Virus record (IMG/VR): IMGVR_UViG_3300047362_000404
Span: 1 to 41,673 of that record
Origin: a virus
DNA: 41,673 bases
Reading direction: 5' to 3' (one strand)
Under the pieces are notes generated by a model. It saw only the letters and a list, made by a program, of their open reading frames with translations, did not search any database and was not told the origin of the DNA. A program made the position numbers and the translations under genes. Of this stretch, positions 1 to 41,673 are shown in pieces (positions within the stretch are counted from its first letter, which is position 1; the number at the start of each line of letters is the position of its first letter).

Positions 1-1
1 T

Positions 2-1351
2 TCAGAGACGGATCACTACTACATCGGTATAGGCAAATCGGACAAGTTCGGTGACGCAGACGTAGTGGTCCCACCAGTGGATTCCCCGCAAGAAGAACGT
101 GAGTTTAGACATAATCTGCAATCAATAAAAAAGGTAGAGGGTGCGATCATGGTCGCCCGTCGAGTTAATTGGGCAACGGGTACTAAGTACCACGGTTGGG
201 ACGACTCGACTTCACCAAGTGATGTTACCCCATTCTATGTACTCACAGATGCGAAGGAAGTTTACATCTGTCTGTCGCCAGGTATCGATGATACTGGAGT
301 GCATCAACCATCGACGGTAGAACCGAACTATGGGTTCCACGCACCGATCAGTACAGTGTCGGATCCAAACGATCCAATGTACTTGCAACGACTGCACTGG
401 GAACCGTTCACTACCACTGACGGTTACACATGGAAGTTTTGTTACTCTCTACGTCCAGAGAACATCTACCAGTTCCTATCATCCAACCACATCCCTGTAC
501 AACCTTTAGAAGACACTCTGGCTGGCGGAGACTCTATTGAAGACTTACAATGGCATGTAGCGGATCGTGCGGTCGGTGGAGAAATCATTAGTGTTCAGGT
601 CACCGATGGTGGTAGTGGATATGATCCATCAAACCCACCTTCAGTTTTGATCGAAGGTAATGGTTATGGTTGTGTTGGTACTGCTGTAGTATCTGGAGAC
701 AAGGTCGTGAGAATCGATATGGTGTCCGGTACAAACGAAAACACACAGACCACTTATGGATCTGGATATGGTTGGGCAGAAGTATCTATCGAAGGTAACG
801 CAGAAGCTCGTGCGATCATTACGTCCAGTGAGGGTCTAGGTAAAGATGCTGCAATTGATTTGAAAACAAGTTCAGTAATGATGAACATAAAACCAAATGG
901 AGATGAGAACGGACGATTCGTCGTAGAGAATTCTTTCCGTCAGATTGGTGTCATCAAGAATCCTATGCAACCAAACGGAACCGATCCATACACGGAAGGT
1001 GGTGCTAAATGTCTATCCAGTTTCACTCTGACCAATGGTCACGGAGAATCTTCTCCATTCCACACTGGTGAGTCGGTAACTAGTTTCCCAGGCGGTGCAC
1101 TGGCATACGTTGATCAGTCCATTGGGAACACGGTATTCTATCACCAGAACTCAACAACAGGGTTCGAAGAATTCGCTGTGGGTGAGTCGGTATCTCAAAC
1201 AGGTGTGGTCGTAACCGCATCAATCGACTTCGTCACACGCACATACGGCATCGACCGATACACAGGAGAGGTTCTTTACATTGAGAATCGTCCACGTATT
1301 CGACGCGATGCAGAACAACAAGAAGATATTAAGGTAGTCATCACAGTTTAG
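2..1351 (+). CDS. 8: Baseplate wedge subunit gp8 (5' truncated by window edge)
   Basis: Wedge protein of the T4-type baseplate, which forms the hexagonal rim around the hub. The frame is open from base 2, so the true start lies upstream; a GTG at 65 is internal. Seen: an N-terminal HYYIGIGKSD-type segment, then VTPFYVLTDAKEVYICL and GYTWKFCYSLRPENIYQFL, both characteristic of gp8, and a C-terminus TGEVLYIENRPRIRR followed by acidic/beta residues as in other gp8 proteins. At least 449 residues are present, longer than T4 gp8 (334). The extra length includes a Gly-rich beta insert (VTDGGSGYDPSNPP region, about residues 195-290 of the visible part) of a kind common in marine phage virion proteins. 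It sits directly upstream of the DUF4815 protein, consistent with a baseplate operon. The assignment is from remembered family motifs, not a database search. Confidence 0.85.
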   Translation, partial: SETDHYYIGIGKSDKFGDADVVVPPVDSPQEEREFRHNLQSIKKVEGAIMVARRVNWATGTKYHGWDDSTSPSDVTPFYVLTDAKEVYICLSPGIDDTGVHQPSTVEPNYGFHAPISTVSDPNDPMYLQRLHWEPFTTTDGYTWKFCYSLRPENIYQFLSSNHIPVQPLEDTLAGGDSIEDLQWHVADRAVGGEIISVQVTDGGSGYDPSNPPSVLIEGNGYGCVGTAVVSGDKVVRIDMVSGTNENTQTTYGSGYGWAEVSIEGNAEARAIITSSEGLGKDAAIDLKTSSVMMNIKPNGDENGRFVVENSFRQIGVIKNPMQPNGTDPYTEGGAKCLSSFTLTNGHGESSPFHTGESVTSFPGGALAYVDQSIGNTVFYHQNSTTGFEEFAVGESVSQTGVVVTASIDFVTRTYGIDRYTGEVLYIENRPRIRRDAEQQEDIKVVITV

Positions 1352-1359
1352 GATTAATT

Positions 1360-4300
1360 ATGTCTGATCAAGATTATTTAAAAGAAATAACTGCGTCCAC
1401 ATTCAAGGACGACTACCGCGACTTTTACGATGCAGATGATGGATACCACCGTATCTTATTCAGGGGTGGTCATGCCCTACAGGCACGTGAACTAATCGAA
1501 CTACAGACGATCATCCAATCTGAGATCGAACGTTTCGGTAGTAACATATTCAAAGAAGGTGCACTGGTAAATCCAGGCGGTGTCACTGTAGACAACAAAG
1601 TTGAGTTTGTCAAGATGACGGAGAGCAGTACTCTCCCTTCTTTAGATCAACTCCCTGCTGATCGTGAGGTCGAGAACCAAGACGGAGTCAAGGCAAAGGT
1701 TCTTGACATCGTGGGTAAGATCGTGTATGTTCAATACACCGATACTAAAAAGGGAAACAGTGATGGTGGATCACCTCGTTTCGTAACTGACGACAGACTA
1801 GACATCCTAGGTACGGTTGAAAGTTCTGGTCGTGCGGTTCGCGCTTCATTCGCAGAGGGTGACTACTTCGTACAAGGACACTTCGTCCACACAACAGAAA
1901 AGAGTTTCATGATCGATCCGGACGGATCGTTACCAGAACACGACGCGGTCGATATCGGTTTCCGCATCAAAGAAGTTCTAGTAACTTCATCGGAAGATGA
2001 GAGTCTCTACGACAACTCAGGTGCACAACCTAACGTTGGGGCGCCAGGCGCAGATCGATACAGGATCATCTTAGAACCAACTAAACGCACAGACATCACT
2101 AGTGATGAAAACTTTGTTTTCGTTGCACGTGTATTGAATGGTGTGGTGACCCGTGAGGTCACAAGTCACGATGGATACAATCGTATCAATAGGTTGCTTG
2201 CTCAACGCACCAAGGAAGAGTCTGGTGATTATGTTGCACAAGACTTTACCGCAGTCTTCGAAGACTATACCGACACCGATCTAATTCTGGATGTTTCTGA
2301 CGGAATCGCATACGTTGATGGATATCGATTAGATATCGGTCGTTCAGAGATAGTTGTTCCTAAGGCGCAGACAGTAAGACAAAAAGATCGAGAAGTCGTA
2401 TCCTCTTACTACGGTAACTGGGTTTATGTCGATGAAGAGAATGCCAACACTACAGGTTTCGGTGACCTATCAAGTTTCGGTGCAGTTACCATTAGAAACG
2501 ATCAAGGTCAACCAATCGGTGATGCGAACACTCGCGGTATCGAACAGGACGCATCAGGTTACCGACTATACATCTTCAATGTAAAGATGGGTGATGGTGC
2601 AACCTTCAGTCAAGCACAGAGTTTTGTCGATAAAGTAAATGGAGATCAAATCTATCTTGTTGACACTCACATCTATGGTACGATCAACAACAGTTTAATC
2701 TTCCCACTGCCTCAGACAAGTCCAGAAAGGAACAGCATCGCGACTGTGCAGTATGTGAAGACCGTTGCAAGAGTGAACCAACAACCAGATGGCACAGAGT
2801 TGACTCTCGGTGGGGTTGAACCACAGAACTGGGTTATCTCAGAAGTCGGTGGTGGCATATTAGATAAGGTCGCCGACAACTCAGGTAAGTTCACGGGGTT
2901 GGATGCAACTAGTACTTACAACGTTCTGACTTATGTCAATGAACCAAACGGAACATACCGTAAGAAGACACTGACAAGAAAGATCGACTTACAAATAACC
3001 ACAGATCACGGCCAATTAGAATTCGCTACGTCGGTCGAGACTTCAGTGGTTGACGGTTACGAACTCATTCAGATATTACAGGACGACGGTAGAGATGTCA
3101 CACACATGTATGAGATGGACGGCGGTCAACGAGATAACTTCTACGACTTCGTCTCCTTCAGATTAAAGGATGGGTTCTCTATACCAGACGGAGTCACTCT
3201 GTCATTTGACTTCGAACACTTTGTGCATGATGCAGGCGACTTCTTCTCTGTGACTTCATACTTAGGTGAGGACGCTGGTGACGAAGGTCTTGCATATGAG
3301 GACATTCCATCACACACATACGTCGACGGAACTACAGTATCACTACGTGACGTGATAGACTTCCGTCCATCACGTAGTACCGATGGTTCATTCCCAACAT
3401 TAAGTATACCACAGAACGCTTCAGGAATCAACCTAATCAATGTAAAATATTACGAACCGCGTATTGACATCTTAGTTGCTAACACTAAGGACAGATACGG
3501 TGATGTTGGTTTCGGTGAACTACAAGTCATTCAGGGTCAGTCAAGTGCAAACCCACGACCACCAGAAGTTCCAACTGGATCTCTACCACTATACATCTTC
3601 CGTCTGAATCCATACACGTTTAACTCTAGTGACGTGGTAATGGAGAAACAGACACACAAGCGATTCACTATGAAAGACATCGCTGCTATTGAAACTCGTG
3701 TAGATGATCTATATGAATTGACCACACTAAGTCTCCTAGAGTCCAACACGCAATCACTTACAGTTCTTGACGATCAAGGATCTGCGAGAACTAAGGCTGG
3801 ATTCATCGCGGACAACTTCACGTCGTTCAGTTTCTCTGACGTGAACAACCCAAATTACCGCGCCTCGGTCGAGACGGTCTCGGGTCTAATGAAACCATCC
3901 TTCCGTGAAAACCTTGTTAGGTTGAAACACGATGCGTCTCAGGGTAACTCAACTCGTACTGGAGACTACGCAACTCTACCATACACTCACGCCTCGTTCA
4001 TAACACAAGATGTGGCCACGAGTACAATGAACATTAACCCTTTCTCGGTCATCACACAAGAAGGTCATATCACACTATCACCATCAAGTGATGAGTGGGT
4101 GGAGACACAGACTCTGCCACCAATTATGCAAACGACAGTTCGTCGTTCAGTCCCTATCGATCTTGGATTCGAAGATCTTTGGTGGAATGGTATTACAAAC
4201 AACAATCGTCCACGCACACGTCAACAGTTTTCTGTTGAGTCAACGTCTCGTGCAATACAGGAGTTTGTCGGTGAACGTGTAGTCGACACAGAAGTCGTTC

Positions 4301-6237
4301 CATTCATGCGTTCGCGTAAGATCTCATTCAAGGCAGAAGGTCTACGTCCTAATACAAACGTCTTCGCATACTTCGGAAATCGCAACGTATCACAATGGTG
4401 TAAACTGTCAAACTCATTTGTTGAATACTCAACCACAGATTCTGAGGTAGGGTCAGAGTTCGCATCAGCAACTCAACACCCACAAGGAACTAGTCAGTTA
4501 GTTACTAACTCAGAGGGTGAGGTTTTCGGTGAGTTCTTCCTACCTAATACGGATGAGTTTAGATTCCGTACAGGGACACAAGACTTTGTGATATTGGATG
4601 CTGATATTGATACTACCACAAATCGACTATCAAGTCAACAACAGAGTGACGCTATGTCGTCATCGTCTGCGCCTTATACATCGACGGGATCTATCGAATC
4701 AATCCAACGAACTGTTAGAACCACTCGTGTGCCTCAACGCATTCGTGGTCGTCGTGACCCGCTTGCACAGTCGTTCTATGTCGATCCTTCGGAGAACCCT
4801 AACGGTATCTTCCTAACTAAGGTACGCGTTTACGTACAGAGCAAAGACTCTGTTATCCCGATGCAGGTACAAGTTCGTCCGGTAGAGAATGGCATACCAA
4901 CAACTACTATTATACCGGGCTCTGTCAAGTTTGTCAAGCCCGCCGACATAACTGTCGCACCTAGTAATGACATTTCGTCGATTCGCAGTACACCAACCGA
5001 GGTTGAGTTCGACGAACCTGTCTACTTGACTTCTGGTGAAGAATATGCTATAGTACTACTCGCAGAGTCAGTTGAGTATAATGTTTACGTCGCACAGACC
5101 TATGAAGAAATTCTTGGTGGTACTGAAGGTAAGGTATCGAAACAACCTTCTCTTGGTTCACTATTCATGTCACAGAGTGGTTCGACGTGGACTCCGGATC
5201 AAACCAAAGACCTAATGTTCGAATTAGAACGTGCAGAGTTTAATGCCTCTGGTGATGTTTATTTGGAGAACGCAATATTACCTTCGGTTTCTCTATCGTC
5301 CAACCCGTTCACTGCGATAAACTCTGCTGGTGGTTTTCAAGTATCTCAAGAAGGTCACGGTTTCTCTAAGGGAGACACAGTAACGATCTCAGGATCGTCG
5401 GGCGTTGATGTTGATGGTCAACACACGATTGATAGTGTAACTGCATTTGGATACTCTTTCACTGTCATTGGGTTAGATAGTAATCCGGCTGAAGGAACTT
5501 CCTTCGGTGGATCTTCTGTTGTTGCATCTCAGAACGTCGTGTTCGATGAGTTCACACCACAGATTTCAAACATCACACCTAACGGTACATCTATCGTGAG
5601 TAGTATTGAAAGATCGGCCGCGAAGTCTTATGGTGATGCTAGTGGAAGAAACGACTCTCGCCACTCATACCAGAAACGTGGTGACCAGTTGACCGAAGAC
5701 ACGTTCTTAAATCAACTTAACATTGCAGACTTCCCTTCCGCAATCGCGACAGCAGAGAACAATGTGGACACTAACAATCAACCAGAATCTAGTGTTGAGT
5801 TAAAGTTGAATCTAAAGACAAGTGACAGTAAAGTTTCTCCGATCATCGATCTACAGAGAACTTCAATCCTTGCTCTAGAGAACGTTATTGGTTCCGGTGA
5901 GGAAGCACAACACATTACAACACCTATCACGATTGATGAGTCTTCGGCAGGACTGAAGGTTCTTTTGGGTGCGAACCGTCCATCGGATGCATCGATAGAG
6001 GTTTACGTCAAGACTTCCGCAACAGACGAAGGACTTTCATCTGCACAGTGGATTGAGGCATTGGTCGACTCGGCCGTACCTTCGGATGAAAACGCGTCGG
6101 TCTTCCGTGAGTATGAGTACACGGTAGAAGCTGCGGACCCATTCACTGCATTCCAAGTGAAGGTGGTCATGAAGTCAACTAACTCATCTAAGGTGCCGAC
6201 AGTACGTGACCTACGAGTGATCGCATTGGCCGTATGA
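1360..6237 (+). CDS. Large DUF4815-type baseplate/tail structural protein, gp10-position
   Basis: Virion protein of 1625 residues, probably a baseplate wedge or fibre-attachment component. Seen: an N-terminal segment HALQARELIELQTIIQSEIE followed by RFGSNIFKEGALVNPGG (about residues 38-73), the hallmark of DUF4815 proteins in T4-like marine phages. Around residue 1131 there is RDPLAQSFYVDPSENPNGIF followed by EYAIVLLAESVEYNVYV, a second block I associate with the same proteins. At about residues 1310-1390 there is a small beta domain (GHGFSKGDTVTISG). The start ATG lies 8 bases after the gp8 stop, with a weak TAGGA upstream. In T4 this position holds gp9/gp10, but I see no clear gp9 or gp10 sequence, so the functional equivalence is inferred from position. 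It ends in a 4-base overlap with the next gene. Confidence 0.75.
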   Translation: MSDQDYLKEITASTFKDDYRDFYDADDGYHRILFRGGHALQARELIELQTIIQSEIERFGSNIFKEGALVNPGGVTVDNKVEFVKMTESSTLPSLDQLPADREVENQDGVKAKVLDIVGKIVYVQYTDTKKGNSDGGSPRFVTDDRLDILGTVESSGRAVRASFAEGDYFVQGHFVHTTEKSFMIDPDGSLPEHDAVDIGFRIKEVLVTSSEDESLYDNSGAQPNVGAPGADRYRIILEPTKRTDITSDENFVFVARVLNGVVTREVTSHDGYNRINRLLAQRTKEESGDYVAQDFTAVFEDYTDTDLILDVSDGIAYVDGYRLDIGRSEIVVPKAQTVRQKDREVVSSYYGNWVYVDEENANTTGFGDLSSFGAVTIRNDQGQPIGDANTRGIEQDASGYRLYIFNVKMGDGATFSQAQSFVDKVNGDQIYLVDTHIYGTINNSLIFPLPQTSPERNSIATVQYVKTVARVNQQPDGTELTLGGVEPQNWVISEVGGGILDKVADNSGKFTGLDATSTYNVLTYVNEPNGTYRKKTLTRKIDLQITTDHGQLEFATSVETSVVDGYELIQILQDDGRDVTHMYEMDGGQRDNFYDFVSFRLKDGFSIPDGVTLSFDFEHFVHDAGDFFSVTSYLGEDAGDEGLAYEDIPSHTYVDGTTVSLRDVIDFRPSRSTDGSFPTLSIPQNASGINLINVKYYEPRIDILVANTKDRYGDVGFGELQVIQGQSSANPRPPEVPTGSLPLYIFRLNPYTFNSSDVVMEKQTHKRFTMKDIAAIETRVDDLYELTTLSLLESNTQSLTVLDDQGSARTKAGFIADNFTSFSFSDVNNPNYRASVETVSGLMKPSFRENLVRLKHDASQGNSTRTGDYATLPYTHASFITQDVATSTMNINPFSVITQEGHITLSPSSDEWVETQTLPPIMQTTVRRSVPIDLGFEDLWWNGITNNNRPRTRQQFSVESTSRAIQEFVGERVVDTEVVPFMRSRKISFKAEGLRPNTNVFAYFGNRNVSQWCKLSNSFVEYSTTDSEVGSEFASATQHPQGTSQLVTNSEGEVFGEFFLPNTDEFRFRTGTQDFVILDADIDTTTNRLSSQQQSDAMSSSSAPYTSTGSIESIQRTVRTTRVPQRIRGRRDPLAQSFYVDPSENPNGIFLTKVRVYVQSKDSVIPMQVQVRPVENGIPTTTIIPGSVKFVKPADITVAPSNDISSIRSTPTEVEFDEPVYLTSGEEYAIVLLAESVEYNVYVAQTYEEILGGTEGKVSKQPSLGSLFMSQSGSTWTPDQTKDLMFELERAEFNASGDVYLENAILPSVSLSSNPFTAINSAGGFQVSQEGHGFSKGDTVTISGSSGVDVDGQHTIDSVTAFGYSFTVIGLDSNPAEGTSFGGSSVVASQNVVFDEFTPQISNITPNGTSIVSSIERSAAKSYGDASGRNDSRHSYQKRGDQLTEDTFLNQLNIADFPSAIATAENNVDTNNQPESSVELKLNLKTSDSKVSPIIDLQRTSILALENVIGSGEEAQHITTPITIDESSAGLKVLLGANRPSDASIEVYVKTSATDEGLSSAQWIEALVDSAVPSDENASVFREYEYTVEAADPFTAFQVKVVMKSTNSSKVPTVRDLRVIALAV

Positions 6238-6467
6238 TGAATAGATATAAAAAAGTAGAAGGACACACAAGTCTAGTAAGAGATGCAAGAACGGGAGCAA
6301 TCATCAACACTAACAGTTCGGAGATTGCAAGAGCGAGAAAAAGAAAAGAGGCAAAGAAACAAGAGGCGGAAAGACTCGATACGTTATCAAAAGAAGTCTC
6401 CTCATTACAGAGTGAGATTAGTGAGATAAAAGATTTGTTGGTTCGTCTAGTGGAGAATAAAGAATGA
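6234..6467 (+). CDS. Small basic coiled-coil protein, hypothetical
   Basis: A 77-residue hydrophilic protein starting MMNRYKKVEGHTSLVRDA, followed by a basic stretch (EIARARKRKEAKKQEAER) and a C-terminal heptad pattern (LSKEVSSLQSEISEIKDLLVRL) that predicts a short coiled coil. The ATG at 6234 overlaps the previous stop; ATG 6237 is an equally possible start. I recall similar small proteins beside the wedge genes of marine T4-like phages, but no function is known to me. Both ends overlap neighbouring genes in ATGA junctions, so it is almost certainly translated with the DUF4815 protein and the following fibre. It could be an assembly factor or a small virion part; nothing in the sequence decides this. 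Confidence 0.7.
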   Translation: MMNRYKKVEGHTSLVRDARTGAIINTNSSEIARARKRKEAKKQEAERLDTLSKEVSSLQSEISEIKDLLVRLVENKE

Positions 6468-8047
6468 CTGATACAATACAAACAGTACATCTCGCCGACA
6501 ATATCAACGCGGCGTTTGACAAGATCAACGAGAACTTCGAAGGTCTCACTGACGGGTCGATTGTGGTTCCACCACCATCGGACATTTCGATCGGTGACCT
6601 ACAAGATGTCACGCTTACTTCTCTTTCCAATGGAGAGGTATTGAAGTGGAATGGTTCTTCATGGACAAACCTACCGGACAGTGGATCTAGTAGCAATACG
6701 AACATCTCCACTGATAGTGATCTCAACCAATATATCACCAACTTACTAGACTCCTCGTTCTTTATTTCGGTCATCAACGAAGAGTACCTAGAACAATTCA
6801 ACATTACTACCGATGTCACATACACCGATTCGGATGTTCAAGCAAACGCCTCTGCTATATTCACACTTGAATCTCGTATCGATGCGACCGACTCTGGTAT
6901 TACCGTTCTGTCTCAGGCGATCATTGATACTCAAGCATCACTAGAAAATATTACATTAGGTGGTATCGATTCAGACTTACTTGCAGACGCAATCGCAAGT
7001 GCGAACTCTACAGTCATCTCACGCATCGATGCTAACAGTGATGGTATTACTTCTTTCGCTGGGGTCATTGATAGCGTAGAGAACAACATGTTGTTGAGAG
7101 ACTCAGCGACAAACGATCTGATAGAAATAAACACAACCGCTATCTCCTCGTTGACTTCTAGGATTAATGTGAACTCAGATGGTCTGAGTGTGGTCGTCGG
7201 TGATGTAACGGATCTATCACTTTCTCTTAACCAGTTAATCAGTGACGGTATCACTCTAACACCAGAACAAGTCACCGAAGCATTGGGTGGTGCATTAGAA
7301 TCACTAACGCTTCGTCTGGATGCGGACAGTGATAAACTGGTAATCGAAGCTGCAAAGGTTGTAGATCTTGAAACGGGTCTGACCGCACAAGAGAGCGATC
7401 TTGGTGTGCAGATCACCGCAGTATCTAATGCGCAATCTTCTCTAGTGTCTCGTACAGAGTTTGACTCTGCTGAAGGTAGAATTACCACACTCGCAGAAGA
7501 TATTGTTACCCTAAACAATCAAGTGGACGTTACAAACCCAGACGGCACTCTATCTACTGCGATCGCCGATGCAGAGAGCGAATTACGTGGAGAGATCACT
7601 ACAGTCGATGGTCGAATCACTTCAGTCCAAACATCGTTGACGAATACTCTTAATGCCAAGATCGACAGTGACATTGCGCTGGCGACCCAAACACTGACCG
7701 CTTTGATTGACTCGGCAGGTAATACCACATCGACGTGGGGTATTGATCTTGTTGCAGGATCAGAAGACAATCCTAAAGTCGCAGGTATCAAATTCGGTAA
7801 CGATGGTGACACGGCCGACTTCGCAATCACTACTGACACATTTAAGATCCTTCCAACAGACGGAACAGGCAATGGTACCGCTCCGTTCAGTGTTGTGGGT
7901 GGTGTGGTTGAAATGTCGGGTGCTAAGGTTACTGGAGATTTGGACGTGACTTCATCTGACACTACAGGATCTATGAACATTACGGGTAACCTAATTACTA
8001 TTAGTGATGGTTCTGGGAACCCAAGGGTGAAACTAGGTAAACTATAA
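6464..8047 (+). CDS. Tail-fibre-like structural protein with coiled coils
   Basis: A 527-residue fibre-type protein. Seen: an N-terminus TVHLADNINAAFDKINENFE typical of phage fibres that begin with a short helix; then a linker of the form LSNGEVLKWNGSSWTNLPD (about residues 55-73), a common fibre linker; then long Asp/Ser/Ala-rich heptad-like stretches predicting trimeric coiled coil; then a Gly-rich beta tail (about residues 440-527, ending in GSGNPRVKLGKL). This alternation is what trimeric fibres usually show. The ATG overlaps the upstream stop, with GGAG 5' of it. The stop overlaps the next ATG by one base (TAATG). Receptor or attachment role is inferred from composition only. Confidence 0.65.
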   Translation: MTDTIQTVHLADNINAAFDKINENFEGLTDGSIVVPPPSDISIGDLQDVTLTSLSNGEVLKWNGSSWTNLPDSGSSSNTNISTDSDLNQYITNLLDSSFFISVINEEYLEQFNITTDVTYTDSDVQANASAIFTLESRIDATDSGITVLSQAIIDTQASLENITLGGIDSDLLADAIASANSTVISRIDANSDGITSFAGVIDSVENNMLLRDSATNDLIEINTTAISSLTSRINVNSDGLSVVVGDVTDLSLSLNQLISDGITLTPEQVTEALGGALESLTLRLDADSDKLVIEAAKVVDLETGLTAQESDLGVQITAVSNAQSSLVSRTEFDSAEGRITTLAEDIVTLNNQVDVTNPDGTLSTAIADAESELRGEITTVDGRITSVQTSLTNTLNAKIDSDIALATQTLTALIDSAGNTTSTWGIDLVAGSEDNPKVAGIKFGNDGDTADFAITTDTFKILPTDGTGNGTAPFSVVGGVVEMSGAKVTGDLDVTSSDTTGSMNITGNLITISDGSGNPRVKLGKL

Positions 8048-8367
8048 TGAGTTATGGTTTAGAAGTCTATGACGTAGACGGGACATCGAAAGTCTTATCT
8101 CCAAATATGAGATTCGGTACGCTTCTTGATTTTGCAACTAATGTAAATTTAGCGCAAGGTCAAACTCCAACGATTCCGGAGTTTATCGATTTCCCTATGG
8201 AAATGACAGGTGTAAGTCCATCCACGGTGGCGATCGTAGAACTTTCCGATGGTGGGTGGACTATTAGTGCCGAGTACGATGAGAGATACGAATTCCAGTC
8301 TGATAGAATTAGAGTCAACGCTAGTGTCGTTGCTTTTTATGGCGACATTTACATACTAAGGTTTTAA
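8047..8367 (+). CDS. Small virion protein, fibre-head family (copy A of duplicated cassette)
   Basis: A 106-residue, beta-rich protein beginning MSYGLEVYDVDGTSKVL and ending VVAFYGDIYILRF. The same overall plan (MS-x-x-GL/F-x-V, a short polar turn, then alternating hydrophobic strands) appears at the N-termini of the proteins starting at 8370, 9595 and 9906, so these four look like one domain family. It is joined by a one-base overlap to the fibre before it and 2 bases to the fibre after it. No known function; it may be a free-standing version of the domain that caps or attaches the fibres. The similarity was judged by eye and is weak. Confidence 0.6.
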   Translation: MSYGLEVYDVDGTSKVLSPNMRFGTLLDFATNVNLAQGQTPTIPEFIDFPMEMTGVSPSTVAIVELSDGGWTISAEYDERYEFQSDRIRVNASVVAFYGDIYILRF

Positions 8368-8369
8368 TT

Positions 8370-9143
8370 ATGAGTTTTGGTCTACAAACATTCGATGCTT
8401 CAGGTAGGGTTCAGATAGATACTACTCGTTCCAGTGATTCTGGAATGATTGTTATTGATGCGGGAACTGCGTCTAGTGTATCTAATGTACCTTCGTCAGC
8501 AAGAGTGTTTGTCAACGTACAACCTTCTTCAGGTAATGTTGGATTTGTTGCACATTCTTACTCAGGTTCGACTGTGACTTTTTATGGGACATCAACTTCA
8601 GAGACGGGTCCGTTAGATCAAACGGTAGCAGTAAATTACATTATCGCCGCCCCAGCAAACACTCAGACATATTCTGGAAACGAGTATGCCCTACAGTGTT
8701 TAAATACAGACGGTGATGTTCTATTTGATAGTAGATACCTCAACGGAGATGGTGGCCTGGGACTATTGGGATACTCACAACCCCAACAACATAATGGAGA
8801 TCCATTTGCGTCAAATGGTTCTGGTGGATTTGGTGGAGGTCCAATAAACAATCTTATCACATCTGACCTGAATACATATGTTGATGTTGCAAATTGTTTT
8901 GTAGGATCCGTCGGGAATAATACAGGTAATAAGGTAAAGGGTAGATATATAGTCTTTGCAAATAACTTTTCCGCAAACTATAACTCTGTAGAGAGCAGAG
9001 GGTATAGGGAAGGTTTTGTTAATAGTGGCTATTTTGTAGGAAACATGACTGGAATTTATTATTGGAGACTAAGAGCCGGACCACAGTATTCGCACATAGC
9101 ACACCCAAATCCTTCTAACATTTTATATGGAGAACAAATATGA
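8370..9143 (+). CDS. Short fibre/adhesin-like protein (copy A)
   Basis: A 257-residue protein with an N-terminal beta domain (MSFGLQTFDASGRVQI) like its neighbours, a Ser/Thr-rich middle, and a Gly-rich segment NGSGGFGGGPINN (about residues 149-161). The distal part is rich in aromatic residues and Asn (YIVFANNFSANYNSVESRGY, then GYFVGNMTGIYYW). The Asn-Tyr/Gly-Asn flavour faintly resembles the tetrapeptide repeats of the protein at 9906 but no register is visible. Codons are AT-rich with AGA/AGG arginines, unlike the conserved head genes, suggesting a different origin. It overlaps the chaperone-like gene by 4 bases, an arrangement typical of a fibre followed by its assembly factor. Confidence 0.6.
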   Translation: MSFGLQTFDASGRVQIDTTRSSDSGMIVIDAGTASSVSNVPSSARVFVNVQPSSGNVGFVAHSYSGSTVTFYGTSTSETGPLDQTVAVNYIIAAPANTQTYSGNEYALQCLNTDGDVLFDSRYLNGDGGLGLLGYSQPQQHNGDPFASNGSGGFGGGPINNLITSDLNTYVDVANCFVGSVGNNTGNKVKGRYIVFANNFSANYNSVESRGYREGFVNSGYFVGNMTGIYYWRLRAGPQYSHIAHPNPSNILYGEQI

Positions 9144-9586
9144 TAGTCTCGTATATTGCTTATTGCAATCCATACGGTGAGATCGTCCGAATGGGTTTCG
9201 GTAAAGCGTCAAACAATCCACCAGAAGGTGTTGACTCTGAAACCGGACAGACCATTGTACACATCACTGGGGAACTTTCAGTGTCTAGAGATCAGTTTGT
9301 TCGAACCACTGTCTGGGACGGAGAGTCTTGGGTAAGTCGTCCGGACAAACCAAACCGTTTCGCTCAGTGGGACGGAAGTGAATGGACATGGGATCCAAAA
9401 GATCTTCTTGAGGAATTACGCCGAGAAAGAAATGTAAAACTAGGTGAATGTGATTGGACTCGAATGGACGACAATAGTTTATCAAACGCACAACGAGAAG
9501 AGTGGGCTGAATATCGTCAAACGTTACGCGACATCACAGAAAACTATGACTCATTGGATTCAGTAGTTTGGCCTGACAGTCCATAG
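9140..9586 (+). CDS. Phage tail assembly chaperone-like protein (copy A)
   Basis: A 148-residue protein. The C-terminal block LRRERNVKLGECDWTRMDD followed by LSNAQREEWAEYRQTLRDIT (about residues 92-133) matches the pattern RNxxLxxCDWTQ...LS...WxxYRQxLRDI of the Phage_tail_APC-type family, often encoded just downstream of fibre genes. The N-terminal half carries a small domain with SYIAYCNPYGEIVRMG and WDGESWV/WDGSEWTWD motifs. A role in folding or assembling the adjacent fibre is inferred from family and context. The C-terminal block recurs in the gene at 13418, which follows the next fibre gene, so this is one of two paralogues. The ATG overlaps the fibre stop by 4 bases. Confidence 0.75.
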   Translation: MIVSYIAYCNPYGEIVRMGFGKASNNPPEGVDSETGQTIVHITGELSVSRDQFVRTTVWDGESWVSRPDKPNRFAQWDGSEWTWDPKDLLEELRRERNVKLGECDWTRMDDNSLSNAQREEWAEYRQTLRDITENYDSLDSVVWPDSP

Positions 9587-9594
9587 GAGATTCC

Positions 9595-9906
9595 ATGTCT
9601 GACCTATTTGGTATAGAAGTACGTGGACCAAACAACTCAACGCCTGTACTATCAAGTAGGCTTAGATCTTCGAATGTTGTATTGTTTTCTGCTTTTAGTT
9701 TAGAAGGAAATGACTCTTTGACATTTGTATGTCCGGACGCTAATGATTCCACAAAGGTGGCACTAACGCTTATGGGCCCGGACAGTCCATTTCCAGTTTA
9801 TCTTCGTGGCGTTGTTGTTTCTGAAAAAACCACCAGTGGGTTTACCCTAACGAATTACGATCAGGCAACAAGGTCTGGTCGAGTTTTAGCATTTAGGATT
9901 TCATAA
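9595..9906 (+). CDS. Small virion protein, fibre-head family (copy B)
   Basis: A 103-residue protein beginning MSDLFGIEVRGPNNSTPVL and ending RSGRVLAFRIS. Length, beta-strand pattern and end resemble the 106-residue protein at 8047, and its start resembles the N-terminus of the next gene (MSDVYGFKITGEDTSPFTVL). SD-like AGGAGA lies 8-9 bases before the ATG. The stop overlaps the next ATG by one base (TAATG), the same junction seen before copy A. Function unknown; it occupies the same cassette position as the 8047 gene. Confidence 0.6.
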   Translation: MSDLFGIEVRGPNNSTPVLSSRLRSSNVVLFSAFSLEGNDSLTFVCPDANDSTKVALTLMGPDSPFPVYLRGVVVSEKTTSGFTLTNYDQATRSGRVLAFRIS

Positions 9907-12900
9907 TGTCTGACGTGTATGGTTTTAAAATCACTGGTGAGGACACCTCTCCATTCACTGTACTTGATACTGAACTAGATACTCTAAGTTTATCTGTCAC
10001 AGAAACAGGTAGAGCGAGTTCTATAACACTAGATTATCCACTACAACCTTCAGATTTTATTTTTGTTAAAAGTCCTTCGGCTCCTGGCAATGCAAATTTT
10101 ACTAGTCAGAGTCAGTATCCAGCCCCCAACACCTCATTATATTTTTCGGGCCCTCAGTTCTATTATATGAGTACCGACAGGTCCGGTACGAATCACATTG
10201 TAACATTTCATGGCAACGCCTATGATTATTATGCAGACCCCTACAACCCTAGAGGACTGCCGAGACTTGCTTTTGCTGATAGGTGGGATGTTGAGTTTGA
10301 TTATTTTATTGTTCGCAGATCTACAGATATTGTATCTCAGGGAATTGGACGTGATGATAATTATGGAATACAGATAAGAAGCAAATACTGGACCGAAGAG
10401 AATCCAATATTGTCGTATGATTCTAGGTCTGCAATTTCTAATGATACCTTTACTGTTGAAACTTATTTGCCCCCAGCGACTCAAGTATATCAGGGTGGGA
10501 GTTCACAATCTGGTTACTCTACTCTAAACTTTACTTCGGGATGTTATGTAAACATCAATTGGACCGATCGAGTGCACTCTAATACACTGAATGAACGTGA
10601 CATTGGATTTATTCAAGCAATAGGTATGAATTCAACTAGCGCATGGGCTGTTACTGGTTTTGTGGGTATGGAAGATGGTGGTCGATTCTTTCTTGATGGA
10701 AACAGTTCCGCAATCCTAGCGGTTAAACTAAGAGACTTAAACAATCTTTATAATTCCAATGATCAATCAACCAGTGTGGGTGATGACGATGATACTACAA
10801 CCGCCCCATCGGATGACGACGTAGACACAAACTATACTGGATCTCTCTCGTATGTTGCAGGTAATACCTTCACCGAAGGTGGTACAATTCAGTTTGACGC
10901 CTCAGTGAATACACCCAACGTAGGATATCACACTAAAATATTCAGGGTCACAGGCAGTGGCAATGATTTAGATTCTATCACTCACACGTTTACTGGTACT
11001 TCGTCGGCAGAGAGAATTAGTATAACAGCAAGTAATGACTCTGTCAATGATAGTCGTACAGTTTCTTATATGCGGACGTCGAACTATATAGGAAATTATG
11101 TTACCAGTAGAAGTTCATCTTATACCAGAGGATTCTTAGGAAACTTCATTGGTAATTATGGTCGTAATTTTGCTGGCAATTATAATAGGACTGGTACATA
11201 CTCTAGAAATTTTTCTGGACAATATAGTAGGAGTAGTTCTTACTCTAGAACTATACCTTCCAGTAGAAATTTTGAGGGTAACTATAATAGAACTCGTGTT
11301 TCTTCTTATGCACGAGGAGTTCCCTATATTAGGAATAGTGTTTTTACTAGAACTCGACTGTCATATAGTTCCGGCACCTTCACGGGAAATTACTCTAGAA
11401 CATTAAATATACCAACAGCATATAGTAGGGACGTGGACTATATTGGTAACTACCAACGAACTAGATCTACCACTTATTACGTAGATATAGGGGGTGGAGA
11501 CTGGTTCGAGTTTTATGTCGCTATCGCTGCACCTTCTTACATAGGGGATTATACTAGAAATTTTATAGGTAATTATGCTAGATATCGTGCACAAACATTT
11601 ACTGCGGGAGTGTCTTACACAGGTAATTATTCTCGAAACTATGCTGGTAATTTTTCAGGTAACTACACTAGGGCCGCTAACTATTCTCGTAACTTTACTG
11701 GAAACTTTACCGGCAATTATGGTAGAACATTATCGTCCTCTCGTACCTTTACTGGAGACTTTGTTGGTGAATACTCAAGAAACATTGAGTATAACAGAAA
11801 TAGAATAGGATCTGGTGGTACTGTCACGTCAACACGAACATCTACAGGTGGAGGAGGTCAAGTCACAGACCATTTCATGTATGGTTCAAAGTCTGGATTT
11901 AGAGCTGGTTGGAGATATACAATATCCACTGGAGAAATTAAGATCTACAAACTGGGTTCTGAAATTGCTTCCGGTACGGGTAATACCAATACAACAGAAA
12001 TTGTTTTCAATGGTGTAACTTATCAACGTGGAACTTTCCAGTCCGGTTCATCTAACAGTATTCACCAGTACTATGGTGTCACATATAATGAAGGAACCAC
12101 ACCTTATGTTGGTGACTTCACAACTGCGACTACCTATACCGGAAACTATGTAAGCGCTTCTTCATATAACAGAACCAGAATAACGAACAGTACTGGAGAT
12201 TTCACAAGAACATCAACATATAATAGAACTAGGGCAGCAGACAGAAGTCAAAGTTATCTTGGTACAGCAGAGTATCTAAGAACCTCTACCCGAACTAGAA
12301 CCAGTTCATATACTAGAGATAGAGCTGGGGCTGAATCCAGAACTGTTTACTATGAAGGAAACTATAACAGGACCAGAGTCGCTAACTATACTAGGGGAAT
12401 ATACGCTGAGTTCACCAGAACTTCCAGTAGAACACTCTACTTTGCGGGGAACACACCAACACCCACCGATTACACAAGAACTCGAAACGTTTCTTATGAA
12501 GGTAACTTCACTGGAAATTATAATAGAGATTTATTTTATACTGGTGGCGTTGACTACACTAGAGGGTTTGTGGGAAACTTTGGGAGAACGAGATCCAGTA
12601 GTTATAGTAGAACATCCGCATACAATAGGACATTGACATCCAATCGCGTTCGTGTTGGTGATTATAATAGAGAGTTGACTTACAACCGAACCAGAACAAG
12701 CACCTATACTAGAGATCGTCAGAGTGCAGCGGGAGAAAGTTATACTCGAAACTTCAATGGAAACTTTGTCGGTAACTATATCGGTAACTACACAAGGTCT
12801 TCTTCCGGTACAAGTTCTGGAGTATCTGAAGTCAAGTGGAGGGGTGAACAGTTTGTCATGGAACTCCGTGTGGGTTCTGCTGGAAATTCATTGACTCTAG

Positions 12901-13403
12901 GGCAGAACGATCCAGACTCTATCATACTTGATTCCAAAACATTTACATTGTTTGATAATGATGCGGGTACTGTCCTCGCGACCACGGGAGTCACTGTATC
13001 AGACACAGACACCACCCATAAACTTATTGTCGATTTCAAGTCTGACGGGAATCAGGTTGCTAGTGGAAGAGTCACAACACTCGCTAGTTCGGTTTCAGCG
13101 ATCATGGCCGGACCATTCGACCTCACCGATGGTGTAAATGAAATTACGGTAAATAATGCACCACAAGTAGTTTCGGGATCGACTGTTACTTACTATATAC
13201 ATGTTAACAATAACGGAACTTCTGGGTACTGGGCCCCAGGCGGTCAGTATACCGTAACACGAGTTCCTTCTAATGACAATGATGGTCAGGATCCACCACC
13301 AGATGGAAGTCCAACCGACAGTGATGGAACAACTCCAGGCGGTCCTTCTATACCGGACGATGATAATCCACCCGCACCGGACTCAGGCTCAGATTTCAAA
13401 TAG
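9906..13403 (+). CDS. Tyr/Arg/Gly/Asn tetrapeptide-repeat fibre protein (copy B, 1165 aa)
   Basis: A giant putative fibre. Seen: an N-terminal fibre-head domain (MSDVYGFKITGEDTS); a beta-rich region to about residue 300; an acidic linker (VGDDDDTTTAPSDDD, about 293-307); a domain with NTFTEGGTIQFDASVN (about 319-334) resembling extracellular beta-sandwich modules; a degenerate repeat at residues 387-633 of units such as IGNY, GRNF, AGNY, TRTR and YSRT; a globular insertion at 634-733; a second repeat block at 734-964; a beta domain to about 1110; and a Pro/Asp/Gly/Ser tail. Arg codons are mostly AGA/AGG and Tyr often TAT, in contrast to the paralogous repeat gene at 14026. A chaperone-like gene follows, as after copy A. 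An adhesin role is inferred; no enzymatic motif was recognised. Confidence 0.75.
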   Translation: MSDVYGFKITGEDTSPFTVLDTELDTLSLSVTETGRASSITLDYPLQPSDFIFVKSPSAPGNANFTSQSQYPAPNTSLYFSGPQFYYMSTDRSGTNHIVTFHGNAYDYYADPYNPRGLPRLAFADRWDVEFDYFIVRRSTDIVSQGIGRDDNYGIQIRSKYWTEENPILSYDSRSAISNDTFTVETYLPPATQVYQGGSSQSGYSTLNFTSGCYVNINWTDRVHSNTLNERDIGFIQAIGMNSTSAWAVTGFVGMEDGGRFFLDGNSSAILAVKLRDLNNLYNSNDQSTSVGDDDDTTTAPSDDDVDTNYTGSLSYVAGNTFTEGGTIQFDASVNTPNVGYHTKIFRVTGSGNDLDSITHTFTGTSSAERISITASNDSVNDSRTVSYMRTSNYIGNYVTSRSSSYTRGFLGNFIGNYGRNFAGNYNRTGTYSRNFSGQYSRSSSYSRTIPSSRNFEGNYNRTRVSSYARGVPYIRNSVFTRTRLSYSSGTFTGNYSRTLNIPTAYSRDVDYIGNYQRTRSTTYYVDIGGGDWFEFYVAIAAPSYIGDYTRNFIGNYARYRAQTFTAGVSYTGNYSRNYAGNFSGNYTRAANYSRNFTGNFTGNYGRTLSSSRTFTGDFVGEYSRNIEYNRNRIGSGGTVTSTRTSTGGGGQVTDHFMYGSKSGFRAGWRYTISTGEIKIYKLGSEIASGTGNTNTTEIVFNGVTYQRGTFQSGSSNSIHQYYGVTYNEGTTPYVGDFTTATTYTGNYVSASSYNRTRITNSTGDFTRTSTYNRTRAADRSQSYLGTAEYLRTSTRTRTSSYTRDRAGAESRTVYYEGNYNRTRVANYTRGIYAEFTRTSSRTLYFAGNTPTPTDYTRTRNVSYEGNFTGNYNRDLFYTGGVDYTRGFVGNFGRTRSSSYSRTSAYNRTLTSNRVRVGDYNRELTYNRTRTSTYTRDRQSAAGESYTRNFNGNFVGNYIGNYTRSSSGTSSGVSEVKWRGEQFVMELRVGSAGNSLTLGQNDPDSIILDSKTFTLFDNDAGTVLATTGVTVSDTDTTHKLIVDFKSDGNQVASGRVTTLASSVSAIMAGPFDLTDGVNEITVNNAPQVVSGSTVTYYIHVNNNGTSGYWAPGGQYTVTRVPSNDNDGQDPPPDGSPTDSDGTTPGGPSIPDDDNPPAPDSGSDFK
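11064..11804 (+). repeat. Tetrapeptide repeat block 1 of the 1165-aa protein
   Basis: Amino-acid repeat of about 12 bases per unit, residues 387-633. Typical units are xGNY, xRNF, xRTR and SSYS. The register of aromatic residues occasionally shifts by two residues (for example at GNYNRTGTYSRNF), and a 27-residue non-repeat stretch (around YYVDIGGGDWFEFYVAIAAP) interrupts it. At the DNA level copies are diverged, so this is a protein repeat rather than a satellite. Confidence 0.85.
12105..12797 (+). repeat. Tetrapeptide repeat block 2 of the 1165-aa protein
   Basis: Residues 734-964, resuming at YVGDF after the inserted globular domain. Units include YTGN, YNRT, RTSS, YTRD and FVGN. It ends with FNGNFVGNYIGNYTR, which is close to the commonest unit of the larger paralogue. 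It contains more R-T-R units than block 1. Confidence 0.85.
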
Positions 13404-13417
13404 AGATAAATAAAATC

Positions 13418-13900
13418 ATGGATACTTTAAAATACATAGCATATATAAAACCCACCACTGGAAAAATAGTAAGACTTACTATACCCCAATACAAGATAGA
13501 TTCTGAAGGGTTGGGCCCAGACGGAAACTTCGTGGTCCATGTAACGTCCGCCAATCTACCAGAAAACTGTGATGATTTGGGATACTTTATGGACAACTAT
13601 TGGTATGATACTGGTGAACACAAGTTTGTTTTCGTGGGGTTGCCTTGCAATAGTCATGCGACTTGGAGTCTAGAGAAAGGATGGTGGGATTGGGATCCCG
13701 AACTTGTAAAAGTGGATATCCGCAAAACAAGAAATGCATTGTTGAACGCCTGTGATTGGACTCAACAATTAGATGTACCACTAAGTGAAGCGAAACTTCA
13801 AGAATGGGTGACATACCGTCAACAACTTCGTGACATTACAAAGAATATTTCAGATGACATTTTATCTGTAAATGATGTGGTTTGGCCAGTACAACCATAA
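13418..13900 (+). CDS. Phage tail assembly chaperone-like protein (copy B)
   Basis: A 160-residue paralogue of the protein at 9140. The N-terminus YIAYIKPTTGKIVRL parallels SYIAYCNPYGEIVRM; the middle has an aromatic cluster (WSLEKGWWDWDPELV); and the C-terminal block RKTRNALLNACDWTQQLD with LSEAKLQEWVTYRQQLRDIT (about residues 107-146) and final VVWPVQP mirror copy A almost position for position. Thus each fibre in this region has its own chaperone-like partner. It starts 14 bases after the repeat protein with no strong ribosome-binding site, suggesting translational coupling. It is the last gene of its transcription unit, since a terminator follows. Confidence 0.75.
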   Translation: MDTLKYIAYIKPTTGKIVRLTIPQYKIDSEGLGPDGNFVVHVTSANLPENCDDLGYFMDNYWYDTGEHKFVFVGLPCNSHATWSLEKGWWDWDPELVKVDIRKTRNALLNACDWTQQLDVPLSEAKLQEWVTYRQQLRDITKNISDDILSVNDVVWPVQP

Positions 13901-13927
13901 ACAAAAAACAATTTGAGAACTATTGCG

Positions 13928-13964
13928 AAAAAGTGTGGTTACTTCGGTTCCCGCACTTTTTTTT
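13928..13964 (+). terminator. Rho-independent terminator after the fibre/chaperone cassette
   Basis: Inverted repeat with outer arms AAAAAGTG (13928-13935) and CACTTTTT (13954-13961), extended inward by T-G, G-C and G-C pairs and an A-T/C-G pair closing a TTCG loop (13943-13946), followed by a T run. It separates the 6-14 kb fibre operon from the giant repeat gene. Confidence 0.8.
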
Positions 13965-13966
13965 CT

Positions 13967-13974
13967 TATAAATA
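13967..13974 (+). promoter_or_regulatory. T4-type late promoter TATAAATA
   Basis: Perfect match to the T4 late promoter core (recognised in T4 by the gp55/gp33/gp45 system), 52 bases upstream of the GTG of the giant repeat gene and directly after a terminator. It should drive that gene as its own late unit. Confidence 0.85.
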
Positions 13975-14025
13975 ACTCTTGTCATTAACCAATAAATCCT
14001 TTTAACTTAAAAGAGAGACGATATC

Positions 14026-17000
14026 GTGTCAGCATCTAGTATACCACTAAAACTTCAAAATGCTAATGGTGACCTACAGGAATTCACTCCATCGGATGAG
14101 ATGTATCTATCCTTTGCAGTGGGACAAGCATTAGTTGCGGCCGCTTCTAATGACGTTGGTAATATCAGTTTAACTGATGGCCAATCAATCGGTTCGTTTG
14201 TAGATTCTTACTACAATGAAATATCTGGCACCCACCCTGCTTCACAAATAACGGGTGCCTCAGTGACCACCACTCTGAAGCAAGTGAGTGGCCCAGCAGA
14301 CGAATCCGGTGCAGACTTTGTCCGCCCAGTAGGTTATTACGACGTTGATCCAAACCCAGGCTTCTACGAAATGGTAGATGGGGATATGGACAACCTAGCA
14401 GGTCGTGTTCTGTCTAACTTAGTACAGAACGACTATATCGGTACTTTCAAACTGTCCGCTACTCAACCAAGTCCAGACTATACAAAGTTTATTGACTCTG
14501 TATTCTCTGACACTCATGGTAATGGTAGCGCAGGTACCGTAGTAACAAACTATCACATTTGGATGCGTACTTCTATGGCGGCAGTTGCTCCAGTTCGTCC
14601 AGTAGCGACAAGCTACGACGGTTCTGGTTTCAACGGTCTACGTGAAATGACGGATGCGCAGATTCAGTACACACTGGGTCAACGTATTAAGTCAATGCGT
14701 GCTACGTCAGGAGCGATTGGTTCATACCAGTTACGTTCCACAGCACAAGGCGCACCGACAGTCCCAGGCTCATGGTTGCCTGTAGGTACTGCACAGAACA
14801 CACGTCGAACTCCAGTTGATGTTGCATACGCAAGAACTCGCGTATCTTCATACAACCGTGCACGTGTTTCTGCATACACTCGTACTCGCGTATCTTCATA
14901 CACGCGTAATAGTGTAAATACATTTAGTCGTACCTTTGTAGGAGACTACACTGGTGCATATTCACGCGACTTCGTAGGTAACTACTCGCGTGACTTTGTT
15001 GGGAACTACTCGCGTACTCGCCCATCATCGTACTCAGGTACATATGCAAGAACTCGCGTATCATCGTTTGCACGTACTCGTTTAACAGCGTTTACTGGAT
15101 ACTTTGCGGGAACTTACTCACGCGCACGTGTTTCAGTTTATACACGTAACCGTATAACACCATTCACTGGTACATTCTCACGTAACCGTGTTTCAACATA
15201 CACTCGTGGTCGTGTATCATCTTACGCCGGTACTTATTCTCGTAACCGCGTTTCTTCATACGTTGCAGACTATACACGCAACCGTGTTTCAACATATTCT
15301 GGAACATATTCGGGCACTTACTCCCGTCTACGTGTTTCTGCTTATTCTGGAACATACTCGCGTAACCGTGTTTCATCTTATGCTGGAACATATACGCGCA
15401 CACGTGTATCTACTTACGCAACTGACTTTACCCGCACCCGTGAAGAGAACTTCGCAGGGACTTACACTGGTTACTATACTGGCGTATTCTCTCGTGCTCG
15501 TGTATCAACATATACGCGTAACCGTGTAACAGGTTTCGCAGGTAACTTCATTGGTAACTACTCTCGCAACTTCCAAGGTAACTATTCACGTAACTTCGTG
15601 GGTAACTACTCTCGTGGATTTGCTGGAGATTACGTAGGTAACTACTCTCGCGTATCAACACGTACATCAACTCGCACACGTTACAGTGCTTACGCAAGAA
15701 CACGCATCACTAACTATGTTGGTGACTTTGCTCGTGATCGCGTCACTAACTTTGCGGGTAACTTTGTGGGCAACTATGCTCGCACCTTCGTAGGAAACTA
15801 CGGTGGTAACTTTATTGGAAACTACGCTCGTGACTTCGTTGGAAACTTCGTTGGAAACTACGCTCGCGCATATGTAGGTAACTACTCTCGCGGATTCGTA
15901 GGTAACTACGGTCGTAACTTCCTTGGAAACTTTGTCGGAAACTACAGTCGTAACTTCCTTGGTGACTTCACCGGAAACTACGCTCGTGGTTTCGTCGGTG
16001 ACTTCGTTGGAGATTTCGTAGGTAACTACGCACGTACTTCAACTCGTACATCGACTCGCACACGTTACTCTGCATATGCTCGTACTCGCGCAACGAACTA
16101 CACTCGCAACCGTGGTTCTGCTTACGCTCGTACATCTACTCGTACTCGTTACAGTGCATACGCAAGAACTCGTGCAACAAACTATACAAGAACTCGTGGT
16201 TCAGCTTACGCACGTACTCGTATCACTAACTACGTTGGTGACTTCGCGCGTACATCTACTCGTAGCAGACCATCTACGTTCTCTTATGCACGTACCCTAT
16301 ACTACGCAGGTGACTTCGTAGGTAACTATGGTCGTACTCGTGTAACAAACTATACTCGTGCTTCAGCGGTAGGTGTAACCTATACAGGTAACTACACGCG
16401 TAACCTATACTACGTTGGTAACTATGCTCGTGGATATGCAGGCAACTTCGTGGGTAACTACACACGTAACCGTGCATTCTCATACGTAGGTAACTACGCT
16501 CGTAACCGTGCATTCTCATATGTCGGTAACTACACACGTACTCGTGCGACGAACTATACGCGAACATCAACCAACACTGGTGCATATACTCGTGCCCGTG
16601 GTGCATCGTATGTTGGTAACTATAGTCGTAACGTAGCATACACTGGTAACTTCACACGATCTACGTCATCTACTCGTGTTTCTATTGCGGCCAACCCAGG
16701 CGGTGGTGTTTACCTCTCAGGTAAAGGTGGTGAAACATACTGGGGATGGAACGGATATTCAAACCAAATTGAAATTAAAGACCGCCTTCATGGTAATATC
16801 AACATCACAAGCGGCGTGTCTAGTACCACAGATATGGTTGTGGCCCAAGGTTTCCGATACTATCGTGGTGCGCTCCACCCAAGTTACACCGGGCAATACA
16901 AACGATATTATCTTATCCGCACAGCTATCGCCGATACTGAATATACTGGTAACTTCTCGGGGACAACATATTACACTCGTAACTCAGCCAACACTGCTAC

Positions 17001-18870
17001 ATATACTCGTACTCGTGGTGCGACATATACTGGTAACTATTCGCGTACTCTATACTACGCAGGTGACTTCGTAGGCAACTTCGGTGGTACGTATACTCGT
17101 ACTCGTGCCGGAAACTACACTGGTAACTACGCACGTACTCGTACTGGTAACTACACTGGTAACTACGCACGTACTTCGACACGCACACGTTATAGTGCTT
17201 ACGCAAGAACTCGTGTTGCGACAGGTACTTACACACGTAACCGCGCTGCGACACTATACTACACAGGTGACTTTGTAGGTAACTTCGCTGGTGCATACTC
17301 ACGCACATCTACCCGCACATCAACCAATACTGGTTACTATTCACGCACACTAACTTACGCAGGTAACTACGTAGGTAACTATGCGACAACGTTCACTGGC
17401 GATTTCGTCGGTAACTATGCGCGTAACTTTGCGGGTGATTATGTTGGTAACTTCGTAGGTAACTACGCTCGTGGATTTGCTGGTAACTATGTCGGTAACT
17501 ACGCTCGCACATTCGTGGGTGATTTCGTAGGTAACTTCGTAGGTAACTATGCACGTGGATACGCTGGTAACTTTGCTGGTAACTATGTCGGTAACTACGC
17601 ACGTACTCGTGTAACAAACTACACTCGTACTCGTAACTCTGCGTACACACGCAATCGCACACAGAACTTTGCGAACTCTTACGCTCGCACCCGTGAAACA
17701 AACTATACTGGTTACTACACACGTAACCGTGCATCCGCATACGCTCGTACTCGTTACAGTGCATACGCTCGCACACGTGTAACTAACTACGTCGGTGACT
17801 TCACACGCGATTCAACCCGCACATCTACTCGTAACCGTGGTTCTGCTTACACGCGTGATCGTGTAACTAACTTCGCTGGTAACTTCGTAGGAAACTACGC
17901 AACAACGTTTACCGGAAACTTCGTTGGTAACTACGCACGTGGATATGCAGGCGACTTCGCTGGTAACTACACTGGTGACTATGCTCGTACTTCAACGCGC
18001 ACTCGTTACTCCGCATACGCTCGTACTCGTGTATCTGCATACGTCCGCAACCGTGGATCATCATACACCCGTGATCGTGTAACTAACTTTGCTGGTGACT
18101 TTGTAGGTAACTACTCTCGCACCTTCTCTGGTCAGTACACACGTCAGTTCGCTGGTGAGTATGTTGGTGATTACGTAGGAACGTTCGCAGGTAACTACGT
18201 TGGTAACTTCAGTCGTGACTTCGGTGGAAACTACGTCGGTAACTATGCACGTGGATTTGCTGGTAACTACGTAGGAGATTATACTCGTGGATTTGCTGGT
18301 GAATACACTGGTGCTTATTCCGGAACATACTCTCGTGGATTTGCTGGTAACTACGTAGGTAACTACAACCGTGGATTCGTTGGTGAGTACACTGGTACTT
18401 ACAACACAACGTTTACAGGTAACTACTCACGTGAATTCTCCGGACAGTACACACGCGACTTCGCTGGTGACTTTACTGGAAACTACGCAAGAACATTTGC
18501 TGGTGAGTACACTGGTGCATACGCACGTGACTTCACAGGTAACTTTGAAGGTAACTACAACCGTGGATACATTGGTGAGTACACTGGTACTTACTCACGT
18601 GACTTCGTAGGTAACTACTCTCGTGTCCGTGTATCTGCATACGCACGTGTTAGACCATCATCCTACAGTGGCACATACACGCGTGATCGTGTATCAACAT
18701 ACGTAGGTGACTTCACTGGTAACTACACTCGTGACTTCGGTGGTAACTACACTCGTGACTTTGCTGGTAACTACGCACGTAGTTTCGTCGGTAACTACAT
18801 CGGTCAAACCATCTCCGATACAGAAACACACGTTACAGACGTATACACGCTATACGTAAGGGTTGCATAA
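14026..18870 (+). CDS. Giant Tyr/Phe-x-Gly/Arg-Asn tetrapeptide-repeat virion protein (1614 aa)
   Basis: Putative adhesin or fibre of 1614 residues. Start is GTG 14026 (reads SASSIPLKLQNANGDLQEF), preceded by AGAGAG. Residues 1-267 form a non-repeat head with no recognised motif. Residues 268-884 and 973-1593 are a tetrapeptide repeat kept in register for long stretches: position 1 Tyr/Phe (or Arg/Ser), position 2 small or beta-branched, position 3 Gly, Arg or Ser, position 4 Asn/Asp/Thr/Ala (YVGN, FAGN, YART, RVSS, YSRD). Residues 885-972 are an inserted globular domain related to that in the 1165-residue paralogue. The C-terminus is short (TISDTETHVTDVYTLYVRVA). Arg is mostly CGT/CGC and Tyr mostly TAC. 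The gene is flanked by terminators on both sides and has its own late promoter. The strongly basic, aromatic composition suggests surface binding, but the fold is unknown to me. Confidence 0.8.
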   Translation: MSASSIPLKLQNANGDLQEFTPSDEMYLSFAVGQALVAAASNDVGNISLTDGQSIGSFVDSYYNEISGTHPASQITGASVTTTLKQVSGPADESGADFVRPVGYYDVDPNPGFYEMVDGDMDNLAGRVLSNLVQNDYIGTFKLSATQPSPDYTKFIDSVFSDTHGNGSAGTVVTNYHIWMRTSMAAVAPVRPVATSYDGSGFNGLREMTDAQIQYTLGQRIKSMRATSGAIGSYQLRSTAQGAPTVPGSWLPVGTAQNTRRTPVDVAYARTRVSSYNRARVSAYTRTRVSSYTRNSVNTFSRTFVGDYTGAYSRDFVGNYSRDFVGNYSRTRPSSYSGTYARTRVSSFARTRLTAFTGYFAGTYSRARVSVYTRNRITPFTGTFSRNRVSTYTRGRVSSYAGTYSRNRVSSYVADYTRNRVSTYSGTYSGTYSRLRVSAYSGTYSRNRVSSYAGTYTRTRVSTYATDFTRTREENFAGTYTGYYTGVFSRARVSTYTRNRVTGFAGNFIGNYSRNFQGNYSRNFVGNYSRGFAGDYVGNYSRVSTRTSTRTRYSAYARTRITNYVGDFARDRVTNFAGNFVGNYARTFVGNYGGNFIGNYARDFVGNFVGNYARAYVGNYSRGFVGNYGRNFLGNFVGNYSRNFLGDFTGNYARGFVGDFVGDFVGNYARTSTRTSTRTRYSAYARTRATNYTRNRGSAYARTSTRTRYSAYARTRATNYTRTRGSAYARTRITNYVGDFARTSTRSRPSTFSYARTLYYAGDFVGNYGRTRVTNYTRASAVGVTYTGNYTRNLYYVGNYARGYAGNFVGNYTRNRAFSYVGNYARNRAFSYVGNYTRTRATNYTRTSTNTGAYTRARGASYVGNYSRNVAYTGNFTRSTSSTRVSIAANPGGGVYLSGKGGETYWGWNGYSNQIEIKDRLHGNINITSGVSSTTDMVVAQGFRYYRGALHPSYTGQYKRYYLIRTAIADTEYTGNFSGTTYYTRNSANTATYTRTRGATYTGNYSRTLYYAGDFVGNFGGTYTRTRAGNYTGNYARTRTGNYTGNYARTSTRTRYSAYARTRVATGTYTRNRAATLYYTGDFVGNFAGAYSRTSTRTSTNTGYYSRTLTYAGNYVGNYATTFTGDFVGNYARNFAGDYVGNFVGNYARGFAGNYVGNYARTFVGDFVGNFVGNYARGYAGNFAGNYVGNYARTRVTNYTRTRNSAYTRNRTQNFANSYARTRETNYTGYYTRNRASAYARTRYSAYARTRVTNYVGDFTRDSTRTSTRNRGSAYTRDRVTNFAGNFVGNYATTFTGNFVGNYARGYAGDFAGNYTGDYARTSTRTRYSAYARTRVSAYVRNRGSSYTRDRVTNFAGDFVGNYSRTFSGQYTRQFAGEYVGDYVGTFAGNYVGNFSRDFGGNYVGNYARGFAGNYVGDYTRGFAGEYTGAYSGTYSRGFAGNYVGNYNRGFVGEYTGTYNTTFTGNYSREFSGQYTRDFAGDFTGNYARTFAGEYTGAYARDFTGNFEGNYNRGYIGEYTGTYSRDFVGNYSRVRVSAYARVRPSSYSGTYTRDRVSTYVGDFTGNYTRDFGGNYTRDFAGNYARSFVGNYIGQTISDTETHVTDVYTLYVRVA
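14827..16677 (+). repeat. Tetrapeptide repeat block 1 of the 1614-aa protein
   Basis: Residues 268-884, about 154 tetrads. It begins with alternating YTRN-RVSS units (Arg-rich half) and moves to FVGN-YARD units (Gly-Asn-rich half), with recurring cassettes such as STRTSTRTRYSAYARTR. Exact short DNA copies occur 36 bases apart at 16465-16484 and 16501-16520, but most copies are scrambled at synonymous positions. Confidence 0.9.
16942..18804 (+). repeat. Tetrapeptide repeat block 2 of the 1614-aa protein
   Basis: Residues 973-1593, about 155 tetrads. It starts at YTGNFSG after the inserted domain; has a Gly-Asn-rich core (NYVGNYARGFAGNY type) and Arg-rich cassettes (RTRYSAYARTRVSAYVRNR); and the last quarter uses Glu more often (FAGEYTGAY). 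A 27-base exact copy is repeated with a 36-base offset at 17113-17139 and 17149-17175. Confidence 0.9.
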
Positions 18871-18907
18871 ACAACCCTTTTATGTTATAATGATTGTCTG
18901 AATATGG

Positions 18908-18934
18908 GCGGGTCTTCGGACCCGCTTTATTAAT
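18908..18934 (+). terminator. Rho-independent terminator after the giant repeat gene
   Basis: Perfect 7-bp stem GCGGGTC (18908-18914) / GACCCGC (18919-18925) with a TTCG loop, followed by TTTATTAAT. It ends the monocistronic repeat-protein unit. Confidence 0.85.
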
Positions 18935-18984
18935 CTTATACATAAATTTGATATTTGAATTGAACCCTTTTGGAGAATGAGTAA

Positions 18985-19446
18985 ATGAGTTATAGACGTT
19001 GGATGGACAACGCATTCTGGGAAACAGAAGAGAAGAAAGAACTAAACTGTATCCTAGAAATGGAAGATGATATGGGTCGTGTCACTCGTCAACAGATGTT
19101 GTTGGCAAGGCAGGATCGTGATGGAAATACCAACGAGTTGTTTTCGGAAGTTGTGGATGCGCTTGGTGAAGAGTTGATCGATAAGGAAACTATCGATCGA
19201 GTCGAACGCAAAGCTGCGGAAGCGGAAGAAGAGAAACAACGTGATTTGGAACATCAAAAGGCTAGGAAACTTGAAAAACTGTTCAACTACAAACTAGAAG
19301 CGTTTGAGGTTGAGGAGATTAAGAACTCTAAAAACCGGAAGTTAAAGGCAAAATTGCGTCGTGCAAAATCTAAGATTGAAGTAGATATGTACTCAATCAT
19401 GATTCTACAAGACCAACTAGAGGCCGAGACAGATGGAAAAGAGTAA
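18985..19446 (+). CDS. Hypothetical charged helical protein
   Basis: A 153-residue, Glu/Lys-rich protein (SYRRWMDNAFWETEEKKELN at the N-terminus; long charged helix AAEAEEEKQRDLEHQKARKL at about residues 73-92). It predicts a largely helical, partly coiled-coil structure without membrane segments or recognised motifs. ATG 18985 is chosen because TGGAG at 18971-18975 is suitably placed. No perfect late promoter box lies in the 114-base gap upstream, so its transcription start is unclear. The 3' end overlaps the glycosyltransferase gene by 14 bases, placing it in one operon with the two enzyme genes. Function unknown. Confidence 0.7.
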   Translation: MSYRRWMDNAFWETEEKKELNCILEMEDDMGRVTRQQMLLARQDRDGNTNELFSEVVDALGEELIDKETIDRVERKAAEAEEEKQRDLEHQKARKLEKLFNYKLEAFEVEEIKNSKNRKLKAKLRRAKSKIEVDMYSIMILQDQLEAETDGKE

Positions 19447-20170
19447 AGGTTTTATTATTGTTGCGTCTAAGAAACGCAACTTTTATTTGTACGCAATCAA
19501 TCTTGCAGAGTCTCTCAGGGACTACTATGAACCGGAAGAGGAATGCAAGATTTGTTTGGTGACTGAGGAACGATTCCTTGATGACCGTGGTCGAGATGTC
19601 GCAGACGATATTCTCTTATGTGACGATCACTACCGCGCTAAGTTATGGGGTATGGCGAAATCGCCGTATGACCTAACGATGTATATTGATGCTGACATGG
19701 AAGTAGAGCATGAAGACATTGTCAAAGTATGGGACGAAATGAAAGATCACGATGTGGTCTTCACCGCTTTGACAGATGACCGTGACTACATATATGCAGA
19801 ACGTGACTTTGATACTCCGGAAGGCGTTTCTAAGTTCACACTATGCGGAGCAGTATGTTTATATGATATGTCTAAACCGATTGTACGTGAGTTCATGGAT
19901 GATTGGTGGGACTTGACATTCAGACAAATGAATGACACTTGGTGGCCAGACGGGTACGTGGACAGTCTCAAATCTTGGGATCAGTTCTCACTCTGGTGGT
20001 TGACTGAGAAAGAAGAAAAGTATAAGGATCTCAAGGTTGGTATCTTTGATGACGACTTGAGATGGAACTACTACAACGCACTTAATTGGGCAATAACAAA
20101 ACCAGAAACAGGGCCAGTGATTATACGTCACTTCTCTGCTGGTCTTAATAAGGATACACCAATCGTATGA
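19433..20170 (+). CDS. GT-A fold glycosyltransferase-like protein
   Basis: A 245-residue protein with the layout of a nucleotide-sugar-dependent glycosyltransferase. Seen: an N-terminal beta strand GFIIVASKKRNFYLYAINL; a second strand with ICLVTEERF; YDLTMYIDADMEV with a DAD motif at residues 86-88 (the metal- and nucleotide-sugar-binding DxD of GT-A enzymes); then KFTLCGAVCLYDMSKPIVREF, the acceptor-side region of GT8-like enzymes; and a late WDQFSLWWLTEKEE segment followed by a C-terminal IIRHFSAG. The sugar and acceptor cannot be read from the sequence. It overlaps its neighbours on both sides. Being inside the structural block rather than with DNA metabolism genes suggests a virion or host-surface substrate, which is inference. 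Confidence 0.7.
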   Translation: MEKSKGFIIVASKKRNFYLYAINLAESLRDYYEPEEECKICLVTEERFLDDRGRDVADDILLCDDHYRAKLWGMAKSPYDLTMYIDADMEVEHEDIVKVWDEMKDHDVVFTALTDDRDYIYAERDFDTPEGVSKFTLCGAVCLYDMSKPIVREFMDDWWDLTFRQMNDTWWPDGYVDSLKSWDQFSLWWLTEKEEKYKDLKVGIFDDDLRWNYYNALNWAITKPETGPVIIRHFSAGLNKDTPIV

Positions 20171-20874
20171 CACAGTTAAACGACCAATATCTAAAGCACG
20201 TCGACGTTAAGAACCCTGAGTTGCTTGCGATTCTGGACAACTACGCTGGACTACCTAAGATTTCTGGATTTGCAGAGAACTGTCACTGCACGTCTAAGGA
20301 ACGTATGCGTCAGCGTAACTGGTACGTTGGACCAAAGTACATGCAAGAGATTGTAGATGAGGGAACGCAACACGAAGGTTTCCCAGATGAGATGGTAGGT
20401 TATAACTTTAAACTATCAGATCGCGCACACCAGATGTTCGAGAAGGATGCGGACCCAATCTTCAAGCGTGACATGACGCACATGTTGTCGGATCTAAACG
20501 ACAAGATGATGAACTTCCTGTCTGTCAAGCACAATGCGCTTGCTGCGGTATACCCGCCAGGTGGTTTCATTGCATGGCACAACAATGCTAACGCTCCAGG
20601 CTTCAACCTAATATTCTCTTACTCAGAGAGTGGTTCAGGTTGGTTCGAGTACATCCATCCGGAAACTAAAGAAGTTGTCCGTTGCCAAGACAAGCCAGGT
20701 CAGTGGACTTGCAAGGCAGCATACTTCGGACACTACGGTGAAGAAGAGAAACTAATGTATCACGCTGCATCTTCAGAAGATGATTGGCGTGTAACCGTTT
20801 CTTATGTCTTCGACTGGTCTGAGACTTCAGAAGAATTCCGTGAGATGGTCTTAGAAGACATCGCTTCAGAATAA
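20167..20874 (+). CDS. 2-oxoglutarate/Fe(II)-dependent oxygenase-like protein
   Basis: A 235-residue protein of the double-stranded beta-helix oxygenase type common in marine phages. Seen: YPPGGFIAWHNNANAPGFNL (about residues 129-148) with His138; GSGWFEYIHPET (about 156-167); and LMYHAASSEDDWRVTVSYVF with His199 and Arg208. His138 and His199 would be two of the Fe ligands and Arg208 the 2-oxoglutarate binder. The usual HxD aspartate is Asn140 here (HNN), a variant I recall in related phage proteins. It probably hydroxylates a protein or small molecule; substrate unknown. The ATG overlaps the glycosyltransferase stop by 4 bases, so the two enzymes are made together. Confidence 0.7.
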   Translation: MTQLNDQYLKHVDVKNPELLAILDNYAGLPKISGFAENCHCTSKERMRQRNWYVGPKYMQEIVDEGTQHEGFPDEMVGYNFKLSDRAHQMFEKDADPIFKRDMTHMLSDLNDKMMNFLSVKHNALAAVYPPGGFIAWHNNANAPGFNLIFSYSESGSGWFEYIHPETKEVVRCQDKPGQWTCKAAYFGHYGEEEKLMYHAASSEDDWRVTVSYVFDWSETSEEFREMVLEDIASE

Positions 20875-20890
20875 AAAAAATATCACGTAT

Positions 20891-20931
20891 CCTAAGTGTA
20901 TAAATAGAAACAGAACGTTTATACACTTAGG
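20891..20931 (+). promoter_or_regulatory. Perfect 14-bp inverted repeat spanning late promoter and RBS
   Basis: Left arm CCTAAGTGTATAAA (20891-20904), 13-base loop, right arm TTTATACACTTAGG (20918-20931). The left arm holds most of the late promoter box. The right arm ends in the TTAGG(G) that serves as ribosome-binding site for the ATG at 20938. There is no T run after it, so it is not a standard terminator. Confidence 0.8.
20899..20906 (+). promoter_or_regulatory. T4-type late promoter TATAAATA
   Basis: Perfect late box between the oxygenase gene and the next structural genes, 32 bases before ATG 20938. T4 late start sites lie roughly a dozen bases downstream of the box start, so the transcript would begin near the hairpin loop and lack the left arm. 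Confidence 0.85.
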
Positions 20932-20937
20932 GTCTTG

Positions 20938-21294
20938 ATGACTATGGCAACTTACGAAGATTTTACAATTGATCAAGGTGCAGATTTAGCTCTACAAATA
21001 GAGTTAGTGAACCCAGATGGTTCAAAGAAAGATCTCACTGGTTACTCCGCTTCTGCAAAGATGAAAAAAACTTACAGAAGTATCGAGTCAATTGATTTTA
21101 CTGCCGTGATTCCTGAACCTTCACTCGAAGGTATCGTCACATTATCCCTTTCTAATTTAATAACCGATGGTCTATCCACACGTGGTAGATATGTCTATGA
21201 TGTAGAGATCAGCTTCGTTGATGAAGACGGACACACTATCATAGAAAGAATACTAGAAGGAAAGATAAAAGTCAACCCTTCTGTCACAAGGTAA
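20938..21294 (+). CDS. Small beta-rich virion protein, hypothetical
   Basis: A 118-residue protein (ATG 20938; ATG 20944, giving MATYEDFTIDQGADLALQIE, is also possible). Seen: the strand-turn pattern TIDQGADLALQIELVNPDG, then KDLTGYSASAKMKK, and a C-terminal YVYDVEISFVDEDGHTIIERILEGKIKV. This resembles small Ig-like/BppU-N-like structural proteins found beside fibre genes of T4-like marine phages, where the same 'DxGADFxxxxxxxDxxGxxxDLTGY' plan recurs. No enzymatic motif. It is first in a unit driven by the late promoter in the inverted repeat, 4 bases before the next gene. Confidence 0.65.
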   Translation: MTMATYEDFTIDQGADLALQIELVNPDGSKKDLTGYSASAKMKKTYRSIESIDFTAVIPEPSLEGIVTLSLSNLITDGLSTRGRYVYDVEISFVDEDGHTIIERILEGKIKVNPSVTR

Positions 21295-21298
21295 TAAA

Positions 21299-22177
21299 AT
21301 GCCAATAAGAAAAGTAGGTGGTATCACAGGGGTAGCGTCAATAAGTGGTTTTGGTTCTGGTACCAAAGTCAAAAGAGTTACTGTTGGTCGTCCTATTAGT
21401 ACTGTTGCCCAAAGTATTGGTGGAAATATTAAGACATTTGACGGTCTTGGTGATATTCCCAGTATCGAAGAGTTAAAACTGGGCGAGATTGGTATAAATA
21501 CTCAGGACGGAAAACTCTATATCAAACGAGAGTATGATGGTGGAGTTCAGTCTATTGTGGAGATTGGCGCTGTAGGAGATGGAAGTCTCTCTGCGACAAC
21601 TACATTCAACGCATACATCTATACCTCTGACGGAACACTAGAGGTTGTAACAGGACCAGACGACGCTGGCAACGTATTACAATACGATCCAGATCCGAAC
21701 AGTCCATCAAGAATTCAAGTATATCTCAACGGTGTCTTACTCCATCAAGGAATAGATTACGTTGCGGATGACGGGAGTAACATCTCCCTAACTCACGTTG
21801 TAGACGCAGAACAAGTTGTACAAGTTGCCGCCTACAATTCTACTGGCGTTTCTTTTGGAAACGACCTCATTATAGATGACCACTTTGCCTTTATTGTAGG
21901 CACCAACGAAGAGACTCGTTTTTATCATAATGGTACTGACACCATCATCAAACATTTAGGTTTCAATGATAGTCAGTTCAAGATACAACACCAGAATGAT
22001 GACAAACTTATTATGGATGACGCGGGAGTTCAACTTCTGGGCAACTATACATTGAATGGACAAAGTGTCGCTACACAAACTGAAGTAGATTCATTACATG
22101 CTAGAATTAATAATCTAGATAGTGACCTACAAGATGTTAACGATTTAATACAAGAATTACTTCAATTTAGATCGTAA
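21299..22177 (+). CDS. Fibre/structural protein with beta domains and C-terminal coiled coil
   Basis: A 292-residue virion-type protein. Seen: a Gly/Val-rich N-terminus (MPIRKVGGITGVASISGFGS); LKLGEIGINTQDGKLYIKRE (about residues 60-79), a signature of phage fibre N-terminal modules; IQVYLNGVLLHQGIDYVADD (about 140-159), a widespread fibre beta module; DNLMMDDAG-like strands near residue 240; and a short heptad helix at the end (DSLHARINNLDSDLQDVNDL). It probably belongs to the tail or collar fibre assembly. Four-base spacing after the previous gene indicates coupling. Confidence 0.65.
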   Translation: MPIRKVGGITGVASISGFGSGTKVKRVTVGRPISTVAQSIGGNIKTFDGLGDIPSIEELKLGEIGINTQDGKLYIKREYDGGVQSIVEIGAVGDGSLSATTTFNAYIYTSDGTLEVVTGPDDAGNVLQYDPDPNSPSRIQVYLNGVLLHQGIDYVADDGSNISLTHVVDAEQVVQVAAYNSTGVSFGNDLIIDDHFAFIVGTNEETRFYHNGTDTIIKHLGFNDSQFKIQHQNDDKLIMDDAGVQLLGNYTLNGQSVATQTEVDSLHARINNLDSDLQDVNDLIQELLQFRS

Positions 22178-22207
22178 AAATAAACTACTGGTTAAGTTTG
22201 TTTTTAG

Positions 22208-22215
22208 TATAAATA
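22208..22215 (+). promoter_or_regulatory. T4-type late promoter TATAAATA
   Basis: Perfect late box in the 72-base gap after the 292-residue protein, 35 bases before ATG 22250. It should drive the 119-residue protein and the 1825-residue fibre. Confidence 0.85.
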
Positions 22216-22249
22216 AAGACAGTATATTAACCATCCTAGTACTCCAAAT

Positions 22250-22609
22250 ATGATCAATAATAAGTCCTTTAATAGGGTGCTTGCCGAAAGTCTGTTCAAT
22301 CTGGCTAAGAAGAAACAAGACGAAGTGACTTCTACTCCAGGCCAAGAAACTCAGTTATTTGAACTTATCGAAGGTACCTCATCATCAACTAATGATCGTA
22401 CTGTGATCCCAGAATCTCAGGCGTTCATTGCTCCTGGCGACACCGCCATATTTACATTGAACGGTAATCCGGCACGTGATGACTTAATTGATGTATGGGT
22501 AAATGATGTACTTCAACATCCTGAAGAAGTATATGAAACCATCGGAGATACTATACAGTTTTTTGAGATCCCCCCTTCTGGGACGGACATCTACATAAAA
22601 TTTCGTTAG
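22250..22609 (+). CDS. Small virion protein upstream of the long fibre, hypothetical
   Basis: A 119-residue protein with a helical N-terminus (NNKSFNRVLAESLFNLAKKK), an Asp/Ser/Thr linker, and a C-terminal beta domain (FIAPGDTAIFTLNGNPARDD, then DVWVNDVLQHPEEVYETIGD) resembling the 'VYVNGVLQ...DY' fibre modules seen in the genes at 21299 and 22660. The ATG lacks a convincing ribosome-binding site. A structural role is inferred from that module and the position. Confidence 0.55.
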   Translation: MINNKSFNRVLAESLFNLAKKKQDEVTSTPGQETQLFELIEGTSSSTNDRTVIPESQAFIAPGDTAIFTLNGNPARDDLIDVWVNDVLQHPEEVYETIGDTIQFFEIPPSGTDIYIKFR

Positions 22610-22615
22610 TATATT

Positions 22616-22629
22616 ATTAAACGTTTAAT
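22616..22629. repeat. 14-bp perfect palindrome
   Basis: ATTAAACGTTTAAT, lying between GTTAGT (22605-22610) and ACTAAC (22636-22641) in the 50-base gap before the long fibre gene. It could be an mRNA hairpin or a protein-binding site. No late box is present in this gap. Confidence 0.5.
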
Positions 22630-22659
22630 TCCAACACTAACCAACTAGGAGATAACCTA

Positions 22660-25600
22660 ATGGCATTTAGGCAGATTAAATCCCCTGCACTAGCGGACAA
22701 GGCGGTAATCAATACTAAGCTTGACGAAAGTGCGGTACAGGGACAATCAACCCTTCAAGGTATGGTAAACCCTGCGGATTGTTTCACGCTTCTCTATGAT
22801 GTCAATTCCGACTCATTAAAGAAGATTGGTGCAGACGCATTCTTCGCATCTTTCAGTACATCTGATCTAAGCGAAGGATCTAACCTATACTATACCGCTG
22901 ATCGTGCTAATGCTGATGTTGCTGCTCAAATCGACGCAGACGTTCTAGTAGAAACTCAACGCGCACAAGCTGCAGAAACACTACTACAAAACAACATCGA
23001 CGCAGAATCAAGTGCTCGTGCTCAAGCAGACGTTACCCTACAGGCTAACATCACTGCGGAAGAGACACGCGCAAAGGCACGTGAAGATTCAATCGAAGCT
23101 GCATATCAGTCAGCAGACGCAAATCTACAGTCACAGTTAAATAACTTCATCAACAACGTAGACAGCGATTCACTAGACTCTCTAGCAGAAATCGTAGAAG
23201 CATTCCAAAACGCTGATGACGCGTTATCTGCTTCTATCATCGCAAACGCTACTGCGATCACGAGCGAAGTTAACCGTGCTGTTGCAAAAGAAACAGAAAT
23301 CAACGACCGTCTTACTGTCGAAATCTCTCGCGCACAATCAGCAGAAACTTCACTTGCTGGTCTAATCGGCGCGGAAGAGACTGCACGTATCGCTGGTGAC
23401 AACGCACTATCTGCACGACTAGACACAGAAGAGACCAAGTCTACTTCTCTACAGTCTCAGATCACTACTGAAGTTAGTCGCGCTAGTGGAGAAGAGTCAC
23501 GCATCGAAGGTCGTCTTGACAGTGAAATCACTCGTGCTACTGGTGCAGAAGTTGCAAACGCACAGAACATCCAAGACGAAATCAACGCACGTGCTGTTGC
23601 AGATACACAAGTTCGTACCGACCTAGGTGCTGACATTGTTACTGCTGAAGCAGCTGCTAAGGCACACGCTGAAGCACAAGACGCACTAATGATTGGTGAT
23701 GCATCTGTAGACGGTACTGTATCTAATACTGTTACTGACCGCATCGCAACTGCAAAAGCAGAAGCAATCACTGAATCAAGCAACTCTGTTGCAATCGAGA
23801 ACGCTGCACGTATCGCAGGCGATTCTGATCTAAACGTTCGCGTTGATACAGAAATCTTACGTGCGACTACTGCTGAAACTGTCCTACAAGACAACATCGA
23901 TGCAGAAGAAGTCCGTGCAACTGCTGCTGAAGCAAACCTACAAACACAGGTCAACTTCATCACATCAAACACTGATCCAGCTGCTCTAGACTCACTAACA
24001 GAAATCGTTAGTGCATTCCAGTCATCTGATTCAGACATGTCTGCTCTTATCGCATCTAACACAACTGCGATTTCATCCGAAGCAACAACTCGTGCATCTG
24101 CTGACACTATCCTACAGGGTAACATCGACGCAGAGGCATCAACTCGTTCAACTGCTGACGCTGGTCTACAATCTCAGATTGACCAGATCAATGTTGACAT
24201 TCAAGTTGAGAAAGATGATGTTCTTGATGAAGCAAAAGCATACACGGATCAAGAAGCTGATTCACACATGGCGGAAGCGAAACAACACGCTGACGCACAA
24301 GATACTGCACTAATCGGTGACGCTTCCGTAAATGGAACTAGTGGAAACACTGTCACTGCTCGTATCGCAACTGCGAAACAACAGGCTGTATCACACGCAA
24401 ACTCAATCGTTGCTACAGAAGAAGCTGCTCGTATCGCTGCAGATGATGCACTATCTCTACGTACTACTGTACTAGAAGGTGAGATGGATGCGGTTCAGGT
24501 TCTTTCTTCACAGAACGAAACTGACCTACGTGCAGAAGAAGTTGCTCGTGCTTCTGGAGACTCAGATCTACAGGCGCAAGTCGATGCATTAAACTCGAAC
24601 ACTACAATTGAAGTTGATGATCTACAAGATCAGATCACTGCTGAAGTTCTACGTGCTCAAGGTGCAGAACAGACTAACGCTGCTTCAGTTGTTACAGAAC
24701 GTCAACGCGCTGAAGGTGTAGAATCAAGTCTACGTACAGACATCAACACAAACATCGGCAACATCTCTACGAACGCAGGTAACATCACTATTGAACAAGC
24801 TGCGCGTATTGCTGGAGATGCGGCACTATCGACTCGTGTTGATACCATAGAAGAAGGTTTCACAAACGTTGACTCTGATCTACAATCTCAGATCTTCGCA
24901 GAAGTCGCTCGCGCATCTGGTGCTGAAACTGTCCTAACAAATCAGGTAACTGGTCTACAGGGTCAAATCACAGACAACGATTCAGACATTCTTGCTCTAC
25001 AAGGACTAGTTGGTTCTGACGTACAAGATCTACAAGATCAACTTGACGCAGAAATCACTCGTGCTACTGTCGCAGAGGGAGTTAACGCTGCTTCTGTAGT
25101 TGCTGAGAAGAACCGTGCTGAAGGTATCGAAGGCGGTCTACGTACTGACGTAGATAGTGTTCAGGTACAGGTTACTGCAAACGATTCTGATATCCTTGCA
25201 CTGCAAAATCTACAAGGAACAGATGTTGCTGATCTACAGAATCAGTTGGACGCAGAAGTTTTACGTGCGACTGGCGTTGAAGGTGGTATCCGTACTGACC
25301 TAACAACTCTAGAAGGTCGTGTTGACTTCATCGTTTCTAACGAAGATGGTGCTGCACTAGATTCACTAACAGAAATCGTTAGTGCATTCCAAGAAGCAGA
25401 TTCAGATCTACAAGGTGTTATCGATGCTAACGGTGGTCGTCTAACTACTCTAGAAACAGAGATGGACGCAGTTGAACTACGTGCTACTGACCTAGAAGCG
25501 AAAGACGTTGCTCACACAAACCGTCTAAACGGTCTAGATTCTGATCAACTAGTTCAGAACGGTCGTCTAAACGTTGCCGAAGCAGATATCGTTGCACTAG

Positions 25601-28137
25601 AAACTAAGCAAGGTTCTGCACTTCTACAAACTGTTGCTACTAACATCTCAGACGCAATCAACGAACTACACGCAGAAATCGACGTAGAAGTTGGTGATCT
25701 AACTGCTCTAGAGGGTCGCGTAACAACTGCTGAAGGTGAAATCGATACTCTACAGTCTGAAATGGACGCGGTAGAAGATCGTGCAACTTCACTAGAAACT
25801 CGTATGACTACAGAAGAAGGTCACGTTGACGTTCTACAAGGTCAGATGGGTACGCAGGTACTAACAACAACTGCATCAACTGTTACTGCTGCTGTTAACG
25901 AGTTACACGCTCAGACAGACGTAGACGAAGGTCGTATCTCTACTCTAGAAGGTGAGATGGACGCAGTCGAAGGTCGCGCAACTTCACTAGAAAGTCGTGC
26001 AACCGCAACTGAAGCGAAGGACATCGAACAAGATGGTCGTCTAACAGTTAACGAAGCAGACATCGATGCACTAGAAACTAAGGTTGGTTCTTCAACTGAA
26101 ACTCTAGACACAACTGCACAAACTCTTGTTGGTGCAATCAACGAAGTACACGGTGAGACAGACACTAATACATCTGGTCTTGCTGCTGCTGTTGCACGTG
26201 CAGACGCTGACAGTGACGCTCTAGTACAAGAGATCGCTGATCGTACTGCTGCAGATACGCAGATCCGTATCGATCTTGCTGCTGATCGTACAATTGATCA
26301 AGCAGACTACATCGCACGTGACGCGGTTGTCCTTGCATCTGCACAGACTTACGCAGAAGCAGAAGCGGACGACGCAGAAGCTGCTGCTAAGACATATGCA
26401 GACGGTATCGTTGCAAACGAAGCTGCTCTACGTACAGGTGCTGACGCAACTCTACAGGGTAACATCGACGCAGAAGCAACTGCACGTCAAATCGCTGACA
26501 ACGGTCTAGACTCACGTCTAACAGTTGTTGAGACAGAGATGACTGCAACTCAACTTGCTGCTGGTGTAAACGCTGATGGTACTTACATCACACCAACATC
26601 AACTAACTACCTGAATTCATCTACTTCTCTCGCAGACGCAGACGCGAAGTTAGACGCTGCCATTAAGGCAGTTGATAACACTCGTAACTCAGGTATCAAC
26701 AACCTACAGTCACAGATTGACGCAGAGATCGCACGTGCGAGTGCTGCGGAAGATGCAAACACCGTTCTAATCAATGGTGAGACTACTCGTGCAACTGGTG
26801 TAGAATCAGATTTGTCTGCATTGATCAATGTCAACGCACAGTCAATCGTAGATGAGTCTACACGTGCACAGGGTGTTGAATCATCACTACAGTCTCAGAT
26901 CGACTTTGTCGTATCTAACACAGACTCTGCCGCACTTGATTCTCTAACAGAGATCGTTGCTGCACTACAGTCTGGAGACGGTGATCTACTATCTCTAATC
27001 CAAACTAACCAAACAGACATCTCCACTAACGCTTCTGGACTTGCACAAGAGATCATTGATCGTGCGGCACAGGGCGCTGCGATTCGTGGTGAGTTCGCTG
27101 CTGCGGATACAAACCTACAGACTCAGATCGACGGTAAAGTCGCTAAGTCTGGAGACACGATGTCTGGTTCCCTATCAATGGGCGGCAACAAGGTAACTTC
27201 AGTCGCTAACGGTACAGACCCACAAGACGCGGTAAACAAGGGTCAGTTGGATGCAGGTCTTGCTGCACAACACATCTCGCAGTTCTCAACTACAGATGTA
27301 ACCGAAGGTGATAACCTATACTTCACAACTGCTCGCGCACGTTCTTCAGTATCTGCTGTAGACACTGCGGGTGAAGGTAAGGTATCTTACGACCCATCGA
27401 CAGGTGCATTCTCAATCGATACTGCAAAGACCATGTTGGAACTTGCAGACGTTGCTGATACTGCATACGACGGTAAGAATGGTTATGTACTACGTGTAAA
27501 CAACACTCTAGACGGAATGTCTCTACAGGATCCAACTCAGTTGGCATTCAACAACGCACAACGCCAGACAATGGCTGGTGACGGTGCGCAGACTACATTC
27601 GCGATAGATTTTTACACACAAGACCAGAACGCAATCGTCTTTGTTGGTGGTGTTATTCAGGATCCAGGCGTACACTACTCCATCGATGCACAGGCACAAA
27701 CTATTACATTCAACGCTGCAATCCCAGTTGGTACACAGGCGGTTATCATCGCACAGTCTACTAACTCAGTTGGTGTACTAGATCCTAAGTCGGTTGGTTT
27801 AGAAACTCTTGCTGACAATATCAAGGTATTTGAACAAGGTAACGATGTTGTTGTTGGAACTTCTGCTACAGTAGTTTCTGCATTCAACAAGACAACTTAC
27901 CGTTCTGCTAAGTATGTTGTAACAGTAGAGTCTGGTGGTGAATTCGAAACTCGTGAGGCACTAGTTGTCCACGATGGAACATCTGCTTACATTGTTGAGT
28001 ATGGTGTCGTATTCACTGGTTCATCATTCCTAGGTGATACAGACGTTCGTGTAAACGGACAGAGTATTGAACTACTATACACCGCTGAATCAGCAGGTGC
28101 GGTAGTTTCTGTCTCAGTAACATACGTTGACGCATAA
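22660..28137 (+). CDS. Giant coiled-coil tail/collar fibre protein (1825 aa)
   Basis: A long trimeric-fibre-type protein. Seen: a conserved-looking N-terminus MAFRQIKSPALADKAVINTK; DLSEGSNLYYTADRA (about residues 69-83); then more than 1300 residues of heptad-like Ala/Glu/Asp/Leu sequence (units such as EEVRATAAEANLQTQV) interrupted by at least four copies of a roughly 30-residue module around ALDSLTEIVSAFQ; then TTDVTEGDNLYFTTARAR (about 1546-1563) echoing the N-terminal motif; and a C-terminal beta region with NAIVFVGGVIQDPGVHYSID (about 1655-1674) and a final YVDA. SD TAGGAG precedes the ATG. Predicted extended length and end domains suit a host-contact fibre; receptor unknown. Codons are uniformly CGT/GGT/CTA-type, as in highly expressed genes here. 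Confidence 0.75.
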   Translation: MAFRQIKSPALADKAVINTKLDESAVQGQSTLQGMVNPADCFTLLYDVNSDSLKKIGADAFFASFSTSDLSEGSNLYYTADRANADVAAQIDADVLVETQRAQAAETLLQNNIDAESSARAQADVTLQANITAEETRAKAREDSIEAAYQSADANLQSQLNNFINNVDSDSLDSLAEIVEAFQNADDALSASIIANATAITSEVNRAVAKETEINDRLTVEISRAQSAETSLAGLIGAEETARIAGDNALSARLDTEETKSTSLQSQITTEVSRASGEESRIEGRLDSEITRATGAEVANAQNIQDEINARAVADTQVRTDLGADIVTAEAAAKAHAEAQDALMIGDASVDGTVSNTVTDRIATAKAEAITESSNSVAIENAARIAGDSDLNVRVDTEILRATTAETVLQDNIDAEEVRATAAEANLQTQVNFITSNTDPAALDSLTEIVSAFQSSDSDMSALIASNTTAISSEATTRASADTILQGNIDAEASTRSTADAGLQSQIDQINVDIQVEKDDVLDEAKAYTDQEADSHMAEAKQHADAQDTALIGDASVNGTSGNTVTARIATAKQQAVSHANSIVATEEAARIAADDALSLRTTVLEGEMDAVQVLSSQNETDLRAEEVARASGDSDLQAQVDALNSNTTIEVDDLQDQITAEVLRAQGAEQTNAASVVTERQRAEGVESSLRTDINTNIGNISTNAGNITIEQAARIAGDAALSTRVDTIEEGFTNVDSDLQSQIFAEVARASGAETVLTNQVTGLQGQITDNDSDILALQGLVGSDVQDLQDQLDAEITRATVAEGVNAASVVAEKNRAEGIEGGLRTDVDSVQVQVTANDSDILALQNLQGTDVADLQNQLDAEVLRATGVEGGIRTDLTTLEGRVDFIVSNEDGAALDSLTEIVSAFQEADSDLQGVIDANGGRLTTLETEMDAVELRATDLEAKDVAHTNRLNGLDSDQLVQNGRLNVAEADIVALETKQGSALLQTVATNISDAINELHAEIDVEVGDLTALEGRVTTAEGEIDTLQSEMDAVEDRATSLETRMTTEEGHVDVLQGQMGTQVLTTTASTVTAAVNELHAQTDVDEGRISTLEGEMDAVEGRATSLESRATATEAKDIEQDGRLTVNEADIDALETKVGSSTETLDTTAQTLVGAINEVHGETDTNTSGLAAAVARADADSDALVQEIADRTAADTQIRIDLAADRTIDQADYIARDAVVLASAQTYAEAEADDAEAAAKTYADGIVANEAALRTGADATLQGNIDAEATARQIADNGLDSRLTVVETEMTATQLAAGVNADGTYITPTSTNYLNSSTSLADADAKLDAAIKAVDNTRNSGINNLQSQIDAEIARASAAEDANTVLINGETTRATGVESDLSALINVNAQSIVDESTRAQGVESSLQSQIDFVVSNTDSAALDSLTEIVAALQSGDGDLLSLIQTNQTDISTNASGLAQEIIDRAAQGAAIRGEFAAADTNLQTQIDGKVAKSGDTMSGSLSMGGNKVTSVANGTDPQDAVNKGQLDAGLAAQHISQFSTTDVTEGDNLYFTTARARSSVSAVDTAGEGKVSYDPSTGAFSIDTAKTMLELADVADTAYDGKNGYVLRVNNTLDGMSLQDPTQLAFNNAQRQTMAGDGAQTTFAIDFYTQDQNAIVFVGGVIQDPGVHYSIDAQAQTITFNAAIPVGTQAVIIAQSTNSVGVLDPKSVGLETLADNIKVFEQGNDVVVGTSATVVSAFNKTTYRSAKYVVTVESGGEFETREALVVHDGTSAYIVEYGVVFTGSSFLGDTDVRVNGQSIELLYTAESAGAVVSVSVTYVDA

Positions 28138-28156
28138 GGAACACGTGATAATAGTC

Positions 28157-28179
28157 GGGGGAGGGATCAGCTCTCCCCC
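28157..28179 (+). terminator. GC-rich hairpin between the two coiled-coil fibre genes
   Basis: Stem GGGGGAG (28157-28163) / CTCCCCC (28173-28179) in the 71-base gap. There is no T run after it, so it may be a weak terminator, attenuator or mRNA-stabilising 3' hairpin rather than a full stop. Confidence 0.5.
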
Positions 28180-28208
28180 ATCCATTAAAATTCTAAAAGG
28201 TAAACAAA

Positions 28209-30206
28209 ATGTCTACAAATAAGAAATTTAGAATACAGAACGGCGTTGACGTATCGAATGGTGACATCTCAATCAACGACGTAACTGTAATTGGTGCGGA
28301 CGGTAAGGTTGTACCTGCCGCGATCGCCGATGCTGTTGCAGGTCTGACTTCTTCTGATATCGCAGACCTACAGGCGCAGGTAAGTGCTATTCTGGGAACT
28401 TCTCCAGAAACACTTGACACGCTCCAAGAAATTGTTGCTGCATTTGAAAATGCTGATAGTTCTCTGACAGGTTCTGTTGCTCAGAACGCTTCAGATATCG
28501 CAACAATCAACACTACTCTAACAAACGGTGTTGCAACACCAACAGATGTTGCTGATCTACAATCGCAGGTCACTTCAAACGATACAGACATCGCGGCAAA
28601 CGCTGCGGCAATTGCTGCTGCAAACTCGCGTACTTCTGGTATCAGTACATCTTCAGGTTCATCTAACATTCAGATGGCCGCTGAAGTTGACATGGACAGT
28701 AACAAAGTTACTAACATGACAGATCCAACTGCGGCACAAGATGCGGCAACTAAGGCATATGTTGACGCTGGCGATTCTGCTTCAGTATCAACCGCAGCTG
28801 CTGACGCAACTTCTAAAGCAGATGCGGCAGAAGCAAGTGCTAAGTCACATGCTGATGCGGGTGACGTTGCAAACTCAAACGAAATAAACGTTGAGACTGC
28901 ACGTGCGGTTGCGGTAGAGGGTTCTTTACAGGCACAGATTGATACAGTATCATCTGGTGGTGTATCTGGTCGTCAGTCACTACAAGACGCAATCGACGCA
29001 GAAGAAGTTGCACGTATCGCTGCTGACGCAGTACTTCAGTCAAACATCGATGCAGAAGCAAGTGCTCGTGCTGGTGCAGACAACACTCTACAGTCTAACA
29101 TCGACACAGTATCTGCGGCAGTATCTGCAATCACCAACGGTTCACCAGAAACACTGAATCAGTTGACAGAACTAGTTGCGGCATACGAAGGTGCTGATAC
29201 AAGTCTACAAACTCTGATCGATAACCTAGGTGGTGACGCATCTGCCCTAACGGGTCGTGTATCAACCCTAGAATCAGAAATGGATGCGACTGAAACTGCG
29301 ACTTCGTCTAATGCGTCTGCAATCGCTGCGGAAGTTGTTCGTGCAACTGCTGCTGAAGGTGTTAACGCATCTGCGATCTCCGCAGAGGCAAGTGCTCGTG
29401 CAGCTGCGGTAAGTGCTGAAACAACTGCTCGTCAGAACGCGATCACTGCTGAGACTAACGCTCGCATCCTTGCGGACAACGGTCTACAGTCACAGATCGA
29501 TGCACTAGACAACTCAACAACTGGTGACAAGTCTGACCTACAAGCACAGATCACGTCTAACGATAACGACATCGCTGCTCTACAGAGTCGTGCTGGAACG
29601 ATCGAAGCAGATTACGCAACACAGGCTTCACTGAACAACGAGATCTCTCGTGCAAGTTCAGCGGAAGCAGTTAACGCTGCGGCAATCTCAGACGAACAGA
29701 CTCGTGCGACTGCGGCAGAGCAATCAAACGCTGCTGCGATCACACAAGAAATTCTTGATCGTCAGTCTGCTGATGCGATACTACAAAGTCAGATCGACTT
29801 TATCGAAGAGAACACTGACCAAGCATCACTAGACTCTCTAACAGAGATCGTTAGTGCATTCCAATCAGCGGATAGTTCTACATTAGGTGTTGTAAACTCT
29901 AACACTAGTCGCATCTCTGCACTAGAATCTGGTGTAGTTGCAATCGAAGCATGGGACACTGATAACGTATCAGAAGGTCAAGTCAACCTATACTTCACCG
30001 AATCACGTGCGAAGGCATGTGTCGGTGCGGACAACGGTTCATGCATAGACTACAATCAGGCTTCTGGTAAGTTCTCACTAGATCTATCAGAAACTGCGGG
30101 TGCTCTTGTACCAGACAACTCAACTAACTCGGACAAACTAGACGGACAACACGGTTCACACTACCGTATCGATGTCTACGATGTCAACGGTACTGTTGTC
30201 AACTAA
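28209..30206 (+). CDS. Coiled-coil fibre protein, paralogue of the long fibre (665 aa)
   Basis: Fibre-type protein sharing modules with the 1825-residue neighbour. Seen: an N-terminus KKFRIQNGVDVSNGDISIND (a common fibre start); Ala/Asp-rich heptads; three copies of the module LDSLTEIVSAFQ (as SPETLDTLQEIVAAFENAD, SPETLNQLTELVAAYEGAD and ASLDSLTEIVSAFQSAD); MDSNKVTNMTDPTAAQDAAT (about residues 162-181), a fibre linker; DNVSEGQVNLYFTESRAKA (about 580-598); two Cys in CVGADNGSC; and an end SDKLDGQHGSHYRIDVYDVN. It follows the long fibre with no late promoter between, so both probably belong to one unit, with a terminator behind. Possibly a second segment of the same fibre. Confidence 0.7.
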   Translation: MSTNKKFRIQNGVDVSNGDISINDVTVIGADGKVVPAAIADAVAGLTSSDIADLQAQVSAILGTSPETLDTLQEIVAAFENADSSLTGSVAQNASDIATINTTLTNGVATPTDVADLQSQVTSNDTDIAANAAAIAAANSRTSGISTSSGSSNIQMAAEVDMDSNKVTNMTDPTAAQDAATKAYVDAGDSASVSTAAADATSKADAAEASAKSHADAGDVANSNEINVETARAVAVEGSLQAQIDTVSSGGVSGRQSLQDAIDAEEVARIAADAVLQSNIDAEASARAGADNTLQSNIDTVSAAVSAITNGSPETLNQLTELVAAYEGADTSLQTLIDNLGGDASALTGRVSTLESEMDATETATSSNASAIAAEVVRATAAEGVNASAISAEASARAAAVSAETTARQNAITAETNARILADNGLQSQIDALDNSTTGDKSDLQAQITSNDNDIAALQSRAGTIEADYATQASLNNEISRASSAEAVNAAAISDEQTRATAAEQSNAAAITQEILDRQSADAILQSQIDFIEENTDQASLDSLTEIVSAFQSADSSTLGVVNSNTSRISALESGVVAIEAWDTDNVSEGQVNLYFTESRAKACVGADNGSCIDYNQASGKFSLDLSETAGALVPDNSTNSDKLDGQHGSHYRIDVYDVNGTVVN

Positions 30207-30234
30207 TCCAAGTTCTTAGAACTTCGATGAAAGA

Positions 30235-30259
30235 GGGAGTCTTCGGACTCCCTTTTTTT
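30235..30259 (+). terminator. Rho-independent terminator after the fibre block
   Basis: Perfect 7-bp stem GGGAGTC (30235-30241) / GACTCCC (30246-30252), TTCG loop, followed by seven T residues. It separates the fibre block from the head-tail core genes. Confidence 0.92.
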
Positions 30260-30264
30260 ATGTC

Positions 30265-30272
30265 TATAAATA
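30265..30272 (+). promoter_or_regulatory. T4-type late promoter TATAAATA (upstream of a tandem pair)
   Basis: Perfect late box 6 bases after the terminator T run, and 48 bases before the gp13 start. Confidence 0.8.
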
Positions 30273-30278
30273 AAATCG

Positions 30279-30286
30279 TATAAATA
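30279..30286 (+). promoter_or_regulatory. T4-type late promoter TATAAATA (downstream of a tandem pair)
   Basis: Second perfect box, 14 bases downstream of the first and 34 bases before the gp13 ATG. Its distance to the start codon is similar to that of the other late boxes, so it is the likelier main start. Confidence 0.85.
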
Positions 30287-30319
30287 GAGAGACACACACG
30301 TAACTTCGAGACACATTAG

Positions 30320-31087
30320 ATGTACGCTACTGACAGAGAAGAACTAATCGAGTATTGCCTACGTGCACTGGGACATCCAGTTGTTGAGATCAATATCGAT
30401 GACGAACAATTAGATGATCGTGTTGATGAGGCACTTCAATGGTTCCGTGAGAACCACCCAGACGGGTCGAAGAGATATTATCTCAAACATCAACTAACAC
30501 AACAGGATGTCGACACACAGACCGTAGATCTACCGGACGACCTTGATTTGACTGCGGTGGTACGTATGTTACCAGTCTCCCTGTCGAACTCTCAGGGGTG
30601 GTTTAGTGACGCTTGGCAGTATCTACAGTATACCATATCAGACTTCACTCGTGCAAACGGTGTGTTGGGTGATCTGGCGTATTATGAAGGTATGCAACAA
30701 CAGTTATCGCTACTCGACATGAAGTTGATGGGTCGACCACAGATTACTTTTGATCGACAGTACAATCGTGTGAACCTACTTGTTTCCAAAACGAAACTAA
30801 CAGAGGGAGACTTCGTCGTGTTTGAAGTCTATGGTATTCGCAGTCCGGACGATGCAGTGTCCGAATACAATAATCTATGGAACCACCGCTTCCTGAAAGA
30901 ATACACAACTGCACTGATCAAGCGTCAGTGGGGCATCAACCTAATCAAGTTTGACGGTATGTCATTACCTGGCGGGGTTACTATCAATGGTCGTCAAATC
31001 TATGATGACGCAATCGCAGACATCGACAAGATCATGGAGAAGTTCCGATTGGAAGAGGACGAAGGTCCAATGTTCTTTATGGGGTAA
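30320..31087 (+). CDS. 13: Neck protein gp13
   Basis: Head-completion/neck protein that, with gp14, closes the packaged head and provides the tail-docking surface. Seen: N-terminal REELIEYCLRALGHPVVEIN followed by DEQLDDRVDEALQWF, the conserved gp13 opening; a central GVLGDLAYYEGMQQQ region; and a C-terminus ending FRLEEDEGPMFFMG, matching the acidic PPMFFMG-like end of the family. Length 255 residues, somewhat shorter than T4 gp13 (309). It is followed 3 bases later by gp14, the T4 order. Confidence 0.9.
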   Translation: MYATDREELIEYCLRALGHPVVEINIDDEQLDDRVDEALQWFRENHPDGSKRYYLKHQLTQQDVDTQTVDLPDDLDLTAVVRMLPVSLSNSQGWFSDAWQYLQYTISDFTRANGVLGDLAYYEGMQQQLSLLDMKLMGRPQITFDRQYNRVNLLVSKTKLTEGDFVVFEVYGIRSPDDAVSEYNNLWNHRFLKEYTTALIKRQWGINLIKFDGMSLPGGVTINGRQIYDDAIADIDKIMEKFRLEEDEGPMFFMG

Positions 31088-31090
31088 ACC

Positions 31091-31972
31091 ATGGCGACTA
31101 ATCCATACATAAGTCAAAAGAACCGATCCGAACAGAGTTTATATGAGGACTTGATAATCGAGTCTATCAAATTCTACGGACAGGATGTCTATTACCTACC
31201 ACGAGAGATCGTAGAGAAGGAAGACATCTTCCTAGACAGCATTCAGTCTCAGTTCGGTGACGCATATAAGGTCGAGGTCTACATCGAGAACGCAGAAGGG
31301 TTCGATGGAGAGGGAGACATCTTTACCAAGTTTGGTATTGAGATTCGTGACCAAGCCACCTTCGTCATCGCGCGTCGTCGATGGAGAGAGCTGGTCGGTG
31401 ACCGTCTTGCGGATGCGCAGTTCCGACCACGCGAAGGTGATGTGATCTACCTGCCTATGTCCGAGTCACTGTTCCAAGTGATGAAGGTCGAGACGGAGAC
31501 TCCGTTTTATCAGTTATCTCAACTACCTACCTTCCGTATGCAGTGCGAGTTATTCGAGTTCTCAGACGAAGACTTCGACACTGGTATTCCAGACATTGAT
31601 AATGTCGAGGTTGAGGGTGCATTTCAGTACGAACTACAGATGCCTCCAAGAGTCGCAGACGATGAATCCTACTACTTAATTGGGGAAGATGTCCAACAGG
31701 TATTCGACGACTACATACTAAATGGCGAGGTCGCTTCATGGAGTAGTGACACTCGTGTGTTAAAAATTGCACACACAGGTGCGACCGATGGTAAGTATCA
31801 TGAGTGGGCGACAGATCGTCCAGTCGTTGGACCGAATGCGTCTATGACTCCATCTTCACAAGACGAAGGTGTCAATGAAATACAGGTCGATGCGCAGAAT
31901 AAAGTATTCAATGATTGGGAAGAGGACTTCCTCGATTTCAGTGAATCTAATCCGTTTGGAGATATAGTCTAA
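31091..31972 (+). CDS. 14: Neck protein gp14
   Basis: Partner of gp13 in the neck. Seen: ESIKFYGQDVYYLPREIVEK (about residues 25-44), a strong gp14 signature; FGIEIRDQATFVIARRRW (about 81-98); the PREGDVIYLPMSESLFQV stretch; and the C-terminal DWEEDFLDFSESNPFGDIV. Length 293 residues, slightly longer than T4 gp14 (256). The stop overlaps the gp15 ATG by one base (TAATG), showing translational coupling. Confidence 0.9.
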   Translation: MATNPYISQKNRSEQSLYEDLIIESIKFYGQDVYYLPREIVEKEDIFLDSIQSQFGDAYKVEVYIENAEGFDGEGDIFTKFGIEIRDQATFVIARRRWRELVGDRLADAQFRPREGDVIYLPMSESLFQVMKVETETPFYQLSQLPTFRMQCELFEFSDEDFDTGIPDIDNVEVEGAFQYELQMPPRVADDESYYLIGEDVQQVFDDYILNGEVASWSSDTRVLKIAHTGATDGKYHEWATDRPVVGPNASMTPSSQDEGVNEIQVDAQNKVFNDWEEDFLDFSESNPFGDIV

Positions 31973-32751
31973 TGATGGGTGGTCATTTTTACCATAAACG
32001 TATGCGCACTTGTGTTGCTTTGTTTGGGTCTATGTTCAACGATATGCATATACTAAGAACCGCGGCAAACGGTAAAGTATTGTCTCAGGTCAAATTACCT
32101 TTGACTTATGCACCTCGTAGAAACTTCATCTCACGACTAGAAGAGATGAGTAAGGGAGAACAGTCCGAACGTAAGGTCGCATTAAAGTTGCCTCGTATGT
32201 CCTTTGAGGTTTCTTCAATATCATATGATTCTGCCAGACAACTGCCAAAAGTAAATCAAGTAAGTGTAGAAAGTAAAATTAGTGGTAATCGTCAAGATGT
32301 GTTTTGTGGTGTTCCATATAAGATTGGTTTTGAACTAAACATTTATGCGAAGTCACAAGATGACGCGTTGCAGGTGGTAGAACAGATCTTACCATACTTT
32401 GCTCCGCAGTATTCCCTGTCGGTAAAACCATTCTCTGATTATCCAGAAATCAAGGAAGACATTCCTGTTACTTTAACAGGAGTCAATTTCTCAGATGACT
32501 TTGAAGGTCCGGTTGAACAAAGACGAACCATCATATACACTCTATCCTTTGATATGAATGCAAATTTCTATGGTCCAATAAAAACTGGCACAGAGATTCG
32601 CGAAGTAAATACAGAGCTTAACGCAATAGTCTCCGATATTGGAGATATAGATTTCCTAAGTAATGTACGTGTGACACCAGATCCGATTGACGTAAATTCA
32701 AACGGAGACTTTGGTTTTAATATAGAGATAACCGATGACAGACAGTCATAA
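31972..32751 (+). CDS. 15: Tail sheath stabiliser/completion protein gp15
   Basis: Terminates the tail sheath and tube and connects the tail to the neck. Seen: FYHKRMRTCVALFGSMFNDM near the N-terminus; VKLPLTYAPRRNFISRLEE (about residues 42-60), a well-conserved gp15 block; then a VPYKIGFELNIYAKSQDDAL segment and a beta-rich C-terminal half. Length 259 residues, close to T4 gp15 (272). The 3' end overlaps gp16 by 17 bases. Its codon use is a little AT-richer than the flanking genes. Confidence 0.88.
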   Translation: MMGGHFYHKRMRTCVALFGSMFNDMHILRTAANGKVLSQVKLPLTYAPRRNFISRLEEMSKGEQSERKVALKLPRMSFEVSSISYDSARQLPKVNQVSVESKISGNRQDVFCGVPYKIGFELNIYAKSQDDALQVVEQILPYFAPQYSLSVKPFSDYPEIKEDIPVTLTGVNFSDDFEGPVEQRRTIIYTLSFDMNANFYGPIKTGTEIREVNTELNAIVSDIGDIDFLSNVRVTPDPIDVNSNGDFGFNIEITDDRQS

Positions 32752-33121
32752 CCCCCCAACAATTATCACGGACGATGACCGAAAAAACTTTGTCCACGAA
32801 CAGGACTATGAGTACTCCCGTGATACCTACTATGATCTAATCGAGAAAGGTCGAGAATCACTTGACCTAATGATTCAGGTCGCGCGTGAATCAGAACATC
32901 CCCGAGCATTCGAGGTGTTGTCTAATATGATCAAGGACATCGCTAATGTCAACGACAAGCTGATGGAACTTAACAAGAAACAAAAAGAACTCTTGCAAGA
33001 CGACAAACCCAAAGAGAAAAACACCACGAACAATAATCTATTCATCGGGTCGACAACTGAACTCCAGCGTTTCCTATTGGGGGACAAGGATGAGAAGGTC
33101 ATAGACCAAGACGATGAGTAG
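32735..33121 (+). CDS. 16: Small terminase subunit gp16
   Basis: DNA-recognition and regulatory subunit of the packaging motor. A 128-residue acidic protein with a central helical hairpin (YDLIEKGRESLDLMIQVARE and FEVLSNMIKDIANVNDKLME, about residues 32-86), the coiled-coil core expected for gp16, followed by a polar linker and NNNLFIGSTTELQRFL near the C-terminus. T4 gp16 is longer (164). It overlaps gp15 by 17 bases and gp17 by 8, as in tightly coupled terminase operons. The assignment relies on size, helix plan and position. Confidence 0.85.
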   Translation: MTDSHNPPTIITDDDRKNFVHEQDYEYSRDTYYDLIEKGRESLDLMIQVARESEHPRAFEVLSNMIKDIANVNDKLMELNKKQKELLQDDKPKEKNTTNNNLFIGSTTELQRFLLGDKDEKVIDQDDE

Positions 33122-34733
33122 TTATAGTAAGAACTCCTATCTAGGTAATCCTCAGATTAAAAGAGATGGTGTCGCAGAAGAATGGGACGCCACGAAACTC
33201 CGTGAGTATAAGAAGTGCATGGAGGATCCTTCGTATTTCTGCAAACAGTACGTCAAGGTTATTCATCTAGACAAAGGTCTCGTTCCATTCAACCTCTACC
33301 CGTATCAAGAAGACATGTTTGATCACTTTGAGGACAACAGGTTCTCTATCGTCCTAGCGTGTCGACAGTCAGGTAAGTCTATCAGTTCGGTCGGATACAT
33401 TCTATGGTATGCCCTATTCCACCCAGAGAAGACTATTGCGATCCTTGCGAACAAGGGTGCAACCGCGCGTGAGATGTTGGCGCGTGTGACCTTGATGTTA
33501 GAAAATCTTCCTTTCTTTCTACAGCCGGGTTGTAAGGCTCTCAACAAAGGGTCTATCGAACTATCAAACAACTCGCGTATCGTTGCAGCGGCGACATCTG
33601 GATCATCCATTCGTGGTATGTCGGTTAACCTTCTATTCCTAGATGAGTTTGCGTTCGTTGAGAACGCGGCAGAATTCTATACGTCAACCTATCCCGTAGT
33701 ATCTTCCGGTGTAGACACTAAGGTGATCATTACATCAACCGCGAATGGTATCGGTAATACTTATCATAAGATCTGGGAAGGTGCCGTGCAAGGTGTAAAC
33801 GAATACAAACCCTATCGTGTAGATTGGTGGGATGTGCCTGGGCGAGATGATAGGTGGAAAGAGGAAACCATCGCGAATACATCCCAACTCCAGTTTGATC
33901 AGGAATTTGGGAATACCTTCTTCGGGACGGGTGACACATTGATCGAGGGTAATACCCTGCTAGATCTACGTGCGCGACAACCAATAAATCTATTGGAAGG
34001 TGGGGATCTCAAGGTATATGAGAAACCCATCAAAGATCATGAGTATATCATGACCGTGGATGTAAGTAAGGGTAGAGGACAGGACTATTCGACATTTACG
34101 GTAATCGATGTATCACAAAGGCCATTTAAACAAGTGGCTGTATATCGAAACAACAATATTTCTCCCTTGCTCTACCCGAGTATTATTTATAAGTATGCGA
34201 ATCTTTATAACGAAGCGTTATGTATTGTTGAAAATAATGATGCCGGAATATTGGTTGCAGTTGGTCTCTACCAAGATCTAGAGTATGAAAATATGTTCTT
34301 GGAATCCGCTATCAAGTCAGACGCTATCGGTGTAACGATGACTCGTAAAGTAAAACGCATCGGGTGTTCGTCTATTAAAGATATCTTAGAGAACAATAAA
34401 TTACAAGTAGTTGATGAAGAAACTATTCTAGAGATCTCCACATTTGTCTCTAAAGGAGTATCCTATGAGGCGAGTGATGGTAACCACGACGACTTGATGA
34501 TGAACCTAGTGATGTTCGGTTACTTCGTCTCCACCCAATCATTCGGTGACAACTTCGACATGAACATCAAGAACCTTTTGTTTGAAGAAAGGATGGCGCA
34601 GATCGAGGAAGACCTACCACCATTCGGCATCATCGATGATGGTAGAGATTTGGTCGAGGCACCGTCAACAGATGGCGCAGAATGGACGAACTTTCAGACC
34701 CCGTTCGATGCAAATTACGGTGAAAACTGGTAA
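33114..34733 (+). CDS. 17: Terminase large subunit gp17 (ATPase-nuclease)
   Basis: Packaging motor that translocates and cuts DNA. Seen: Walker A CRQSGKS at residues 83-89; Walker B VNLLFLDE at 171-178 (Asp177, catalytic Glu178); coupling motif IITSTANG at 205-212; C-terminal RNase H-like nuclease with Asp316 in MTVDVSKGRGQDYS, Glu373 in CIVENNDAG, and Asp459/460 in GNHDDLMMN. All expected catalytic residues are present; no intein or intron. Length 539 residues versus 610 in T4. It is the last gene of the gp13-gp17 unit; a late promoter follows the stop by 2 bases. Confidence 0.95.
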   Translation: MSSYSKNSYLGNPQIKRDGVAEEWDATKLREYKKCMEDPSYFCKQYVKVIHLDKGLVPFNLYPYQEDMFDHFEDNRFSIVLACRQSGKSISSVGYILWYALFHPEKTIAILANKGATAREMLARVTLMLENLPFFLQPGCKALNKGSIELSNNSRIVAAATSGSSIRGMSVNLLFLDEFAFVENAAEFYTSTYPVVSSGVDTKVIITSTANGIGNTYHKIWEGAVQGVNEYKPYRVDWWDVPGRDDRWKEETIANTSQLQFDQEFGNTFFGTGDTLIEGNTLLDLRARQPINLLEGGDLKVYEKPIKDHEYIMTVDVSKGRGQDYSTFTVIDVSQRPFKQVAVYRNNNISPLLYPSIIYKYANLYNEALCIVENNDAGILVAVGLYQDLEYENMFLESAIKSDAIGVTMTRKVKRIGCSSIKDILENNKLQVVDEETILEISTFVSKGVSYEASDGNHDDLMMNLVMFGYFVSTQSFGDNFDMNIKNLLFEERMAQIEEDLPPFGIIDDGRDLVEAPSTDGAEWTNFQTPFDANYGENW

Positions 34734-34735
34734 GT

Positions 34736-34743
34736 TATAAATA
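34736..34743 (+). promoter_or_regulatory. T4-type late promoter TATAAATA before gp18
   Basis: Perfect late box starting 2 bases after the gp17 stop and 67 bases before the gp18 ATG. It gives the abundant sheath and tube proteins their own late transcript. Confidence 0.85.
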
Positions 34744-34809
34744 GTGTTATTGACGATATTACTCCGTATTATGTTTAACTTATTATACCTTAACTAGAAG
34801 GATACAATC

Positions 34810-36201
34810 ATGGCTCTTATTTCACAGGCATCTCCGCATGTCCAGTTGAAAGAAATTGACCTGTCGGGAATTGTCCCAGCGGTCACTTCTACAACTGGCG
34901 CATTCGTCGGAGACTTCGCGTGGGGCCCTTCAAACGAACCAGTTCTTGTCGGTAACGAAGCAGAACTAGTTTCTAAATTCGGGTCTCCAAAGGACGGAAG
35001 TGATTCAAAGGATTTCCTTGCAGTCGCTCAGTTCTTAAAGTATTCGGGTAGTGCATTTGTAACTCGTGTAAATAACGGCGTTGCTGCAGCAGATGGTGTC
35101 ATCTCTGCAAAACATGTCGGCACGAAAGGCAATAAACTATCCGTAACAGTTACGGGCGTAAGCCCAGACTTATCGGTCGATGTTTCATATGACAATGAAT
35201 CAGTCGAATCATTTGACTTCCTAAGCGCAACGGTCGGTGACGAACGTTATGCAATCGAATACGTAAACCGTCGTTCCAATTGGATCTCTCTATCAGACGT
35301 GCCAGTAGCTGACACTTATGATTTACAAGACGGAACAGACGTTGCAGGTAGCAACATAGGTGCGATAGAAAGTGCATACGGCGATGTTGATCAAATTCAG
35401 ATCGACTTCATTTGTGTGCATAACGTCCCAAACAACCAAGTATCTAATGTTGTTCAAATTGCAGAAAATCGCATGGATTGTGTTGTTGTTGCATCACCAG
35501 ATCAAGCACCTTTCTCTGCGCAACACGTTGTTGACTGGGCAGTTACAAAACCTTCATCTTCATACCTAATCATGGACGGCAACTGGGTTCAGGTTTACAA
35601 CAAGTATGAAGACAAGTACGAAATGATCCCAGCATGTTCATCAACTGCGGGCATCATGGCAGCGTCTGACCTAGACTCTGCACCTTGGTTCTCCCCAGCG
35701 GGAACACGTCGTGGTCAGTACTTCGGTGTATCAGCACTTTCTTTCAACCCAACAAAGTCTGATCGTAACGCCATGTATGAAGCGAGAGTTAACCCAATCG
35801 TTTCTATGCCAGGACAAGGAACCGTACTATTCGGTGACAAGACTGCATTATCACGTCCATCTGCATTCGATCGCATCAACGTCCGTCGACTATTCCTAGT
35901 CATCGAACGTGCAATCGGTGAAGCAGCGAAACAGGTTCTATTCGAACTGAACGATGACTTCACACGCGCAGAGTTTACAAACATCGTAGAACCATTCCTA
36001 CGTGAGATTCAGGGTCGTCGTGGTATCACGGATTTCCGTGTAGTTTGTGACGATACAAACAACACGCCACAAATCATTGACCAGAATCAATTCATCGCGT
36101 CTGTCTTTATTAAGCCAGCACGTTCAATCAACTACGTCACTCTCAACTTCGTCGCGGTTCGTACCGGCGTCGAATTTGAAGAAGTTGTCGGCACTGTATA
36201 A
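34810..36201 (+). CDS. 18: Tail sheath protein gp18 (short form)
   Basis: Contractile sheath subunit. Seen: N-terminal ALISQASPHVQLKEIDLSG, then STTGAFVGDFAWGPSNEPV, both typical of gp18; and a C-terminal domain with RAIGEAAKQVLFELNDDFTR, IVEPFLREIQGRRGI and SIYVTL-like strands (SINYVTLNFVAVRTGVEFEE), the conserved contractile core. At 463 residues it is about 200 shorter than T4 gp18 (659). The missing part corresponds in size to the protruding, protease-resistant outer domains, so only the core fold plus a small domain appears kept. SD AGAAGG lies upstream. gp19 follows within 12 bases. Confidence 0.92.
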   Translation: MALISQASPHVQLKEIDLSGIVPAVTSTTGAFVGDFAWGPSNEPVLVGNEAELVSKFGSPKDGSDSKDFLAVAQFLKYSGSAFVTRVNNGVAAADGVISAKHVGTKGNKLSVTVTGVSPDLSVDVSYDNESVESFDFLSATVGDERYAIEYVNRRSNWISLSDVPVADTYDLQDGTDVAGSNIGAIESAYGDVDQIQIDFICVHNVPNNQVSNVVQIAENRMDCVVVASPDQAPFSAQHVVDWAVTKPSSSYLIMDGNWVQVYNKYEDKYEMIPACSSTAGIMAASDLDSAPWFSPAGTRRGQYFGVSALSFNPTKSDRNAMYEARVNPIVSMPGQGTVLFGDKTALSRPSAFDRINVRRLFLVIERAIGEAAKQVLFELNDDFTRAEFTNIVEPFLREIQGRRGITDFRVVCDDTNNTPQIIDQNQFIASVFIKPARSINYVTLNFVAVRTGVEFEEVVGTV

Positions 36202-36212
36202 GGAGATTGAAC

Positions 36213-36737
36213 ATGTCACTTAGAGTAGACGATTTTAAAGCAAAATTAAAGGGTGGTGGTGCACGTGCTAACTTATTCCGTGTCATCATGAACTTCCCCG
36301 CTTATGCTGGTGGAGATTCAGAACTAACTTCATTCATGTGTAAGGCATCACAGTTACCTGCATCAACGGTACCTGCAATTGATGTACCTTTCCGTGGTCG
36401 TGTCCTAAAGATTGCGGGTGACCGTACATTCGAAGACTGGAACGTAACGGTAACTAACGACACAGGTTTTGAAGTTCGTGACGCAATGGAACGCTGGATG
36501 AACGGCATCAATGGTCACAGTGCAAACTCAGGTCTAACAAGTCCTGTTGCATACCAAGCAGATATGACTGTAGAACAACTTGACAAAGACGGAAGCGTAC
36601 TAAAATCGTACACATTCCGTGGTGCATTCCCAATCAGTGTCGCATCAATTGAGTTATCATATGACTCAAACGACGCGATCGAGGAATTCCAAGTTGATTT
36701 CGCAATCCAATACTGGGAGTCAAATACCACTAGTTAA
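36213..36737 (+). CDS. 19: Tail tube protein gp19
   Basis: Inner tail tube subunit through which DNA passes. Start ATG 36213 (MSLRVDDFKAKLKGGGARAN) is preferred because AAGGAG at 36200-36205 is well spaced; an in-frame TTG at 36207 is poorer. Seen: ANLFRVIMNFPAYA, LTSFMCKASQLPASTVPAID and a C-terminal IEEFQVDFAIQYWES, all characteristic of T4-type tube proteins. Length 174 residues versus 163 in T4. Cotranscribed with gp18. A GC-rich hairpin follows. Confidence 0.93.
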   Translation: MSLRVDDFKAKLKGGGARANLFRVIMNFPAYAGGDSELTSFMCKASQLPASTVPAIDVPFRGRVLKIAGDRTFEDWNVTVTNDTGFEVRDAMERWMNGINGHSANSGLTSPVAYQADMTVEQLDKDGSVLKSYTFRGAFPISVASIELSYDSNDAIEEFQVDFAIQYWESNTTS

Positions 36738-36759
36738 AGGTATTATAAGTAAGTTTGAT

Positions 36760-36778
36760 GGGGGTGCCTTGCACCCCC
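36760..36778 (+). terminator. GC-rich hairpin between gp19 and gp20
   Basis: Perfect 8-bp stem GGGGGTGC (36760-36767) / GCACCCCC (36771-36778) with a 3-base loop, followed by TTATACTT rather than a full T run. Probably a partial terminator or attenuator between tube and portal genes. Confidence 0.65.
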
Positions 36779-36800
36779 TTATACTTGAACTGAGGATCTT

Positions 36801-38306
36801 ATGGCAGATAATGACTCAAACGTTTTCTCCGCATTCGGTTTCGAACTGAAGAGAGCGTCAAAAGAAAAAGATAAAAATAAAGTAACATCTATCGTCCCTA
36901 AAGTGGATGAGGATGGTGCTGGTTACGTCACCGCGTCAGGTTCGTACTTCGGACAGTATATTGACATGGAAGGCGGTTCTGCTAAGGATAATCATGGACT
37001 CATCGCTAAGTATCGACAAGTCGCGGAACATCCGGAAGTCGATGCTGCAGTTGAAGACATCCTAAACGAATCTATCGTTGCGGGTGAACTAGAATCTACT
37101 GTTGCGTTGAACCTAGACAAGGTCGACACCTCAGACAAAATCAAAAACACACTACTCGAAGAGTTCGGCAACATCGTTGCAATGTTGAACTTCGAGGAAT
37201 ACGGTCACGACATGTTCCGTTCATGGTATGTCGATGGTCGTCTATATCACCACCTTGTGGTTGACACATCTAATCCTAAGATGGGGATCCAAGAGATCCG
37301 TCCGATCGACTCTGCAAAGATTCGCAAGGTCAAAGAGGTGAAACACAAAACAGATCCAGCAACTGGCGCGAAGTTGGTAGACAAGGTAAATGAGTTTTAC
37401 ATCTACCAAGACAAAGGCGGTACAGGTACTGGTGTCAAGTTGACCTCTGATTCTGTTTCGTATATCACTTCAGGTTTATTGGACAACTCAAAGAAACGTG
37501 TCCTATCCTATCTACAGAAAGCAATTAAACCCGTAAACCAGTTGCGCATGATGGAAGACTCGTTGGTCATCTATCGTATGTCTCGCGCACCTGAGCGTCG
37601 TATCTTCTACATCGACGTGGGTAACTTACCGAAGGGTAAATCAGAACAATACATCAAAGACATTATGTCGCGTTACCGTAACAAGATCGTTTATGATGCA
37701 CAGACGGGTGAGATCAAGGATGACCGAAAGCACATGTCGATGCTTGAGGACTTCTGGTTACCACGTCGTGAGGGTGGTCGAGGAACAGAGATCAGTACAC
37801 TGCCAGGCGGTGAGAACCTTGGTCAGATCGACGACATAATTTATTTCCAAAAGAAGTTGTATCGTTCATTGAACGTGCCCCTATCGCGTCTCGAACAGGA
37901 ACAACAGTTCGCACTAGGTCGTGCGACAGAGATCAACCGTGATGAGGTTAAGTTTCAGAAGTTCATTGACAGGTTGCGACGTAAGTTTGCAAACCTATTC
38001 ACAGGTATTTTAAGAAAGCAGTTGTTACTGAAAGGTACATGTACTGAACAAGATTGGGAGTCGTGGAAGAACCACATCCAGATCGATTTCAACCGCGACA
38101 ACCACTTTGTCGAATTGAAGGAAGCAGAAATACTGCGAGAACGACTACAGACTATGGATCAGGTTTCCACATACGTAGGAGAGTACTTCTCACGTGAGTG
38201 GGTTATGAAGAACGTCATGATGTTCAATGATGAGGACATCGCAGAGATGGCGAAACAAGTCGAAGCTGAGAACTCAAACAGCGACGATATGGATGATGAT
38301 TTTTAA
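36801..38306 (+). CDS. 20: Portal vertex protein gp20
   Basis: Dodecameric portal that initiates prohead assembly and anchors the terminase and neck. Seen: N-terminal DNDSNVFSAFGFELKRA; AEHPEVDAAVEDILNESIVA (about residues 75-94), a strong gp20 signature; EDSLVIYRMSRAPERRIFYI (about 251-270); DFWLPRREGGRGTEISTLPG (about 315-334); and LGRATEINRDEVKFQKFIDR (about 373-392). Length 501 residues, near T4 (524). SD GAGGA lies upstream. It is followed at 12 bases by gp67, the T4 order. Confidence 0.95.
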   Translation: MADNDSNVFSAFGFELKRASKEKDKNKVTSIVPKVDEDGAGYVTASGSYFGQYIDMEGGSAKDNHGLIAKYRQVAEHPEVDAAVEDILNESIVAGELESTVALNLDKVDTSDKIKNTLLEEFGNIVAMLNFEEYGHDMFRSWYVDGRLYHHLVVDTSNPKMGIQEIRPIDSAKIRKVKEVKHKTDPATGAKLVDKVNEFYIYQDKGGTGTGVKLTSDSVSYITSGLLDNSKKRVLSYLQKAIKPVNQLRMMEDSLVIYRMSRAPERRIFYIDVGNLPKGKSEQYIKDIMSRYRNKIVYDAQTGEIKDDRKHMSMLEDFWLPRREGGRGTEISTLPGGENLGQIDDIIYFQKKLYRSLNVPLSRLEQEQQFALGRATEINRDEVKFQKFIDRLRRKFANLFTGILRKQLLLKGTCTEQDWESWKNHIQIDFNRDNHFVELKEAEILRERLQTMDQVSTYVGEYFSREWVMKNVMMFNDEDIAEMAKQVEAENSNSDDMDDDF

Positions 38307-38318
38307 GGAGTATATGTA

Positions 38319-38576
38319 ATGAGTGAAACAACTGAAAATTTAATCGGTGCTTTAGAGGTCGGAAATTTCACTTCTGCCGAAGAACTATTTAACACCATTA
38401 TGCAAGACAAGGTTCAAGATTCGTTAGACACCGAAAAGATTAGTGTTGCTAATCAGATTTTCAACGGTGTTGAAGCAGAAGATTTAGAAGTAACCGACGA
38501 AGAAATCGATGCGGCATTTGAGTCGGGTGATTTTGAGGAATATGTATTCGGACTTGATACGGAAGAACTCGAATAA
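38319..38576 (+). CDS. 67: Prohead core protein gp67-like
   Basis: Small acidic prohead core protein of 85 residues, needed with gp68 and gp22 for correct head shape. Seen: SAEELFNTIMQDKVQDSLD (about residues 19-37), which has the FNxxMQDKxxDxLD pattern of gp67-type proteins; then a strongly acidic C-terminal half rich in Glu/Asp. T4 gp67 is similarly small (80 residues) and lies directly after gene 20. SD AAGGAG precedes the ATG. Confidence 0.8.
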   Translation: MSETTENLIGALEVGNFTSAEELFNTIMQDKVQDSLDTEKISVANQIFNGVEAEDLEVTDEEIDAAFESGDFEEYVFGLDTEELE

Positions 38577-38600
38577 AATCGATGTTAAAAACTTTTCGTG

Positions 38601-38608
38601 TATAAATA
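38601..38608 (+). promoter_or_regulatory. T4-type late promoter TATAAATA before the gp68-position gene
   Basis: Perfect late box in the 50-base gap after gp67, 19 bases upstream of the ATG at 38627. An AAGGAGG ribosome-binding site lies just before that start. It should drive the prohead protease, scaffold and major capsid genes. Confidence 0.82.
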
Positions 38609-38626
38609 GACTAATAAGGAGGCAAG

Positions 38627-38824
38627 ATGAAAACTTTTCAAGAAATTCGTGAGGCAAAGGACAAGGTCGTCTTCAACAAGAAGATGTCTGGTTATCCTGT
38701 TGTCATTACTAAAGTCGCGAAAGGATTCCATCTAACAATTGACGGAGATTCTGTCGATACCTTTAAGTCGCAAAAAGAAGCGGAAACAACCGCAAAACAA
38801 GTCCTGAAGGACTTAGGAAAATAA
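38627..38824 (+). CDS. Small basic protein at the gp68 position, probable prohead core component
   Basis: A 65-residue basic protein (MKTFQEIREAKDKVVFNKKM at the start, SQKEAETTAKQVLKDLGK at the end) with a short beta middle (YPVVITKVAKGFHLTIDGDS). It occupies the slot of T4 gene 68 between gp67 and gp21 but is less than half the length of T4 gp68 (141), and I cannot confirm homology. Excellent ribosome-binding site (AAGGAGG). The overall plan, a beta hairpin followed by a helix, could equally be a small DNA- or scaffold-binding protein. Confidence 0.6.
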   Translation: MKTFQEIREAKDKVVFNKKMSGYPVVITKVAKGFHLTIDGDSVDTFKSQKEAETTAKQVLKDLGK

Positions 38825-38825
38825 A

Positions 38826-39485
38826 ATGAAGCTGATTAGCGAATTCGTAGAAAACGACATTGAATGCATCGTTGAAGCCAAAGAGAACGGCGAGAAGAAC
38901 TTTGTCATTGAAGGTGTATTCGCTCAGGCAGACAAAAAGAATCGTAACGGACGTATCTACCCAAAACCAATTATGGAGAAGGCGGTAAATACGTATGTTG
39001 AAAATCAAGTTAGCAAAAAACGTGCTGTTGGGGAACTCAATCACCCTGAAGGTCCGACTGTTAACTTGGATAAAGTTTCTCACCTCATTACTGACTTGAA
39101 ATTTGAAGGAAATGATGTGGTTGGAAAGGCACAAATATTGGATACCCCAATGGGTCAGATAGTGAAAGGTCTCTTAGAAGGAGGTGTTCAACTAGGTGTG
39201 TCAACTCGTGGAATGGGAAGTCTTGAGAGTAAAAACGGCGTAATGTACGTCAAAGATGATTTTATTCTTGCTACGGTAGATATCGTGCAAGATCCATCGG
39301 CACCGGAAGCTTTTGTTAATGGGATTATGGAAGGTGTGGATTGGGTCTGGAATAATGGAATCTTAGAACCTCAAGCTATTGAAGATATTGAGACTGAAAT
39401 TAAGCAAGCACATATCGCACATCGTCCTGAAGTGCAGATTCGTGAATTCAAGAATTTCCTCTCGTTAATCAAATCTAAACTATAA
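38826..39485 (+). CDS. 21: Prohead core scaffold protease gp21
   Basis: Serine protease that matures the prohead by cleaving scaffold and capsid proteins after (L/I)xE. Seen: GVFAQADKKNRNGRIYPKPI (about residues 30-49), the family signature; catalytic His73 in VGELNHPEGP; candidate third residue His86 in DKVSHLI; and nucleophile Ser126 in LGVSTRGMG. A CIVEA sequence at residues 14-18 could be an N-terminal self-processing site. Length 219 residues, close to T4 gp21 (212). The ATG is 2 bases after the preceding stop. Confidence 0.93.
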   Translation: MKLISEFVENDIECIVEAKENGEKNFVIEGVFAQADKKNRNGRIYPKPIMEKAVNTYVENQVSKKRAVGELNHPEGPTVNLDKVSHLITDLKFEGNDVVGKAQILDTPMGQIVKGLLEGGVQLGVSTRGMGSLESKNGVMYVKDDFILATVDIVQDPSAPEAFVNGIMEGVDWVWNNGILEPQAIEDIETEIKQAHIAHRPEVQIREFKNFLSLIKSKL

Positions 39486-39495
39486 AGGAGTCACT

Positions 39496-40524
39496 ATGAC
39501 TGATTTAAATCAAGCAGTAGAAAGTGAAATCCGCGATACTGAGATTGAGTCTAACGAAATCGTGGAGGAAACTCTCGAAGAAGCAGCACCAGAAAACAAA
39601 GATGCAGTCACTGAACCAGAAGCACAGGCTTCAGTTGACAAGGCATCCGATGCTGCTCCAAAGGCTACCCCACCAAAAACCAAGGCGGGAATGATCAACG
39701 CAATGCATAATAAGTTAATGACATCTAGTAAATCAGATGTTCAAGCTGCTTATAACAAGATGCATGAAGGTGTTGTAAATGCCGAAGACTTGGTAGCAGA
39801 AGAAGTGGACACTGCGTCCGAACTTGCTGCTATTGTTGAAGGTGAAGCGACTCTATCTGAAGAGTTCAAGAAAAAGACATCTGTAATCTTCGAAGCGGCT
39901 GTAAAGTCAAAGCTTTCAGAAGAGATCACACGTCTTGAAGAGAACTACGCGGTAGAACTTGCTGAAGAAGTCGAAACAATCAAAACTGACCTAGTCGGTA
40001 AGGTTGATTCATACCTAAACTATGTAGTTGAAACTTGGATGGAAGATAACAAGGTTGCTATTCAGAACGGTCTACGTACTGAAGTCGCAGAGTCTTTCAT
40101 GAACAACATGCGTGATCTATTCGTAGAATCATACATCGAAGTTCCAGAAGCCAAGGTCGACCTAGTTGACGAACTTGCAGGACAAGTAGAAGAGTTAGAA
40201 GAACGTCTAAACAACACTACTGGTGATGCAATTTCACTAGCTGAAGAACTTGAAACTTATAAGCGTAACACTATCATCGCTGAGGCATCACGTGATTTAG
40301 CAGATACACAAGCGGAGAAGTTAAAGGGTCTCCTAGAAAGCGTTGACTTTGAAAACGAAGAATCTTTCGTTGCGAAGGTTAACACTGTCAAGGAATCATA
40401 CTTCTCAAAAGAAATCCCAGAGCAACTTGAAGAATCTGTCGAAGAAACGACAGAGGAAGAAGTAGAGGTTTCATCTGTAATGGAGAATTACCTACACGCT
40501 CTTCGTAAAACCACTAAGCAATAA
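39496..40524 (+). CDS. 22: Prohead core scaffolding protein gp22
   Basis: Major scaffold filling the prohead, later degraded by gp21. A 342-residue, highly acidic, helical protein. Seen: an acidic/Pro-rich N-terminus; the conserved block ATLSEEFKKKTSVIFEAAV (about residues 117-135); then DSYLNYVVETWMEDNKVAIQ (about 171-190) and MRDLFVESYIEVPEAKVDL; and a coiled coil (QVEELEERLNN). (L/I)xE-A sites at IFE-A and IAE-A fit gp21 cleavage. Length 342 versus 269 in T4, the excess being mainly in the acidic ends. SD AAGGAG upstream. Confidence 0.92.
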   Translation: MTDLNQAVESEIRDTEIESNEIVEETLEEAAPENKDAVTEPEAQASVDKASDAAPKATPPKTKAGMINAMHNKLMTSSKSDVQAAYNKMHEGVVNAEDLVAEEVDTASELAAIVEGEATLSEEFKKKTSVIFEAAVKSKLSEEITRLEENYAVELAEEVETIKTDLVGKVDSYLNYVVETWMEDNKVAIQNGLRTEVAESFMNNMRDLFVESYIEVPEAKVDLVDELAGQVEELEERLNNTTGDAISLAEELETYKRNTIIAEASRDLADTQAEKLKGLLESVDFENEESFVAKVNTVKESYFSKEIPEQLEESVEETTEEEVEVSSVMENYLHALRKTTKQ

Positions 40525-40535
40525 GGAATAGTAAA

Positions 40536-41673
40536 ATGCAATCATTCGATACATTGATTGAGAAGTGGTCACCAGTACTTAACGAAGAATCTGCTGGCGC
40601 GATCACTGATCCACTACGTAAGGCAGTAACTGCTGCCGTCCTAGAAAACCAAGAACGTGCTCTAATGGAAGAGCGCAATGCAACAGCAGGTTTCCTAGCA
40701 GAAGCACCAACCAACTCAACTGGTGGTGCAATTTCGAACTGGGATCCAGTTCTAATCTCACTAGTACGTCGCGCAATGCCAAACCTAATGGCATACGACC
40801 TATGTGGTGTCCAGCCAATGTCTGGTCCAACTGGTCTAATCTTCGCGATGAAGTCACACTACAACGGTCAGGGACCAGGCAACGAAGCACTAGGTCTTGA
40901 TGAACCACAATCTGGTTTCTCTGGTGCAGTCGATGCAACAGGCGAATCTTCAGGTCTTGCTGGTCTACAAACTGACGGAACTGGTCGTGAACTAGGTCTA
41001 CCAGGCCGACCAATGTCTACAGGCGCTTCTGAGTCTCTAGGTGAAGTTGACGGTTCATTCAAGGAAATGGGTTTCTCAATCGAGAAGCAGAGCGTTGTTG
41101 CTAAGTCACGCGCACTGAAGGCTGAGTACTCACTAGAACTTGCGCAAGACCTAAAGGCAATCCACGGTCTAGACGCAGAAACAGAACTTGCAAACATTCT
41201 GTCTACAGAAATCCTTGCAGAGATCAACCGTGAAATCGTTCGCACAATCAACTCTCAAGCGGTTCTAGGTGCACAGACTTCTAACGTCGCTGCTCCAGGC
41301 ATCTTTGACGTATCAACAGACGGCGACGGTCGCTGGTCTGCTGAGAAGTTCAAGGGTCTTGCAATGCAAATCGATCGTGAAGCAAACGCAATCGCGAAGG
41401 CTACACGTCGTGGTAAGGGTAACATCGTTGTATGTTCATCTGACGTTGCTACTGCACTTGCTGCTTCTGGTCAACTAGACTACACGCCAGGCGCTGGTCT
41501 ATCAGTAGATGATACTGGTAACACATTCGCTGGTACTCTAAACGGTCGTCTACGCGTATTCATCGACCCATATGCAACTGTTGATTACCTAACAGTTGGT
41601 TATAAGGGTTCAAACGCATACGACGCAGGTATGTTCTACTGCCCATACGTACCACTACAGATGGTCAAGGCTG
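40536..41673 (+). CDS. 23: Major capsid protein gp23 (3' truncated by window edge)
   Basis: Main head shell subunit, of which 379 residues are visible, open to the end of the window. Seen: N-terminal MQSFDTLIEKWSPVLNEESA; the propeptide ending ATAGFLAE-AP, where LAE-A (Glu56/Ala57) matches the gp21 cleavage rule; AISNWDPVLISLVRRAMPNL directly after, typical of the mature N-terminus; GPTGLIFAMKSHYNGQGPGN; the SIEKQSVVAKSRALKAEYSL block (about residues 184-203); and INREIVRTINSQAVLGAQ. Start ATG 40536 follows the gp22 stop by 11 bases with AAGGA upstream. Confidence 0.95.
   Translation, partial: MQSFDTLIEKWSPVLNEESAGAITDPLRKAVTAAVLENQERALMEERNATAGFLAEAPTNSTGGAISNWDPVLISLVRRAMPNLMAYDLCGVQPMSGPTGLIFAMKSHYNGQGPGNEALGLDEPQSGFSGAVDATGESSGLAGLQTDGTGRELGLPGRPMSTGASESLGEVDGSFKEMGFSIEKQSVVAKSRALKAEYSLELAQDLKAIHGLDAETELANILSTEILAEINREIVRTINSQAVLGAQTSNVAAPGIFDVSTDGDGRWSAEKFKGLAMQIDREANAIAKATRRGKGNIVVCSSDVATALAASGQLDYTPGAGLSVDDTGNTFAGTLNGRLRVFIDPYATVDYLTVGYKGSNAYDAGMFYCPYVPLQMVKA

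Follow-up and report, generated by a model that had tools for sequence, protein, structure and literature searches.

Two three-gene tail fibre cassettes stand side by side in the virus genome analysed here, and this arrangement raises the question of whether the second was copied in place from the first or reached the locus ready made. An earlier note on this DNA had favoured tandem duplication, after which the receptor-binding part was replaced, giving two alternative or co-assembled adhesins, each with a dedicated chaperone. Our analysis leads to a different answer: the two cassettes are probably ready-made units of a kind exchanged among ocean phages, and copying in place is not supported. 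The window, that is, the whole stretch analysed, is a 41.7-kb virus record in IMG/VR whose closest named record is Phage C48C1 (Kyanoviridae). C48C1 (contig label L003) has the same flanking genes and a single cassette of 112 + 340 + 152 aa. Both cassettes of the window, A (sA-fA-cA, 8047-9586) and B (sB-fB-cB, 9595-13900), have the six ORFs in the order and with the coordinates and lengths first reported. The genes and signals of the locus are as follows.

1360-6237, + strand: VrlC-like baseplate protein, 1625 aa (phrog_358, E=0), at the upstream edge of the host-recognition cluster
6464-8047, + strand: f0, tail fibre of 527 aa with a Phage_Tail_Tip C-terminal domain (PF09327, E=2e-7; phrog_2589 tail protein)
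8047-8367, + strand: sA, small fibre-tip protein, 106 aa (ORF list)
8370-9143, + strand: fA, short tip fibre of 257 aa with two YGLxV..FDSR-type modules
9140-9586, + strand: cA, tail fibre assembly chaperone, 148 aa (PF16778, E=3e-17)
9390-9586, + strand: conserved 3' block of cA, approximate swap joint, where DNA identity to contig L015 recovers
9595-9906, + strand: sB, small fibre-tip protein, 103 aa, predicted beta-sandwich (ORF list; AlphaFold2)
9906-13403, + strand: fB, long fibre, 1165 aa (ORF list)
13418-13900, + strand: cB, tail fibre assembly chaperone, 160 aa (PF16778, E=2e-15)
13927-13974, + strand: terminator-like hairpin with U run, then T4-type late promoter TATAAATA at 13967, between cB and fC
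14026-18870, + strand: fC, giant repeat fibre, 1614 aa, adjoining the cassettes outside the region that the earlier note considered

The VrlC-like protein is matched in tblastn by proteins named VrlC in P-HM2, P-HM1 and Salmonella phage heyday, and the head-tail adaptor and head closure genes are located at 30320-31972. The cassettes thus lie between VrlC and the neck genes, as the genes of a host-recognition cluster do. From the VrlC-like gene through a 77-aa ORF, f0 and both cassettes, the genes form a single packed run with intergenic gaps of -4 to +14 nt, in which f0 directly precedes cassette A. The earliest clear break of this run is found 3' of cB, where the hairpin (fold of -16.1 kcal/mol, z -2.8) is followed by TATAAATA. 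The window has 9 copies of this promoter sequence where 1.45 are expected, none of them in positions 1-13966; at the junction between A and B, neither a late-promoter match nor a terminator has been found. Further downstream, two genes 3' of fC (19433-20874), one with a weak glycosyltransferase-like match and one hydroxylase-like by eye, are 74-100% conserved in relatives despite the variable fibres. At 22660-30206, proteins of 1825 and 665 aa carry coiled-coil-like A/E/D-rich repeats and DSLTEIV..FQ modules, and are possibly further fibres.

The degree of kinship between the two cassettes differs from gene to gene. For the chaperones, homology is clear: cA and cB are ~35% identical, with a local score of 204, where 1000 shuffles reach at most 64, and both are members of Phage_tail_APC (PF16778; 62.6 and 56.9 bits, gathering cut-off 26.6). 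The CDWT..YRQ.LRDIT..VVWP block, to which the earlier note had drawn attention, is indeed shared by the pair, but alone it gives no sign of recent duplication, since it is the conserved C-terminal part of the whole APC family. Pairwise alignment left the relations of the s and f proteins unsettled (fA/fB N-termini: score 58, shuffled maximum 53; sA/sB: an unconvincing p of ~0.04), so profile comparison was used. The profiles connect fB to an fA-like family (L012/L038/L055) with 96% probability in the N part and 98% in the middle part, and this family to the window's fA with 68-79%. By these profiles, the heads of fA and fB are homologous via intermediates. For sA and sB, the profile probability is 95-96%, yet it covers only 23-24 columns, i.e., the N-terminal YGxEV...VLS..R motif, and the resemblance appears marginal. 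The MS-x-x-G start said to be common to the small proteins and the fibres is present in a loose form (MSYG, MSFG, MSDLFG, MSDVYG). Among PDB sequences, no convincing relatives of s, f, f0, fB or fC have been found, the matches being at chance level.

To see how the cassettes are distributed, we have mapped 80 viral contigs sharing the VrlC C-terminus (labels Lnnn denote the contigs compared with the window), many of which are fragments, so that second cassettes may lie elsewhere in those genomes. Most contigs that can be read throughout have one cassette in the slot between f0 and fC, and at least eight cassette types occupy it. Two cassettes are found in the window group, L005 (end not reached), L012, L092, L093, L094 and L069 (truncated); in all these loci the first cassette is variable and the second is always of the B type. 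Each half also occurs alone, A-type in five contigs (L038, L054, L059, L083, L084) and B-type in four (L017, L020, L027, L028). In addition, B-type cassettes stand at a second site, between f0' and a gp6-like gene, in L046, L059, L095 and L118; f0' is another fibre, similar to f0 at its C-terminus, whose gene lies upstream of the gp6-like one. B-type s-f-c genes are further present in small phages of different gene content (L107, L109-L112, L115, L116, L120). That is, the same module sits in unrelated phage backbones, in line with Mantel tests over 35 loci, which give correlations of 0.96 for s-f, 0.88 for s-c and 0.89 for f-c, and 0.12-0.17 against the backbone.

Over the same 35 loci, the N-terminal part of the chaperone covaries with its own fibre (r=0.90), while the correlation drops to 0.44 for the C-terminal block; the proposal that each cassette has a dedicated chaperone agrees with this pattern. 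The exchange itself can be seen in DNA identity. Compared with L015, the window shows 80-85% identity up to ~8000; the value falls to ~35-52% over sA, fA and most of cA (0.41 at 9100-9299), and is back to 0.79 at 9400-9599, the end of cA. This profile reads as a swap of cassette A with its joint in the conserved 3' APC block of the chaperone. Against L006 and L045 the relation is inverted, cassette A being 58/79/86% identical (s/f/c) and the flanking proteins 48-49% (44-49% against L006). Overall, the three genes of a cassette travel together; each cassette can come or go without the other, and cassettes replace one another across a joint in the chaperone 3' block. The cassette site is a swap zone within the known host-recognition cluster.

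Several irregular loci have also been observed. In L093 (reverse complement, 8737-9132), cassette A is a lone chaperone with a new N-terminus and neither s nor f, which looks like decay or a partial swap. L036, L044, L072 and L074 have an extra gene of ~300 aa (MFYVLSSHN...) between f0 and the cassette, by eye a possible glycosyltransferase. In L030 (16645-18089), the tip fibre is in two overlapping ORFs, probably through a frameshift or an assembly error. The chaperone loci of Melnitz and CRP-804 were considered as known cassettes and rejected, the fibres there being unrelated.

The next question is what each cassette does. In the small unrelated phages listed above, the preceding fibre carries the B-type s module as its C-terminal domain, and inspection by eye places a similar module at the end of the preceding protein in L009. 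With such fusions in unrelated phages, s is best read as a detachable fibre-tip domain. The AlphaFold2 model of sB (mean pLDDT 75) has weak fold matches in Foldseek to the Pam1 tailspike receptor-binding domain and an R-pyocin fibre (best E 0.03 in PDB and 0.003 in BFVD); the model of fA is poor (pLDDT 43). We suggest that s would attach to the C-terminal end of a long fibre, that f would form the adhesin tip, and that c would fold f. As for the long fibre served, f0' accompanies 11 of 11 long-B cassettes, tandem and second-site ones together, and 4 of 19 lineages without them (Fisher p=5e-5, where lineages are counted that are not independent and no relatedness correction is made). The B-short single genomes have no f0' at that position. 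Cassette A probably serves f0. Since long-B is found only with f0', and directly after f0' in some phages, the repeat-bearing cassette B probably serves f0'. The link between f0' and B is not obligatory, as C48C1 has f0' together with a single non-B cassette.

The contrast in length between fA and fB is real, and its cause is an added C-terminal domain holding an inserted repeat array. The parts of fB and of the neighbouring fC are as follows.

9906-10805, + strand: fB head, aa 1-300, homologous to repeat-free fibres
10857-11063, + strand: fB split domain, first part, aa 318-386, contiguous with the second part in relatives
11100-11822, + strand: fB outgoing repeat arm, aa 399-639, 241 aa
11823-12119, + strand: fB tip island, aa 640-738, hypervariable
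12120-12812, + strand: fB return repeat arm, aa 739-969, 231 aa
12801-13280, + strand: fB split domain, second part, and following region, aa 966-1125 (score 122-139, shuffled maximum 78-83)
14830-16674, + strand: fC outgoing repeat arm, aa 269-883, 615 aa
16675-16962, + strand: fC tip island, aa 884-979, the fastest-changing part
16963-18816, + strand: fC return repeat arm, aa 980-1597, 618 aa, mirror-paired with the outgoing arm

The fB head aligns with the fibres of L027, L017 and L028 with scores of 240-305 (shuffled maximum 76-87). Behind it, a domain that is unbroken in L017, L020, L027 and L028 is split at about aa 386-966 by a Tyr/Arg/Gly repeat array, so the extra length of fB comes from an array inserted in a domain continuous in these four relatives. 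In L094, which is without the tryptophan motif used for cutting the sequences, the boundary of the split is approximate. A Calx-beta identity of the split domain, considered by eye, has no support from Pfam.

The arrays are symmetrical. The array-bearing fibres examined have one main non-repeat island near the middle, with the exceptions of the fC of C48C1 (several) and of L074 (none detected). In 19 proteins, fC included, with arms of 233-671 residues, the island lies at fraction 0.502 (sd 0.013), and the lengths of outgoing and return arms correlate with r=0.992. The symmetry extends to the residues. When the smoothed difference between GNY-type and RxR-type motifs along the outgoing arm is compared with the mirrored return arm, the correlation is -0.73 to -0.84 in most fC (outliers: L056 at -0.53, L044 at -0.40 before register fitting, L060 at +0.25 until shifted), while parallel, unmirrored comparison gives a mean of about zero. 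One residue register stands out in each fC, with a score of 0.19-0.26 against 0.11-0.15 for the next. Among the 611 pairs of the window fC, Tyr-Tyr occurs 51 times (10.7 expected), Arg-Gly 47 and 33 times (13.5 and 7.8 expected), Arg-Phe 27 and 16 times (6.7 and 4.7 expected), and Arg-Arg never (11.5 expected). The pairing code may be read as Arg opposite Phe, Gly or Ser and Tyr opposite Tyr, never Arg-Arg.

A hairpin search in fC pairs aa 268-856 with 1003-1591, i.e., 589 consecutive pairs, at a score of 68.4, where 40 octamer shuffles reach 9.6 at most. This protein had been inspected before the scoring was fixed, so it is not an independent case, and the other proteins are partly independent. 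The fC of L074 gives a hairpin of 593 residues. In that of C48C1 (L003 13012-23055, 3347 aa), the paired segments are for the most part nested; several islands are added between them, chiefly in the return arm, which holds extra domains, and the protein may be a decorated hairpin. Insertions and deletions are mirrored as well: the comparison with L012 shows a difference of 28 aa at 872 matched by one of equal size at the mirror of 867, those with L049 and L093 show 60 aa near 328-340 matched at the mirror of 358, and that with L059 shows pairs of 12 aa. Most of these mirrored indels are multiples of four residues. The excess of coupled substitutions could come partly from regional rate differences.

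For the fB arms, strict-matrix local alignment was uninformative, and windowed and register tests were used instead. Pairing in fB is piecewise (402-496 with 856-950; 547-631 with 746-830). Close to the mirror diagonal, all nine fB proteins show more pairing than expected (0.28-0.73, expectation 0.18-0.37), with the non-reversed control at chance. The hairpin score of the window fB is 11.9 (shuffled maximum 4.6), and its own return arm is the best partner, the next reaching 9.4; in some relatives the pairing is weak (L121, 4.6 against a null of 3.5; L065, low). Equal arms with mirror-complementary residues are thus a strong feature of fC and a moderate one of fB.

Between the arms, the islands change fastest. 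The fC island is 57% identical to that of L010, with 96-99% for the arms and N domain, and the fB island is 25% identical to that of L012, with 66% for the head and 84% for the C domain. As the least conserved part, at a mid-chain position, the island would suit a distal receptor-binding domain. The array of fB and fC may then be an out-and-back stalk of equal and complementary arms (Arg opposite Phe or Gly, Tyr opposite Tyr). With such arms, the chain would be expected to close up into a long antiparallel beta ribbon whose two chain ends lie at the base, and the fast-evolving island would be placed at the far tip. The pairing pattern is evident in the sequences examined; for the ribbon and its receptor role, we rely on what that pattern suggests.

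How far do other explanations account for the same data? Chaperone homology, the same gene order, adjacency and fibre-head homology are all what one would expect if one cassette had been duplicated in tandem and its receptor-binding part then replaced. On the other hand, the AU test rejects A and B of the window lineage as a single clade (p=0.0036), and two wider A + B constraints are also rejected (p=0.0009 and 0.026). In the chaperone tree, all B-types group together (88/86), and the repeat-bearing B do so at 99/94 with second-locus copies included; the B-type chaperones thus go with copies that stand alone, at the other locus or in unrelated phages. With whole-cassette exchange seen directly and with each half found by itself in relatives, an arrangement the earlier note had itself named as fatal to its proposal, we regard local duplication as highly improbable. 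A very ancient duplication may lie behind the whole cassette family.

If the cassettes arrived as units, A and B could still be alternative adhesins of the same f0, either carried by separate particles or in competition for a single docking site, and the position of both cassettes 3' of f0 and the related N-termini of the s modules would fit this. We consider it rather unlikely, as long-B always comes with f0', directly after it in some phages, and as the A/B junction shows neither late promoter nor terminator. Since such signals are not found there, the two cassettes are probably made together, so that of the two options first offered, co-assembly is likelier than alternative expression; we prefer, as an inference, a two-fibre model with A on f0 and B on f0'. 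The arrays might likewise be ordinary low-complexity or beta-solenoid stalks, with symmetry and pairing as by-products of repeat duplication at the DNA level. The fC gene does contain tandem DNA repeats with 12-, 24-, 36- and 48-nt periods, and the arrays have no solved relative. This explanation predicts neither the opposite repeat types at mirror positions in most fC, nor a single register across 589 residues, nor the absence of Arg-Arg pairs, nor equal indels at mirror positions, and the signal is lost on reversing the return arm; we find it quite unlikely. Overall, we give a probability of roughly 0.7 to the joint reading in which s-f-c cassettes are exchanged, A would serve f0 and B f0', and fB and fC would have out-and-back stalks.

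It is on balance probable, from sequence analysis, that these proteins represent an undescribed fibre architecture: a single chain forming a ribbon of up to ~600 residue pairs (~200 nm if extended), with a pairing code, mirrored insertions and a hypervariable receptor-binding tip, the fB stalk being inserted in a loop of an older domain. The putative hairpin fibre has no Pfam or PHROGs match at a meaningful score and no PDB sequence match, and the fC N domain has no match in the bacterial and archaeal genomes searched. In the literature on hairpin or ribbon tail fibres and on C48C1, of which coverage was partial, nothing relevant was found, and an earlier description may exist. The s-f-c unit and the chaperone-end joint show, gene by gene, the exchange of attachment machinery in uncultivated marine myoviruses. 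The repeat fibres suggest an unusual route to a very long fibre, with a readable pairing code and compensating insertions on opposite arms. The out-and-back model could explain why such long proteins have equal arms around one variable domain, and these fibres may offer a simple natural model for long protein ribbons.

Parts of this picture have known counterparts. Pelagimyophages and cyanomyophages have a host-recognition cluster, a variable island between VrlC and the neck genes containing tail fibres, whose layout the window follows; in the available part of that study, the island is treated as a whole, and nothing was found there on the s-f-c unit and its two sites, on a joint in the chaperone or on hairpin fibres (PMC7029224). 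The Alteromonas phages A5, V22 and P24 share a tail fibre and cognate chaperone module common to distantly related phages, by its description an exchanged module like those of the window, unlike which no s-f-c tandem pair was found in the part of that report available (PMC10579305). No Alteromonas phage is among the 19 records matched by cA. Fibre loci of Pectobacterium tailocins, which are bacterial particles with different fibres and not phages like the window, are exchanged by homologous recombination with neighbouring loci conserved (PMC13195805). In T2 and PP01 (gp37-gp38), a small separate tip protein, and in T4 gp38, a chaperone, each works with the distal fibre; the polyglycine sandwich of the T2 tip adhesin differs from the predicted beta-sandwich of sB, and no sequence relation between these systems has been found (PMC12892980). 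Two or more receptor-binding proteins per virion occur in Sf14 (PMC11821841), CBA120 (PMC8825819) and Ackermannviridae (PMC8432352), where the proteins differ from those of the window and Sf14 is without a Mu-type chaperone homologue (PMC11821841).

Exchange of fibre-chaperone modules, recombination at fibre loci and multiple fibres per virion are therefore already known. For the proposed hairpin fibre, the nearest likeness is in other folds. In SMC coiled-coil arms and CdiA filaments, the chain runs out and returns, with a mid-chain domain at the distal end; these are built from a coiled coil or an FHA-repeat helix, whereas fB and fC would be built from a Tyr/Arg/Gly ladder of period four.
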